64,000 nucleotides of DNA. Origin: Archaeoglobi archaeon JdFR-42. Its GTDB lineage: Archaea; Halobacteriota; Archaeoglobi; Archaeoglobales; JdFR-42. Both the position numbers and the translations under genes were made by a program. Every line of letters starts with the position of its first letter. Positions within the stretch are counted from its first letter, which is position 1. Below are positions 1-64,000 of this stretch, piece by piece. The DNA lies in contig MTND01000027.1 of assembly GCA_002010305.1 (NCBI GenBank), positions 116,930-180,929 on the forward strand. Direction: 5' to 3'. Under the pieces are notes generated by a model that worked only from the letters and a program-made list of their open reading frames with translations, did not search any database and had not been told where the DNA came from.

Positions 1-2
1 CC

Positions 3-581
3 TTTGAAGATCCTTTTAAGGCATCTGCTATAGCCGCCATTATTGGAAACTCTTTTGATTATGGTGTACAGGGGCATACTGTTGAAGAGAAAAATTTCTT
101 TGATTATTTTATCAAAGCCCTCAGATCTGGACTGACAATAGATAATCTGGATAATGCAATGAACTTAATGAAAGATGTAGTGTATATAACTGATAACTGT
201 GGGGAAATCGTATTTGACAAATTACTAATTGAGAAAATCAAGGAGAAAGGGGCACGTGTATCACTTGTCGTAAGAGGTAAGCCCATCCTCAGTGATGCTA
301 CGATGGCAGATGCAATGATGGTCAGTCTCACCTCTATTGTTGATGAAGTACTAACTACAGGTTCTAATGCAGTCGGTATCAATCTGAATGAGCTACCAGA
401 TGAAACTCTTAAAAAAATGAAAGAGTCTTCTCTCATTATCGCCAAAGGAATGGCGAACTATGAGTCGTTATCAGAATACGATTTCAGACCAGTCCTTTAT
501 TTACTTAAAGCAAAATGTGAACCAGTAGCTCACTCTATTGGGGTAAAAAAAGGTGATCTGGTCGCAAAATTAGTTAAGTAA
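3..581 (+). CDS. DUF89/ARMT1-like metal-dependent phosphatase family protein (5' end outside window)
   Basis: Frame 3 is open from the window edge (FEDPFKASAIAAIIGNSFDYGVQG...VVYITDNCGEIVFDKLLIEKI...VVRGKPILSDATMADA), the typical DUF89 'DNAGE/DNCGE' and 'K..PILND.T..DA' motifs. Confidence 0.8.
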   Translation, partial: FEDPFKASAIAAIIGNSFDYGVQGHTVEEKNFFDYFIKALRSGLTIDNLDNAMNLMKDVVYITDNCGEIVFDKLLIEKIKEKGARVSLVVRGKPILSDATMADAMMVSLTSIVDEVLTTGSNAVGINLNELPDETLKKMKESSLIIAKGMANYESLSEYDFRPVLYLLKAKCEPVAHSIGVKKGDLVAKLVK

Positions 582-695
582 CTAATGTTTTCATTTCCTT
601 CCCTCTTTTTCAGCAGAGCTGAAGCACTAGATATATATCTAGTAAGTGAACCGAACGATTACGAGAGCAATCAACTCGAAAGAGTGATTCTGATA

Positions 696-998
696 TTAAT
701 GTCGCTTCTTCTCCATCAGATTCATAATTTCTTCTTCAGACATCCCCTTCGGCAATTCTTCGTAATAGTTCTGGAGTTGCACACCTTCAGTAGCAACTCT
801 TGAACAGCACCTGTATTGACTCGTATAGAGATCTCTTAAACACTCGTAGCAAAAGTACTTACCACAAGCAAAGCATTTACTACCTTCAGCCCCATAGGCA
901 TCAACAATGTACATCTTTTTCCTACATTTAGCACATTTAACCACTTTTAGAACCTTTGCCCCTAAATACATCTTGGGTTTCCTTCTAAATATCCTCAA
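696..998 (-). CDS. Small zinc-ribbon/RING-like Cys-rich protein
   Basis: ORF with CAKCRKKM...CFACGKYFCYEC...YRCC, multiple CXXC pairs. Confidence 0.55.
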   Translation of the reverse strand: MRIFRRKPKMYLGAKVLKVVKCAKCRKKMYIVDAYGAEGSKCFACGKYFCYECLRDLYTSQYRCCSRVATEGVQLQNYYEELPKGMSEEEIMNLMEKKRH

Positions 999-1039
999 TT
1001 TTTCTCACCTCTTTTGCGAAACAATTTCTTTTTACTTAA

Positions 1040-1600
1040 TTTTATTACCGCCGACATCATTCCCACTAAAATACCATCCATGGAGTAGTATGGAGTGGAA
1101 CTGGGCCTCGGTTCAAGTTAAATGACTTCGCTGATGATGTCTCGTTCTGTGTCGATAGCGAGGACAACGTGGGTCGCTCCCACGAATAGGATATGAGTGC
1201 TACACACAATAAATCTCTTGTTTGTGTATCCATTTTTCTCCCTTTTATTAATTCGAACGATTTCCTGCACTTTTTCTCTTGATGTCTCTCCACTAGGCTT
1301 TGTTTTTACTTTAGGGCCTCTCTCGTATCAGTACTAACAACACAAGTTCTACGACTATATCCATGACGCTTTCAGGCAAGAAGCAGGAGCCTTAGTATTA
1401 CTAAAGCTATACCAAAGAGTACCCCTCAATAGATTGAATGCGGACTGATTGCCCACCAGCCCATCTCTGATAGCATCACTAACACAGTGAAGATGTTGGT
1501 ATTTAAAAGTATCTCGAAGCCCTCCTTTTTGACTCTCTCTTATCCGATTGTTAGCAATGTCCGACACCTGGCTCGCTTCTTGTGTGGTGATCATTCAACA
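1040..1600 (-). pseudogene. Possible degraded transposase remnant
   Basis: No intact ORF. Minus-strand frames contain KNGYTNKRFIVCSTHILFVGATHVVLAIDTERDIISEVI* (transposase DDE-like 'THVVLAIDTE') broken by stops and frame changes. Confidence 0.3.
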
Positions 1601-1656
1601 ACCTAAAGATTGGGATTTCTTGCTGACTATTGGTTAAAGAGACCTTTTCAGAGAAT

Positions 1657-2385
1657 CTACCTGTTCGACTTTGCTTTTACCAGTTCAACAAAGTAGGAGT
1701 AAAAAGAGGCAAGGCCTTTGCCAGAGCTCCATATAGCAATACAATCCGACTTATTCTTAAAAAAGAAGCTCATAGACAGCTTTTCATCTACAATAAGAAG
1801 TCCATTAACAATCTGTTTCCCCATTTCTCTTTCAAGCCTATAGATCTCCACCCCGTCAAGTCTACTCTCCAGATATTGCGCTGTGTAAGAATGAGTCACA
1901 ATTTCAACCGATAATGCTTTTTTGTTCTTCAACACTTCTATGATTTTATCGAGCCATTCATCTGGTAACTTACTAGAAACCAGTTTAATTGACTTCTCCG
2001 CCTGTTTAAGTAAGTCAAAGAATCTATTAAGGAAGCTCTCTCCATAGACAACCCATATCTCCTCTTTCTCTTCTCTTTCCTGCTTGACAAGACTTGATAA
2101 CTCCTGGTCTATGAGCTTCAAATTCCTCTCTGAGTCATCTCTCAGTGATTTGAGTATGTACTCGAGGGGCAACGCTCTAAATTTTTGTGGTTTAGTGTAT
2201 GATTGTTCAACAAAACCTCGTTTTTTTAGAGAATCGATTACCTGGTACACAGAAGTTCGCGGGACTCCGCTAAGAGTACTGACTTCTTTGGCAGTCAACT
2301 CGCTGGCTCTGAAAAGAGCTACAAGAACTTTTGATTCATACTCAGAGAGGCCAAATCCGCGTAAGGCTTCGATAATCTCGGTCAT
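1657..2385 (-). CDS. TrmB family transcriptional regulator
   Basis: N-terminal wHTH 'IIEALRGFGLSEYESKVLVALFRASELTAKEVSTLSGVPRTSVYQVIDSLKKRGFVE' plus TrmB-type sensor domain. Confidence 0.9.
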   Translation of the reverse strand: MTEIIEALRGFGLSEYESKVLVALFRASELTAKEVSTLSGVPRTSVYQVIDSLKKRGFVEQSYTKPQKFRALPLEYILKSLRDDSERNLKLIDQELSSLVKQEREEKEEIWVVYGESFLNRFFDLLKQAEKSIKLVSSKLPDEWLDKIIEVLKNKKALSVEIVTHSYTAQYLESRLDGVEIYRLEREMGKQIVNGLLIVDEKLSMSFFFKNKSDCIAIWSSGKGLASFYSYFVELVKAKSNR

Positions 2386-2451
2386 TCAGAGTTATATCGA
2401 AACCATAAGGTATATAAAGTTGTTGTTGTTACTGCTACGACAGGTGAGCTT

Positions 2452-4182
2452 ATGCAACGAAAGTGGATTTTAATGGCGATCATAGTGACAATATTGGTAC
2501 ATCCAGTATATGGAACATACATTGAAGGTGGACCCGAAATAAAAGTAACAGTTACAGGAGACAATCACGTTAATCCAGGGGATGAAAGGTTTATTTCTAT
2601 TGCTATCCAAAATGTCGGTCTCCTCAAGAATATCTTTGAAACCAATCCTGTCAAGTATGCGATAATGTATAACGCCAGCACTCTTGCAACCAATGTCAAA
2701 GTAGAGCTTGATGGAATTAACGGGGTGGAAGTGAATACTCCACCTCAACTTGTTGGAAGCCTTCCATCTGGAATGCCTCCAGTCATATTGACTTTTAAAA
2801 TAAAGGTAGATCATGATGCCCAACCGGGAACATATACTCTTCCAGTTACAGTCACATATAAAAAAATACGGGATGTGGCCCTTCTGTATCAAGATGGAGT
2901 CCTGATTGAAACCAGATATTTCTATGAGGATAAAACAGAAAAATTGGCAGTGCCAATAGTTATTGGAAAATCTTTTAAAATGAATGTAACTGATGTCAAA
3001 ACCACCAATCTGTTCTACGGATTTAAAGGAGATATCGAGATCACTGTGGAAAATACAGGAACGGAAGTTGCGAAGAATACTGTACTTATTCTATCACCTC
3101 CATCAGGCTTTTCTATCACCTCTTCAGAAATGAAAGTTCCGGCCGGGATGCAGACAGCCGAGATATCTCAGATGTCTTTTCCTGGATTACCAAGTATTCC
3201 AGCTACTCAGCCGGAAAGTTTTGAACAATCATCAGGTCTTTCCATGACTGATGGGGCCATATATGTTGGTGACTTTAAGCCAGGGGACGCGGTTACAGTT
3301 GTATACTCCGTAAAAGTGGAAACCGATCAGATTCAGACATTTCCCTTTTCTATAAAAGCCAGATACATTGGAGAAGATGGGAAAGAAAAAACATCTGAGA
3401 GTGTATCATTTGGAGTAATTCCATCCGAGAAACCGGATATTGGGATTAAAAAGGTAGAAAGTAATGTATTTTCTGGATCAGAAGGCACAGTGACTGTAAC
3501 AATAAAGAATTCAGGAGAGATGACCTTTGAAAACGCAATGGCAAATCTTGAGGTCTCTCCTCCTTTGAGCGCTCTTGTTAAAAAGGTATATTTGGGAGAT
3601 CTAGCTCCCGGGGAGGCTAAGGACGCTGTATTTAAAATCAAAGCATCGGATGATGCCTGGGAACAGGAGTATCCAGGAAGTATCAGTGTTAAATTCCATA
3701 TTGACGATACAGAAATAGAATCTGACATAAAAACAATCGGTATCCGAGTTGGACCCAAATTGAAATTCCTTGTGGAGGGTGTCAATATTCTTGAGCCAGG
3801 AAAAGAGGGCACAGTCAAAGTGCAAGTGACTAATGCAGGGGCTTATACTGTGAAAGATGCTACTGCACGAGTGACAGTGGTAGATCCCTTTACATCTACA
3901 GATGACTCTTCCTATTTAGGAACTCTAGCTCCTGGAGAGACCGCTACTGCAATGTTTAAGCTTAAAGTGGATGCAGATGCGCTTCCAAAAACCTATGCTT
4001 TGAGCTTGGAAGTGAAATACAAGGATAACCAAGACGAGTGGGTTATTAGTGACCCGATAAAGATGCAGATTAAAGTGACAGAAAAGCAAAGTAGCATTTC
4101 TCTGAAAACTGTTGGGAGTGGTGTGGCTGGTTTGGTAGTTCTCGGCCTTATTCTGACTGCTATTCGAAGGAGGAAACGCTAA
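2452..4182 (+). CDS. COG1361-type S-layer/CARDB-repeat surface protein with C-terminal TM anchor
   Basis: N-terminal signal, repeated Ig-like 'ENTGTEVAKN..', 'GDLAPGEAKDAVFKIKASDDA', 'GTLAPGETATAMFKLKVDADA', C-terminal TM GLVVLGLILTAIRRRKR. Confidence 0.85.
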   Translation: MQRKWILMAIIVTILVHPVYGTYIEGGPEIKVTVTGDNHVNPGDERFISIAIQNVGLLKNIFETNPVKYAIMYNASTLATNVKVELDGINGVEVNTPPQLVGSLPSGMPPVILTFKIKVDHDAQPGTYTLPVTVTYKKIRDVALLYQDGVLIETRYFYEDKTEKLAVPIVIGKSFKMNVTDVKTTNLFYGFKGDIEITVENTGTEVAKNTVLILSPPSGFSITSSEMKVPAGMQTAEISQMSFPGLPSIPATQPESFEQSSGLSMTDGAIYVGDFKPGDAVTVVYSVKVETDQIQTFPFSIKARYIGEDGKEKTSESVSFGVIPSEKPDIGIKKVESNVFSGSEGTVTVTIKNSGEMTFENAMANLEVSPPLSALVKKVYLGDLAPGEAKDAVFKIKASDDAWEQEYPGSISVKFHIDDTEIESDIKTIGIRVGPKLKFLVEGVNILEPGKEGTVKVQVTNAGAYTVKDATARVTVVDPFTSTDDSSYLGTLAPGETATAMFKLKVDADALPKTYALSLEVKYKDNQDEWVISDPIKMQIKVTEKQSSISLKTVGSGVAGLVVLGLILTAIRRRKR

Positions 4183-4185
4183 AAC

Positions 4186-6417
4186 ATGTTTCAAAATTTT
4201 CTTAAATATCTCTCTGCTATTCCAAGAAAGCATCCATGGTTCACAATAGGAGCCATTGCCACTTTTTTTATCCTGGCCATTGTATCTTCTCAAAACGTAT
4301 ATTACGATCAGGGCGTGGAAACATATTTTTCAAAAGATAGTAAAGTATATTCTCAGTTTCTGGCTTATAGCAGGAATTTTGGAGGAGGAAATGCTGCATA
4401 CATCTTTATTAAAGGAGATGACATATTAACCAGAGAAGTCTTCGAGTACATGTTAACACTCGAAAAAGAAATTGCAAAAATTCCTGGAGTTACCGGAGTA
4501 ACATCTCCTGCCAACATAGTTGTTAGCTTATATGGTGATCTACCAGAAGACGAATTGCTTTTAAGAAATATTGCACTGGATCGTGCATCTTCCATGATTC
4601 CAGATAATTCCTTTGCTTTGATGCGAATATCTCTGACAGACAACGAAGACGAATATAACCAGATTGCCAAGATTATAGAGAACAAACTGGAATATATAAC
4701 CAAACCAGTTGGAGTAACTGTAGTCGCAACTGGAGATCCAATACTCAGATACCAGATACAGGAAGCCATTGGAAGTAGCATGAGTGCCATGTTCCTCACA
4801 TCTATAGTATTGATGATAGCCATACTTTTGATTGTTTTCAGAGGCATAGTAAGACACAAGATAATGGCACTCTCTCCTCTGATTATGGCAGTAATAACTG
4901 CAGTATCGGCGTTTGGTATAATGCCCATCATCGGTATTCCATTAACCGAGATGACCAACGGGTTTCTTCCTATTTTGATCGGATTGAGTATAGAATACGC
5001 TGTTCAATTTCAAAGCAGATATGAAGAAGAAAGGAAATTGGGAAACAGTGTTGATACCTCTCTCACCAATGCTATTCAAAATACTGGACAAGCCATTATT
5101 CTGGCTATGGTGACAACAGTTATAGGGTTCCTTTCTATGTACTTTTCAGGTGTTCCAGCTTTAGGGTATTTCGGTCTGATGGTTTCTGTTGGACTGATTA
5201 TTGCATTTATTCTTAGCATTACGTTGCTTCCAGCATTGTATAAAATTATTGATAGATCCAATAAAACACATCCGAAGAGTAATGAGGCAAATAAAAACTT
5301 GGTTCTTAAAAATAAATTAGATATGTCAAGATATCTTTCAAAATATGTGGCCCTAAGACCAAAAACTGTCCTTGCTATAGGACTAGTGGTTGTTGTAGTG
5401 GGTGGATATGGGTATTCACATGTTGGCCTTGAAACCGATTTTATGAAATACATGCCTCAAGATTTGCCCGCCATCCAGAGAATAAATGAACTTCAGCGTA
5501 TTATGGGGAGTCAAGATTCAATTATTGTGATAATTGAAAATGAAGAGGTCCTGTCTAAAAACTTTATAGAAAAAATCGATGCTCTTGGAAGGTATATAGA
5601 TGGGGTAGAACAGGATGTGGAAGGTAAGGACAGCATTGCAGAGGTAATCAAGGAATTTAGTGGTACCTTACCTGATGACGAAAATACTTTCAGGTACTAT
5701 CTTTCTGCCATTCCACCAGAAATGAAAACCAAGTATGTTAGTGGAAACACCCTCATGGCAGTATATTTCCCCGTTAAAAATATGGACTGGATTAAATTCA
5801 AAGAGTTATATAATCGAATTAATGAAGAAGTTAGATTCTTTGGAATCAGCTCAGGATTTTATTTGACTGGCAGCGCTGTTTTAAAGATGTTCATTTCAGA
5901 TCTGATAATCAATGGCCAGCAAAAAATGACCCTGGCCAGCTATCTTTTGGTGTTTATTCTCCTATTTGTGGTATATAGATCGGTATCAAAATCAATAATC
6001 CCAATTATTGCAATATCTTCAGTAATCGCTGTTGTAGGAGGGGTTATGTTTGGGTTTGGTATGCCCAGAACGTTATTGACTGCGAGTCTGAACTCCATGA
6101 TTATCGGACTAGGTATAGATTTCTCAATACATATCACTGAACGGTATAGAGAAGAGAGGTCCAAAGGAAAAACACCAGAAGAAGCAGTAACAATAACGGT
6201 TAATAGAATAGGGCGAGCCATTACTACATCCGCTCTTACGATGGCGGGCGGTTTCGCTGCAATGATGGTCTCAGATTTCCCTATGATGAGGAATTTTGGA
6301 TTTATCTCTCTTATTGCAATAATATTTAGCCTTATAGCAGCCCTTACAATAGTTCCAGCTTTTCTAGTTTTTGTGGATAAAGAGAAAGAAAACTTTAAAA
6401 ATAAGTTAGTGGAGTAG
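4186..6417 (+). CDS. RND superfamily (MMPL) exporter
   Basis: 743 aa, two repeats of TM blocks with large loops, 'GLSIEYAVQFQSRYEEER' and 'GLGIDFSIHITERYREER' motifs. Confidence 0.92.
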   Translation: MFQNFLKYLSAIPRKHPWFTIGAIATFFILAIVSSQNVYYDQGVETYFSKDSKVYSQFLAYSRNFGGGNAAYIFIKGDDILTREVFEYMLTLEKEIAKIPGVTGVTSPANIVVSLYGDLPEDELLLRNIALDRASSMIPDNSFALMRISLTDNEDEYNQIAKIIENKLEYITKPVGVTVVATGDPILRYQIQEAIGSSMSAMFLTSIVLMIAILLIVFRGIVRHKIMALSPLIMAVITAVSAFGIMPIIGIPLTEMTNGFLPILIGLSIEYAVQFQSRYEEERKLGNSVDTSLTNAIQNTGQAIILAMVTTVIGFLSMYFSGVPALGYFGLMVSVGLIIAFILSITLLPALYKIIDRSNKTHPKSNEANKNLVLKNKLDMSRYLSKYVALRPKTVLAIGLVVVVVGGYGYSHVGLETDFMKYMPQDLPAIQRINELQRIMGSQDSIIVIIENEEVLSKNFIEKIDALGRYIDGVEQDVEGKDSIAEVIKEFSGTLPDDENTFRYYLSAIPPEMKTKYVSGNTLMAVYFPVKNMDWIKFKELYNRINEEVRFFGISSGFYLTGSAVLKMFISDLIINGQQKMTLASYLLVFILLFVVYRSVSKSIIPIIAISSVIAVVGGVMFGFGMPRTLLTASLNSMIIGLGIDFSIHITERYREERSKGKTPEEAVTITVNRIGRAITTSALTMAGGFAAMMVSDFPMMRNFGFISLIAIIFSLIAALTIVPAFLVFVDKEKENFKNKLVE

Positions 6418-6425
6418 AGTCAAAA

Positions 6426-7580
6426 ATGTTCGATTCATTTCAGAAAAGAACCTTATCCATACTTTCTGTGGTACTATCTCTGAGAATGCTCGGAATATCC
6501 ATGGTATTTCCGATTTTCGCTATATATGCGAGAGAATTCACGTCTTCTCCTTTATTGATGGGACTGGCATTTAGTGGATATGCTTTAACCCAGGCCATTT
6601 TCCAGATACCATTCGGATATCTGAGTGATCGATTTGGTAGATTGAAGATCATAGTCCTTGGAATGCTCATCTTCAGTGCTGGCTCTATCTTAGCAGCATA
6701 TCCTCCCAATATTTTCTGGTTGATTGTAGCTAGGCTTCTTCAGGGATGTGGAGCCATTACCTCTACTGTCATCGCGTTTATAGGGGACGTATTTCCCTAT
6801 GATGTCCGGTCCAGAGCTATGGCTATAATCGGTATATCCTTCAGCCTGTCATTTTCTCTTGGAATGCCACTGGGAACTTTTATCGCAGGGAATAAAGATA
6901 TCTCTTTTATATTTCTCCTCACAGGAACATTAGCTTTTATTGCTGCAATACTTGCAGGACTATTTATAAAAGAACATAAAGGTCACCCAAGAGAGAGGGT
7001 GAGATTCAAAAATTTATTCAGAGATAGAAATCTAATCAAGATAGATCTCGCTGGAGTCATAGCTAATTTTAACTTGCTTTCTATGTTCTTCGTATTGCCC
7101 ATCGTTCTTTCAAGATATCTTGTCATTGAACATTACTGGAGAGTAATGCTTCCAATGGTTCTACTTGGGATGATTGTATCATATTCAACAGCCCATATTG
7201 CTGACAAGGGCTATAGAAAAGAAATGGGGATTCTTGGTCCATTTCTCTTTATTCTTGGAGGAGTGATGCTTACTGAAATCCATACCATCGATAGTGTAGT
7301 GCTCGTATTCTTCATCTTTAGTGTTATTTTTTCAGGATTTTCAATTCTTGAAGCGATATTACCGTCCATGCTTACTAGATTATCAGGTAAGTCTTCTATG
7401 GGTACAGCTTCAGGAATCTACAACATGATGCAGTTTACAGGCTCTTTTCTTGGAGGGGTAGGCGGTAGTGTCCTGTATTTCAAAAACACTTTTCTATTTG
7501 GAGTTGTAGTAGCGTTGATATCATTCGTTGGGTTGTTATTACTTGCCTCTATCCGTAAATCAGCAATAGATAATATTTAA
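6426..7580 (+). CDS. MFS transporter
   Basis: 12-TM-like protein with 'GYLSDRFGRLKI' MFS motif A. Confidence 0.9.
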   Translation: MFDSFQKRTLSILSVVLSLRMLGISMVFPIFAIYAREFTSSPLLMGLAFSGYALTQAIFQIPFGYLSDRFGRLKIIVLGMLIFSAGSILAAYPPNIFWLIVARLLQGCGAITSTVIAFIGDVFPYDVRSRAMAIIGISFSLSFSLGMPLGTFIAGNKDISFIFLLTGTLAFIAAILAGLFIKEHKGHPRERVRFKNLFRDRNLIKIDLAGVIANFNLLSMFFVLPIVLSRYLVIEHYWRVMLPMVLLGMIVSYSTAHIADKGYRKEMGILGPFLFILGGVMLTEIHTIDSVVLVFFIFSVIFSGFSILEAILPSMLTRLSGKSSMGTASGIYNMMQFTGSFLGGVGGSVLYFKNTFLFGVVVALISFVGLLLLASIRKSAIDNI

Positions 7581-7624
7581 AAACAATAAACGTGGTTTTC
7601 ATTAAGAGATGTAAGCCTGTTTTA

Positions 7625-8953
7625 TTATGAATAATGTCCGTATTTCAAAACCGCTTCATTTACGGCTTTAAGGTTCTCAGGCTTTACTACATCTAACGGT
7701 ACATCACTATCCAGTATAAAGCCCCCATTTTCACCCAGAACTTCGATAGCTTTTTTGCAATACTCTTCAACTTTTTGAGGAGATGCAGTATACAGCAACG
7801 AGGCAGGAATACCTCCCGTTAGACAGAACTTATCTCCTAGAACCTCCTTTGCCTCAAATATTCCTTGCTCAATATGGTATATTATCTTGCCTCTAGGCAT
7901 CTCTTTGATGATCTCAAGATAAGGTCTGTAATCTCCTTCTGTATAAGCGTATGGTATAACATCATTCTTAATTAGAGTCAGAAAGACTTTTTTGAGGGTA
8001 GACCAGTAGAACTCCTCGAATTGCTCAGGCCTCATAAATATTCCTTTATGAAGACGAAACACTACAATAGGATTTCCAGTTAATTTAGCAAATCTAATAC
8101 CCCATTCACTCATAAAAGGGGCAACTCTCTCACACACAGCTTTTACTTTTTCTGGGTTCCTGAATATATCTGTTAAAATACCCCTCGTTCCTCTTCGAAA
8201 GTCCCCAATATAGTCAAATGGAGCATGAGTAAGGGCTGAAAAAAACTCTGGAAATCCCATACTTTTTACATCCTGTAGACATTGTCCCATAACCATTCTC
8301 CACTTTCTAACTTCTCTTGCTGCTTCAGCAAGAGCTTCGAAAGCCTTATCGATATCTGGTGTTGCCAGAGCATCCAGATAACCGTGGTAGTAGCATGTAA
8401 TTCCATTAATTGGGGGCAGGTTTGCAAAAGGTTTCAGAGCATCGCATACTTGAGAGAGATGGCCCCTTAAATTAAAATCACTGGGATCTTCCAAAAACCA
8501 GTCGTATTCTTCCAGTTTCATAGGTTCATATAACTCTTTTCCTTCAATTTTCTGTCCGGGCTCCACAAACTGATAGGTTGGCGCATCATCATCCAGTCCA
8601 AGGCCAGGCAGTCTAAGGGGTTTGTATTTAAGGACTTCAAAAGCTTTAGCAGGCCATACTGGGACCCTTGGCACAGCATCCCACTTGAAATCAGTGATGG
8701 TCTTTTTTAACGCTATACATATTTTATCATAGTTGTACATTGCTTCTCTTAGCGATATTCCTGAATAAGTTAGAGGGAATAGACCAGCATCTGGAGCCAA
8801 TGGTATCTTATCAGGGATCTTCAACTGAATGGCATCTGCCAATCTCTCTGCTCTCTCAGCATATTTTTGTTCCGCCTCCTGGCTTTGAAATTGAATTCTT
8901 TCTTTTGAAGCCCATTTTTCAAGAATTTTTTTGATATTTGTCATGTTATTCAC
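7625..8953 (-). CDS. Uroporphyrinogen decarboxylase (URO-D) family corrinoid methyltransferase, MtoB-like candidate
   Basis: UroD-fold protein directly upstream-coupled to a corrinoid protein gene. It lacks the MtaA HxC...C zinc motif (KIIYHIEQGIFEAKEVLG...). Confidence 0.75.
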   Translation of the reverse strand: MNNMTNIKKILEKWASKERIQFQSQEAEQKYAERAERLADAIQLKIPDKIPLAPDAGLFPLTYSGISLREAMYNYDKICIALKKTITDFKWDAVPRVPVWPAKAFEVLKYKPLRLPGLGLDDDAPTYQFVEPGQKIEGKELYEPMKLEEYDWFLEDPSDFNLRGHLSQVCDALKPFANLPPINGITCYYHGYLDALATPDIDKAFEALAEAAREVRKWRMVMGQCLQDVKSMGFPEFFSALTHAPFDYIGDFRRGTRGILTDIFRNPEKVKAVCERVAPFMSEWGIRFAKLTGNPIVVFRLHKGIFMRPEQFEEFYWSTLKKVFLTLIKNDVIPYAYTEGDYRPYLEIIKEMPRGKIIYHIEQGIFEAKEVLGDKFCLTGGIPASLLYTASPQKVEEYCKKAIEVLGENGGFILDSDVPLDVVKPENLKAVNEAVLKYGHYS

Positions 8954-9593
8954 CTTCCATCCATTTTTTAGCCAGATTTATGGCAGCTACAGGATCGCGA
9001 CAATACGCATCAGCACCCACATATTCCTTCGTGTCTTCATCAATAGTACCCCCACCTATGATAATTTTAATTTGATTCCTCAAACCGGCCTCTTCTATGG
9101 TCTTAACAGTCTCTCTCATTGAACCAAATGCAGAGGTTAAAAGAGCACTCATGCCAACTATCTTGGGTTGATGCTTTTGTATTGCTTCAACAAATTTATC
9201 AGGGTGTACATCGACACCTAGATCTATAACTTCAAAGTCGTTAGCTTCAAACATGGTAATTACTATATCTTTTCCAATATCGTGTATATCTCCTTTCACA
9301 GTTCCTATAACAACTTTACCCAGTAGTTTAGAAGTGTTGCTTTTTTTCAATTTTGGTTTTAGCATATCCGTTAACTTATTAAGAATTTCGCCAGCCATCA
9401 TCAGATCTGCTACGAAATACCATCCATCCTCGAAGCGTTTACCAACTATATCCATAGCCTTCTTAACATCATTCAGAATCTCCAGTGGATCTTCTCCAGC
9501 ATTCAACTTTTTTTCTGTAAGCTCAAATACCTTTGTCTCATCTAAATCTGCTAAAGCGTTAATATATTCATCCTGAATTTCGCTCAACTTCAT
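8946..9593 (-). CDS. Corrinoid (B12-binding) methyltransfer protein, MtoC/MtmC-like
   Basis: Cap domain plus B12 motif 'VIGTVKGDIHDIGKDIV' (DXHXXG) and GMSALLTSAF; overlaps downstream UroD ORF. Confidence 0.92.
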   Translation of the reverse strand: MKLSEIQDEYINALADLDETKVFELTEKKLNAGEDPLEILNDVKKAMDIVGKRFEDGWYFVADLMMAGEILNKLTDMLKPKLKKSNTSKLLGKVVIGTVKGDIHDIGKDIVITMFEANDFEVIDLGVDVHPDKFVEAIQKHQPKIVGMSALLTSAFGSMRETVKTIEEAGLRNQIKIIIGGGTIDEDTKEYVGADAYCRDPVAAINLAKKWMEGE

Positions 9594-9699
9594 ACCTCCT
9601 ACTTGGTTTTTAATGTTAGCTACACTCTGTAATAAAAAACCATTCTATTTCCCCGGCTTTACATCACATCTTTAGTTCTGAGAATGTCATTAATAAAAT

Positions 9700-9751
9700 G
9701 GGCGGGAGTAGTTTTACTGACTCTATTGAGGTCAGTAAATCTGACCCGCCC
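9700..9751. promoter_or_regulatory. 52-nt two-part inverted repeat (hairpin) between the substrate-binding-protein gene and the corrinoid-protein gene
   Basis: GGGCGGG-agtagt-TTTACTGAC-tctattgag-GTCAGTAAA-tctga-CCCGCCC read directly. Confidence 0.6.
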
Positions 9752-9867
9752 CTCTTTCTATTAGCTATTTGTTTATACTTTCGTCTCAAAACCTCTGAAG
9801 GGATTTATGCGTATTAGTGCACTGCAGTTGTGATCGCCCTCTCCAAGATTTAACCCATCCATTCTTT

Positions 9868-11196
9868 CTAAGATTCTGGTTCGGGTGGAATCAGAGTAGA
9901 CGATACAAATATGGTTTCTATATGCCAGTTCGCTCCGGGATTCACGTTGCCTGAAGGTGGACCAGCTCTGAAAGCTTCAAGAGCCAGCCTCGGCTCTTTT
10001 AGATCGCCCCATTCAGTGTAAGAGAGTGGATATATGAACAGCGGAATCTCAAATCTTCCATTTCTTATTGTATCCGCAAGTTTCTTTGGATCATCTGATC
10101 CCGCCTGATTAAGAGCCCAAGCAAGATGATAGATATTCACATATCCATCAACGGCCATGTTGTTCATGTAGTCTCCGTACTTCTCTCGGTATTTTTCTGC
10201 AACTTTTTTATACTCTTCACTTCCATAATCAGTAGCTGCAAACGCCATCGCTCCTTCTGTAACCTTCTCCCCCAGAGCTGAAACCCATTCATCTTCCAGT
10301 AGTGCTGGGCCAACATAACCCTCACTTTTGAATCCAAGCTCAAGAGCCTGTTTCATTATCACCTTGCACCCTGGTGGATGACCAGTTGCTACAAAGAATT
10401 CAGGATCAAGGTCTTTCAGTTTCCGTAAATATGGAGTGAAATCCTTTTCTCGTACTGGTGCCACCTCAACTTGAACAGTTACACCAGGTATTGAAGCTAT
10501 GTGTTTCTCAATTCCTGCTTTGATCGAGTGTCCAAATGAATAATCTGCGATTATGGCTCCAATCCTCTTGTAACCCTTTTCCTTAATATACTCTGCAGTT
10601 GCAACCATCCAGAGTGGGGCTGAAGGATTTGTTCTGAATGTATAACGATTGTTCTTTTTATGGATTTTCTCTGTAACTGCAAGATGCAATATGAGAGGTA
10701 TCTGAAGCTCTTCAGCTTTCCTAGAAGTAGCCAGCCCTATATCACTTGAAACAGGTCCAATTGCAGCTACAACCTTTTCACTGTATGTGAGCTCTTCAAA
10801 ACTTGTAGCTGCGCTGTTAGGATCGTTTTTTGTATCTCTAACACTTAACTCAAGGGGTCTGCCAAGAACACCCCCCTTTGCATTTATTTCTTCAACAGCC
10901 ATTTTAGCTCCGTTGAGAAAAGGAGGCCCATACTGAGAGAATGGCCCGCTAAAAGGAGCCAAAACTCCTATCTTGATGGGTTCTTTTGATGGTGTGGGAG
11001 TTTTTTCTGGAGATGGTGTTGGAGTCGGTTTTGGCGTTTCTTCTGGAGTGGGTTTTTCTTCAGCACAGCCTAGTAAAGAAGAGCCGAGTAAGATTGAGCT
11101 TCCAATAGCAACTCCCTTAACAAACTCTCTTCTTGTTATTTTTTTACCTCTCCTCATTATATCCCTCTCTAGTGTTATCTTGGTATGGTTTATCAT
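9868..11196 (-). CDS. ABC-type branched-chain amino acid/aromatic-type substrate-binding lipoprotein (LivK-like)
   Basis: Tat-like 'RRGKKITRREFVKGVAIGSSILLGSSLLGC' signal with lipobox, Pro/Thr linker, 'IKIGVLAPFSGPFSQYGPPFLNGAKMAVEEINAKGG'. Confidence 0.92.
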   Translation of the reverse strand: MINHTKITLERDIMRRGKKITRREFVKGVAIGSSILLGSSLLGCAEEKPTPEETPKPTPTPSPEKTPTPSKEPIKIGVLAPFSGPFSQYGPPFLNGAKMAVEEINAKGGVLGRPLELSVRDTKNDPNSAATSFEELTYSEKVVAAIGPVSSDIGLATSRKAEELQIPLILHLAVTEKIHKKNNRYTFRTNPSAPLWMVATAEYIKEKGYKRIGAIIADYSFGHSIKAGIEKHIASIPGVTVQVEVAPVREKDFTPYLRKLKDLDPEFFVATGHPPGCKVIMKQALELGFKSEGYVGPALLEDEWVSALGEKVTEGAMAFAATDYGSEEYKKVAEKYREKYGDYMNNMAVDGYVNIYHLAWALNQAGSDDPKKLADTIRNGRFEIPLFIYPLSYTEWGDLKEPRLALEAFRAGPPSGNVNPGANWHIETIFVSSTLIPPEPES

Positions 11197-11584
11197 AGTG
11201 AGATATAAAGTTTATTAATGAAAAAACGTTAAAATAGAAATTAGAAATTGGTTATAAAAAGATATATGTCCGGTTCTTTTATAGAAATTAAAAGTTGGAA
11301 GATTAAAATATCTGAGGTTTAAAAGTCTCTATTCCAGAACGTAAAAATGATTGCTCCATACGTGGCGATTAGAATAAGCCAATAACTATAAGAGATGAGA
11401 AAACGACTTTCAAACATACTGATAAGCTGAAAATAAGCTCGAATCGTTATTTAAAAGTTCTCTGAAATGAAAAGCTTTACTTTTTGATGATAGTTTGAAT
11501 GAAAACGGCTACGTTGGTTGTTTTATCTTCAGTATAATCTTAATAGTTTATCGTTAAAAAATTATATCTATTTATAATCGAACA

Positions 11585-12865
11585 ATGAGAAGATGTATGG
11601 TTGAAAAAATATGGGACAATATGCCTTGGAAAATAGATACAGAGAAATTTAAAAGGTTTGATCAGAAATATACTATGTTCAGTAGAACTGGATGGGATCC
11701 AGAAATACAGACTATGGCTAAAAAGACTGTTGAAAGTGTTATCCGTAATATCAAGAAAGGGAATAGGTCTACTCTACTTGACTATGCATTGATGTCTGCT
11801 GGATGGTGGGTAGCTATGAAATCTGCACCATATCAGATGGATCATGGAGATGGCGGGCTTTTAAGCTGGAAAAGCGACATATCTCCTGTGTTTACTATCG
11901 CTTCCGCTCTATGGAATGAAAACTCAGAATTAAAAAGAGAGAGGGAAAAATTCCAAAAATCAATAGAAAAAAACCCAGATATACTCTCAAGAACTGTTAA
12001 AAAAGTTGCAAAGTATTTTGGAGCCGATCTTGTGGGGATTGCACAATTTGATATAAGATGGGTTTACTCTCATAGAATTCTTAATCCTAGATACCACCTT
12101 GGCGAAGAGTTCAGCGAAGATCCCCTTGATCTGCCAGAGGGAATCAAGTATTGTATAGTGATAGGTATCGAGGAAGATTATTACATGCAGGAAACAGCAG
12201 ATGGTGGAGTCTCCATGGGTGATGTTGGCTTTGGGTACTCCAAGATGGCGATAATAGCTGGCAGTCTTGCAGAATTTCTGAGAGCCCTCGGATTCACTGC
12301 TATCCCTAGTGGAAATGATCTAGCCATCAGTATACCCTATGCAATAAGTGCAGGGCTTGGAGAATTCAGCAGAATGGGGTTGCTTATAACAAGGAAATAT
12401 GGTCCTAGGGTAAGACTTGCAAAGGTATTTACAAACGCACCTCTGGTGCCTGATAGGCCCATCAAATTTGGGGTTTACGAGTTTTGTCTGAAATGTAAGA
12501 AGTGTGCTGAGAAATGCCCTTCCCAGGCCATTCCATACGGAGATCCTGAATGGGAGGGAGACACGCAAAGCAACATTAAGGGAGTTTACAAATGGTATGT
12601 TAATGTTGAAAAATGTTTTGAATACTGGTGTAGATCCGGAAATAGTGCATGTGGTGTTTGTGTCAGAGTATGTCCATATAATAAGCCAGTGGATAAAGCG
12701 TCGTATTACATTCATGCATTTTTCAGAGAATATATAGCTCCGATTGTGGGAGGGGAGATTGGAAAGAAACTGGATGATGTGATGGGATACGGCAAAAGAA
12801 AGAGTTCTTCGAGCTGGTGGGGTTTCGATTATAGAGAGATTGTCAGTAAAACCAAAGAGGATTAA
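11585..12865 (+). CDS. Reductive-dehalogenase-like corrinoid/Fe-S protein (RdhA family), no Tat signal
   Basis: 'RFDQKYTMFSRTGWD' N-terminus; two clusters CLKCKKCAEKCPSQAIP and CFEYWCRSGNSACGVCVRVCPYNKP typical of RdhA/QueG. Confidence 0.85.
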   Translation: MRRCMVEKIWDNMPWKIDTEKFKRFDQKYTMFSRTGWDPEIQTMAKKTVESVIRNIKKGNRSTLLDYALMSAGWWVAMKSAPYQMDHGDGGLLSWKSDISPVFTIASALWNENSELKREREKFQKSIEKNPDILSRTVKKVAKYFGADLVGIAQFDIRWVYSHRILNPRYHLGEEFSEDPLDLPEGIKYCIVIGIEEDYYMQETADGGVSMGDVGFGYSKMAIIAGSLAEFLRALGFTAIPSGNDLAISIPYAISAGLGEFSRMGLLITRKYGPRVRLAKVFTNAPLVPDRPIKFGVYEFCLKCKKCAEKCPSQAIPYGDPEWEGDTQSNIKGVYKWYVNVEKCFEYWCRSGNSACGVCVRVCPYNKPVDKASYYIHAFFREYIAPIVGGEIGKKLDDVMGYGKRKSSSSWWGFDYREIVSKTKED

Positions 12866-13852
12866 ATGAGTCGAAATCCCCTTCTAATGGTTCTTCAGAA
12901 TGAGACACCTGAAAGGGTACCGGTATTGATGACAACAGGTTTTATAGCCATAAAACACTCACCATATTCTCCTATTGAGGTAAGAGAAGATGGAAAAAAA
13001 CTGGCAGAAGCTCAAATTAGATTTCAGAAAACAATAAACGCTGATTCAGTCTCTATCTATTATGATGTCAACTACATCCCAGAAGGTTTTGGTTGTAAAA
13101 TCAGGTTTACTAGATTTGGACCTGTTGTATATAAAACCCTTGATATCTATGAAAATATGTACTTTGAAGAGACAGCGAGTGTTAAGGCAATAGAAAATGC
13201 AGTTGAATATGCCTCGAACTTTTCAAGAAAACCTGTGATGCCTCTATTTGAAGGACCATTCACCACTGCAACGAGAATTTTCGAAGCAGAAAAGTTACTC
13301 AGGGCAATATATCTCGATCCTTCACGGGTCAAAGAGATTATGGAAACCTTAACCATAACCCTTATAGAGTTTTCAGAAATATTGATAAAAAAAGGGGCCG
13401 ATATTCTTTACATACCAGACCCATCATCGACTCCTGACATGATCTCTCCATCACATTCCCTTGAATTTTCTTTTCCCTATCTCAAGAAATTGATTAAATA
13501 TGTCCGCAAGCATGTCCCAGTTATTATCCATATGTGTGGAGATACTGAGAGCATATGGTCTTACATACCTGATCTGAGAGGAAATGCTTACAGTCTTGAT
13601 CAAAAAATAAGCCTGAAAAAAGCGAGAGAGAAAATGAAAGATATAGTTCTTGCAGGGAATATCGATCCTATTGAGACCCTTCTTTTTGGTTCTCCAGAAA
13701 GGGTAAGAGAAGAATCAATTCGGGCTATTGAAGATGGGGGGCCTGAGAAATTTATTTTAATGCCAGGATGTGCTATTCCTTCAGAAACACCTCTCCAGAA
13801 TCTGAAAAAAATGGTAGAAGTGGCAAAGTCTTGGAGACTTTTTAAGTGTTAA
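12866..13852 (+). CDS. MtaA/MtbA-like methylcobamide:CoM methyltransferase (UroD family)
   Basis: 328 aa; zinc motif 'IIHMCGD...LMPGCAIPSETPLQN' (HxC...C). Start codon immediately follows the RdhA-like stop codon. Confidence 0.85.
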   Translation: MSRNPLLMVLQNETPERVPVLMTTGFIAIKHSPYSPIEVREDGKKLAEAQIRFQKTINADSVSIYYDVNYIPEGFGCKIRFTRFGPVVYKTLDIYENMYFEETASVKAIENAVEYASNFSRKPVMPLFEGPFTTATRIFEAEKLLRAIYLDPSRVKEIMETLTITLIEFSEILIKKGADILYIPDPSSTPDMISPSHSLEFSFPYLKKLIKYVRKHVPVIIHMCGDTESIWSYIPDLRGNAYSLDQKISLKKAREKMKDIVLAGNIDPIETLLFGSPERVREESIRAIEDGGPEKFILMPGCAIPSETPLQNLKKMVEVAKSWRLFKC

Positions 13853-13919
13853 AGAAAATGGAAGAACTCAGAATTACCGGTACATTATTGAGTTATAGAA
13901 GACTTACTGGATAGGTGTT

Positions 13920-14795
13920 TTACCAGACATCTACTCTTTCTTTCATCCTGACCAGATACCGGTATGTAGTATCTATGGTGTGAATTGAGGGAAAAACATA
14001 TTCACACCTCTCAATCGGCCCATATAGTATGAAATCTAATCCTAGAATAACTGGCATTACTATTGCAGTAGTTTCAACAGAAGGAACTGCTTGTTTGCCC
14101 ATGAGTTTCGCCAACCCGGTCCAGCTTGAGACTGCATTATGAGCTCCACTCCCGCATGGCAATCCAAATTCCTTTTTTATGTTAAAAGCAGCCCTGCATG
14201 ACAATGATAGACTTGGTACATCGATTACATACGTATCGATTAAGGGGTTTGCAATCCCAGCTTTTTCAGCTTTTTTTAGTATTTCTTTCAGAACTACCAC
14301 TCTTCTCTCTGCCCCTATAAACCCCCTCTCATAGGTTAACAGGATGGCAGATTTAACTCGATTTTCCATCAAGGCATCAAACTCTGAAGCTTTTGAGTCC
14401 AAGGTGAGGGAGTTATAAATAACTCTGTCTTCAAGCCCCACATCAGCCACATACTTTAATCCTGCGATTCTGGTCTCAACACTTGGAGAGTCTAAGAGAA
14501 ATGGGGAATCTGTTACTTTCGTGACAAAGTCAATATGTTTCGTAATCGACTCTTTGGTAACCCCAATAACATCCAGCATGCATGGATTTCCAGTTTTATC
14601 AGAAAACTCCTCCTGAAGTTTGATCAGCTTCTCAGCAGCTTCTTTATCAAAAACTCCTTTATTCTCATTATGTATTATCTTTTGCCCATGATAAAAGATA
14701 CTACCTATGAGTACAGTTGGACTCTCACCGGGTTGACCACCAATTTTTACATTACCGATTTGAAAAATCTTCTGAGGAGTCTGAAATCTGAACAT
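13920..14795 (-). CDS. MtrH-like tetrahydromethanopterin/tetrahydrofolate methyltransferase (MtoA-like candidate)
   Basis: 'MFRFQTPQKIFQIGNVKIGGQPGESPTVLIGSIFYHGQKIIHNENKGVFDKEAAEKLI' is MtrH; no other mtr genes nearby. Confidence 0.92.
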   Translation of the reverse strand: MFRFQTPQKIFQIGNVKIGGQPGESPTVLIGSIFYHGQKIIHNENKGVFDKEAAEKLIKLQEEFSDKTGNPCMLDVIGVTKESITKHIDFVTKVTDSPFLLDSPSVETRIAGLKYVADVGLEDRVIYNSLTLDSKASEFDALMENRVKSAILLTYERGFIGAERRVVVLKEILKKAEKAGIANPLIDTYVIDVPSLSLSCRAAFNIKKEFGLPCGSGAHNAVSSWTGLAKLMGKQAVPSVETTAIVMPVILGLDFILYGPIERCEYVFPSIHTIDTTYRYLVRMKERVDVW

Positions 14796-14989
14796 TTGGC
14801 CATCCCACCTTGACTACCATTTATCATATGCAGTTTTATTATATAAACCTGATACCATATAATCTTGTATCAAAAATAGATCCTAACCTTTTTTGGAGAG
14901 GCCGTAACTTTATAGAGAACCCATCGAGCATTTTAAAGCTATGTAATACATTTAGTATTACTTAATCGAGAATAAAGAAACAAAGACAA

Positions 14990-15223
14990 TTAAGCCTTTC
15001 TAACTTTCAGAAGCCACTCCCCATCTCCTATTTGTTTCAGTTCAAGAACTTCATGGCCCTCAGCTTTTAAACTCCTTGGAACGTTTCTGGTGGCCGGTTC
15101 ATAGTCTAAGTATACTTCCAGTATGTCTCCACTGTTAAGGGTTTCAAGCTTAAGTTTTGTTTTGACAAAGGTAAATGGACATACCTCGCCTCTTAAATCC
15201 AGTTTCTCTCTCATATTCACCAC
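14990..15223 (-). CDS. TusA-like sulfurtransferase
   Basis: 'LDLRGEVCPFTFVKTKLKLETLNSGD' SirA/TusA fold motif. Confidence 0.85.
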   Translation of the reverse strand: MVNMREKLDLRGEVCPFTFVKTKLKLETLNSGDILEVYLDYEPATRNVPRSLKAEGHEVLELKQIGDGEWLLKVRKA

Positions 15224-16023
15224 AACCTACAACTTTCTTGATAGTTCTCAGGATGTATATCGTCAATCACTCTTTTCCCACACATAGGGCAATCAGGATT
15301 TTTCTTGACTTTGATTTCGAAAAAGTCCATATTCAAAGTGTCTATATATAGCATTCTACCTTTCAGGATGTCTCCAATTCCAAGAAGGTATTTAATTATC
15401 TCTGTCGCCTGAATGCTCCCTACAAGTCCTGGAAGGACACCAAAAACACCCGCTTCCTGACAGCTCGGGACCATACCTTCTGGAGGAGCATGCTCAAAAA
15501 CACACCGATAACAGGGCCCTTCGTTCGGGACTATGGTCATGATCTGGCCTTCAAATCGGAAAATACTTCCGTGGGAAAATGGTTTATTCTCTAGGACGCA
15601 GGCGTCATTTATCAGGTACCTTGTGGGAAAGTTGTCTGTCCCATCAGCAATCATATCATACCCTTTTATGAGATCTCTAACGTTATCTGGGCTAAGTTTT
15701 TCAGTATATGTGATAACTTCTACATCTGGATTCAGTCTCTCGACAAATTCTTTTGCAGAAACTGCTTTGTTTCTGCCAAGGTTTCCAGCATGGATTGTCT
15801 GTCTCTGAAGGTTGCTCAAATCCACTACGTCATCATCGATAATACCTAGAGTTCCAACGCCTGCTGCTGCAAGATACTGGATTATAGGGCTACCTAGACC
15901 GCCAGCTCCAACACACAATACTTTCGATTTCAGTAATTTTTTCTGACCCTCACCACCGACTTCAGGGAGGATGATATGTCTTGCATACCTTCGAATCTGT
16001 TCTTCTGTGAAACCAGCTATCAT
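15217..16023 (-). CDS. E1-like adenylyltransferase (MoeB/ThiF/HesA family)
   Basis: 'RYARHIILPEVGGEGQKKLLKSKVLCVGAGGLGSPIIQYLAAAGVG' and Zn CXXC 'CPMCGK'. Confidence 0.93.
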   Translation of the reverse strand: MIAGFTEEQIRRYARHIILPEVGGEGQKKLLKSKVLCVGAGGLGSPIIQYLAAAGVGTLGIIDDDVVDLSNLQRQTIHAGNLGRNKAVSAKEFVERLNPDVEVITYTEKLSPDNVRDLIKGYDMIADGTDNFPTRYLINDACVLENKPFSHGSIFRFEGQIMTIVPNEGPCYRCVFEHAPPEGMVPSCQEAGVFGVLPGLVGSIQATEIIKYLLGIGDILKGRMLYIDTLNMDFFEIKVKKNPDCPMCGKRVIDDIHPENYQESCRLW

Positions 16024-16218
16024 CTCAACCCCCTTATCTGAATCACTATTAAAAGCTTTCTCTTGCTATGAACTACATTTTAGAGATTCTCCTATGTAAG
16101 GATGAATACACAGGTTGGGATCTTTAAAATTTAAACCCTAAAATCCAAAAATGAGTTGTAGGACTAATTACTATGAATGCTTATCCCATATAGGAGGAAT
16201 ATATGGAAAAAAGGGCGA

Positions 16219-16812
16219 TTAATACTCTTCACATTTCAACTGGAAATACCTGGCAGGATGGTCACATGAGGGGCACTTTTCAGGTGGTTCTAGCCCATAG
16301 TGAATATAGCCACATTTTCTGCATACCCAAAAGGTATCCTCGCTCTTTTTAAAAACAGTCCCTTCTTCAATTTCCTTAAGTAATTTTCTATAACGCTCTT
16401 CATGATGCTCTTCTGCTTTAGAAATTGCTCTCAGTCGTTTTGCAATGTCTGAATATCCCTCTTCTTCAGCCACTTTTGCAAATTCAGGATACATCTCGGT
16501 GTTCTCGTAATGTTCTCCAGCGATAGCTGCCTTTAGATTTTCCACAGTGGTACCAAGTGTAGTGGGGGCGGCAGCCTCTACAACGATTTCATCAAGATTC
16601 TCAGAGGACTCTTTTTTCAGCTGATTAATTAATCTAAAAAGCCATTTAGCATGTTCTCTCTCGTTGTCAGCGGTTATAAGAAAAATCTCTGAAATCTGTT
16701 CATAACCATCTTTCTGGGCGATTTTTGCATAAAACGTATACCTGTTTCTCGCCTGACTTTCACCAATAAACGCCTTGGTAAGATTTTCAATGGTTTTTTT
16801 CATTCCACTCAC
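16219..16812 (-). CDS. Rubrerythrin
   Basis: Ferritin-like diiron domain plus C-terminal rubredoxin '[23 protein letters not shown]'. Confidence 0.95.
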
Positions 16813-16965
16813 CCATCAGTTTATTTATTTCCCCCAGTTTAAATAATTTTCTCCTGAACTATTCCTACTAATAGGCCTATGATAATTATATTATAGTCAA
16901 TCCTTACCAAAAACCATTTTTCAGATAAATGAAGTTATATATCATGGGAAACAAACTAATACCGA

Positions 16966-17691
16966 ATGTCAGTCAAGAATATGGGGCTGGAAGTCATCCC
17001 CATATCAAAAGCTGTACTTCATGAGGAAACGTTACCTGAAAAAACAAAATACCTTGAGAGAATAATACAGGAACAAAATTTCCTGAAGAATCCAGTTATT
17101 GTGACTAAAGCCAAAAGAAAATATATAGTGATAGATGGGAATCATCGCATCAGTGCCCTGAATACCCTCTCTGCAAAAAATGTTGTTGTACAGGTTGTTA
17201 GATATTCTGATGTTTCCATTGAGTCGTGGAACCGTATTCTGAAGGCACCTTTCGAGAAAATTAAAAAATTATTCCCTATGAGCAGAGCAAGAAAGGATGA
17301 GCTGGACTGTGGAGTTATATACAAAAACACTGTTTTTGAGATAGAGATGGAAAAAGTGGAAGTATTGAGAATGCTGGAACAGATGAAAGATGAGTTGACA
17401 ATTGAATATACTACTCAAAAAACTACCGACGCACCTCTGTTATTTTATCGGCCATTTTCTAAAGAAGAAGTGATCTCCTATGCATTACAGGGAAAACTCC
17501 TTCCTCCGAAATCTACTAGACATCTTATCCCGTACAGGGTTCTCGGCCTTCGATTTCCCCTCGAACCACTTCAGACATTATCGTTTAACGAACTAGAAGA
17601 AATTCTTGACGAAATTCTAAGAGAAAGATACTCAAAAGGGAGTATACGAGAATATGAGGAAAAAGTAATAATTTTAGACGAATATGAATGA
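16966..17691 (+). CDS. ParB-like/SbnI-SerK family protein (putative free serine kinase)
   Basis: 'FLKNPVIVTKAKRKYIVIDGNHRISAL' ParB-like motif with SbnI-like C-terminal 'PPKSTRHLIPYRVLGLRFPLEPL'. Confidence 0.65.
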   Translation: MSVKNMGLEVIPISKAVLHEETLPEKTKYLERIIQEQNFLKNPVIVTKAKRKYIVIDGNHRISALNTLSAKNVVVQVVRYSDVSIESWNRILKAPFEKIKKLFPMSRARKDELDCGVIYKNTVFEIEMEKVEVLRMLEQMKDELTIEYTTQKTTDAPLLFYRPFSKEEVISYALQGKLLPPKSTRHLIPYRVLGLRFPLEPLQTLSFNELEEILDEILRERYSKGSIREYEEKVIILDEYE

Positions 17692-17744
17692 GAAACCCGT
17701 AAAAACCATATATGTTATATAGTTTTCCAAAAAGGGTGTAGAGG

Positions 17745-18971
17745 ATGATCTCTGAGGGTGAACGTAAAATATCATGGGCCAGTCAGCGAATGGATGTCCT
17801 TAATCAAATAAAAAAGCGTTTTTCTAGGGAAAAACCCCTAGAAGGTCTCACTATTGGCATGGCTCTCCATGTAGAGGCTAAAACGGCTTGCTTGGTAGAA
17901 GCCCTTGTAGAAGGAGGAGCAGAGGTAGCTATCACAGGATGTAACCCTCTTAGCACAGATGATGATGTTGCAAAAGCCCTTTCTGGACGAAATGGTGTTA
18001 GTTGTTATGCTAGATATGGTCTTTCTAGAGAGGAATATTATAAAGCTATAAACAAAGTTCTGGATCATAAGCCGGACATTGTTATCGACGATGGAGCAGA
18101 TCTGATATTTGAACTGCATATGAGAAGAGCAGATATCATTGAGAATGTTGTGGGGGCTTCAGAGGAGACGACTACTGGGGTCAATAGAATAAAAGTAATG
18201 GAGGCAGAAGGAGTCCTTAAATTTCCTGTAATTGCGGTAAATAACGCCCTGACAAAATTCCTGTTTGACAACAGGTATGGCACAGGTCAGTCTACATGGG
18301 ATGGAATAATTCGTACTACAAACATCTTGATAGCAGGGAAAAATGTCGTGGTTGCTGGATATGGGTGGTGCGGAAAAGGTATCGCTCTCAGAGCAAAAGG
18401 ACTGGGTGCAAATGTTATAGTAACTGAAGTCGATCCTGTTAGAGCTCTGGAAGCATTAATGGATGGATTCAGAGTTATGCCTATGGAAAAAGCTGTAGAA
18501 ATTGGGGATATATTTATTACTGCAACAGGTAATAGAGACATAATACAGGGGGAGCATTTTTTGAAGATGAAGAACGGTGCTCTACTGGCTAATGCGGGAC
18601 ATTTTAATGTGGAAATTGATGTAGATGGGCTTGAAAAAATGGCAAAAGAGGTTAGAGAATCCCGAAAAATGATCACTGAGTACAATCTTGGTGATAAAAA
18701 GCTGTATGTACTGGCAGAAGGTAGACTAGTTAATCTTGTGGCTGGTGACGGACACCCAATAGAGGTAATGGATATGAGTTTCTCCAATCAAGCGCTGTGT
18801 GCTGAGTATCTGTGGAATAACAGAGAAAGACTGGAGAATAGAGTATATGATGTTCCTTCAGAAATCGATAGATCGGTAGCTGAAATAAAACTCGAAACCA
18901 TCGGTGTGAAGATTGACACACTTACAGATACCCAGATAAGATATCTCTCAAGCTGGAGAGATGGGACTTAA
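17745..18971 (+). CDS. ahcY: S-adenosylhomocysteine hydrolase family
   Basis: 'NNRYGTGQSTWDGIIRTTNILIAGKNVVVAGYGWCGKGIA' and 'DMSFSNQALCAEYLW'. Confidence 0.95.
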   Translation: MISEGERKISWASQRMDVLNQIKKRFSREKPLEGLTIGMALHVEAKTACLVEALVEGGAEVAITGCNPLSTDDDVAKALSGRNGVSCYARYGLSREEYYKAINKVLDHKPDIVIDDGADLIFELHMRRADIIENVVGASEETTTGVNRIKVMEAEGVLKFPVIAVNNALTKFLFDNRYGTGQSTWDGIIRTTNILIAGKNVVVAGYGWCGKGIALRAKGLGANVIVTEVDPVRALEALMDGFRVMPMEKAVEIGDIFITATGNRDIIQGEHFLKMKNGALLANAGHFNVEIDVDGLEKMAKEVRESRKMITEYNLGDKKLYVLAEGRLVNLVAGDGHPIEVMDMSFSNQALCAEYLWNNRERLENRVYDVPSEIDRSVAEIKLETIGVKIDTLTDTQIRYLSSWRDGT

Positions 18972-19012
18972 ATGTGCAAACTATAGAGGGTGCATATTAT
19001 TAATGAATTATA

Positions 19013-19522
19013 ATGGGTCTTTTCAAAACATTTATTACCGTAAACTATCTACTAATGAGAGTGGGTGAGGGTGGAGTAGATAGGGAACTTCATAGTCTTC
19101 TTGTAAAAAATGAGAGCATAGAAATACACTGTACCGCCGGGAAAATTCTTATAACCATCCTGAAGAATCCAGATATCGAAATCCTTAAAAAGATTATACA
19201 GTGTCTTGTAGAAATTGACCCCACCATCCACCATGAAATTGAAGTTCTCTGTTCATATGAGGATGTGGAAGCTATTGCTGGAAAGGGTTATAAATTGATT
19301 TCCTATGCGAGGAAGGGAGACAAGTATAAAGCATTATTTCTGGCCCCATTTTCTGAACGTCTGGTAATAGATGAGTTTCTCAAATGTATCATTAGGGATT
19401 TTAATGAGACCAACATCGTGGCCAGAGAGTTTTACTGGAATTCAGATGAAATGACCATCTTGAAATTTAAAGAAAAATTACTCGAACTAGGAGAATGGGA
19501 AGTACAGATGGAGTATCGGTAG
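19013..19522 (+). CDS. Hypothetical protein
   Basis: Intact 169-aa ORF between AhcY and LysRS, no recognised motif. Confidence 0.5.
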   Translation: MGLFKTFITVNYLLMRVGEGGVDRELHSLLVKNESIEIHCTAGKILITILKNPDIEILKKIIQCLVEIDPTIHHEIEVLCSYEDVEAIAGKGYKLISYARKGDKYKALFLAPFSERLVIDEFLKCIIRDFNETNIVAREFYWNSDEMTILKFKEKLLELGEWEVQMEYR

Positions 19523-19563
19523 AGTATCGGAGAGTATCGGCAATAAGTCAACTCGATTCACAA

Positions 19564-21231
19564 TTAATTCTTACTTGAAAGGACTTTTTCAATTACTTCG
19601 AGGGATTTATCCTTTCCTATAGCAAATAAAAAAGAAGACAGTCTTGGTCCAGAATTTTTCCCCAAGTACAGTTGGTACATAAGCCTGAAAAATCTTTTTG
19701 GTTTGATTTGCATCTCCCTACACAAAGCAAAAAACCCCTCATCTAGTTCGTTCTCACTCGTCGCATTTTTTATGATCCTATAAGCTTTTTCAAGCAGGTG
19801 TATATCCTCACCAAGATTTCTGATAAAGTCAGACGATGGCTCGACAATGGAGATTACGTACATATCGGGTGCATATTTTTGTATCCATGTATTTGCTCTC
19901 CTTATTCGAGAAAGTATTGTTCTCTCAAGGTCGTCCGTGATATTCATACTCTCAAGCATATTCATCATTCTAAGGGCTTTTTCTACCCAGTTCTCCTCTC
20001 TGGAAACCTGTGCTATAATGGCTGCCTGAGTGTAGGGTACTCTTACAGGAGACTCATCAGTGGGCGTTACAACGGATAACTCATAGCTTCTTTTTATGGC
20101 TGCAACGTCTTTATCAGTGTAGGTATGATCTGTAACTGTTCCGTAATATATCCCCTCAGCTTCATCAAATTCATTCACATATCTGTATATGTTATGGGGA
20201 TCTATGACAATTCTGGAAGTAAATTTATGTCTAATATACAAATATCTTAATACTTCTGGTTCTGCGATTTCAAGCCACTGATCTGGTCTCATTAGAAGGT
20301 TACCAGAACTAGTCATATCTCCTCTGTCTTTCCTATCCCATACAATTCCAACCCATTCTGTCCAGAATCCAAAAGGAGGTTCTATTTCGAGGATGTCCTC
20401 AGCCAAGTTAATACAGCTTTCCCTAGACCCTCCTGCTGATGCATGATCTTTCCCATAGGGTTCAAGTTTGATATCATATACGTACCATAGAGTGGCCCAT
20501 TCCAGCCGCCAGTTCAGCTTCGAATCCTTAAATTCAGTCCACCCTTCCCATCCACATTTTTTGCATTTTATCAAGACCTCTCTTTTCTGAAGATTCACAT
20601 CAACTGTACGAGTATCTGCTATACTCTTACATTCTGGACACCAGCCATTGATCGGTATCCAGTCAGAAGACAAGGGAATATTTCGATATCTGTTTATTAT
20701 TTCTCTAACCCTGTTTGTCTTATCCATAAATATCTTAAAAGCTTCATAAGTTTTTTTATCCTCATAAAATTCAGAAGTTCTGACGATTCTGGCATTAACA
20801 TCAAATTCGGGAAGTACTGAGTGTATCATATCCAACCAGTGATCTGCCCACGAGTCGTGGCATTCAAAAGGATCTGGAGCGTCTCTAAGCCTGATACCTT
20901 TTAATTCATTGACAAGCGCTTCTGATGGTTCATAATCCTTGGGGACACCCTTATGTAAAAGCGCATATTCTGGATTCTCGTACCATATCACTTGACCTGG
21001 TTTAGCCTTGAAAGGGTCTTGATCATACACAATAACGAGTTCTTCTACTTCCATCCCCTGTTCTCTCAGCACATCACCTACCACCGAAGGAAGTATTCCG
21101 TCTGGCCGTAGATTACCAACGTGAATAGGGCCTGAAACAGACCACCCTCGATTTATTACAATCCGATCCCATTCTTTTTCTTCAAGATCTCTGGCAATTC
21201 TATCTATAGTGTGTATCTCCATACATGGCAC
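19564..21231 (-). CDS. lysS: Lysyl-tRNA synthetase, class I
   Basis: 'RGWSVSGPIHVGNLRPDGI' HIGH-like; 'DRKDRGDMTSSGNLLMRPDQ'; zinc CPEC/CKKCGW. Confidence 0.95.
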   Translation of the reverse strand: MPCMEIHTIDRIARDLEEKEWDRIVINRGWSVSGPIHVGNLRPDGILPSVVGDVLREQGMEVEELVIVYDQDPFKAKPGQVIWYENPEYALLHKGVPKDYEPSEALVNELKGIRLRDAPDPFECHDSWADHWLDMIHSVLPEFDVNARIVRTSEFYEDKKTYEAFKIFMDKTNRVREIINRYRNIPLSSDWIPINGWCPECKSIADTRTVDVNLQKREVLIKCKKCGWEGWTEFKDSKLNWRLEWATLWYVYDIKLEPYGKDHASAGGSRESCINLAEDILEIEPPFGFWTEWVGIVWDRKDRGDMTSSGNLLMRPDQWLEIAEPEVLRYLYIRHKFTSRIVIDPHNIYRYVNEFDEAEGIYYGTVTDHTYTDKDVAAIKRSYELSVVTPTDESPVRVPYTQAAIIAQVSREENWVEKALRMMNMLESMNITDDLERTILSRIRRANTWIQKYAPDMYVISIVEPSSDFIRNLGEDIHLLEKAYRIIKNATSENELDEGFFALCREMQIKPKRFFRLMYQLYLGKNSGPRLSSFLFAIGKDKSLEVIEKVLSSKN

Positions 21232-21237
21232 CTCTAA

Positions 21238-22677
21238 TCAGAACACATCATCCTGCATATAACTTCTATTAAACCTTACTGCCAGTTCTGCCTTCATTAA
21301 CTCCCTCCCTAAATATGACGCATGCTGAAGAGACGAAATGAGACCCATCTCCAGAATCGTTGATATAATACTTTTTGCATCATCCCCTACTATAATAGCT
21401 TTTTTATGACTCACAACAATTTTCCCGTTTGAAATCCATATCCTAAAGTCCCCCAGAGGATCTCTTTTAAATCTAATGCTGTTACGAGCTTTAATAAATT
21501 TTTTGGGCATATCTCCCTCAGGACGCTTGAATTTCTCTTTTATTATCAGTAGATCTACTCCAAGGTCTTTTGGAGGAGTATTTCGATACTTGGATACTGC
21601 AGCCATAACACTTGCCGTTTTCAACTCCTTTACACATCCTGTAGTTTTTGGACTGTGTTCTGTGGTCAGTAATATACTGGCACCAAGTTCTATTGCAAGG
21701 GATGCCACAAGCGCATTAACTCCTTGGGAATCTGCATCAATCAGTTCAGAAACATTGCCTACCCCCATAAGGGTAGGGATATTCGGATTCAATTCCCTGA
21801 ATTTTCGGTATCTACAAATGGACTTAGAAAGACCAAATCCAGGAGGGTTTAGAATAGGATCAGCAATGATTTTTTCGATTCCCTCTCTCCTTAATACGGA
21901 TATGGTGGAGATGAGATCTCTAAGACCTGTCTTTCCTATTACTACAATTGCAACATCATACTTGGATATAAGCGGAATAAGACCCAGAGAATCCCTACTT
22001 ACACTCAGTATGAGATCAACCCCTTCTGGTATGGCTTTTTCTATAATTCTTGAATTTAACGTGTCTATACTAACAGGTACAGGTGATACATTCACAGCCC
22101 ACTTGATAGTTTGTATAGCCCTTTCAAGATCAATCTCCACTGGAATACCTATATCGATCATATCTGCTCCCTCTTCCACGAAATATTCAATGTGTAGAGA
22201 GAGTTCTTCTTTTGTCATTTCAGTGGCATTTACGATTTCAGCAAGAATGAGTGGGACTGTATAGCTTACTTTAAGATCTCTAATCTTAAAAGCGTATTTG
22301 GATTCCTCTTTTAGTTTGTCATATATACTAAAGGTTTCATTTTTCTTGAATTCCTGCAAGAGTCTGCATGCTGGAATTTCATGAGATAGTTCAATTTTAT
22401 CTATGTTATCCAGTACCATTCCAAGATCAAAAGCATGTATAGGCCCAAGACGTATTTTGGTTCCAATATCTTCTTCTAGTTTTCTGAAATTTCCCTTTAC
22501 AAGACCCGGGAGTAACACCAGATCATATTTTTTTAATTTATCCTTGTATTTGGAGAGCTTAGAGGGAGTGATGAACGCTGCAACATCGATGTCGATCTTC
22601 AATACATCAGCTTTTCCAGAAATTGCTTTTACCACATCCTGATATGCTTCTTCACCAGTAATTGCAATAATGTTCAT
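21238..22677 (-). CDS. Dihydropteroate-synthase-related protein
   Basis: Pterin-binding barrel 'VEEGADMIDIGIPVEID...VPVSIDTLNSRIIEKAI'. Start chosen at MNIIAITG rather than the longer ORF start. Confidence 0.8.
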   Translation of the reverse strand: MNIIAITGEEAYQDVVKAISGKADVLKIDIDVAAFITPSKLSKYKDKLKKYDLVLLPGLVKGNFRKLEEDIGTKIRLGPIHAFDLGMVLDNIDKIELSHEIPACRLLQEFKKNETFSIYDKLKEESKYAFKIRDLKVSYTVPLILAEIVNATEMTKEELSLHIEYFVEEGADMIDIGIPVEIDLERAIQTIKWAVNVSPVPVSIDTLNSRIIEKAIPEGVDLILSVSRDSLGLIPLISKYDVAIVVIGKTGLRDLISTISVLRREGIEKIIADPILNPPGFGLSKSICRYRKFRELNPNIPTLMGVGNVSELIDADSQGVNALVASLAIELGASILLTTEHSPKTTGCVKELKTASVMAAVSKYRNTPPKDLGVDLLIIKEKFKRPEGDMPKKFIKARNSIRFKRDPLGDFRIWISNGKIVVSHKKAIIVGDDAKSIISTILEMGLISSLQHASYLGRELMKAELAVRFNRSYMQDDVF

Positions 22678-22731
22678 CTCATGCTTATAAGACAAACTAT
22701 ATATATATTTTTTAACAAAAACTCTAACATC

Positions 22732-23382
22732 ATGCTTAAAATTGATATGCATGTCCATACATGTTTTTCAAGGGATGGTTATGGAGCAATAGAAGACCTT
22801 TTTGAAGCAATACTAACTAGGGGACTTGACGGTCTTGCCATTACTGATCACGACACGACCACAGGTGCCCTTTTGGCTTTGGAACTTGCTACTGAAGAGT
22901 ATCCCGATTTAGTTGTTATACCTGGAGAAGAGATAACTACCCAGTTTGGGCATTTGCTGGCTTTTGGAATAAAGAAAACCATTGAACCCGGTCTTCATCC
23001 ATTGGAAGCCATAAAGAAGGTTAAAAAACAAAAAGGACTTGTTGCCGTGCCTCATCCATTCCATCTTTTTAGACATGGTCTATGGGGATTTAAAAAATAC
23101 CATGTGGATGCTGTAGAGGTATACAACGCGAAATACATAATCGGGCTTGGAAACTATATGGCCAGACGATTGAATTTCAGACTGAATCTGCCTGAAATTG
23201 GGGGAAGTGACTCCCATAATCCCGATATGGTTGGCTTCGGTTTCACTCTAGTAGATGCAGAACCTGATGCTAGGAAAATCCTCAGAGCTATACAGGAGGG
23301 TAAGTCAACAGCAGCAGGAGAAAAGATACCAGTTGGTGTATATATAAATCATATAAAGAAGCGTGTTGAGGCTCATGGGTAA
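22732..23382 (+). CDS. PHP-domain metal-dependent phosphoesterase
   Basis: 'MLKIDMHVHTCFSRDGYGAIEDLFEAILTRGLDGLAITDHDTT'. Confidence 0.92.
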   Translation: MLKIDMHVHTCFSRDGYGAIEDLFEAILTRGLDGLAITDHDTTTGALLALELATEEYPDLVVIPGEEITTQFGHLLAFGIKKTIEPGLHPLEAIKKVKKQKGLVAVPHPFHLFRHGLWGFKKYHVDAVEVYNAKYIIGLGNYMARRLNFRLNLPEIGGSDSHNPDMVGFGFTLVDAEPDARKILRAIQEGKSTAAGEKIPVGVYINHIKKRVEAHG

Positions 23383-24102
23383 ATGATAGAAAGAGTAGAA
23401 TCTGGAATCAAAAATCTGGACATTCATATGGAAGGTGGATTTCCCAAGGGCATGTCCGTCGTACTGTATGGACTGCCTGGAACAGGGAAAACAACTTTCT
23501 GCCTTCAATTTGTAAAAAAAGGACTGGATCTCAGAGAGCCATGCGTGTATATCACATTTGATATGTTCCCTCGCGATCTAAAAACAAAAATGCTAATGGT
23601 GGGAATAGACTACACCAATTATGTGGATAGCAATCAGCTAATTCTTATCGATGGTGTAAGTAAAAGACGAATTGGTATCACTCCTGAAGAAGAACGGTTT
23701 TACATAGAGGATCCAAGGGATCTCAATTCTATATCTAAAACTTTAATGCATGCTCTGGATACAGCAGGAAAGAATGGTAGACTGGTCGTCGATTCATGGA
23801 CCAGTATTTCATTGAACTTCTCTCCATCTCAAAGCCTCTCTCTTGTCAGATTTACTGAAGCTCTAATTCTTGAAGCGAGGAACAGAGGATATACCACTTT
23901 AATTGTGTCTGATTTTGCAACGGATGAGACTCTCCTGAAAATTCTCAGGCATATATGCTCAGGATTTATAGAACTTCGATTTGAAACTGAAGGAGAATCC
24001 CCACAAAGGAGTCTCATAATTCATAATATGCAATTTACCAATCACCGACTTGGTAAAATTCCTTTCAATATGAATTCTTCCGGGATAGAAATTACCAAGT
24101 AA
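23383..24102 (+). CDS. RecA-superfamily (KaiC/RadA-like) ATPase
   Basis: Walker A 'GLPGTGKTTFCLQFVKKGL', 'RLVVDSWTSI'. Confidence 0.85.
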   Translation: MIERVESGIKNLDIHMEGGFPKGMSVVLYGLPGTGKTTFCLQFVKKGLDLREPCVYITFDMFPRDLKTKMLMVGIDYTNYVDSNQLILIDGVSKRRIGITPEEERFYIEDPRDLNSISKTLMHALDTAGKNGRLVVDSWTSISLNFSPSQSLSLVRFTEALILEARNRGYTTLIVSDFATDETLLKILRHICSGFIELRFETEGESPQRSLIIHNMQFTNHRLGKIPFNMNSSGIEITK

Positions 24103-24113
24103 TGCTGTCAGAG

Positions 24114-26054
24114 CTATTTTTTCTTACTGGAATATTTATCAAAAAAATCTGCAATCAGAAATGGTATGTTCTCAGGCTCTGTATCTATCATTTCCCTTCT
24201 CTCATCTGCTGGAAATTCAGAATATACAGAATACTTTGGCATCCTTAAAAACGAATCTCTGGTGAATCTGTAATCCAAGAGAATCCTTGCTCCATAGTCC
24301 TCTGGAGAACGTATAACACGACCGAGCGCTTGTCTGATTCGCCGTATTGTAGGAATTTCGACTCCAAATCTCCATCCCGTGCTTTCACCAAACTCTTGCT
24401 CATATGAGGAGATTATGGCTTTTAACTCAGGGTTTAGAGCTGGATACCCTACTCCCACCACCACAACAGTTCTGGCCAGATCACCAGGATAATCAACACC
24501 TTCGGTCAGAGTTCCCCAGAGATACGAAAATAAAACGCATTTTACATCACATTCTGAAAGGGCTTTGAGAGCCTCTTTTGAGCTTCCTGATTGATCAAGA
24601 ATTTTTCGAGCATCTGTATCTACTACTTCAAAATAACGTTCAGCCTCTTCTCGTGCAGGGAAGAAGATCAAGACATTACCAGAAGAGTTAGTGATAATCC
24701 CTTCCAGAACATTCTTCAGAGCATAAATGATACCAGGATCCCTCCGATCCTTAGCAAAGAGGGGTGGGATGCCGCCTGCAATAGTAATTCTGTGGTCTGG
24801 GGGAAAAGGAGAAGGTATTGATAGACGTTCCACTTCTCTTTCAATACCAAGAACCCGTTCTAGTATGTCAAAAGGTTGAAGAGTTGCTGACATCAATATG
24901 GCTGCACTGACCTTCTCAAATATGGGCCGAGTTACTCGTCCGGGAAGGCAGGCATACAGTTCAAGCTCTACATATAACCTTTTATCACGGATAACGTTGA
25001 GTTGAGGGAAATATACGTGAGTATGCGCAAGTTCCATATAACTTATAATGAAATTTGAGATGTTCATCAGAGGCGAATCATCTCCACTTTCAATTCCTTT
25101 ATTATATATAGCCTCACAGAGGTCTGATATGTTCTCTCCGAACTCCGATTCCAGATATGAGAGCAAATGTTCTCGATCTCCAGTACGAAGAGGAATTTTC
25201 TCCTGATGATAGGGTAGCTCACCCACGCCTTTATACGTATCCTCCACAATTTCATATACCCTAGCAATAAGTGCTTTCAAAAAGGCATATTCTTCTGTAT
25301 CTTTATCAAGCTCTTCCAGTCCTTTCCTGATCTCATCCAAAGGAAGTTGATGGCTGGCGTTCAACCTTGCTTTAGCCTCAATGTTATGGGCTTCGTCAAA
25401 TATAATGATTAAATCCTCAAGGGCACATTCCATCCATCCAAGTACTCGATACAGTATATCTACGTTTAACAGATGCTGATAATTGCATATTACGAGGTTG
25501 GCATTTTTTAGACTTCTTTTAATGATCTCGTAAGGACATTGTTTCAAACTTTTCATCCTCTCATAAACTTCCTCAGGCAATCTCATTTCAGATAATACCC
25601 AATTTACTAGGTGCCCAGTAGGGGAAGAGAAGGAGCTGACAGCATATTCGCATATCTCATCTTTGAACACTCTTGTTGGACTTCTTACAGCATTCATGAG
25701 TTTTTCACATTCAAGGTATGATTTCTTCAATGGACACAAATGAGTTTTGCCAATCAGGGCCACTCCTTTAAAAGAAAATTTCTTCTGAATATCTTTAGCC
25801 TCTTCAACAAATCGCTCCATCTGTCTATGTACATCTGTTGCGACCACAATCTTCTTACCCGATAATGTCCCAGCGCTAAGGGCAGCCACTAGAGAGACGA
25901 TAGTTTTTCCAGTTCCACAGCCCCCCTCAAACAATACAATCCTGTTTTTGAGGATAGCATCATAAATCCTTTTAATTAATGCTTTCTGTCCAGGATAATA
26001 GTCTTTCTTGGGAAATAGATTTTCAAGATTCACTACACTATCTTCTACTACCAC
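24114..26054 (-). CDS. XPD/Rad3/DinG-type superfamily 2 DNA helicase
   Basis: Walker A 'FEGGCGTGKTIVSLVAAL', DEAH box 'IIFDEAHNIE', motif VI 'RQALGRVIRSPEDYG'. Confidence 0.93.
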   Translation of the reverse strand: MVVEDSVVNLENLFPKKDYYPGQKALIKRIYDAILKNRIVLFEGGCGTGKTIVSLVAALSAGTLSGKKIVVATDVHRQMERFVEEAKDIQKKFSFKGVALIGKTHLCPLKKSYLECEKLMNAVRSPTRVFKDEICEYAVSSFSSPTGHLVNWVLSEMRLPEEVYERMKSLKQCPYEIIKRSLKNANLVICNYQHLLNVDILYRVLGWMECALEDLIIIFDEAHNIEAKARLNASHQLPLDEIRKGLEELDKDTEEYAFLKALIARVYEIVEDTYKGVGELPYHQEKIPLRTGDREHLLSYLESEFGENISDLCEAIYNKGIESGDDSPLMNISNFIISYMELAHTHVYFPQLNVIRDKRLYVELELYACLPGRVTRPIFEKVSAAILMSATLQPFDILERVLGIEREVERLSIPSPFPPDHRITIAGGIPPLFAKDRRDPGIIYALKNVLEGIITNSSGNVLIFFPAREEAERYFEVVDTDARKILDQSGSSKEALKALSECDVKCVLFSYLWGTLTEGVDYPGDLARTVVVVGVGYPALNPELKAIISSYEQEFGESTGWRFGVEIPTIRRIRQALGRVIRSPEDYGARILLDYRFTRDSFLRMPKYSVYSEFPADERREMIDTEPENIPFLIADFFDKYSSKKK

Positions 26055-26104
26055 TCTATTAAAAATTTAGGGCACTCCTACATCACCTAAGATAGGGTTT
26101 TAGG

Positions 26105-27940
26105 TTAAATATACCTTGTATAAATGGTCGGAAAAAGCTCCTCTTTACCTGGCAATACTAATGCTCCATTATATTCTTCAAAAAATTCTGGATCAGTGGA
26201 GAGATCTATGTAGCTCACAAGCTTCGCTACAGTTTCAACCATCTGTCTCTTCTTAACAGACGTGAGAGCGAGATACGACCCGGACAGAGAACCATTACCA
26301 ATTTGGATCACTTCTCCATTGGGAAATTCCGGGAACAGTCCGATAGTGGTGGCGTTTTCAACATTGATATAGTATCCAAATCCTCCTGCAATGTAAACCT
26401 TTTCAATGTCTTGAATGGAAAAAGCTAGTTTCTTGAGTAGAACTGAAATTCCTGCACATACGGCAGCTTTAGATTCAAGAAGAGTCTCAATATCCTTCTG
26501 GGACAATGTAATTTCCTGACCTATTGCACTCTCGTCTTTTTCTACAACCACATATTCCATCTGCTGATCATTTCTTACTCTTGGATTGCTTTTATCAAGC
26601 TTACCAGTGAAGTCCACGATACCATTTTTGAACAACTCAGCGAGAAGATCTATTAAACCACTACCACATATGCTCTTAGGTTTTACATTTCCAATAACAT
26701 TGATACGGGGTTTTGCATCATATCCTTCAATGATAACGTGATCTATTGCTCCTTCCACCGCCCGACTTCCATATTTTATCTCATACCCTTCAAAAGCAGG
26801 ACCTGAAGCAACAGAAGTCGATATAGCCCAGCCTTCACTACCTATAACGATCTCCCCATTAGTGCCTAAATCTATTAGAAGAGATATCTCCATAGAATTA
26901 ATCATATTTGATGAGATGATGTCGCCTATGACATCTCCTCCAAGAAATTTTCCGACCGATGGGAGGGAGTACACCATGGCATTTTTGTTTACATTTAATC
27001 CAAGTTCATAAGCAGGAGTAACAAGAGGGGCTCTGTTCAGATTAGATTGTAGAGTCTTAAGATTCTCTTTTGAGGAGTTTTCTCCTGGTTTTTTTTGTGA
27101 AAAAAGATAATCCACAGATTTACCATGAAAGAAGTGAGACATAATGGTATTTCCCGCTGTAACCACGTCATAGATCATTTCAGGGGACACATACTCATTA
27201 AGAAGTTCGTGAATTATCCTGTTAAGTGATCCGATAACAGCCTCTTTCAAGAGAGAGACCCCATCATCCTTTTTCCTAGATAATTCTACTCTAGAAAGAA
27301 TCTCTTCACCATAGATTATCTGACCATTATAGTCAGATGTGATATTAAGGATGCGACCAGTATTTAGATCAACTAGTGCAGCGACTATAGATGTAGTACC
27401 AATGTCCACCGCAAGCCCGTATAGTTTATCTGATGTATTGCCTTCTTCTACAGCAATTACATCTTTTCCTCTCAGTACCAATGTAAAATCTCCTTCTTCA
27501 ACATCTGGGGAACAAGAGAGATTGTAGTTTCTGGAAGCGATTATTTCAGGTAAAAAAGAGTTTGAAACAAATTCTTTACGAACTAACGGGAAAAGGTCAT
27601 TCCTCGTAACAACAAAATCGCTAAGTATCTGCTGCTTTTCAAGTCTTGTTTCTGGAGGGATAAACACTTCAAGGTCAGAGAGAGCTTTTGTCCTGCATGC
27701 AATGACAAATCCTTTTTCCCTCCTTTCTTTAGAAAGAAATCTTTTTTGAAGTTCTTCTGATTTCTCAGTAACTCCATTATTGACTAGAACAATACATTTC
27801 CCACATGCACCTTTCCCACCACACAGGCTTCGGATACCTTCTTTTGCTTTTTGAGCTGCAGAAAGAATATCGATTCCTTTTTCTACTTTAACTCTCTTTC
27901 CCGAAGGTAAAAAAGTAATCGTGATAGTATTATGAGCCAT
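26105..27940 (-). CDS. RACo/MtoD-like reductive activator of corrinoid proteins (2Fe-2S plus ASKHA/DUF4445)
   Basis: N-terminal plant-type ferredoxin 'LCGGKGACGKCIVLV', 'GLAVDIGTTSIVAALVDLNTG', 'AGGFGYYINVENATTIGLFP'. Start taken at MAHNTITITF. Confidence 0.9.
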   Translation of the reverse strand: MAHNTITITFLPSGKRVKVEKGIDILSAAQKAKEGIRSLCGGKGACGKCIVLVNNGVTEKSEELQKRFLSKERREKGFVIACRTKALSDLEVFIPPETRLEKQQILSDFVVTRNDLFPLVRKEFVSNSFLPEIIASRNYNLSCSPDVEEGDFTLVLRGKDVIAVEEGNTSDKLYGLAVDIGTTSIVAALVDLNTGRILNITSDYNGQIIYGEEILSRVELSRKKDDGVSLLKEAVIGSLNRIIHELLNEYVSPEMIYDVVTAGNTIMSHFFHGKSVDYLFSQKKPGENSSKENLKTLQSNLNRAPLVTPAYELGLNVNKNAMVYSLPSVGKFLGGDVIGDIISSNMINSMEISLLIDLGTNGEIVIGSEGWAISTSVASGPAFEGYEIKYGSRAVEGAIDHVIIEGYDAKPRINVIGNVKPKSICGSGLIDLLAELFKNGIVDFTGKLDKSNPRVRNDQQMEYVVVEKDESAIGQEITLSQKDIETLLESKAAVCAGISVLLKKLAFSIQDIEKVYIAGGFGYYINVENATTIGLFPEFPNGEVIQIGNGSLSGSYLALTSVKKRQMVETVAKLVSYIDLSTDPEFFEEYNGALVLPGKEELFPTIYTRYI

Positions 27941-28081
27941 AAAGAAAAACACGCGTAAAAATGTATTTATGTCTTTTCCCGAAAATATTCTCACCGAGGG
28001 TATTGAAAGGAAGACCATAAGTATGTTATACATAGTTGTAGGAATCCAAAAACATATATGGCAAGAATTTCATAACTATTA

Positions 28082-28894
28082 TTGATGAATATCTCTGTGG
28101 TATACCATCCTGGCACTAAAGATGATTTTTTTCCCACTTCTCGAAAAATAAAAGGGATAGAGAAGGCTGTTGTTGAATACAGCATCCATATAGATGAAGC
28201 GAGTAAATCTGAAATCGATGAAGGGGTGATATATGATACTCATTCTAAGGATCTTGTTGACAAAGTCAAGAGGCTTGCCTTTTCAGATGTCATTTTTAGT
28301 TCACTTAGATCAGTTCTTAGAGCTGTTGATCTCATTCAGGACCATGACGTTGTTATCGTTCCTACTTCTGGGACCGGGCATGGTGCCTCAAAAACCAAAT
28401 TTAGGGGATATAGTTTTTTAAACGATGTGGCAATTGCTGTTAGAGCCCTCAAGAACAAAGGCATAAGAAAGATATCCATAATTGACTGCGATGCTCATCA
28501 TGGAGGAGGATCCATCGAGTTTTTTACTCACGACAGAAATCTTCAGTATGTATGTCTTTGCGAAGAGAGGACTGAGTATAATAATGGAAGAATGGTTTGT
28601 ATCCCTACCAATAACCTATCTGCAAGAGATTATCTTTCAGTGTTCCAAGAAGTAATGTCCAGAGTCAAAGATTTCAAACCGGAAGTTGTGTTTTGGTATC
28701 TTGGTAACGATACTCACAGGAGAGAATATGCTGGGATGGATCTCACTTCAGACTGTTACCGTAAAATGGCGGAAGAGTTGATACCTTTTGCCAGTGAGTG
28801 CAGGATAATAATTCTGATTGCAGGAGGAGGGTTGCAGGAGACTGCTTACGAGCTTGTTAAAACCATATTTGAGGCAGTTATATCAATAGGTTAA
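28082..28894 (+). CDS. Histone-deacetylase-fold (arginase/deacetylase superfamily) protein
   Basis: 'RGYSFLNDVAIAVRAL', 'IIDCDAHHGGGSIEFF', 'WYLGNDTHRREYAGMDLTSDCYRKMAE'. Confidence 0.85.
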   Translation: MMNISVVYHPGTKDDFFPTSRKIKGIEKAVVEYSIHIDEASKSEIDEGVIYDTHSKDLVDKVKRLAFSDVIFSSLRSVLRAVDLIQDHDVVIVPTSGTGHGASKTKFRGYSFLNDVAIAVRALKNKGIRKISIIDCDAHHGGGSIEFFTHDRNLQYVCLCEERTEYNNGRMVCIPTNNLSARDYLSVFQEVMSRVKDFKPEVVFWYLGNDTHRREYAGMDLTSDCYRKMAEELIPFASECRIIILIAGGGLQETAYELVKTIFEAVISIG

Positions 28895-28947
28895 AGTGCC
28901 CTTTTCGTCTCTCAGAATACTGAACTCAAAAGTCGGTTAATGAGGTT

Positions 28948-29259
28948 TTGCATATGGACGAAATTGAAGTGATGCAAATCAAAGAGTTTGTAAAAGACAT
29001 GGATAAATACCAGAAAGTGGTTTACTACGAACAGAAGAAGAAAAATGAAGGTATTGCCACAGCCCTTAGTATTATAATACCGGGAGTAGGGCAGATGTAT
29101 ATTGGAAAAGTTGGCAAGGGAATATTGATCCTAATATTTTTTTGGCTCATTATACCGTGGCTTTATGGTATCTATGATGCATACAAAAATGCAAAAGACT
29201 ATAATGCACAGCTGTATTCGATAGTTTTCAGCGATGTTAGTGTACCTAAAGTAGATTGA
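28948..29259 (+). CDS. Small TM2-domain-like membrane protein
   Basis: 'ATALSIIIPGVGQMYIGKVGKGILILIFFWLIIPWLYGIYDAYKNAKDYN'. Confidence 0.75.
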   Translation: MHMDEIEVMQIKEFVKDMDKYQKVVYYEQKKKNEGIATALSIIIPGVGQMYIGKVGKGILILIFFWLIIPWLYGIYDAYKNAKDYNAQLYSIVFSDVSVPKVD

Positions 29260-29377
29260 AGGTAAAAGATGACCCTCCATTTTACTGCACTTTTCGGCAA
29301 ACTCTATATATCCACATGATGCCTGGGCAATACTTGGTATTTCAATAAACTCCTTCAAAGGAAAATTTTTTATATTG

Positions 29378-29411
29378 TATGATGAATACATCATATGATG
29401 TTTGAATCATA
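29378..29411. promoter_or_regulatory. Two overlapping inverted repeats at the start of the mer operon (candidate operator)
   Basis: TATGATG-aata-CATCATA (29378-29395) and TATGAT-gtttga-ATCATA (29394-29411), downstream of TATA-like ttttttatattg. Confidence 0.55.
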
Positions 29412-29742
29412 TAAGTTATTTGCAGGAGTTCTCTCTAATCGAACCCGTTTTGACATAGTAATGCTATTGATGGAAGAGGAGAGAAGTGTTCTGGAGATCT
29501 GTCAGGCTAGTGGTTATGAGCAGAGCAGGGTATCTCATAATCTTCGATGTCTTTTAAATTGCGGTTTTGTTGAAGTAGAACAGAAAGGGAAAAGGAGAAT
29601 ATACAGGCTTAACTCCGATATAAAGGAGCTGATTTTGAAGATTAAAAATCACCTATCTGTTTACGAAAACCATCTCAGAAAATGTGGTATTTTGAGAGAT
29701 GAAGACGGTATAGCTATGGAGAGGCTTCATAATGAACTCTAA
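29395..29742 (+). CDS. ArsR-family winged-helix regulator
   Basis: 'LSNRTRFDIVMLLMEEERSVLEICQASGYEQSRVSHNLRCLLNCGFVEVEQKGKRRIYRL'. Confidence 0.9.
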   Translation: MMFESYKLFAGVLSNRTRFDIVMLLMEEERSVLEICQASGYEQSRVSHNLRCLLNCGFVEVEQKGKRRIYRLNSDIKELILKIKNHLSVYENHLRKCGILRDEDGIAMERLHNEL

Positions 29743-30388
29743 AGGTCTTTCTAGAGAGTCTACGGATATACAGACCAGAAAAGGATTTCTTGGAGGGTTG
29801 TCGGGGACACTAGTGTCCTCAATTTGCTGCATTATTCCTCTGATATTACTAATTATAGGAGTTGGTGTGACTGCCGGTCTGGCGATATCTCAATACAGGC
29901 CTTATTTTATTCTGGCTGGGACAGTTTTTATAGGGGCATATATATTTCTGCATATCAGACAAAAAGCTGTCCGGTGTTCATGTGGATATAAAGAAATGAT
30001 CAAGAGAGAAGAAAAGTTTATATCAGCTACTCTCCTAACATTTATAACAGGGCTTCTAATAATAAACTTTCTGGTGATCCCTTTTATTACTGGAATTGTT
30101 GTAACTAGGGAGTCTTTTTCCATCGCTGATGGAGTGTATCAAAACTCTACTTCAGAAAATCTAAGAGCAGTTAGACTTTCCATCGATGGTATGAGTTGTG
30201 AAAGCTGTGCCGGTATTATCAAAGACAAGCTTATGAAAGAAGACGGGATAATCAGGGTAGACATAAGTTATAAGGAAAAAGGAGGCATTGTGATTTTTGA
30301 CCCGGCATATACATCTGTAGACAGGATTGTAGAAGCAATTAAACCATACAGGGCAACAGTAATCTCTGAATGGGAGGTAACACCGTGA
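29732..30388 (+). CDS. Mercuric transport protein MerT fused to HMA (MerP-like) domain
   Basis: 'SSICCIIPLILL' paired Cys in TM1, 'VRCSCGYKE' loop, C-terminal HMA 'IDGMSCESCAGIIKDKL'. Confidence 0.85.
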   Translation: MNSKGLSRESTDIQTRKGFLGGLSGTLVSSICCIIPLILLIIGVGVTAGLAISQYRPYFILAGTVFIGAYIFLHIRQKAVRCSCGYKEMIKREEKFISATLLTFITGLLIINFLVIPFITGIVVTRESFSIADGVYQNSTSENLRAVRLSIDGMSCESCAGIIKDKLMKEDGIIRVDISYKEKGGIVIFDPAYTSVDRIVEAIKPYRATVISEWEVTP

Positions 30389-30858
30389 ACTGTGAATGTG
30401 GGATGAATGGATTGAAAGTAAAAAAGATTACAGTTGGGAGTCATGTAAATCCTGAATACTGGCACTTAATTGATGACGATTTTTATGCATGTCAGAATCC
30501 AGAATGCGACATAGTATATTTCAACAAACTGGCTAAATTCACCCTAAATCAGGTGAAAACAAGGGTATTTTTTAAAGCAACTGGATCTTCAAGGCCTCTT
30601 TGCTACTGCAAACAGGTTACAGAAGAAGATGTTCTAAAAACCATTGAGGAAGGTGCCAGATCTGTCGAAGAAGTGGAAAAAGTAACGGAACTAGGAGACG
30701 GAAAATTCTGTGTGGTTACCAATCCACTAGGTAGATGCTGCAAAGAGTACTACACTAAATTTATTAACAAACATCTATCAATTAAAGAGAGATCGATTAA
30801 GAAAAAACTAGAAATGGCTGAAGAAGAAGAGAAAAGGGTTGATTCATGTTGTACCTGA
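30385..30858 (+). CDS. CopZ N-terminal-like Zn/[2Fe-2S] protein in mer operon
   Basis: 'PLCYCKQVTEEDVLKTIEEGARSVEEV...GRCCKEYYTKFI'. GTG start with upstream GGAGGT and 4-nt GTGA overlap preferred over the ATG at 30370. Confidence 0.8.
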   Translation: MNCECGMNGLKVKKITVGSHVNPEYWHLIDDDFYACQNPECDIVYFNKLAKFTLNQVKTRVFFKATGSSRPLCYCKQVTEEDVLKTIEEGARSVEEVEKVTELGDGKFCVVTNPLGRCCKEYYTKFINKHLSIKERSIKKKLEMAEEEEKRVDSCCT

Positions 30859-30861
30859 TAG

Positions 30862-32268
30862 GTGAGCTTCATGAAATATGATTTTGTGATATTGGGTGGT
30901 GGGGCCGCAGGTTTTTCTGCTGCAGTGAAGGCAGAAGAGTTTGGAGTAAAAACATTGATGGTTAATCAGGGCCCTATAGGTGGAACATGTGTCAATGTGG
31001 GCTGTGTCCCCTCCAAGTATCTCTTAACAGGCCTTGAATTACGATGGAGAGCACTGAATCACCATTATGATGGTATCGAACTGAGAGAAGAAGAGTTCAG
31101 CTTCAAAAGACTGGCTGAAGGTAAAAACCGTCTTGTAGAGAGACTGAGAAAGGAAAAATATAGAGATGCTATTGACTCCATGGATCATGTGGAATATGTT
31201 GAGGGGAAAGGTGTTATCAGGCCAGATGGCAGGTTAAAAGTAAACGGAGACACCATCGAGATCAGAAAACTTCTTATAGCAACTGGAGCGAGAGCTCGCA
31301 TTCTTCCGGTAAAAGGTATCGAGTCTATAAAGGATAGAGTCCTAACAAACGTTGAGGCGCTTAGCCTGAAGGAAAAGCCTGAAAGTATCATAATCATGGG
31401 AGGGAGAACACAAGGGCTGGAGTTTGCCCAGATTTTCTCAAGAGCAGGCAGTGAGGTTACTCTCCTCCAGAGGAGCAGTAGAATAATGCCTAAAGCAGAG
31501 CCTGAGCTATCTGAGAGTCTTAGAAAAATACTCTCAGAAGAAGGTATCAGAATTTTCACGGGCGTTAACCTGAAAAAAGTGGAAAAAGCCAATAATGGAA
31601 TACGAGTAAGGTCAGTAATCAACAATACTGAAAGAGAGTTTGAGTCAGAATATATCCTTTTTGCCACTGGCAGGAAGCCCAATACTGATGGAATTGGTCT
31701 TGAACATACCGATGTCCAGCTTAATGATAGTGGGTTTATAATGACCGACAAAACAATGAAGGCGAGTAATAAAATATATGCGGCTGGAGATGTGACTGGA
31801 GAACCCATGCTAGAGACTGTGGCAGCAAAAGAAGGTTCGATAGCGGCCATCAATGCCCTCACTGAGAAAGAGATCTTAATGGATTACTCTACAGTTCCGA
31901 AAGTTGTGTTCACAGAACCTCAGCTTGCTAGTGTTGGAATGACAGATGAAGAGGCAATACAAAAGTATACATGTGCCTGCAAGACTGTTAGCTTTACTTC
32001 TGTTCCAAAAGCCCTCATTACTGGAGACGAAAAAGGATTGATCAAGATGGTGGTTGATAGAGATACTTGGCAAATACTTGGTATTCATATCTTGTCAGGA
32101 AAAGCTGCAGAAATAATCCACGAGGCAACTATGATTGTAAAGAATAAGATGACAGTAGACCAGGTGATAGATACCGTTCATGTATTCCCCACAATGAGCG
32201 AAGCAATAAAACTCGTTGCTCTATCTTTCAGGAAGGATATTGGCAAATTACCCTGTTGTGCTGAGTAA
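30862..32268 (+). CDS. merA: Mercuric reductase-type pyridine nucleotide-disulfide oxidoreductase
   Basis: 'GGTCVNVGCVPSKYLLTGLELRWRA', C-terminal 'HVFPTMSEAIKLVALSFRKDIGKLPCCAE' (vicinal Cys); ATG at 30871 after GGTGAG is an alternative start. Confidence 0.9.
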   Translation: MSFMKYDFVILGGGAAGFSAAVKAEEFGVKTLMVNQGPIGGTCVNVGCVPSKYLLTGLELRWRALNHHYDGIELREEEFSFKRLAEGKNRLVERLRKEKYRDAIDSMDHVEYVEGKGVIRPDGRLKVNGDTIEIRKLLIATGARARILPVKGIESIKDRVLTNVEALSLKEKPESIIIMGGRTQGLEFAQIFSRAGSEVTLLQRSSRIMPKAEPELSESLRKILSEEGIRIFTGVNLKKVEKANNGIRVRSVINNTEREFESEYILFATGRKPNTDGIGLEHTDVQLNDSGFIMTDKTMKASNKIYAAGDVTGEPMLETVAAKEGSIAAINALTEKEILMDYSTVPKVVFTEPQLASVGMTDEEAIQKYTCACKTVSFTSVPKALITGDEKGLIKMVVDRDTWQILGIHILSGKAAEIIHEATMIVKNKMTVDQVIDTVHVFPTMSEAIKLVALSFRKDIGKLPCCAE

Positions 32269-32425
32269 TCTTCTAAAAGGCATGATATATCCTGGAGAGT
32301 GAGTGTGCAGTGTTCTATTAGAAATCGTAGGATATCATGAACGAGCTAATAAATATTATACCTTTAAAGTGTTATGAGTTCTTTTTCCATAAATTAAAAA
32401 GAGAAATGTCTTTAGGGAGCGAGAC

Positions 32426-32830
32426 TCATGGTCTGGTAACCACATACAGTAGCTTACCATCCATTTCCTTCGGGACAACTCTGAGATCCATACCTATCTC
32501 AAGATCCTCCTCTGAGAGACCTTCGGTGAAAGTCATCAACCTTCCACCTTCCTTCATGTCCACCACTGCAAGGGTATAAGGAGCAAAGTCATCAAAGCCA
32601 GCCGGAGCAGCGTGAATAGTAGTGAAGGTATGAAGTGTACACTCGCCACTCAATTCAACCCATTCCATCTCATCACTCAGGCAATCCACACAATCTGCCT
32701 TGGGTGGAACATAAAGAGTTCCGCATTTCTTGCATTTAGTCCCGGTAAGCTTTCCCTCTTCTAGACACTCTACAAATCTCGCAACTTTCGAGTTGGGGAC
32801 GTAACTAATTTTTCCGAATTTGTCGAACAT
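32426..32830 (-). CDS. DUF35 OB-fold acyl-CoA-binding/thiolase-partner protein
   Basis: 'KLTGTKCKKCGTLYVPPKADCVDCLSDEMEWVELSGECTLHTFT'. Confidence 0.92.
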   Translation of the reverse strand: MFDKFGKISYVPNSKVARFVECLEEGKLTGTKCKKCGTLYVPPKADCVDCLSDEMEWVELSGECTLHTFTTIHAAPAGFDDFAPYTLAVVDMKEGGRLMTFTEGLSEEDLEIGMDLRVVPKEMDGKLLYVVTRP

Positions 32831-32835
32831 CTACA

Positions 32836-33984
32836 TCACCTCTTGAATATCTGCACAAAACAGTATTGGCCTATGCCACCCACATTATGAGTAAGCCCGA
32901 CTTCCGCTCCATCTACTTGGCGTTTTCCAGCTTCTCCTCTCAGCTGCTTAACGATCTCAGTGGTCATAGAAACTCCTGTGGCTCCTACCGGATGACCTTT
33001 GGCTTTGAGTCCCCCATCCACATTTACTGCTACTTTTCCACCTATGTAAGTTTGTTCCTCTTCAATCAACTTTCCACCTTCACCAATATCACAGAAACCA
33101 AGGTTCTCATAGGCCATGATCTCTGCTATGGTGAAGCAATCGTGAACATCGGCGACATCTACGTCATCAGGACCGACTCCAGCCATCTTGTATGCTTCTT
33201 TAGCAGCAACAATAGCGCTTGGTACTCTATCCACGTATTCCCGCCTTATCACAGAAATTGGAGCTGATGCAGAGGCTATTCCTTCAATCCAGACTGGAGT
33301 GTCTGATATCTTCTTGGCGAGATCTTCTTTCGCTAAAATTACCGTAGCTGAGCCATCTGAATTGGCACAACAGTCAAACAGTTTCAATGGTGATGCAACA
33401 GGTCTGGCTGATAATGCCTTTTCAAGGGTTATTTCCTTCTGGAACATGGCCTTCGGATTCATGGCTCCGTATTTATGAGCTTTAACGGCTACCATGGCAA
33501 GCTGCTCTTCTGTCGTTCCATACATATGCATGTGTCTTCGAGCAAAAAGGGCATAATAGCCTGGGAAGGTTATTCCAAATCCACTCTCCCACTGGACATC
33601 TCCTACTCTGCCCATCAACGCAAGAATTTCAGGAGTAGATAGCTCCAGCATCTTCTGAATCCCAACAACAGCGACAATATCATGAAGACCTGACTTAATC
33701 AATGAATATGCAGTTCGTATGGCTGCTGAACCAGACCCACAGGCAGCTTCAGTTAAATAGGTTGGCTGAGCATTAACTCCCAAATACTCTGCAATTACTC
33801 CTGGTATAGATCTTTGCTTGTGATATTCTGGAGAAGAACCAATGACGGTTGCGTTGATATCTTTCTGAGTTAGTTGAGCATCCAACAGAGCTTCTTTAAA
33901 GCTTTCAAAAGCCAGTTCTTGGACTGTACAATCATCTCTTTTACCAAATTTACTATGGCCTATCCCTACAATTCCAACTTTCAC
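32836..33984 (-). CDS. Thiolase (archaeal/SCP-x type acetyl-CoA acetyltransferase)
   Basis: 'LTEAACGSGSAAIRTAYSLIKSG', 'NVDGGLKAKGHPVGATG'. Confidence 0.93.
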   Translation of the reverse strand: MKVGIVGIGHSKFGKRDDCTVQELAFESFKEALLDAQLTQKDINATVIGSSPEYHKQRSIPGVIAEYLGVNAQPTYLTEAACGSGSAAIRTAYSLIKSGLHDIVAVVGIQKMLELSTPEILALMGRVGDVQWESGFGITFPGYYALFARRHMHMYGTTEEQLAMVAVKAHKYGAMNPKAMFQKEITLEKALSARPVASPLKLFDCCANSDGSATVILAKEDLAKKISDTPVWIEGIASASAPISVIRREYVDRVPSAIVAAKEAYKMAGVGPDDVDVADVHDCFTIAEIMAYENLGFCDIGEGGKLIEEEQTYIGGKVAVNVDGGLKAKGHPVGATGVSMTTEIVKQLRGEAGKRQVDGAEVGLTHNVGGIGQYCFVQIFKR

Positions 33985-34013
33985 TTCATCACCTCGTTAA
34001 CTTTGGATTAACT

Positions 34014-34763
34014 TTAGATATACTGTCCCCCATCGACCTTAATTACTTCGCCAGTAATATGCCTAGCTCTCTCAGAAGCAAGGAACACCACAACCCATGC
34101 AACTTCTTCTGGAGCTCCTGCTCTTCCAAGAACAATCTCATTCAGGGCCTGCTGTTTTACTTCCTCTGGTACAGTTTCATACATCTCAGTCATTATCATA
34201 CCCGGTGCAACAGCATTTACATTGACATTGTATCTACCAAGTTCCCTCGCAACAGCTTTGGTTAACCCGATAATCCCTGCTTTTGCTGCAGAGTAATTAG
34301 ACTGGCCGAATTTACCCCTCAAACCATTAATTGAGGTAAGATTGATAATCTTTCCTGATTTCTGTTCTTTAAACAGGGGTGCACATGCTCGGATATAGTT
34401 AAAATACCCTTTCAGGTTGATGTTTATTACAGTATCCCACTGTTCTTCAGACATCTTCCATACAACCCCATCCCAGTTGACCCCTGCATTGTTAACCAGA
34501 ATATCAACTCTTCCAAATTCATCTAGAACTTTCTTCACCATGTCCTGTGCATCCTGAAAATTGGAGGTATCGGCTCTAATCGGCAAACATCTCCTTCCAA
34601 GCCCTTCAATAGTCTCTTTGACTTGCTGAGCTTGCTCTACGCTTTTCCTGTAATTGATTGCAACATCAACCCCTTCTCTGGCAAGCTCAATAGCAATTGT
34701 GGCCCCGATACCTCTACTACCCCCTGTCACAATGGCAACTTTGTCTTTTAATTCCAGATCCAT
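34014..34763 (-). CDS. SDR oxidoreductase (FabG/PhaB-like)
   Basis: 'VAIVTGGSRGIGATIA', 'NNAGVN', 'YSAAKAGIIGLTKAVARELG'. Confidence 0.92.
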   Translation of the reverse strand: MDLELKDKVAIVTGGSRGIGATIAIELAREGVDVAINYRKSVEQAQQVKETIEGLGRRCLPIRADTSNFQDAQDMVKKVLDEFGRVDILVNNAGVNWDGVVWKMSEEQWDTVININLKGYFNYIRACAPLFKEQKSGKIINLTSINGLRGKFGQSNYSAAKAGIIGLTKAVARELGRYNVNVNAVAPGMIMTEMYETVPEEVKQQALNEIVLGRAGAPEEVAWVVVFLASERARHITGEVIKVDGGQYI

Positions 34764-35009
34764 TCCACCACCTCAACAGTAATAATGTTCCATCATATTT
34801 ATGATTAATGTTTTTACCTTCAAATATTTCGTGTTCTGTAATATTACATTTAAATGCTTGGTTGACAATTTATGGTATTATTGTATATTAATCGTTAAGT
34901 AGACAGAATAAAAGAATTTCAAAAACTCGAAAAAATGACTTCATATAGACGTCATTGATATTTTTTGAAGGGATTAATGCGAAAGATTTAACTCATTTTA
35001 TGAATCTGT

Positions 35010-36269
35010 ATGAATGAAACTCCCGAGAGGATAACTATGAGCTCAAAGGTATTGATGATAATTCTGGATGGAATAGCAGACAGACCTATTGACAATAAAA
35101 CGCCCCTCCTTGTAGCAAAAACCCCCAACCTAGATTCTCTTGCGATGAGGGGTATAAACGGGATAATGGATCCTATATCCCCTGGAATCAGAGCTGGATC
35201 TGATGTAGGACATCTTGCATTGCTGGGCTATGATCCGTATAAATACTATACCGGGAGGGGCCCTATAGAGGCCGCTGGGACAGGGATTAACATTAAAGAA
35301 GGGGATATCGCCTTCAGAGCAAACTTTGCTACAGTAGAGGAAAAAGATGGTTCTTTTTTTGAAAAAAAAGTTATCGATCGAAGAGCAGGAAGATTTTCAC
35401 AGACAGATGAGCTGGTTGAGGCAGTCATGGATGAGCTCTCATTAGATACTGAATTTATTTTAAAGAGAGGAAGTGGTCATCGAGCAGCCCTGATTCTAAG
35501 AGGAGAAGATCTTTCAGACAAAATCTCAGATGTAGATCCAAAAAAGGAGGGCAAACCTCCAAAAAAAGCTATCCCATTAGTTTCCGAAGAGGCAGCTATT
35601 AACACTGCTCGTCTTGTCAACAAATTTTCTGAAGGGTCTCATGACATTCTCAGGAAACACTCTCTAAATAAGGCTCTATATGAAAAAGGTAGATTGCCCG
35701 CCAATGCTCTCCTTTTGAGGGGTCCTGGCAAAGTACCTCGCATCGAATCTTTCAAAGAAAAATATGGACTTTCTTTAGGAGTAGTCACAGGAACAAGCCT
35801 TATCAAAGGAATTGGTAAGATGCTCGGTGGGATTGTTATAGATGTGGAGGGTGCGACTGGCAGTCCAGACACCAATATTGAAGGAAAAATTAAAGCTGCA
35901 CTGGACGCCATAAAGAGGTTCGATGTTGTCATCTTACACATAAAGGCGTTTGATGAACTGGCTCATGATGGTGACTTTCAGGGAAAAGTTAGATTTATAG
36001 AGAAAGTTGATAAGGCATTGACCCCGATCCTCTCATTGAATAACTGCTGTATAGTTGTGACAGCCGACCATTCTACACCCATCTCAGTGAGAAATCACTC
36101 TGGAGATCCTGTACCTGTAACCCTTGTCGATGAAAACGTAAGAAGGGATCGGATTGACTCTTTTGATGAATTTTCTGCCCCTTCTGGAGGCTTGTGTAGG
36201 ATTCGTGGGCTGGACTTGATGCCAATAATTATGGATCTTATAGGAGTTGCTGAGAAATATGGTGCATGA
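35010..36269 (+). CDS. apgM: 2,3-bisphosphoglycerate-independent phosphoglycerate mutase, archaeal type
   Basis: 'MIILDGIADRPIDNKTPLLVAKTPNLDSLA', 'GSDVGHLALLGYDPYKYYTGRGPIEAAGTGI'. Confidence 0.95.
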   Translation: MNETPERITMSSKVLMIILDGIADRPIDNKTPLLVAKTPNLDSLAMRGINGIMDPISPGIRAGSDVGHLALLGYDPYKYYTGRGPIEAAGTGINIKEGDIAFRANFATVEEKDGSFFEKKVIDRRAGRFSQTDELVEAVMDELSLDTEFILKRGSGHRAALILRGEDLSDKISDVDPKKEGKPPKKAIPLVSEEAAINTARLVNKFSEGSHDILRKHSLNKALYEKGRLPANALLLRGPGKVPRIESFKEKYGLSLGVVTGTSLIKGIGKMLGGIVIDVEGATGSPDTNIEGKIKAALDAIKRFDVVILHIKAFDELAHDGDFQGKVRFIEKVDKALTPILSLNNCCIVVTADHSTPISVRNHSGDPVPVTLVDENVRRDRIDSFDEFSAPSGGLCRIRGLDLMPIIMDLIGVAEKYGA

Positions 36270-37152
36270 GGTCGACATCCCTGAAATTCTTGATACACTG
36301 AGAATTCCATCAGGAACTAGATTTGATGAAAACAATATAATCACCGATACTGATGTAATTGTAGGCAGTAATTGTCATCTCGAGCTAGGGATAGTTGGAA
36401 AAAAAGTATTCGTTGGAGAGAAGACTCGAATTAACAGAGATATATCAGGAAAAGAGGTCCGGGTGGATGACTGGTGTGAAATTACTGGAGATGTATATTC
36501 CGAGGGAGATGCCTATATTGGAGAATTCGTTACTATTAAGGGGAAACTCGTAGTGTATGGAGATCTCGAGGTAGGGAGTAATGTCAAGATTCAGAAAGGC
36601 TTTGAGGCAAAGGGATGGATCGTAATAAAAAACCCCATTCCACTGATTGTGTTTATATTTCTATACATAATGGAACTCTTCAGAACTGGTAGAATAGAGG
36701 AAATCGAAGAACTCCTAGATGAATTTGAAGATGTAAGTGACCCGATGATCATTCCCAGCTCTGCTAAAATAACTCTGAGTGAAATAAAAGTTCCAAAAGA
36801 GGCGATATTTGAGAATGGATGCAGAGTACACGGCAATCTCAGAGGAGAGAAGGTCTTGATAAAAGGTGATTGTGAGTTCTTTGGAAGTGTTAGAGCTTCA
36901 GACCATATTGAAATCGAGGATTCCTTGATCCATGGAGATGTAGAGGGAAAGGATATTTGGATTAAGGGACGAAGTATTATTAAGGGAGATGTACGGGGAA
37001 GAAAAATTTTTGTTGAAAAGGATGTAAGGATCGAAGGAAATATTATAGGTAAAGAAGGTGTTAAAATCATAAGAAGGGAAAAACCAGAAGGTGTAACAAA
37101 TGATGGAATGGGACTGGAGGACATTCCGGGAGCGTTTCCCCCATCTGGCTGA
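36259..37152 (+). CDS. Polymer-forming/bactofilin-like beta-solenoid protein with central TM segment
   Basis: Short G-rich repeats 'KEVRVDDWCEITGDVYSEGDAYIGEFVTIKGKLVVYGDLEVGS...', TM 'PIPLIVFIFLYIMELF', second solenoid half. Confidence 0.7.
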   Translation: MVHEVDIPEILDTLRIPSGTRFDENNIITDTDVIVGSNCHLELGIVGKKVFVGEKTRINRDISGKEVRVDDWCEITGDVYSEGDAYIGEFVTIKGKLVVYGDLEVGSNVKIQKGFEAKGWIVIKNPIPLIVFIFLYIMELFRTGRIEEIEELLDEFEDVSDPMIIPSSAKITLSEIKVPKEAIFENGCRVHGNLRGEKVLIKGDCEFFGSVRASDHIEIEDSLIHGDVEGKDIWIKGRSIIKGDVRGRKIFVEKDVRIEGNIIGKEGVKIIRREKPEGVTNDGMGLEDIPGAFPPSG

Positions 37153-37387
37153 AGAAATTTCTCAGAACAGCCATATACCCAGTATAATGGATCATTTTGA
37201 GCGATGCTCAGGGGTTGAAGAAGCTCTCGAGCTAATTGAGTTCTTTTACAGACATGGAGAGATCAGTAAGAGCTTCGCTGAGTCTCTGAAAAAAAACATG
37301 GATGCACTATCTCGGCTTTTTAATACGAGGAAACCGGGAGAATACACGAAAAGAGGAATTTTAAAGAAATCTGAGGATTTTCGATGA
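37100..37387 (+). CDS. Small conserved-looking hypothetical protein
   Basis: 95-aa ORF overlapping both neighbours. Confidence 0.5.
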   Translation: MMEWDWRTFRERFPHLAEEISQNSHIPSIMDHFERCSGVEEALELIEFFYRHGEISKSFAESLKKNMDALSRLFNTRKPGEYTKRGILKKSEDFR

Positions 37388-38550
37388 TAACCATTGGTCT
37401 AGCAGGTAAACCCAATTCTGGAAAATCCACTTTTTTTAAGGCTGCAACTCTTGCGGATGTGGCCATAGCAAATTATCCTTTCACTACTATAGAACCTAAT
37501 GTGGGTATTGCCCATGTGAAGACAGAATGTGTATGTAGACAACTTGATGTTGAATGCGAAAGATGTATAGAGGGGTGGAGATTCATACCAGTTGAATTAA
37601 TCGATGTGGCTGGACTTGTTCCAGACGCCCACAAAGGTCGTGGTCTTGGAAACGAATTTCTTGATACTCTGAGACAGGCTGAGGCCATCATTCATGTGGT
37701 TGATGCATCTGGCTCAACTGATCCAGATGGAAATGAGGTGGGGATCGGTACTCATGATCCTCTGAATGATATCGAATTTTTGAAAAAAGAGCTCACAATG
37801 TGGATATATGGCTTGCTAAAAAAACACTGGGAGAGAATAACCAGAAGGATCCAGCTAGAAAAGGCTTTACCCCATAGACTTATCTCTGAACAACTGTTAG
37901 GTGCCGGAATTTCAGAATATCATGCAAAATCTGCCCTAATGGCCATACATAAGGACATATCAAAGTATACTGACGAAGATCTCCGTGAACTCTCTCAAGT
38001 TCTGATGGAGACCAGTAGAAAGATTGTGGTGGCTGCAAATAAGGCAGACATAGCTCCCAGAGATAACATCAATAGGCTTCTAGATCTTGGAGACCACGTA
38101 GTTGCTACATCCGGAGTCTTTGAATATGCTCTAAGAATGGCTGCAAAAAATGGGTTTATATCATATATCCCAGGAGAGAAAGATTTTAAAATACTTAAAA
38201 AACTGAATGATAGGCAAGCTGAAGTTCTTGACAAAATAAAAATATTTCTTGATGAATTTGGCTCTACAGGAGTTCAGAAAGTTATCAATAAAGTAGTTTT
38301 CGAAGAACTGAGTTATATAGTTGTATATCCAGTAGAAGACGAAAATAAATACACAGATTCAAATGGTCAAGTCCTCCCAGATGCATTTCTGCTGAAAGAG
38401 GGGGCAACTCCCAGAGACCTAGCAGCTAAAGTTCATACAGATCTGGAAAAACATTTTTTGTATGCTGTAGATGCAAAAACCAGGATGAGAGTATCAGAGG
38501 ACTATCACCTCCAGCATAATGATGTAATAAAAATAGTGGCTACCGTCTGA
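37384..38550 (+). CDS. YchF/Obg-related GTPase (archaeal redox-regulated ATPase type)
   Basis: 'ITIGLAGKPNSGKSTFFKAATLADVAIANYPFTTIEPNVG', C-terminal TGS domain. Confidence 0.93.
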   Translation: MITIGLAGKPNSGKSTFFKAATLADVAIANYPFTTIEPNVGIAHVKTECVCRQLDVECERCIEGWRFIPVELIDVAGLVPDAHKGRGLGNEFLDTLRQAEAIIHVVDASGSTDPDGNEVGIGTHDPLNDIEFLKKELTMWIYGLLKKHWERITRRIQLEKALPHRLISEQLLGAGISEYHAKSALMAIHKDISKYTDEDLRELSQVLMETSRKIVVAANKADIAPRDNINRLLDLGDHVVATSGVFEYALRMAAKNGFISYIPGEKDFKILKKLNDRQAEVLDKIKIFLDEFGSTGVQKVINKVVFEELSYIVVYPVEDENKYTDSNGQVLPDAFLLKEGATPRDLAAKVHTDLEKHFLYAVDAKTRMRVSEDYHLQHNDVIKIVATV

Positions 38551-38626
38551 ATGTATATCCGTTTCACGTCTATCTACTTCTACGCTAATCGCAATCCTTT
38601 CATATGATGGTCGAAGACGTCAAACT

Positions 38627-39187
38627 ATGAGTTTAGAAGAATACATAAATGATCCAGAATTGGAAGAAGTAGTGAATTTTCACGGTCATTTATGCTTTGG
38701 ACTGGCTCTAGGCTTCAAAGTTGCTCATATTGCCAGAGAGGAGTTTCCAAGACCTGAAGACGAAGAGATCGTATGTATTGTGGAAAACAATTCTTGTGCT
38801 GTAGACGCAATTCAGTATATTATGGGTTGCACATTTGGAAAAGGGAATCTGGTTTTCAGAGATTACGGCAAACACGCTTACACCTTTATCAACCGGGTCA
38901 ACAAACAAGCTATCAGAATATCACTGGCAGGTGATATATCCAAGAAACTGAATGGGCTGAAAAAGAATGAAGTTATAGAGTACATCCTAAATAATCCCAA
39001 AGTGTTCCTTAAAATAGAAAGGTTCAAAGATTTTTCTGACATCCCTCCTGAAGCAAGAATTCATACTTCAGTGGAGTGTGAGGAATGCAGAGAACCAGTG
39101 ATGGAAACACGAGCACGGGTACTTGAAGGGAGAATCCTATGCATACCATGTTTTAACAGACTCCTTAATACCCTTTTGAAAAAATAG
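38627..39187 (+). CDS. FmdE family protein with C-terminal zinc ribbon
   Basis: 'VVNFHGHLCFGLALGFKVA', 'NNSCAVDAIQYIMGCTFGKGNL', C-terminal CEEC...CIPC. Confidence 0.88.
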   Translation: MSLEEYINDPELEEVVNFHGHLCFGLALGFKVAHIAREEFPRPEDEEIVCIVENNSCAVDAIQYIMGCTFGKGNLVFRDYGKHAYTFINRVNKQAIRISLAGDISKKLNGLKKNEVIEYILNNPKVFLKIERFKDFSDIPPEARIHTSVECEECREPVMETRARVLEGRILCIPCFNRLLNTLLKK

Positions 39188-39235
39188 AGAAAAGGTATTA
39201 TTATATTGAGTCCGACGCCATAGCTGGTGTCGGTT

Positions 39236-40057
39236 ATGATCACATACAATGCTGTAGTAAATAAGATTGTAGAGCTTTTCCACAAGGCTGAGACTGAGCT
39301 TCCAGATGATGTGGTCAGAGCTATCGAAAAGGCTCTCGAAAGAGAGGAGAACGAGATGGCTCAACGCCAACTTGAAGCAATCTTAAGAAACATAGAAGTT
39401 GCGAAAACCAAAAAAATTCCGATTTGCCAAGATACAGGAATTCCAATCATATTCCTTGAAATAGGGATGGATGTAACTCTAGATTTTGATCTCAAATCAG
39501 CTATTGAAGAGGGTGTTAAAAAGGCAACAGAACTCATACCACTTAGACCAAATGCTGTCCATCCGCTAACTCGCGAAAATCCTGGGACTAACATAGGAGT
39601 GGGTATTCCCGATATCCATTGTGAATTTGTAGAAGGAGACCATATACAAATTACAGTAGCACCCAAGGGGGCAGGTTCAGAAAATATGAGTCGATTGCGA
39701 ATGTTCAATCCATCAGAAGCTGGTGAAATAAAGAAATTTGTAGTAGAAACGGTAAAAAACGCTATGGGAAAACCGTGTCCACCCACAATAGTTGGAGTTG
39801 GGATCGGTGGTAGCTTTGATAAATGTGCAAGACTTGCAAAAAAAGCAGCCTTCAAAGTTCTTGGAACGCCTTCAGAGTATGAGGCTGAACTTTTGGAAGC
39901 GATAAACTCTCTTGGCATTGGACCTATGGGGTTAGGTGGAAGAACAACTTCTCTTGCTGTAAATGTGGAAATGGCCTATTGTCATACAGCATCGTTGCCT
40001 GTTGCAGTTAATATCCAGTGCTGGGCCTCGAGACGAGCTTCAGGAGTTTTGAGGTGA
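39236..40057 (+). CDS. Fumarate hydratase alpha subunit (class I, two-subunit)
   Basis: 'KIPICQDTGIPIIFLEIG', 'RPNAVHPLTRENPGTNIGVGIPDIH'. ATG at 39236 preferred to GTG at 39227. Confidence 0.93.
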   Translation: MITYNAVVNKIVELFHKAETELPDDVVRAIEKALEREENEMAQRQLEAILRNIEVAKTKKIPICQDTGIPIIFLEIGMDVTLDFDLKSAIEEGVKKATELIPLRPNAVHPLTRENPGTNIGVGIPDIHCEFVEGDHIQITVAPKGAGSENMSRLRMFNPSEAGEIKKFVVETVKNAMGKPCPPTIVGVGIGGSFDKCARLAKKAAFKVLGTPSEYEAELLEAINSLGIGPMGLGGRTTSLAVNVEMAYCHTASLPVAVNIQCWASRRASGVLR

Positions 40058-40061
40058 TTAG

Positions 40062-40643
40062 ATGAAATATCAGTTTAATACCCCTCTTTCAAAGGAAGAC
40101 ATAATGGAATTGAATGTAGGAGATGAAGTATATCTCTCCGGGATAATTTATACTGCACGGGACAAAGCCCACATGAGAATTATGGAATATAGAAAAGAGA
40201 GTAAAAAGATTCCGTTTTCACTGGAAAACCAGGTAATTTACCACTGCGGACCCCTCGTAAAAAAATTGGACAGTAAATGGAAAGTAGTAGCAGCAGGACC
40301 CACAACCAGTGCAAGGATGAACAGAGCCGCTGTTCCATTGTTACAGAACTTCGATGTGAGAGCACTTATTGGAAAAGGGGGAATGGATGGTAAAGTAACT
40401 GAAGCAATGCGAGAAAAATGTGTCTATCTAGCTTATACTGGAGGGTGTGCTGCCACTGCCGCCGAAACAATAACTTCAGTAAAGGACGTAATCTGGCTTG
40501 ATCTGGGAGTGCCCGAAGCAGTATGGGTTCTTGAGGTGGAGAAGTTTGGCCCTCTACTGGTTGGTATTGATGCTCATGGGAACAGTATTTTCAGTAAAGT
40601 TGAGGAAGAAGTGAACAAACATTTTAGTGATATGTTTCCCTAG
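40062..40643 (+). CDS. Fumarate hydratase beta subunit
   Basis: 'GDEVYLSGIIYTARDKAHMRI', 'YHCGPLVKK', 'GPTTSARMN', 'LIGKGGM'. Confidence 0.93.
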   Translation: MKYQFNTPLSKEDIMELNVGDEVYLSGIIYTARDKAHMRIMEYRKESKKIPFSLENQVIYHCGPLVKKLDSKWKVVAAGPTTSARMNRAAVPLLQNFDVRALIGKGGMDGKVTEAMREKCVYLAYTGGCAATAAETITSVKDVIWLDLGVPEAVWVLEVEKFGPLLVGIDAHGNSIFSKVEEEVNKHFSDMFP

Positions 40644-40667
40644 TGACTCCTTAACTCTCCATATTTT

Positions 40668-41096
40668 TTATTCCGGATCTTTCAGGAAGTGTAGCTTTTT
40701 CTGCCTGGACACGCCAACCAGTTCAAATACATCGATGCTTTTTTCATACATCAAGTCTTCATCTATCTTGAAATTCCCTTTTTTGGTGGGTTTAAGATCC
40801 TCTACATCGATAAATCTCCATTCCTTATAATCCAGTCTGAATCCAACAAAAGGCATAGCCCCAAAACTCGCTGAAAACTCCTTAAGGGCGTTTACCTCAT
40901 CGTCAGAGAGGTATATTGGAAACTCCTTCCTTCCTTTAACTTCAATGGCCATGTATCTCCTGCCATTTCCTGCAATGATATCTGGCAAAGGTCTTTTTGT
41001 GGCAGCACCAGATGATGGCACGCGAATAGCTGGGCACTGAAGGTCCCATAACAGGTTGACCAGCTCCCTTTCGATCCTTGACCCTTTTTTCTTCAT
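40668..41096 (-). CDS. hjc: Archaeal Holliday junction resolvase Hjc
   Basis: 'KGSRIERELVNLLWDLQCPAIRVPSSGAATKRPLPDIIAGNGRRYMAIEVKGRK'. Confidence 0.92.
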   Translation of the reverse strand: MKKKGSRIERELVNLLWDLQCPAIRVPSSGAATKRPLPDIIAGNGRRYMAIEVKGRKEFPIYLSDDEVNALKEFSASFGAMPFVGFRLDYKEWRFIDVEDLKPTKKGNFKIDEDLMYEKSIDVFELVGVSRQKKLHFLKDPE

Positions 41097-41148
41097 TCAT
41101 TATTTTGAATGGGGTTACTTTAATATAGTCTTTCTCAAATCATCCCTC

Positions 41149-41691
41149 ATGAACTTGGTGCAACAGTTGATATGCTGTGGTAAAGAGATGGTTCGATATT
41201 CCTTGGTGGCTGGAGCAAGTGGGAACATCAGTGCACATAGAGATCAAAAAATTATCATTACTCGAAAGGGAGCATTTTTAGGTTCTCTGTCACCAGAAGA
41301 TTTCGTGAAGGTAGATTTTCATGGGAGCGATCCGAGAGCATCCAGAGATCTAGTAATCCACCGAACGATATATGAGACAATTGACACCAAGTTCATACTT
41401 CACAGTCACGGCATTAAAACTATAGTTGTTTCTTTTTTGGTAGATACTTTCGAGCCAATTGACCTTGAAGGGAGATACGTTCTTGGGGCAGTTCCTGTAG
41501 TAGAAGGAGAATATGATGTAGAGCGTCTTTCTAAGAACATTGCAGAAAAAATTTCAGAGAGTGAAGTCGTTGTAGTAAAAGGACATGGTGCCTACGCCTG
41601 TGGAGATGATCCCTTAGAGGCTCTTGCCAGATTGGTTACTCTCGATCAGAGTTGTAAGATTTTTTATGATTATATGATTCTCACTAAATAG
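41149..41691 (+). CDS. Class II aldolase/fuculose-1-phosphate aldolase family
   Basis: 'LVAGASGNISAHRDQKIIITRKGAFLG', 'HSHGIKT', 'VVVKGHGAYACGDDPLEAL'. Start set at MNLVQQL. Confidence 0.88.
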   Translation: MNLVQQLICCGKEMVRYSLVAGASGNISAHRDQKIIITRKGAFLGSLSPEDFVKVDFHGSDPRASRDLVIHRTIYETIDTKFILHSHGIKTIVVSFLVDTFEPIDLEGRYVLGAVPVVEGEYDVERLSKNIAEKISESEVVVVKGHGAYACGDDPLEALARLVTLDQSCKIFYDYMILTK

Positions 41692-41761
41692 TGTCCAATT
41701 AATTAATTATTTTGTATTAAAATTCTTATATATTCGTTCATAACAGAAACATTTATGTAGT

Positions 41762-41932
41762 ATGATTATTGTAGTAATAATGGTGGTAATAATAATGATG
41801 AAATGTTTTGGTACCCAAGCCTTTAAGATAGGAGATTACAAATGTACACTATGTCCCATGTACACTGAATGCAAGAGAGTCTTTGGTACACCATCATCTA
41901 ATATATGGGCAAGCTCTCCGGGTTTGAAATAA
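41762..41932 (+). CDS. Unlisted small Cys-motif protein (56 aa, or 45 aa from ATG 41795)
   Basis: Own translation: MIIVVIMVVIIMMKCFGTQAFKIGDYKCTLCPMYTECKRVFGTPSSNIWASSPGLK*, with CX2CX5C. Confidence 0.5.
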   Translation: MIIVVIMVVIIMMKCFGTQAFKIGDYKCTLCPMYTECKRVFGTPSSNIWASSPGLK

Positions 41933-42224
41933 TGGAATATAAAGCTATCCGCCAGTTGCAATAAAACTACTCTGTTAGATTTTGAGATTATCGGTAGATC
42001 CAACAATAGTTATAAGCCAAAACTAGCCTTACCGTTAGTCATATTTTGGGTCCAATGACTATATCCAATTTGCAAAAAAGATTGTTTCCAACGTTTTTGT
42101 TTCTGCTATCTTTGAGACTATGAGCGATTTTGTTCGAGGACTTTTTAGTTTACGTATACCTTATCTGAAACATATGCTAGCATCAATGGGAATTGTACAA
42201 AAAAGAAGAGTCTCTACAAAAGAA

Positions 42225-43541
42225 TCAACTGGTATCTCTAAGATCAATAACTCGCTTGGCTTTTATACCATCTCTTGGAATCGTTCCTGGATCAACAATT
42301 CTGACTTTTGGAGTATATCCTGTAATGGCCTTTATTTCCTTAGTATAATGCCTTATAAGTTCCGTTTTTTCTTTATTCGAGAGTTTCTTAAGGGATTCCA
42401 CTTCCACCGTCATCGTGTCCAGATACCCTTTCTTTTCAACAATTATTCTATAATTGACTCCACTCTCCTGGTGTCTCATGAGAGCTTCTTCGATCTGACT
42501 GGGAAAGATATTGGTACCACTCACAATTATCATATCATCGGTTCTTCCTATAATCGTCGAATGCTTTATATGGGTCCTCCCACACTCACACTCTTTTGTA
42601 TCATACAAGAAGGCCAAATCTCTAGTTCTGTATCTTAGAATAGGCATCGACTCTTTAGTCAATGTGGATATTACAAGTTCCCCTTTCTCCTCCAGCTCAA
42701 TTGGTTCACCTGTTTTTGGATCCACACACTCAACCAAGAAGTGATCTTCCCAGAGGTGAAGACCATCATGCTGGTCACAATCTGTTGAAACTCCGGGACC
42801 GCACATTTCGCTCAGTCCATATACGTTATGAGCATCCATATCCCATAAATCATTCATTTTCTTTCTCAACCCTTCAGTGAAGGTTTCTGCTCCAAATAAT
42901 CCAGCTCTTACTTCGAGATCTTTTGAAGGATCTATTCCCATCTCCATGGCTACTTTAGCCAGATGCAGTCCATAAGAGATAACACCAGACATGAAAGTGG
43001 TTCCATAATCCTTCATAAGAGTAATCTGACGGTTGGACTCTCCTCCACTACTTGGAACTATTAAGGCTCCTATTTTCCTCGCACCATAGTGAAATCCAAA
43101 GGCTCCAGTGAACAGCCCATAGGGTATTGGATTCTGAAATATGTCCTTTTTCGATAAACCAGACATGGCTAGACAGCGGGCCATAACCTCGCCCCATACA
43201 TCGATGTCGTTCAGAGTATATACTACCGTGGTGGGTTTTCCCGTAGTACCTGAAGAAGCATGAAGCTCCACTAGCTCTTCCATTGGAACCGCTAGAAGGC
43301 CAAAAGGATAGTTTTTCCTTAGATCCTCCTTTTCCATAAAAGGCAACTTTCTTACATCCTGAAGCGTTTTTATATCTTCAGGTTTAACACCCATTTCCTT
43401 CATCTTCCTGCGATAGTATGCTACATTCTCATATACTCGATGGACGGTATTCTTTAACCTTTCAAGCTGAATGGCTTCGATTTTTTTTCTATCTAACGTC
43501 TCTATTTTTTCATTGAACATGTAATCCTTCACAATATTCAC
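42225..43541 (-). CDS. Phenylacetate-CoA ligase-like AMP-forming acyl-CoA ligase (PaaK family)
   Basis: 'ELHASSGTTGKPTTVVYT', 'YRTRDLAFL', 'IIGRTDDMIIVSGTNIFPSQIE'. Confidence 0.93.
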   Translation of the reverse strand: MNIVKDYMFNEKIETLDRKKIEAIQLERLKNTVHRVYENVAYYRRKMKEMGVKPEDIKTLQDVRKLPFMEKEDLRKNYPFGLLAVPMEELVELHASSGTTGKPTTVVYTLNDIDVWGEVMARCLAMSGLSKKDIFQNPIPYGLFTGAFGFHYGARKIGALIVPSSGGESNRQITLMKDYGTTFMSGVISYGLHLAKVAMEMGIDPSKDLEVRAGLFGAETFTEGLRKKMNDLWDMDAHNVYGLSEMCGPGVSTDCDQHDGLHLWEDHFLVECVDPKTGEPIELEEKGELVISTLTKESMPILRYRTRDLAFLYDTKECECGRTHIKHSTIIGRTDDMIIVSGTNIFPSQIEEALMRHQESGVNYRIIVEKKGYLDTMTVEVESLKKLSNKEKTELIRHYTKEIKAITGYTPKVRIVDPGTIPRDGIKAKRVIDLRDTS

Positions 43542-43550
43542 CTCCAGTTA

Positions 43551-45173
43551 CTATCCGAATAGCATCCAGTTCGCCCTAGTAACAAGATTCTTAAAAGCAT
43601 AAGCACATCGTTCAGGGGAGCTCAATACAGGAATCTTATTATCCCGAAAAATTTTATGTATAACAGGTGTATCAACAACATAGGCCACAACAGGTTTTCC
43701 ATATTTCCTGCTGGCATTTACAAAGGCCTCTGCAAACTCTCTGGAGTCGAGACCCACATTTATGGCAATCACACCCCCAATGTACTCCAGAGACATAACT
43801 ATATCCACACATCTACTATAATTGGAAAAGGGGGTTGCTGGAGTCATATCTAGCGGATTTGATAGGGCGGCAATTGGTGATGCAACTTCCTTTAATTGTT
43901 TTTTAGCTTCAGAATCGAATTCCGGGACTTTCAGGCCGAGTTCCTCGCATAGGTCACTGACAGCTACACTTGGTCCACCGCTTATGGTTATGATCCCTAC
44001 ACTGTCACAGGAAGGGAGTGGTTGGGTGGACAAAACTTGAGCAGTGTCAAGCATTTCATCCATATTTTTAAACAACAAAACCCTGCTCTGCCTACATGCA
44101 GCCTCAAAGATCCTGAACTCTCCTGCCATAGAACCTGTATGAGACCTTGCAGCTCTTGTTCCTGCACCTGTTCTCCCTATTTTGTAAACAAGAACAGGTT
44201 TTCTAGAAGAAATACTTCTAGCAGTATCAATGAATTTCCTTCCATCTTTCAACCCTTCCATCAAAAGCATGATCACATCAGTTTTTTCATCTGAACCAAG
44301 AAACTCCATCATTTCTACGAAATCTACATCTACCATGTTGCCTATACTTACAAACCGACTTAATTTTAATAGAGAATTTCGTACATAATGTAAAGCTATC
44401 CCTCCAAAGGCACCACTTTGAGAGATAAAAGCCACATTTCCTTCATCCATAGGAACTTCCCAGAAATAACTGGCATTAATTTTCGTATGGGTGTCAAGGA
44501 TACCCATACAATTTGGTCCAATAATTCTGACCCCTGATTCCTTTGCAATCTCGTACATCTTTTCCTGAACAGCACGACTTTCCTGACTCTCAACCTCTCC
44601 AAATCCAGCTGATAGGATAACACAGGCTTTAACTCCTTTCGCAACACAGTCGTTCAGAGCAGGGAGAACGTATTTCCCAGGAATGGATATTATAGCAAGA
44701 TCCACCTCCCCTTCTATTTCAAGGATACTCTGATACACTCTGTATCCCAGTATTTCCTTTTCCTTTGGATGTATCGGATACACCTGGCCATCAAAACCAG
44801 AATCGATGATATTCTTAAAAAGAACGTACCCCAACTTCTCTTTGTTTCCTGTTGCACCAAAGACTGCTATTGATCTGGGATTGAAAAAATAGGAAAGAGG
44901 ATTTTCCAATATTCCTCCTCCCATGGGAAAGGATATGGCCACTTCGTCTCCATGAGCCAGAATATGGTCTCTCTTTACTTCCTTTCCATTCACCACAAAA
45001 ATAGCTTCTCTATACCCTTCTCGTTCAATAGCGTTCCTGAACTCTCTGCCATATTTAGAAAAAAGAACCTGAAGTAGATCTTCCACTGTAGAACCCCTTT
45101 CAAGATTGATTCTCTCTTCTCTTTTTCCGGTTACCTGAGAAAAATAACCGAGAAACCTCACGAAGACTATCAA
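43551..45173 (-). CDS. MoaD/ThiS-like domain fused to ADP-forming acyl-CoA synthetase alpha subunit
   Basis: N-terminal ubiquitin-like domain 'MIVFVRFLGYFSQVTGKREERINLERGSTVEDLLQVL...AHGDEVAISFPMGGG' continuing to 'NPRSIAVFGATGNKEKLGYVLFKNI...AFISQSGAFGG...ARSHTGSMAGE'. Confidence 0.88.
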   Translation of the reverse strand: MIVFVRFLGYFSQVTGKREERINLERGSTVEDLLQVLFSKYGREFRNAIEREGYREAIFVVNGKEVKRDHILAHGDEVAISFPMGGGILENPLSYFFNPRSIAVFGATGNKEKLGYVLFKNIIDSGFDGQVYPIHPKEKEILGYRVYQSILEIEGEVDLAIISIPGKYVLPALNDCVAKGVKACVILSAGFGEVESQESRAVQEKMYEIAKESGVRIIGPNCMGILDTHTKINASYFWEVPMDEGNVAFISQSGAFGGIALHYVRNSLLKLSRFVSIGNMVDVDFVEMMEFLGSDEKTDVIMLLMEGLKDGRKFIDTARSISSRKPVLVYKIGRTGAGTRAARSHTGSMAGEFRIFEAACRQSRVLLFKNMDEMLDTAQVLSTQPLPSCDSVGIITISGGPSVAVSDLCEELGLKVPEFDSEAKKQLKEVASPIAALSNPLDMTPATPFSNYSRCVDIVMSLEYIGGVIAINVGLDSREFAEAFVNASRKYGKPVVAYVVDTPVIHKIFRDNKIPVLSSPERCAYAFKNLVTRANWMLFG

Positions 45174-45179
45174 CAGGTC

Positions 45180-45380
45180 TCACCTGCGAATAAAGGAAAA
45201 TCTAAATCCTTTTCTGGCCTCCATCTCCTCTTTACTGATTCCCAGACAGCGATTACAGAGGTTCTTTGACTTGTCAAAATGCAGATCACAGAAAGTTTTA
45301 CGACACTTCCAGCATATGTTTACTCTGACATATGGCTGAGATAAATCGATCCTTTCCTTACAGGTCTTGCACAGAGGCAT
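45180..45380 (-). CDS. Small double-zinc-ribbon protein
   Basis: 'CKTCKERI...ICWKCRKTFCDLHFDKSKNLCNRCLG'. Confidence 0.7.
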   Translation of the reverse strand: MPLCKTCKERIDLSQPYVRVNICWKCRKTFCDLHFDKSKNLCNRCLGISKEEMEARKGFRFSFIRR

Positions 45381-47366
45381 TTATACCACCAGTCCTTCTT
45401 TTTCAAGAATCTTCAACACATCATGGAGTTCAAGATCCTCTAGAGTTTCCCGTTTTATCAACCCTGTTTCGGGGTCCCATCCTCTGATTTCATAATATCT
45501 GTCTATCATCTTGTTGAAGGTATCTCTGGTATATATTTCTCCTTTAGCTGGCCCACGAGGTACTTTATCCTTGAAAAATCTCTCTGGAAGAGTATCATCC
45601 TTTCTTCGAATTCCTCTTCGGATGTTAAATGCCCTCTCCACATTAATAATTCGCTTTCCTATTCTGAGCAATTCTTCATAGCTGATGTTCCATCCAGTCA
45701 CAGCCGAAATCCATTCATGATATTTCAGGGAATGCACTTCTCCCTTTAGCTTGAAGTACTTATGAATGAGTTCTGGTACTGGATATTGAGTATAATAACT
45801 TGCATGCATGAACCTGCAAGAACCTATGGAGTCTGTTATTGCTCCCAGTTCTTCATGCCATGCGACCATCTCTGGTTTCCCTCCATATTTTCTCAGATCT
45901 ACTGCTTCTGGATCTCCAAAGAGGTCTTTTCCTATTTCTGGTGGAAGTTTTATCATCTCAAACACAGGATGAGCTCGAAGATGGTCTGATCCTCTGCTCG
46001 CCACTGCATAGGCAAATCCAAATCCTTTGGCAGCCCTAGGATCACATGAAATGGAGTCCATTCCTTTAACATTGGAGGTGTAGTACATTGCTTTCTCAGA
46101 TATGGCTTTCGCAGCAAGATAAGATCCAAGTCCCCCAAGTTCACCTATTTTACCCTCTCTATTGGCAATTTTGTGGATAGCTTCAACCATCGCATCGGCA
46201 TTTCCAAATCTCAAATCAAGACCATCTAGAAACTCGTCATCAATAATACCCTCTTCCCTCCATTCCATAAATGTAGCGATCATATTACCGCAAGACACGG
46301 CATCCATACCGTAATCATTGGCAATCATATTGGCGTGGAATACTGCATCGAAATCGCCTACGCCACATTTACTACCAAAAGCCCCTATAGCCTCAAATTC
46401 AATATTGCCTCTTGTTCCCGCATATTTACCAGTTCGAATAACACCATATCTCTTGCATCTGTTTGGGCATGACATACAGGCTCTTCCAGCAGGAATTGGC
46501 GACTCTTTGACAGAAAATCTATCTCTGAATTCTTCTCCACTTATTTTGTCTGCATCTTCAAAGTAGGATTCTCTGAAATTTCTCGTGGGAAGCCATCCCT
46601 GAGCGTTGCCCCATCCAACACATACCGCAGTCCCAAGAACAGAATGTTCCTGGGTCTTAAATCCAAAGTCGTTCATCAAAGCCAGCCAGCCATCTCTAGC
46701 AACCTCATAATATCTATCCGGATCTGCAACCTCTATAGATCCCGTACCACTGACGCCAATGGCCTTAAGGTTTTTCGACGCCATTACCGTCCCCATTCCG
46801 GCTCTTCCAGCGGCATCCCAGTAATCAAAGATAACAGAGCCATATAACACACCATTTTCTGCTGCTCTGCCTACTGCAGCCACCTTCACATCGTCATGTC
46901 TCTCTTTAAGGACATCAGTGGTCTCAAAGACTCCACTTCCTTTCAGATCTGAGGCATCTCTCAACTCCACATGATCATCTTCTATCAGGAGATACACTGG
47001 TTTTTTAGATCTTCCCACCACCACGATGTTATCATAACCGGCGTATTTCAGCTCTGGAGCAAAATTGGTACCAGCATTGGAGTTTCCGAAAATACCTGTC
47101 AGCGGAGAGAGGGAAGTAACATCTACTCTTCCTGTAGTTAATCCCAGAAGACCATTAACAGGCCCTGTAGCAATCAAAAGCACATTATCCGGGCTCATTG
47201 GGTCAACATCGGGCCCAACGAGATCGAAGAGCAGTCTTCCATTGAGGCCACGTCCTCCAAGAAATCTTTTTACAAGATCCCTGTCCAGTGGTTCCTTTAT
47301 AACTTTCCCTTTTGTCAAATCAACTTTCAGAGTTTGACCTGCATATCCATATAGTTTTTCCATCAT
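45381..47366 (-). CDS. aor: Aldehyde ferredoxin oxidoreductase (tungsten/molybdenum-pterin)
   Basis: 'YGYAGQTLKVDLTKGKVIKEPLDRDLVKRFLGGRGLNGRLLFD', 'CMSCPNRCKR', 'AAGRAGMGTVMASKNLKAI'. Confidence 0.95.
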   Translation of the reverse strand: MMEKLYGYAGQTLKVDLTKGKVIKEPLDRDLVKRFLGGRGLNGRLLFDLVGPDVDPMSPDNVLLIATGPVNGLLGLTTGRVDVTSLSPLTGIFGNSNAGTNFAPELKYAGYDNIVVVGRSKKPVYLLIEDDHVELRDASDLKGSGVFETTDVLKERHDDVKVAAVGRAAENGVLYGSVIFDYWDAAGRAGMGTVMASKNLKAIGVSGTGSIEVADPDRYYEVARDGWLALMNDFGFKTQEHSVLGTAVCVGWGNAQGWLPTRNFRESYFEDADKISGEEFRDRFSVKESPIPAGRACMSCPNRCKRYGVIRTGKYAGTRGNIEFEAIGAFGSKCGVGDFDAVFHANMIANDYGMDAVSCGNMIATFMEWREEGIIDDEFLDGLDLRFGNADAMVEAIHKIANREGKIGELGGLGSYLAAKAISEKAMYYTSNVKGMDSISCDPRAAKGFGFAYAVASRGSDHLRAHPVFEMIKLPPEIGKDLFGDPEAVDLRKYGGKPEMVAWHEELGAITDSIGSCRFMHASYYTQYPVPELIHKYFKLKGEVHSLKYHEWISAVTGWNISYEELLRIGKRIINVERAFNIRRGIRRKDDTLPERFFKDKVPRGPAKGEIYTRDTFNKMIDRYYEIRGWDPETGLIKRETLEDLELHDVLKILEKEGLVV

Positions 47367-47848
47367 CTGAGATCCCTCGCACGAGCCTGAGCAGCAGCTT
47401 CCTTTCTTGCTATCTTAACCTTCTTTATGGTATCAACATCCAGAGAAGTGGAATAGCTAACAGCTCGAGTAAAACACCATTTCACACACTCTGGATCTCC
47501 TCTGCACAGATCGCACTTAAAAAAGACTTTTTTATCTTCATCAAATCCTATGGCCCCAAAAGGACATGCGATCATGCAACGTTTGCATCCGATACAGATG
47601 TCAGGATCAAGAATCACCGCTTGAGTGTCTTCATCCCTGTATATCGATCTGACAGGGCATACAATCATACATGGGGCATCCTCACAGTGTTCGCATCCAG
47701 TAGGAACATCTATGCCGTCCCTATCAAACTTTACAACCCTTATCCTGGCTTTTGTTGGAGAAAATACACCCTCGTTGATAAAACTGCAGGCCAGCTCACA
47801 CGCTCTGCATCCCGTACATAGGTCTGGGTTAAAGACCAATTTCTTCAA
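47363..47848 (-). CDS. 4x[4Fe-4S]-type ferredoxin subunit of AOR
   Basis: 'CTGCRACELACSF', 'CEHCEDAPCMIVCP', 'CIGCKRCMIACPFGAI', 'CDLCRGDPECVKWC'; 4-nt overlap with aor. Confidence 0.93.
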   Translation of the reverse strand: MKKLVFNPDLCTGCRACELACSFINEGVFSPTKARIRVVKFDRDGIDVPTGCEHCEDAPCMIVCPVRSIYRDEDTQAVILDPDICIGCKRCMIACPFGAIGFDEDKKVFFKCDLCRGDPECVKWCFTRAVSYSTSLDVDTIKKVKIARKEAAAQARARDLR

Positions 47849-47850
47849 TA

Positions 47851-48828
47851 TTACACCTCCAGATCCTTTACATCACAAAACTCAGAAAAGTCCAGTATTT
47901 CCTGAGATATGTGAACCTTAGTGGGGACTCCTGAAGCCCTTAGAATCCCAATTGGCGTTGAAGGGCCTACACATACAAACCCAATTTTATTTACCCCCCT
48001 CGGTGGAACTCCACACACAGGTTCGTCAAGACCTCCTATAGCATGGGCAGGTTTGATATCATGTTCCTCTAGTAATTTCATAATCTCAACAAGTCTTTCT
48101 CGACCAACAAATGGAATTTCCCTGTAAATTCCAAAGACTTCTCCTTCTCCTTCGAAGATCGATTTCTCACTCACTTCAGAAAACATACGCTGTATGAAGA
48201 GATCAAGAGCAGTTATAGACGACTCCTCAAATCCAATCACTTGAGTGAATCTTGTGAGCATGAAATTTGACATCTCTACTGATCCAGCAAATCTGAGAGT
48301 GGAGACGATCCCATTTCTGTATAAAATGGCATCTAAAGTAAAACTGGACAGATAGTATATACCTACCTTACCTTCTTCAATCAATGGAATGTCTCTTGCT
48401 GGGGCCACTCTACTGCTGAAAGCTAGGCCTTTTTTTCCACATCGGTCAAATATCCCGGTAACCTTCTTCAGGCTATTTTTTGGAAAAATAGCCAGATTTG
48501 CAATTACTTTCCCTTCTCCGGTTTCGACATCAAAATTGGAATAAAATATGCATTCATGTATCCTGCTTAGACCATATCCAATCCGATCAGCTATGTTACC
48601 TTTTTCAATCTCTCTGAGACCTTTCTCAGTTATAACTCTACCTTTGAGACCAAAATTCTCTGTCAGTCCCCTTTCATCCAGAATCCTTAGATGGTATCTT
48701 ACTGCCTGTTCAGTAAGATATATCCCCCTTTCCCGAAGTTTATTGGCAATAAATCTCGCTCCAGTAGGTTTTTCCTGTTCAGCAAGAATTTTCAATATTT
48801 CAACAACTTTCCGCTCGATATTGGTCAT
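47851..48828 (-). CDS. NrpR/DUF128-like transcriptional regulator with N-terminal wHTH, single effector domain
   Basis: wHTH 'GARFIANKLRERGIYLTEQAVRYHLRILDERGLTE' followed by one DUF128/NrpR domain. Confidence 0.82.
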   Translation of the reverse strand: MTNIERKVVEILKILAEQEKPTGARFIANKLRERGIYLTEQAVRYHLRILDERGLTENFGLKGRVITEKGLREIEKGNIADRIGYGLSRIHECIFYSNFDVETGEGKVIANLAIFPKNSLKKVTGIFDRCGKKGLAFSSRVAPARDIPLIEEGKVGIYYLSSFTLDAILYRNGIVSTLRFAGSVEMSNFMLTRFTQVIGFEESSITALDLFIQRMFSEVSEKSIFEGEGEVFGIYREIPFVGRERLVEIMKLLEEHDIKPAHAIGGLDEPVCGVPPRGVNKIGFVCVGPSTPIGILRASGVPTKVHISQEILDFSEFCDVKDLEV

Positions 48829-48888
48829 ATTTTCTCTTCTCCTGTTGTTTTATCTGATGTTTACACACTATCTTATTTTAACATTTTT

Positions 48889-48907
48889 TGTAAAGCATAG
48901 CTTTACA
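48889..48907. promoter_or_regulatory. Perfect palindrome TGTAAAGC-ATA-GCTTTACA upstream of the NrpR-like gene
   Basis: Read directly; 60 bp upstream of the first gene of the AOR operon. Confidence 0.55.
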
Positions 48908-48928
48908 TGATGAAATGGTACCTGCAAC

Positions 48929-50128
48929 TCAGTGGTTTCCGTTTCCGATTACTCCATCTTCTTTCAGCTTTCTTACTTCTTCTTCAGAGAGACCAAGGAT
49001 GTGAGTGAGGATCCTCTCACTCTGTTCCCCCAATGTTGGTGCCGGATCAAATTCCTCCATCTCACCATGCATCTTCACAGGAGTGCCAAGAGTTTTCACC
49101 CTACCATAGGTTGGATGAAAGAACTCTACTACCATATTCCTCATGCGGATCTGCTCGTCTTTAACCACTTTATCAATGGTGTTGATAGGGGAACACGGTA
49201 CTGCGTACCTGTTCAGGATCTCCAACCATTCATCTGTAGACCTCTCGTGAAATCTTTCCTGTAAAATTGGAATAAGTGCTTCTCTGTTTTCCACCCTTTT
49301 TGAATTATTCAAGAACCTTGGATCATCAACGAGTTTTTCAAGTCCAAGAGCCTTACAGAACCCCTCCCAGATTCTTTCAGTAAACACTGCCACAACTAAG
49401 TAACCATCTCTGGTTTCGAAAGCCTGATATGGTACGATGGATGGATGGCCTGACCCAACTCTTTCTGTAACATAACCTGCACTTAGATAATACTGCACCA
49501 TGTAAGTTAACAAAGAAAATGTACAATCAAGAAGGCTGAGTTCTATTCTGCAACCTTCTCCAGTTCTTTCCCGCTTCTGGAGCGCTGCAAGAACACTTAT
49601 AGCTCCATATAACCCACCAGCCAGATCCCCAATAGGAATCCCCATCCTCACAGGAGCTCTTCCAGGTTCTCCAGTAACACTCATGGCTCCGCTGTAGGCC
49701 TGAATTGCTAGATCAAAAGCAGGATGATCCCTTTTTGGCCCTTCTTCCCCATAAGCGGATATAGAGCAGCATATGATCTTGGGATTTATCTTTTTTAAGG
49801 TCTCATATTCAATTCCAAGTCGAGATAGTACACCTGGTCTAAAATTATCAACTACTACATCAGCCTTTTCGACGAGTTTATAGAATATCTCCCTTCCCTT
49901 ATCGCTTTTCAGATCCAGTGCTAGGCTCTTTTTGTTCCTGTTTATGCTGATGAAATATGCACTCATACCGTCTACGAAAAAGGGGCCTATGTCTCTGGTT
50001 GGGTCTCCATTTTCTGGGTCCTCGATCTTTATAACTTCTGCTCCAAGATCTCCCAAGATCATAGTGGTAAAAGGTCCTGCCAGCATTCGTGTTAGATCTA
50101 GTACAATAACACCATCTAAAGCTTTCAT
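48929..50128 (-). CDS. CaiB/BaiF family CoA transferase
   Basis: 'VIVLDLTRMLAGPFTTMILGDLGAEVIKIEDPENGDPTRDIGPF', 'VDNFRPGVLSRLGIEYETLKKINPKIICCSISAYGEEG'. Confidence 0.95.
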   Translation of the reverse strand: MKALDGVIVLDLTRMLAGPFTTMILGDLGAEVIKIEDPENGDPTRDIGPFFVDGMSAYFISINRNKKSLALDLKSDKGREIFYKLVEKADVVVDNFRPGVLSRLGIEYETLKKINPKIICCSISAYGEEGPKRDHPAFDLAIQAYSGAMSVTGEPGRAPVRMGIPIGDLAGGLYGAISVLAALQKRERTGEGCRIELSLLDCTFSLLTYMVQYYLSAGYVTERVGSGHPSIVPYQAFETRDGYLVVAVFTERIWEGFCKALGLEKLVDDPRFLNNSKRVENREALIPILQERFHERSTDEWLEILNRYAVPCSPINTIDKVVKDEQIRMRNMVVEFFHPTYGRVKTLGTPVKMHGEMEEFDPAPTLGEQSERILTHILGLSEEEVRKLKEDGVIGNGNH

Positions 50129-50138
50129 GGGTCAACCC

Positions 50139-51755
50139 TCAAAAGATGGGGGGCTCTTTAAACACCCCATATTCATCTTTAAGAACCTGAGTTATCTCTC
50201 CTACTGTTGCATAATGTCTAACCGCTTCTATGATATAGGGCATTAGATTTTCGTCTCTTTTTATAGCCTTCTTTAGTTCTTCAAGGCTTTCCTTAACTTT
50301 CAGGTTATTGCGCTCATTTTTAACTTCCTTCAGCCTTTCCAATTGAGTTTTCACAGCAGTCATATCCAGATCATACAGTTCAATTTCTTTTTCTTCCTCT
50401 TCCATTCGATACTTGTTTACCCCCACTTTGACTATTTCACCGGACTGGATTTTCTTTTCCATTTCATATGCCTGTCTGGCGATTTTTGACTGGATGTATC
50501 CTCTCTCTACTGCATTGATCATACCACCCCAACTCTCAACCTCTTCCATTACTTCTATGATCTTCTTCTCCATTTCGTTGGTCAGCCATTCAATGTAATA
50601 TGATCCGCCAAGGGGATCTACTGTATCACATACGCCGGTTTCTTCCATCAGAATCTGCATGGTCCTAAGAGCCAGAAGAGAAGCTTTAGCCGATGGAATG
50701 GTATATGCTTCATCAAAGGTACATAATGCCATGGTTTGAGTTCCGCTGAGAGCCGATACAAGAGCATAATAGGCCCCTCTCACTATATTGTTCTCAGGCT
50801 GCTCGAAAGTCAGTCCAGCTCCTCCTCCCCCAGCGATCATCTTCATTTTCATGGATGCTGAGTTCTTCGCTCCATACTTGTCTCTAATAATTCTGGCCCA
50901 GAGTCTTCGTCCTGCCCTCAACTTGGCAATCTGCTCAAACATATTCCCAAATATGTCGAAATTAAAGGAAAACCTAGGAACAAACTCATCCACTTTCAGA
51001 CCTCTTTCCAAGACTTTATCAATGTATGTCTCAGCAATACTGAAAGCGTAACCCATTTCCTGAGCAGGAGTTGCCCCACTCTCCCTGATGTGGTATCCAC
51101 ACACACTCACAGGATAAACTTTTGGAGCATTTCTGGCACAAAACTCAATAATATCACATACCAGTTTGACAGAAGGCTCCACCGGGAATATCCATGCACC
51201 ACGCCCTATTATCTCTTTGAGAATGTCATTCTGAGGAGTTGCTCTAACATCCTTCAAATCCACTCCCTGCTTCTCAGCCACCACAAAGTACATGGCCAGA
51301 ATTATTGGGGCAGTTGCGTTTATGGTAAGAGACGTGCTTATCTTGTCGATAGGTATACCATCGAAAGCTATTTCCATATCCTTTAAAGTGTCAACAGCCA
51401 TCCCTACTCTGCCCACTTCCCATTTGGCGAGAGGATTATCTGAGTCAAGGCCATTCTGAGTTGGGAGGTCAAAAGCGACATTCAGCGCATTCTGACCGTT
51501 TTCTATCAAAAATTTAAATCGGGAATTTGTATCTTCAGGAGTTCCAAAACCTGAGTACTGTCTCATAGTCCAAGGGCGGTAGCGGTACATGAACTTATGA
51601 ATGCCCCTAGTAAATGGAAACTCTCCCGGATTTCCTATATCTCTTTCATAATCCAGATCTTTAATATCCTCGGGTCGGTAAATGGGTTTAACCTCTATTC
51701 CCGATTCCAGTACAACTTTTCGAAGATCTTTCTCTGTGATTTCTTTTTTCGCCAT
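50139..51755 (-). CDS. Methylmalonyl-CoA mutase-family large subunit, atypical
   Basis: 'FPFTRGIHKFMYRYRPWTMRQYSGFGTPEDTNSRFKFL', 'GYHIRESGATPAQE', 'DTVDPLGGSYYIE'; lacks the usual HTQT-like stretch. Confidence 0.9.
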   Translation of the reverse strand: MAKKEITEKDLRKVVLESGIEVKPIYRPEDIKDLDYERDIGNPGEFPFTRGIHKFMYRYRPWTMRQYSGFGTPEDTNSRFKFLIENGQNALNVAFDLPTQNGLDSDNPLAKWEVGRVGMAVDTLKDMEIAFDGIPIDKISTSLTINATAPIILAMYFVVAEKQGVDLKDVRATPQNDILKEIIGRGAWIFPVEPSVKLVCDIIEFCARNAPKVYPVSVCGYHIRESGATPAQEMGYAFSIAETYIDKVLERGLKVDEFVPRFSFNFDIFGNMFEQIAKLRAGRRLWARIIRDKYGAKNSASMKMKMIAGGGGAGLTFEQPENNIVRGAYYALVSALSGTQTMALCTFDEAYTIPSAKASLLALRTMQILMEETGVCDTVDPLGGSYYIEWLTNEMEKKIIEVMEEVESWGGMINAVERGYIQSKIARQAYEMEKKIQSGEIVKVGVNKYRMEEEEKEIELYDLDMTAVKTQLERLKEVKNERNNLKVKESLEELKKAIKRDENLMPYIIEAVRHYATVGEITQVLKDEYGVFKEPPIF

Positions 51756-51785
51756 TTTATTTCACCTTCCTCCAAAATTGTAAAT

Positions 51786-52268
51786 CTATGATTTATTACC
51801 TCTCAGCAATTGCTGGCAGAAATCTATAATCTCCTCAAATCTCGTACCTACAGGGAACACAGCGGCAACACCCATCTCTTCAAGCCTCTTTATATCCTTC
51901 GGTGGGATGTTGCCCCCTACAATAACTGTGATATCATCTACACCCGCTTCTTCCAGTTTTTCAAGGAGTTCTTTTGACGCTGGGATATGAATACCTGAAT
52001 ACACACTCAACCCGATCACATCCACATCTTCCTGAATGGCAGTATTTACAATGTCATCAATAGTCCGATGTAATCCTGTGTACAGTACTTCGAATCCTGC
52101 ATCTCTTAATGCTAGAGCTATCACTTTTGCACCTCTGTCATGACCATCTAAACCTGGTTTAGCTATCAAGATCCTCAACCTCTTTTTCTGCTCATGCACA
52201 GCATTCATTTCCTTTGATGTCACAACTCCAGTCACTTTTGACACCTCATAATCCGAGTTCTGATCCAA
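51786..52268 (-). CDS. Mutase small (B12-binding) subunit
   Basis: 'RILIAKPGLDGHDRGAKVIALALRDAGFEVLYTGLHRT' (DXHXXG). Confidence 0.93.
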   Translation of the reverse strand: MDQNSDYEVSKVTGVVTSKEMNAVHEQKKRLRILIAKPGLDGHDRGAKVIALALRDAGFEVLYTGLHRTIDDIVNTAIQEDVDVIGLSVYSGIHIPASKELLEKLEEAGVDDITVIVGGNIPPKDIKRLEEMGVAAVFPVGTRFEEIIDFCQQLLRGNKS

Positions 52269-53397
52269 TTATTAACTTCAGAATCTCGGAAGTGCCTCCT
52301 CCAATGAGAAGGAATCTAACGTCCCTGTAAAATCTTTCAATGGCATGATCCCTTGAGAATCCATAACTTGCAAAGACCCTCGAACCCTCATCTGCTGCTT
52401 TTACTGCTGCCTCACTGGCAAATAATTTAGCCATACTCGCCTCTTTTATAGGTCTTTTACCCTGGTCAATAAGCCATGCTGCGTAATAGACTAGCCATTT
52501 CGCAGCTTCAAGGTCTGTTGCAACTTCAGCTAGTTTGAATTTTATGGCCTGGAATTTTCCTATAGGTCTTCCAAATTGCACTCTTTCTTTTGCATATTCA
52601 ATGGCATCATTCAGTATTGCAAAGCCAGCACCAAGGCTCAAAGCACCGGTCATAATACGAATTTCTGCAAGAATCTCTCGAAGATACACGTGTCCCATTC
52701 CTTCTTTTTCCCCCAGTAGATAATCAGCAGGTATTCGAACGTCATTGAATACAATCTCAGACGTTTTAGAACCTTTTAATCCCATCTTCTCTATATCTCG
52801 TCCTATTTCAACACCCTCTGTTCCTCTTGGAACGAAAAAGAAGTCGATACCTTTCATTCCATCTCCTTTGCTGGTTCTTGCTGCAACAGTATAAAAATCG
52901 GCCAATGGACCATTGGTAACCCAAGTTTTAACCCCATTGATGACATACTCATCTCCCTCTTTTACTGCTGTGGTTGTAATACTACCCAGATCTGAACCAG
53001 CTCCTGGCTCTGTCATACATATAACTCCTTTTTTCTCCCCTTTGATAGCCGGAATGAGATATTTATCCTTGATTTCTCCATTTCCAAATTTTGCAATAAA
53101 ATGAGTACCCATAAAAGCCTGCATGGTAGCACTTGCAGCAAGACTTAACGACCCTTTCGCGATCTCTTCACAAAAAATACAGAAAGTTACTCTATCTGCG
53201 TTTACACCTCCGTACTCCTCGGGATATCTTAGACCAAAACATCCTAAGTCAGCCAGCCCTTTGAAAAGATCCTCAGGAAATGTATCCTTTTTATCCACAT
53301 CATTGGCTACAGGTTTCACTTTCTTTTCTACATACTCTTGCAAAGTTCTTCTAAATATTTCCTGCTCTTCAGTAAAAGTAAAATCCATACTTATCAC
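52246..53397 (-). CDS. Acyl-CoA dehydrogenase
   Basis: 'GVICMTEPGAGSDLGSITTTAVKEGDEYVINGVKTWVTNG', 'RVFASYGFSRDHAIERFYRDVRFLLIGGGTSEI'. Confidence 0.95.
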   Translation of the reverse strand: MISMDFTFTEEQEIFRRTLQEYVEKKVKPVANDVDKKDTFPEDLFKGLADLGCFGLRYPEEYGGVNADRVTFCIFCEEIAKGSLSLAASATMQAFMGTHFIAKFGNGEIKDKYLIPAIKGEKKGVICMTEPGAGSDLGSITTTAVKEGDEYVINGVKTWVTNGPLADFYTVAARTSKGDGMKGIDFFFVPRGTEGVEIGRDIEKMGLKGSKTSEIVFNDVRIPADYLLGEKEGMGHVYLREILAEIRIMTGALSLGAGFAILNDAIEYAKERVQFGRPIGKFQAIKFKLAEVATDLEAAKWLVYYAAWLIDQGKRPIKEASMAKLFASEAAVKAADEGSRVFASYGFSRDHAIERFYRDVRFLLIGGGTSEILKLIIGSELGL

Positions 53398-53900
53398 CCC
53401 TCTTTTGGTTCAACAACAATCTCACAAAAATCGTCTCCCATAGCAACACATTTGATTTCTTTACTACTGGCACTTCCAAAAAACACTTCCCCAACGCCTG
53501 CAAACACACCCTCAATCAAATGACATACTCCATGATCCGAGATCCCATACTTTTCAGCAAAGGGAGAATTATACACTCTAACAACAATTCTGGTATCATC
53601 ATACTCCCATTCCATCCTACCCCACCCAAGGGCGCCCCCCATGGAACACATGAATTCCATTATTTCTTCTGGTCCGAGATTGAACTCCTCCATGTATCTT
53701 ACAGTGGACAATCTTCCTCCTTCAAAACCTCCCTTAAACATAGCCTCTTTTGCACTTTCACCAGACATGTCTTCAACAGCTTTCTGAAACCCAATTATGG
53801 TCTCCGGGCGAATAAGGAGATATCGGACTCCGCGATACAGCAGAGCCCCATTCTCCCTGTCATATTCCATCTCATCAAGCATGTTTAATTTGTTTTTCAT
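53394..53900 (-). CDS. Stand-alone V4R (4-vinyl reductase)-domain protein
   Basis: 'GVRYLLIRPETIIGFQKAVEDMSGESAKEAMFKGGFEGG...CHLIEGVFAGVGEVFFG...KEIKCVAMGDDFCEIVVE'. Confidence 0.8.
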   Translation of the reverse strand: MKNKLNMLDEMEYDRENGALLYRGVRYLLIRPETIIGFQKAVEDMSGESAKEAMFKGGFEGGRLSTVRYMEEFNLGPEEIMEFMCSMGGALGWGRMEWEYDDTRIVVRVYNSPFAEKYGISDHGVCHLIEGVFAGVGEVFFGSASSKEIKCVAMGDDFCEIVVEPKEG

Positions 53901-55621
53901 CCTTCCCTCCTGAGCCTTTTTGTTGCTTCCTCATCAACTTTCATGGTCTTCGGGTTAATTACAACTTTGTAATCTTCTTTCGCCTTTTCTATGGTAACCT
54001 TTCCGTCCCTGACATCCCGTTCAATCAGAGAGAAATCTCTTTCTAGTGGGTCGCCATATCCTCCTCCGCCAGGAAGTCTGAGGCTAACCACATCATTAAG
54101 TCTCAACGTGCTGATGCCCTTAGATTTCAGCCTTGTACCGTTTGAATGAGGATTGAGAATGAATCTGCCAGGAGTACCTGACTTACCTCCAAACAGACCA
54201 TGAGGGGGGAATTCCTGGCTATCACCGTATCTTGCGAAAGAGACTTCATCTACAAGGAATCTGATATCTCTTCTCAATCCAAGAGCTCCTCTGAACTTTC
54301 CAGCTCCTCCAGAGTCGGGAATAAATTCGTACATCTCAATCATAACAGGATACTCAACTTCAATAGCCTCGATAGGAGTGTTCATGAACCTAGCAAGATG
54401 GGAATCCTGTCCATCTTTACCATCTTTAATGGGTCTTGCTCCAGCACCTCCACCCTGTATTTCAGTATAAACCCATCTCTTTCTGGTACCTGGATAAAAT
54501 CCACTAAACCCACAGGTAGAGATCTGTCCATGGCTCCCGGCCATTACCCTGTCTGGAGCTGCTTCGCTCAGAGCCTTCATCATGGCCTCGGTGATTTTTT
54601 GAGAACAATTCGTTCTGGCTGCTACAGCTGCAGGTGGACGAGGATTCACAATGAGCCCTTCTTCAGCTTCAACACTCACAGGCCTGTAACATCCAGAATT
54701 TGTAGGGATATGGGGGTCTACAACCGCTATGATTGAATAATACACTGCTGCATGAGTGGTTGCAATGGGACAGTTGATGTTACCCTTTACTTGCTTGGAT
54801 GTTCCCTTAAAATCCACTTTTACATTGTCTCCATCAATTTGGACATTTACCTGTATTGGGATGGGGTCATCAGTCACACCGTCATTGTCGATGAAAACTT
54901 CTCCTGTGTATTTCCCGTCTGGTAATTTCTCAATCCCTTCTCTCATTCTTCTCTCCGAATAGTCAAGGAGAGCTGCAAGACATTCTTGAATTACCTCCTT
55001 GCCATATTTCTTATAAAGATCCTGGATTTTTCTGACCCCCACATAGTTGGCAGATACCTGAGCCCTGATATCACCCAGTGTTTTCTCTGGCACTCTGATG
55101 TTGTTTCTTAGAATAGCAAATACATCCTCATTTTCCTGGAATTTTTTATACAGTTTTATCATGGGCAACCGTAGACCTTCCATATAGATTTCTGTCATTC
55201 CACCAGCTACTCCTCCTGGAGCGGCTCCACCCATATCAGCCATATGAGCAATATTACCCACAAAACCCACCAGATCTCCATTATAATGCACAGGAGCAAA
55301 GGTCTGGACATCCATGATATGCTGACCACCCATATAAGGATCGTTAGATATGATCACATCTCCTTCATCAAGGACTTCTGGCGGGAATCGCTTTACGAGT
55401 TCTCGCATGGTAATTTCAAAGCCTGTAAGCAACATTGGTGCATGATGGGCCTGAGCTATGGTACCTCCGTTCTCGTCAAACACAGCACAGGTGATATCCA
55501 TGATCTCTTTAATGATGGTCGATCTGCCAGTTCTGACAAGGGTATAACCCATTTCGTCTGCTATTTGCTCAAGGGCGTATCGGATAACCTGCATGGTAAT
55601 GGGGTCTGCTTTATACTTCAT
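53897..55621 (-). CDS. HyuB-type hydantoinase/oxoprolinase/ketone carboxylase beta subunit
   Basis: 'DPITMQVIRYALEQIADEMGYTLVRTGRSTIIKEIMDITCAVFDENG', C-terminal 'LRLPGGGGYGDPLERD'. Confidence 0.93.
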   Translation of the reverse strand: MKYKADPITMQVIRYALEQIADEMGYTLVRTGRSTIIKEIMDITCAVFDENGGTIAQAHHAPMLLTGFEITMRELVKRFPPEVLDEGDVIISNDPYMGGQHIMDVQTFAPVHYNGDLVGFVGNIAHMADMGGAAPGGVAGGMTEIYMEGLRLPMIKLYKKFQENEDVFAILRNNIRVPEKTLGDIRAQVSANYVGVRKIQDLYKKYGKEVIQECLAALLDYSERRMREGIEKLPDGKYTGEVFIDNDGVTDDPIPIQVNVQIDGDNVKVDFKGTSKQVKGNINCPIATTHAAVYYSIIAVVDPHIPTNSGCYRPVSVEAEEGLIVNPRPPAAVAARTNCSQKITEAMMKALSEAAPDRVMAGSHGQISTCGFSGFYPGTRKRWVYTEIQGGGAGARPIKDGKDGQDSHLARFMNTPIEAIEVEYPVMIEMYEFIPDSGGAGKFRGALGLRRDIRFLVDEVSFARYGDSQEFPPHGLFGGKSGTPGRFILNPHSNGTRLKSKGISTLRLNDVVSLRLPGGGGYGDPLERDFSLIERDVRDGKVTIEKAKEDYKVVINPKTMKVDEEATKRLRREG

Positions 55622-57675
55622 GGAGAACCACCTACCTCAATCAAAATGTTTCCATATATATCCACCAGTCCTTTAGCCCCTTCGTGCAATATGGTGGTGG
55701 AAAACTTTTCTTCTATGACACACGGCCCCTGAAGGACATTTCCCGCAAGGAGCTGTTCTCTTGTATACACTGGAACGGTCACAAAACCCTCATTGAAATA
55801 CACATCCCGCTCCTCTTTAAGAGCCTGGTTTGGATCCTTAGATCCCTTTTCAAGTTTTTTAAGCCTGATTTCAGGAGTTTTTCCTATGGCAGTAACTCTA
55901 AGGTTGACTATTTCAACTTTCTCGTTTTTAGAGCTATATTCGTATTTCTGCTGATGTTTTTCATGGAATTTCTCTATTACGTCTTTGAAATTCTTCTCAT
56001 TAAATCTGAAGCCCCTTTCAAGTGGGATGTTAAGCTCGTAACTCTGACCAAGATACCTCATATCCATGGTCCACCGGATCTCCATCTCCTTCTCGCTTAC
56101 TCCTTCTTTTAACAGTTGATTCACACCCTGGCCTTCAAGCTCTGCGAAATATTCCTGCAATAATCCAAAATCAACATCATCCTCCCCAACAATGTAACTC
56201 CGGACATAATCATGTTTGATGTCTGCTACTAGCAATCCAAATGCAGAAAAGTCTGACGGAAGCGGTGGAATAATAACCCTTGGAATTTTGAGATCTGCCG
56301 CAATTTGAACTGCATGCAAGGGGCCAGCACCACCAAAAGCTATTAGGGTAAACTCCCTTAGATCATACCCTTTTTCAGTCGAACTCACTGATATGCCTTT
56401 TTCCATCTTAGCATCTGCCACTCTCAAAATACCCATGGCAGTCTCCTCGACACTCATATTCATGTTTTTTGCCAAATTAGAAATAACCTCTCTTGCCTTT
56501 TCTACATCTAGACTCATCTCTCCTCCAAGGAAATTCTGTGGAGATATTCTTCCAAGAACCACATTGGCATCTGTAACGGTAGGTCGGTTTCCTCCTCTTC
56601 CGTAGCATGCTGGACCTGGACTGGCTCCCGCACTCTCAGGGCCGACATTCAGCATACCTGCTCTATCCAGCCATGCGATACTTCCACCACCAGCTCCAAT
56701 GGCATTAACATCTATAATTGGAACCTTAACAGGATATCCTTCAAAATTACCCTCTGTTGTGACAACAGGAACTCCCTTTTCGATTAAACATATGTCAAAG
56801 CTCGTTCCACCCATGTCAACAGTGATAATATTCTGGGAGCCTGCGATACCCCCAATAAAAGTACCTGCCAGAACTCCTCCTGCTGGTCCGGAATTAACAA
56901 TGGTTACTGCATGCTTCTTAGCAGTTTCAGCAGGCATAATTCCTCCATGAGCAAGCATGATTCTCAGATCTCCAATTCCATACTCTTTTTCCAGTTTACT
57001 GGCAAGTTTGTCTATGTAACGCTCAAGAATTGGCTGTAAATATGCATTCAAAACAGTAGTACTGGTTCTCTCGAACTCTCTGAATTCTGGAGCAATTTCT
57101 GAAGAAAGAGAGACATACATCTCAGGACTTATCTCCTTAATAATCTCTCTGACCCTCCTCTCATGGACCGGATTCATAAAAGAGAAAAGCAAGGATACTG
57201 CTACTGATTCCACTCCTTCAGATATGAAAAAATCTACTGCTTTCCTGACTGATTCTTCATTAAGATGCTTTACCACTTCCCCTTTGCTGTTAATTCTCTC
57301 TTCCACTCCTTTTCTAAGATATCTTGGTACTAAAGGATCAGGATTGTCAACCATTATATCATACAACCCCTCCTTGGGTCTCTGGAATCGTCCGATTTCA
57401 AGAACATCAATAAATCCCTGAGTGGTTATCAATCCAGTCTTTGCTCCCTTACGCTCTATAAGAGCGTTCGTTCCCACTGTAGTACCATGTACTATATGCT
57501 CGATTTCTTCAATCTTTACAGATCCAAGCTCAAGTACCTTTCTGATCCCATTGAAGACTCCTACCGTTAGATCCTCTGGCGTGGTTAGTGTTTTTGTGTG
57601 ATATATGGTCTCTGTCCGATCATCCACCAGAACTACATCCGTAAAGGTCCCACCAACATCAATCCCTATCCTCAT
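55618..57675 (-). CDS. HyuA-type hydantoinase/oxoprolinase/ketone carboxylase alpha subunit
   Basis: 'MRIGIDVGGTFTDVVLVDDRT', 'HGTTVGTNALIERKGAKTGLITTQGFIDVLEIGR', 'VDMGGTSFDICLI'. Confidence 0.95.
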   Translation of the reverse strand: MRIGIDVGGTFTDVVLVDDRTETIYHTKTLTTPEDLTVGVFNGIRKVLELGSVKIEEIEHIVHGTTVGTNALIERKGAKTGLITTQGFIDVLEIGRFQRPKEGLYDIMVDNPDPLVPRYLRKGVEERINSKGEVVKHLNEESVRKAVDFFISEGVESVAVSLLFSFMNPVHERRVREIIKEISPEMYVSLSSEIAPEFREFERTSTTVLNAYLQPILERYIDKLASKLEKEYGIGDLRIMLAHGGIMPAETAKKHAVTIVNSGPAGGVLAGTFIGGIAGSQNIITVDMGGTSFDICLIEKGVPVVTTEGNFEGYPVKVPIIDVNAIGAGGGSIAWLDRAGMLNVGPESAGASPGPACYGRGGNRPTVTDANVVLGRISPQNFLGGEMSLDVEKAREVISNLAKNMNMSVEETAMGILRVADAKMEKGISVSSTEKGYDLREFTLIAFGGAGPLHAVQIAADLKIPRVIIPPLPSDFSAFGLLVADIKHDYVRSYIVGEDDVDFGLLQEYFAELEGQGVNQLLKEGVSEKEMEIRWTMDMRYLGQSYELNIPLERGFRFNEKNFKDVIEKFHEKHQQKYEYSSKNEKVEIVNLRVTAIGKTPEIRLKKLEKGSKDPNQALKEERDVYFNEGFVTVPVYTREQLLAGNVLQGPCVIEEKFSTTILHEGAKGLVDIYGNILIEVGGSP

Positions 57676-57868
57676 TTAAACACCCCATCAACTGAGATAG
57701 CTTTACCATTGCCCACTGATTCCATCACCAATAATCACCACCGATGGTAGAGTTGCTATCCATTATAAATTTATCGGTAATCAATAAGTTATTGTTGATA
57801 CAAAAACCATTACAAAAAAGATGTTGTTCGAGATATCTCCCTTAAGACGTGAAATCATGAATGCTAGA

Positions 57869-58528
57869 CTATTTTTCACCCGATCCAATAAATATGCTGA
57901 TAGTGGCATATTCTTTTCCAGAACTAGAATGAGCACAACAGGTTTCACCCAAACATTCAACTATTACCTTGTTGAGTCCTGACTCTATCAACCACTGTCT
58001 GACATTCTCTCTTTCGAAACCCATCCAGTGATCATGATGCTCTTTTTTCAGAAATTCGAAATCATGCTTAATAAGATCCGTAATTATAAGCTTCCCGCTA
58101 GGCTTTAAGATTCTTACCATCTCTCTAATCGTAATTGGGGGATTTTCTACATGGTGCAAGAACATATTGGAGAACACGTAATCAACACTTTCATTCCTGA
58201 ACGGGAGGTATTCAGCATCGGCAATATAACAATCAATAGAACCAGTGCCCTGTAACTTCTTTTTCATCTCTCTAATCATCTCTTCAGAGCGATCAATTGC
58301 AATCACCTTCAAACCTTTATGAGTGAGACCTTCAGTGATAAAACCCGTTCCTGCTCCAATATCAGCGGCAATTCTGTCGGATTGTACATCTGCTAATGAA
58401 ATAGCTTTTTCTCTTACCGCTTCGGAGAAGAGAGTTTTTCGGATTTCATCCCATTGATGAGCAATGGTATTAAAATACTGTTTACCAGTCATAATGTATT
58501 TATCACCATTCTCGAAGGATTGCAACAC
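57869..58528 (-). CDS. SAM-dependent methyltransferase (class I, type 11)
   Basis: 'IAADIGAGTGFITEGLTHKGLKVIAIDRSEEMI', 'NMFLHHVENPPITIREMVRILKPSGKLIITDL'. Confidence 0.9.
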   Translation of the reverse strand: MLQSFENGDKYIMTGKQYFNTIAHQWDEIRKTLFSEAVREKAISLADVQSDRIAADIGAGTGFITEGLTHKGLKVIAIDRSEEMIREMKKKLQGTGSIDCYIADAEYLPFRNESVDYVFSNMFLHHVENPPITIREMVRILKPSGKLIITDLIKHDFEFLKKEHHDHWMGFERENVRQWLIESGLNKVIVECLGETCCAHSSSGKEYATISIFIGSGEK

Positions 58529-58693
58529 ATACCGTATAACATTTTCTAAGTTTAGAAGGTCATGTGATGCTGGATCTGACCAAACAACTTCTTTTAGAGT
58601 TTTATTATATTATTTGATTAGTTGTACCACTGATGACTGAACACCTCAATCAATCTAAAGTTTTTTATATTTAGTTCACACCTCCCAGAAGTC

Positions 58694-59200
58694 ATGGAAC
58701 TCTGGAAGATGGCGAGAGAATACTTTGAGGGAGAGTATAATTGTGCAGAAGCAATCATCAAAGCTGTTAATGAGTACTTTGATATCGAATGTGAACATAT
58801 TCCGGATATTGGGAGTGGATTTGGAGCAGGTATGGGTGGTAGGGGCTCAGTATGTGGTGCCCTCGTAGCAGGGATCATAAGTATCGGACTTATATACAGT
58901 GAGAGTGAGCTTACTGGTAAGGATAAAAAAGATGCAATAATCCACAAAACTCTGGAGCTTTTTGATACCTTTGAAAGTAAATATGGTGGGATTGACTGCT
59001 CTATTTTGATTCAGTTTGATGTTTTGAAACCAGATGAAATTGGGGACATATCAAATTTGAATCTCAGAGACCTTGTACAGAGAGGAGTTATCCAGATAAA
59101 ATGCTTTGATTACGTTTTCGAGGTGTGCAAGTTTCTGATGGAGGTTGGCAATGAAGCCTTATCAGGTAAACTTTCATCAAAAAATACTCAAGGAGAGTAA
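58694..59200 (+). CDS. C_GCAxxG_C_C family protein
   Basis: 'YNCAEAIIKAVNEYF...GSGFGAGMGGRGSVCGALVAGIISIGLIY'. Confidence 0.85.
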   Translation: MELWKMAREYFEGEYNCAEAIIKAVNEYFDIECEHIPDIGSGFGAGMGGRGSVCGALVAGIISIGLIYSESELTGKDKKDAIIHKTLELFDTFESKYGGIDCSILIQFDVLKPDEIGDISNLNLRDLVQRGVIQIKCFDYVFEVCKFLMEVGNEALSGKLSSKNTQGE

Positions 59201-59239
59201 TGCTTATATCCTATCACACATAGCTCAAGAGGTGGCATC

Positions 59240-59500
59240 ATGGTAAAAAAACTTGAGAAGACTGAAGCTGAATCCATCATCTATGATGAAGAATTGGATA
59301 TACGCGGAGAGACGTGTCCGTATCCAGTGGTAAAGACAAAGATGATGCTAAAAAAGATGAATAGTGGAGAGATCGTTAAAGTAATTGTCGACTATCCTCC
59401 ATCCGTAGACAATATCTTGAGAGCAACTCAGGACACTACAGAGGCTCTGGGAGTGTTGAACGATAGTGGCACTTATATTATATACTTGAAAAAAAAGTAA
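59240..59500 (+). CDS. TusA-like sulfurtransferase
   Basis: 'LDIRGETCPYPVVKTKMMLKKMNSGEIVKVIVDYPPS' with canonical CPxP. Confidence 0.9.
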   Translation: MVKKLEKTEAESIIYDEELDIRGETCPYPVVKTKMMLKKMNSGEIVKVIVDYPPSVDNILRATQDTTEALGVLNDSGTYIIYLKKK

Positions 59501-59515
59501 TTAAGAGGTTTCCTA

Positions 59516-60853
59516 TCACATTTTCTGGAGAGCGTCTTCTGCTGCCAAGAACAAGGGCTCTTCTATTAGACTTGCAAATGGCTTAAAGGAAAGATCCATA
59601 TTTAGGATCTTCTCTGGTGTGAATCCCTCACGTATAGCCAAGGATAACAAATCGATTCTCCATTTGATGTTCTTTCCACCCACAGCTTCTGCACCAATCA
59701 ATTTGTCTGAGTTTTTATCAAATATAAGCAGGCATCGTGTCAGCTCCATTTCAGGGATGTGTCCTGGTCTGCCATTGCTTTCACCAAAACCTGCTATAGT
59801 TTCTATTCCCAGTTCTTTTGCACGCGTTATAGGTGTTATTCCAACCCATCCAAACTGGATGGTGTCAAAAGCCATCACATAAGGAATAAGAAGAGGTAAG
59901 AGATATTTAGTACCTCCAGACGCGTTAATTCCTGCTACTTCTCCCTCTCTACTGGCTAGAGGCTCAGTAAAAGATTTCTGGGGTAGCCCTGTAAAATTAA
60001 CGAATTCAATACAATCACCAGCGGCATAAATGTTTTCGACAGAAGTTTCCATTGTGTTTCTAACTTTTATTCCACCAGTTTCACCAATCTCAATTCCAGC
60101 ATCCCTTGCGAGGGATATACCCTCCATAGAAAATCGCTCGGTAGCATCAACAACTATATCCGCCTCAATCAGTTCTCCTTCAATTAAAATCCCTTTTTCT
60201 GAAATCTCTATTTCATCAAAGGAGACATCAAGTCTGACATCGGTATTGGGATATCGATTTATATCCTCCTCTACCGGACTGCCAATCCAATCATCTAGGA
60301 CACTATTGATTAACTTCAGTGAAGGAGCATCGTCGATTAGAGTCGTATAGAATTTCTTTCTGGCAAGAAGTAAAACCTCCATTCCAACAATTGAAGAGCC
60401 AAGAATTGCAATGTTCGTAGAGCGCCTCAGTCTTTCTGCAAGGTTTATTCCATCTTCTATGCCGTACAGCCTGAATACACATGAAGAGTCGATTCCTGAA
60501 ATATCTGCAGGAAGAGGTGAACCATTACCCACACAGAGAATGAGGCGATCGTATCCAATATCTCCACTTGTTGTTTTTAAAATTCTGTCCTCTGGTTTAA
60601 TCTCTGAAACATGTACTCCTGTCAGTACCTCAATTTTCTGATGCCTTAGTGAATCCATAGATATTATCTGCATGCTATCTGGGCTGACTTCACGGGTAAA
60701 AAGAAGGGGAAGGGCACACCGCTGGTATCCAACATGTCCTTCTGAAGTTAGAAGCAAAATTCTGCTCTCAGGATTATTCTTTCTGGCAGCAAGGGCACTC
60801 GAAACACCAGCAGTGCCCCCTCCTACTATAACTATGTTCATATCCTGTATCAC
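59516..60853 (-). CDS. CoA-disulfide-reductase/NADH-oxidase-like FAD enzyme
   Basis: 'IVIVGGGTAGVSSALAARK', redox Cys 'HVGYQRCALPLLFTREV', 'IYAAGDCIEF'. Confidence 0.88.
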   Translation of the reverse strand: MIQDMNIVIVGGGTAGVSSALAARKNNPESRILLLTSEGHVGYQRCALPLLFTREVSPDSMQIISMDSLRHQKIEVLTGVHVSEIKPEDRILKTTSGDIGYDRLILCVGNGSPLPADISGIDSSCVFRLYGIEDGINLAERLRRSTNIAILGSSIVGMEVLLLARKKFYTTLIDDAPSLKLINSVLDDWIGSPVEEDINRYPNTDVRLDVSFDEIEISEKGILIEGELIEADIVVDATERFSMEGISLARDAGIEIGETGGIKVRNTMETSVENIYAAGDCIEFVNFTGLPQKSFTEPLASREGEVAGINASGGTKYLLPLLIPYVMAFDTIQFGWVGITPITRAKELGIETIAGFGESNGRPGHIPEMELTRCLLIFDKNSDKLIGAEAVGGKNIKWRIDLLSLAIREGFTPEKILNMDLSFKPFASLIEEPLFLAAEDALQKM

Positions 60854-61170
60854 CTGTTGTTAAAGTTGCATCAGGTATGTGTAAAACTTTTCGAAAATTT
60901 TCTGCTGAGAACATCTCCATCAAAAGTCGAGTATATATTCGAACCACTCCATTAGTCAATTATTGACTGTCTCTCTAACCGGTGATATGAACTAGAATTT
61001 CTTCAAACCTTGTTCCAAAAAATAAGATGTTATAATAGCTTTTTATGGGAGAAATATAATGTATACAACTTTTTTTCCATACAAGCATCCCTAACGAATA
61101 ATACCCTGTACACCATAATGCTACAATAGAAAATGTCATATAGTGTCAGTGTATTCGACAGCCTCTGAGG

Positions 61171-63102
61171 ATGATGAACATGCTTGAGCATCTGTTTCAA
61201 CCCATCAGGATAGGGAAATTTGAAGTGAAGAATAGAGTGAAGTACGCAGCATGCTCTGTCTCCAACTTTAACAATCTCGATGGAACAGTGTCGGAAAGGG
61301 AACTTGCAAGGATGAAGGTGGTTGCAAAAACAGGATGCGGGATTATAACCAATCAGGGAGCTTTCCCTGATAGCAAGAAAGAAGGGAAGGGTTATTTCAG
61401 ACAGCTTGGCCTGTATGATGACAAATTTATTCCCGGATTAAAGAAAGTAGCTGATTTGATTCATGCTGAGGGTGCTATAGCCATTCAGCAAATACTTCAT
61501 GCAGGGAGATATGGTGGAATCGATACAGGCTATGCTATCCAGCCATCTGACGTTCCTCAACGACTGAGACACTACAAGCCTGTAAAAGAAATGAGTAAAG
61601 AGGACATCCACAGAGTGGTAGAGGATCACGCGGAAGCAGCAAGAAGAGCCATTGAGGCTGGATTTGACGGTGTTGAGATAACCGCCTTCCAGGGATACAT
61701 ACTAGCCAATTTCCTTTCACCCTTCACTAATAAAAGAACGGATGAGTATGGAGGAGAGATCGAAAACAGATGTCGCTTCATGGTGGAGACCATTGAAGCC
61801 ATTAGAGATAGAATTGGAGGTGACAAACTTCTCTCAGTCAGACTGAATGGGACTGAATTACTGGATGAGGTTGGAGGTAGTACCGAGGAAGAGTGTATCG
61901 AGTACATGAAGATTGCTGAAAAAGCTGGCGCAGATATCATAAGCATAGTGGTGGGATGGCACGAATCCAGTAGAGGGGCCCTTGGTAGAGATCTACCAAC
62001 TACTCAGTGGCTGTATCTTGCTGAAAACGCTAAAAAACATCTGAAGGTTCCTGTAGTATTTGGTCCAAGATTTGGAGATCCAAGACTGGCAGATAAGGCT
62101 ATCAAAGATGGAATAATCGATATGTGGGAAATATGCCGACCAGCACTGGCAGATCCTGAGATTCTACATAAAGCTAAGGAAGGGCGGTTTGAGGATATAA
62201 AACCATGCCTAGGGGGTTTGATGTGTCTTTCCACAATGTTTCATAACCTGCCATACATATGTACTGTAAACCCGCGCTTGGGACATGAAGTAGAACCAGA
62301 GTATGAAATAAGACCAGCAGTAAGAAAGAAAAGGATAGCTGTGATAGGAGGGGGAGTTGCAGGCCTAGAATGTGCTATGGTTGCTGCCAGAAGAGGTCAC
62401 GATGTGGTATTATTTGAAAAAGAGGACAGGTTGGGTGGACAACTCGTCCCTGCCTCTAAAGAGGTGGGTGGAGGCCATGTGTTCCTAGATCTAATACGTT
62501 ACTATGAGACACAGCTAAGAAAATTGGGAGTAGAAATCAAGCTTAACACTGAAGTCGATGCCAGGCTAATCGCTAAAGGAGGTTTTGATGTTGCGGTAAT
62601 TGCAACTGGAGCAGAAGTGGATAAAGTTACATTTAACGTCCCAACTTACACAGCCGTAGAAGTGCTGAAAGATGAAGTTGAAACTGGTAAAAATGTCGTG
62701 GTTGTCAGTGGTGAGAGAGCTGCACTAGTGGCTGCAGAGTATTTAGCGACAAAAGGGAAGAGAGTGACCGTGATTGAAGAAGGTAGAAGGGTTGGTAGTG
62801 ATGTCATACCTACATTCCGATGGAGACACAAACTGTGGCTTAAAGAATTCAATATCTCTGTGCTTACAGAGAGCAAAATTAATAAGGTGGAGAACGGAAT
62901 TGCTTATGTTGAGACTCCTGAAGGCATAGTAGAAGTGAACGTAGACTCTATTGTGATCGGAGGGCCCAGAAAATCTGTGAACTACCTGTGGAAGGCACTG
63001 GAATTTGTGGTAGACGAGAAATACCTTATCGGGGATGCAGTGATGCCTAGAAACACAGCTTATGCAATACATGAGGGATATAAACTGGGAGTGCGAATCT
63101 AA
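61171..63102 (+). CDS. Old-yellow-enzyme/2,4-dienoyl-CoA (2-enoate) reductase family flavoprotein
   Basis: FMN TIM-barrel '[26 protein letters not shown]...QILHAGRYG...[32 protein letters not shown]' plus '[22 protein letters not shown]'. Confidence 0.93.
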
Positions 63103-63133
63103 AAAATCTAACTTTTTCTCTTAATTTTTAACA

Positions 63134-64000
63134 CTAAAACTGGCTCTCATAAATCTGTTCAATTCGGTCTATGGTGTCAGCATCCTCTGGACTTTTGTCA
63201 TCCCTTACACGAACAAGCCTAGGAAATCTCAAAGCAAATCCACTTTCATACTTTGGGCTCTTCTGAATCTCCTCATATGCCACTTCAAATACAATTTTGG
63301 GAATAAAATGGATGATTTTTCCTTCTTCCCCTTCGATCAGGTCTTTAAACATTCCAGTAAGCTCTTCTAGCTGTTCATCTGAAAATCCAGTTGCCACTCG
63401 ACCAATCCTAAGGAAACTATTGGTTGAAGGATCATAACAAGCAAGTTCATAGGAACCTATAAACCTAGCTCGTCTTCCTTCACCCCATTCCCCCCCAATT
63501 ACCACCAGATCTAGGGTTTCAAGAGTAGGTTTGAGTTTCAACCAATTTTTACCTCTTCGTCCTGGAATGTAATGACTCTCTGGGTTTTTCATCATAATCC
63601 CTTCGTGACCTGCTTTTAGAGCTTCAGTGTACACCTCACGTATTACAGATATCTCGTTACTCATTATTTCTGTGGCAACAGAGACTCTTTCACTCTCTTT
63701 CACCACTTTCTCAAGAATTTTCCGCCTCTCTTTCAGTGGAAGATCTATCAAGACGATTCCATTCCAGTACAGTATATCGAAAAAGATTACATATAAGGGA
63801 ATCTCTTCAGCTTTTTCTCTAACGTCATATTTCCTTCTGAACCTTCTTAGGATATTCTGAAAAGGCATGGGACGACCATCTTTAATGGCTATTACTTCTC
63901 CATCCAGTATGACATCTTCCTTCACGCTCTTATTTACTCCCTCCACTATCTCAGGTAGAGACGGAGTAACGTTTTCAAGTCTCCGAGAGTAAATAGTCAG
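63134..64000 (-). CDS. lig: ATP-dependent DNA ligase (N-terminus outside window)
   Basis: Frame open to the window edge: 'LTIYSRRLENVTPSLPEIVEGVN', 'DVILDGEVIAI', 'EGIMMKNPESHYIPGRRGKNWLKLKP'. Confidence 0.93.
   Translation of the reverse strand: MTIYSRRLENVTPSLPEIVEGVNKSVKEDVILDGEVIAIKDGRPMPFQNILRRFRRKYDVREKAEEIPLYVIFFDILYWNGIVLIDLPLKERRKILEKVVKESERVSVATEIMSNEISVIREVYTEALKAGHEGIMMKNPESHYIPGRRGKNWLKLKPTLETLDLVVIGGEWGEGRRARFIGSYELACYDPSTNSFLRIGRVATGFSDEQLEELTGMFKDLIEGEEGKIIHFIPKIVFEVAYEEIQKSPKYESGFALRFPRLVRVRDDKSPEDADTIDRIEQIYESQF

Follow-up and report, generated by a model that had tools for sequence, protein, structure and literature searches.

RdhA1, encoded by the Archaeoglobi archaeon JdFR-42, is a genuine enzyme of the reductive dehalogenase family and not a QueG. 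It has no Tat leader, and its orthologues in Ferroglobus are encoded within a catabolic gene cluster for CoA esters. Our preferred reading, on which we are evenly balanced, is that RdhA1 is a cytoplasmic, catabolic and non-respiratory enzyme of the dehalogenase type that feeds such a CoA-ester cluster, and that the zinc methyltransferase encoded directly downstream (the 12866 gene) works with the products of neighbouring methyl-transfer genes.

The features discussed here (Table 1) lie in a stretch of 64,000 nucleotides, henceforth the window. The source genome, presumably that of a hot-vent archaeon, comprises 2.15 Mb in 42 contigs; its two mcrA genes bear out the archaeal host that had been proposed from the sequence, and five mtrH genes are present. 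Boyd et al. described Ca. Polytropus marinifundus, a deep-subseafloor member of the Archaeoglobi, with two mcrA and five mtrH genes (PMC6474303). Elsewhere in the window (29395-32268), genes whose translations resemble an ArsR-like regulator, a membrane/HMA protein, a small Cys-rich protein and a MerA-like flavoprotein stand in a row and are likely to form a mercury-handling operon.

Table 1. Positions of the genes discussed, numbered from the first letter of the window.
Feature	Position	Strand	Evidence
CdmB/MtoB-type MTI (O-demethylase or haloalkane methyltransferase family)	7625..8953	-	Full-length CdmB match 9rui, 2e-38
Methyltransferase corrinoid protein, MtoC/CdmC/MtgC-like	8946..9593	-	B12-binding domains; 1y80, 1.8e-48
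ABC-type substrate-binding protein with Tat/lipoprotein-like leader, divergent from RdhA1	9868..11196	-	PF13458, 2.6e-68
RdhA1, leaderless reductive dehalogenase family	11585..12865	+	426 aa; TIGR02486, PceA sequence and fold, residue check
Zn methyltransferase of the UroD/MtaA-CmuA superfamily, divergent subfamily	12866..13852	+	328 aa; PF01208, 4ay7, Zn ligands, tree
MtrH-family MTII, MtoA/CdmA/MtgA-like (methylcorrinoid:H4MPT methyltransferase), convergent with the pair	13920..14795	-	PF02007, 5.2e-95; NF002142 above cut-off; 8z9u, 4.9e-99
RACo/RamA-type reductive activator of corrinoid proteins	26105..28033	-	PF14574, 1.1e-89; 2Fe-2S domain; AcsV-like
CoA-ester genes orthologous to the Ferroglobus cluster (PaaK-like ligase, ThiS+CoA-ligase, AOR, NrpR-like regulator, CoA transferase, mutase subunits, acyl-CoA dehydrogenase, V4R, HyuB/A)	42225..57675	-	60-86% identity, collinear
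OYE-family (BaiCD/FadH-like) oxidoreductase; orthologue adjoins RdhA in Ferroglobus and G044	61171..63102	+	Orthology

RdhA1 and its relatives

The earlier note had described an RdhA-family reading frame with both cysteine motifs and no Tat leader, and this description holds. The translation contains C301-X2-C304-X2-C307-X3-C311-P and C344-X11-C356-X2-C359-X3-C363-P, matches Fer4 families as well, and passes the RDH profile TIGR02486 (209.8 bits; curated cut-off 160.35), more than a chance resemblance. A sequence search of the PDB returned PceA (4uqu; 1.8e-57), a second membrane-bound RDH (9.5e-55), NpRdhA (3.5e-31) and QueG (1.2e-8), and in Foldseek the AlphaFold2 model (pLDDT 84, pTM 0.88) found PceA as its best match (TM 0.73-0.76), with NpRdhA at 0.65 and QueG at 0.35. 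A QueG-type protein, which had been named at the outset as an alternative, is rejected, with TIGR00276 scoring 40.2 bits against a cut-off of 200 and with the low fold similarity to QueG. Y246, N272 and R305 of the PceA active site, in the established numbering, align with Y218, N244 and R277 of RdhA1; these residues are conserved in the RdhA1 orthologues, while Tyr or Asn is missing in some distant relatives. Read from fold and residues, RdhA1 is predicted to be a cobamide-type enzyme with two [4Fe-4S] clusters.

Nine codons upstream of the RdhA1 ATG the frame is closed by a stop, so the start site is correct and a Tat leader overlooked through a wrong start codon is excluded. No transmembrane segment is predicted in RdhA1. 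The search for rdhB that had been recommended revealed none next to RdhA1: between 9 and 17 kb of the window, no small ORF combines several membrane passes with coding support, and the only ORF with two transmembrane segments runs antisense to the gene of the substrate-binding protein. The chain stops after the Fe-S domain, at 426 aa, without a fused C-terminal NAD(P)H/ferredoxin-reductase module, and no electron-donor gene is adjacent. RdhA1 accordingly shares its fold, Fe-S motifs and Tyr/Asn/Arg site with the respiratory PceA of Sulfurospirillum multivorans, but not the Tat leader, RdhB or quinol-linked partners. The catabolic NpRdhA is likewise cytoplasmic and has the same catalytic domain; unlike RdhA1, it is a single 700-aa chain with a ferredoxin-reductase module fused to its C-terminus.

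The RdhA tree places the window protein with two Ferroglobus orthologues (genomes G004 and G036; 74% identity; support 92/74), and the RdhA of the Archaeoglobi MAG S5B4_HD70 (G017; 64% identity) is sister to them in a four-protein group with support of 100/100. RdhA1 and both Ferroglobus proteins are leaderless, whereas the S5B4_HD70 protein starts with MQIGRRDLFKLGGLAAALSF, a Tat leader, so that a single clade holds both cytoplasmic and exported, apparently membrane-linked RdhA. On its 3′ side, the S5B4_HD70 gene has an ORF of 69 aa, which encodes two hydrophobic helices, and then NapG-like and NapH-like genes, and the locus (G017:C73, L036 1118-4015) is a candidate archaeal respiratory rdh operon. 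Other families of this phylum have RdhAs with Tat leaders as well (L094, L095, L098-L100, L103, L104), in some genomes in two copies.

Two further loci encode RdhA-like proteins. In the source genome, an mcr operon and a gene of radical-SAM type are followed on the 3′ side by the gene of an RdhA/QueG-like Fe-S protein of 276 aa, which scores below the RDH cut-off (G000:C26, L071 3650-8520). A Chloroflexi contig (L050 9926-20700) carries two RdhA-like genes, the first without the catalytic Tyr/Asn, and a RACo-type activator, MttB-like genes and a corrinoid protein are encoded within a few kb of them.

The CoA-ester cluster of Ferroglobus

The RdhA of Ferroglobus placidus was the first archaeal RdhA to be noted (PMC3832961, PMC6737245). 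It is leaderless like RdhA1, to which it is orthologous at about 74% identity; unlike RdhA1, it sits in an OYE/CoA-ester cluster without a methyltransferase. On the single contig of G004 this cluster spans about 25 kb, and RdhA lies within it behind an IS element. The cluster encodes a PaaK-like CoA ligase, a CoA transferase, a symporter, ETF beta/alpha, an OYE-family reductase and RdhA; a 3-hydroxyacyl-CoA dehydrogenase, a thiolase, a DUF35-type protein, a HyuA/HyuB-like pair and a V4R protein; and an acyl-CoA dehydrogenase, B12 mutase subunits, an NrpR-like regulator, a ferredoxin and an aldehyde:ferredoxin oxidoreductase. The leaderless state does not require the IS element seen in G004, because in G036 RdhA starts 21 bp past the OYE gene and is read in the same direction.

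Most genes of the G004 cluster have orthologues at 42-63 kb of the window, with 60-86% identity and in collinear blocks. RdhA1 itself lies outside this cluster and is not in an operon with its OYE gene. A second type, RdhA2 (36-40% identity to RdhA1), is present in G044 and on contig 1 of the source genome (G000), and in G044 it adjoins the OYE orthologue. RdhA and the OYE orthologue, each found in 6 of 60 genomes, occur together in four (hypergeometric 4e-4, uncorrected for kinship). Cluster synteny and this co-occurrence link RdhA functionally to CoA-ester catabolism, and suggest that in the relatives RdhA serves a carbon-degradation pathway. No other gene points to a halogenated substrate.

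The downstream methyltransferase gene and its surroundings

The TAA stop of RdhA1 (12863-12865) is directly followed by the ATG of a 328-aa UroD-family reading frame with a zinc motif, as had been described, and an SD-like AGAGGA lies upstream of this ATG. The junction argues for coordinated expression, and the operon-like spacing suggests that both genes form one transcription unit. The 12866 protein matches URO-D (PF01208) with E = 2.5e-62 and the MtaA structure 4ay7 with 3.4e-22, and the Zn ligands D185, H222, C224 and C302, including the H222-x-C224 motif, are all conserved. It thereby shares the UroD fold family and Zn ligands of the methylcobamide:CoM methyltransferases MtaA and MtbA, but it falls below the equivalog cut-offs of both (146.5 of 400 bits and 132.8 of 600 bits), below that of the MtaA/CmuA family TIGR01463 (162.7 against 235.4 bits) and below that of the PRK06252 subfamily. 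Placed in a tree among labelled MtaA, MtbA, CmuA and HemE sequences, the protein and its paralogue form a long branch outside the MtaA+MtbA clade (99/96). A true MtaA or MtbA is therefore ruled out, and the proposal that the enzyme feeds CoM is left unsupported.

The closest paralogue, with 65% identity, is found on contig 21 of the same genome (G000:C21, L070 4492-7543), where it is coupled, across a gap of 1 bp, to the gene of a 686-aa molybdopterin oxidoreductase; both members of the subfamily in this genome are thus tied to a redox enzyme. Apart from the source genome, no close homologue was found at E<1e-50 among 295 genomes of the phylum, and a search of 228 genomes from the phylum of the Heimdallarchaeota locus, which had no positive control, yielded none at E<1e-40. 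One truncated fragment of the subfamily is present in a genome of the same family (G001).

The coupling of RdhA1 to the 12866 gene is real and has so far been seen in one genome only. The earlier note had proposed that the pair may form a module and had counted lack of recurrence in related genomes against it. About 40 other RdhA loci were examined and none has the adjacency, so a conserved rdhA-mtaA module is not supported. On the genome contigs searched, no MtaA-like match at E<1e-5 lay within up to 10 kb of RdhA; at the other Halobacteriota RdhA loci, flanks of about 1-1.5 kb were read and showed none. Short contigs restrict the view at some of all these loci.

The pair lies on the plus strand between the MTI and corrinoid genes on one side and MtrH on the other, all on the minus strand. 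Together with the activator, which is located 11 kb further off, all four families of a methyl-transfer set are present in the window, although not as one uninterrupted operon. With its MTI, corrinoid protein, MtrH-type MTII and RACo-type activator, the set resembles the Mto system of Archaeoglobus and Methermicoccus and the Cdm system of Acetobacterium (PMC8359953, PMC13222342); unlike in those systems, the MTI, corrinoid and MTII genes here are split by the opposite-strand RdhA-MtaA-like pair. The Mto/Cdm-like set would offer a better methyl route, towards H4MPT, than one to CoM, and if the 12866 enzyme moves methyl groups, the flanking proteins are its nearest partners.

Possible roles of the pair

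According to the preferred reading, a soluble donor, which could be a ferredoxin, ETF or flavin reductase, would pass electrons via the two [4Fe-4S] clusters of RdhA1 to a buried cobamide, and Tyr218 would give a proton while a carbon-halogen bond is cleaved. The dehalogenated product would then enter the CoA-ester cluster, whose counterpart in Ferroglobus is probably co-transcribed with the RdhA orthologues. In the source genome, RdhA1 stands outside that cluster, between the halves of the Mto/Cdm-like set, and would be co-transcribed with the 12866 gene; the most likely partners of the 12866 enzyme in methyl exchange are the corrinoid protein (8946) and MtrH (13920), and not the cobamide buried in RdhA.

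The two genes could also share an operon by chance, with RdhA1 serving the catabolic cluster, the 12866 enzyme serving the methyl-transfer set, and no substrate in common. This is possible, if on the unlikely side: the pair does not recur, RdhA orthologues occur without any methyltransferase, and several methyltransferase sets are scattered over the genome, but the TAA/ATG junction with its SD-like site implies coordinated expression. It is mainly because the paralogue, too, is coupled to a redox enzyme that the pairing is not dismissed.

We consider it unlikely that RdhA1 uses its cobamide and Fe-S clusters for a reduction other than dehalogenation, for example to dehydroxylate an intermediate of the OYE/acyl-CoA-dehydrogenase/hydantoinase-like cluster, either a CoA ester or an aromatic compound, or to carry out a ring/ene reduction on it. 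The CoA-ester cluster that surrounds the Ferroglobus orthologue is not halogen-specific, an OYE-type reductase adjoins that orthologue, and dehalogenation-specific accessory genes are absent. Against this stands the PceA-type Tyr/Asn/Arg triad, which is wholly conserved; to our knowledge, every characterised enzyme with the PceA fold and this triad is a dehalogenase.

Fairly improbable is a sequence of reduction and demethylation for small organohalides or methylated compounds, in which RdhA1 would remove halogens until a methyl halide is left, and a CmuA/MecE-like 12866 enzyme would pass the methyl group via the corrinoid protein 8946 and MtrH to H4MPT. There is a precedent in Dehalobacter, where rdhA lies directly upstream of a mec cassette in a pathway from chloroform via dichloromethane to one-carbon units, and where, as in the window, an RdhA gene stands beside corrinoid methyltransferase genes of the UroD/MtaA-CmuA family (PMC11578063); MecE belongs to the MtaA/CmuA family (PMC9768040). 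That system differs in being bacterial, in belonging to an organohalide-respiring genus, in its location on a mobile element and in its gene order. The MTI of the window resembles CdmB, an enzyme that removes the halogen of chloromethane (PMC13222342), and the methyl-transfer genes, the activator aside, are confined to 7 kb. The coupling of the paralogue to the molybdopterin oxidoreductase also speaks for this reading. However, no methyltransferase is encoded near the leaderless RdhA orthologues of Ferroglobus, the MTI and corrinoid genes are on the opposite strand, and CdmB-type enzymes are closest to the O-demethylase MtoB, so the MTI substrate may be a methoxy compound. That RdhA1 and the 12866 enzyme jointly dehalogenate a methyl- or methoxy-bearing organohalide and deliver the methyl group to H4MPT, joining dehalogenation to methylotrophy in an Mcr-bearing archaeon, we hold to be decidedly improbable; the 12866 subfamily, coupled elsewhere in the genome to the molybdopterin enzyme, would then look as if it served several reductases.

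A single unit for reductive corrinoid demethylation, with methyl transfer from the RdhA cobamide to coenzyme M, is scarcely credible: the zero-gap operon, the conserved Zn site and the mcrA genes, with which CoM is presumably present, are compatible with it, but the adjacency is unique to the source genome, the 12866 protein branches apart from the MtaA/MtbA clade and reaches none of the CoM-methyltransferase cut-offs, the cobamide of PceA is buried in the protein while a dedicated corrinoid protein is encoded close by RdhA1, and ComA of CoM biosynthesis was not detected in the genome (other CoM routes exist). What stands of the functional reading in the earlier note is a cytoplasmic RdhA in a probable transcription unit with a Zn-type UroD methyltransferase, and not the conserved module or the transfer to CoM.

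The weight of the finding rests mainly on the link to the catabolic cluster and on the contrast between leaderless and Tat-bearing proteins. We know of no archaeal RdhA whose function has been demonstrated. Ferroglobus, with a leaderless RdhA in a defined catabolic cluster and an organism that is grown in pure culture, provides a testable system, and the leaderless RdhA and its Tat-bearing sister allow catabolic dehalogenation to be set against a possibly respiratory form within one archaeal clade. The methyl link, if true, would connect one-carbon metabolism with dehalogenation in an archaeon that has Mcr.
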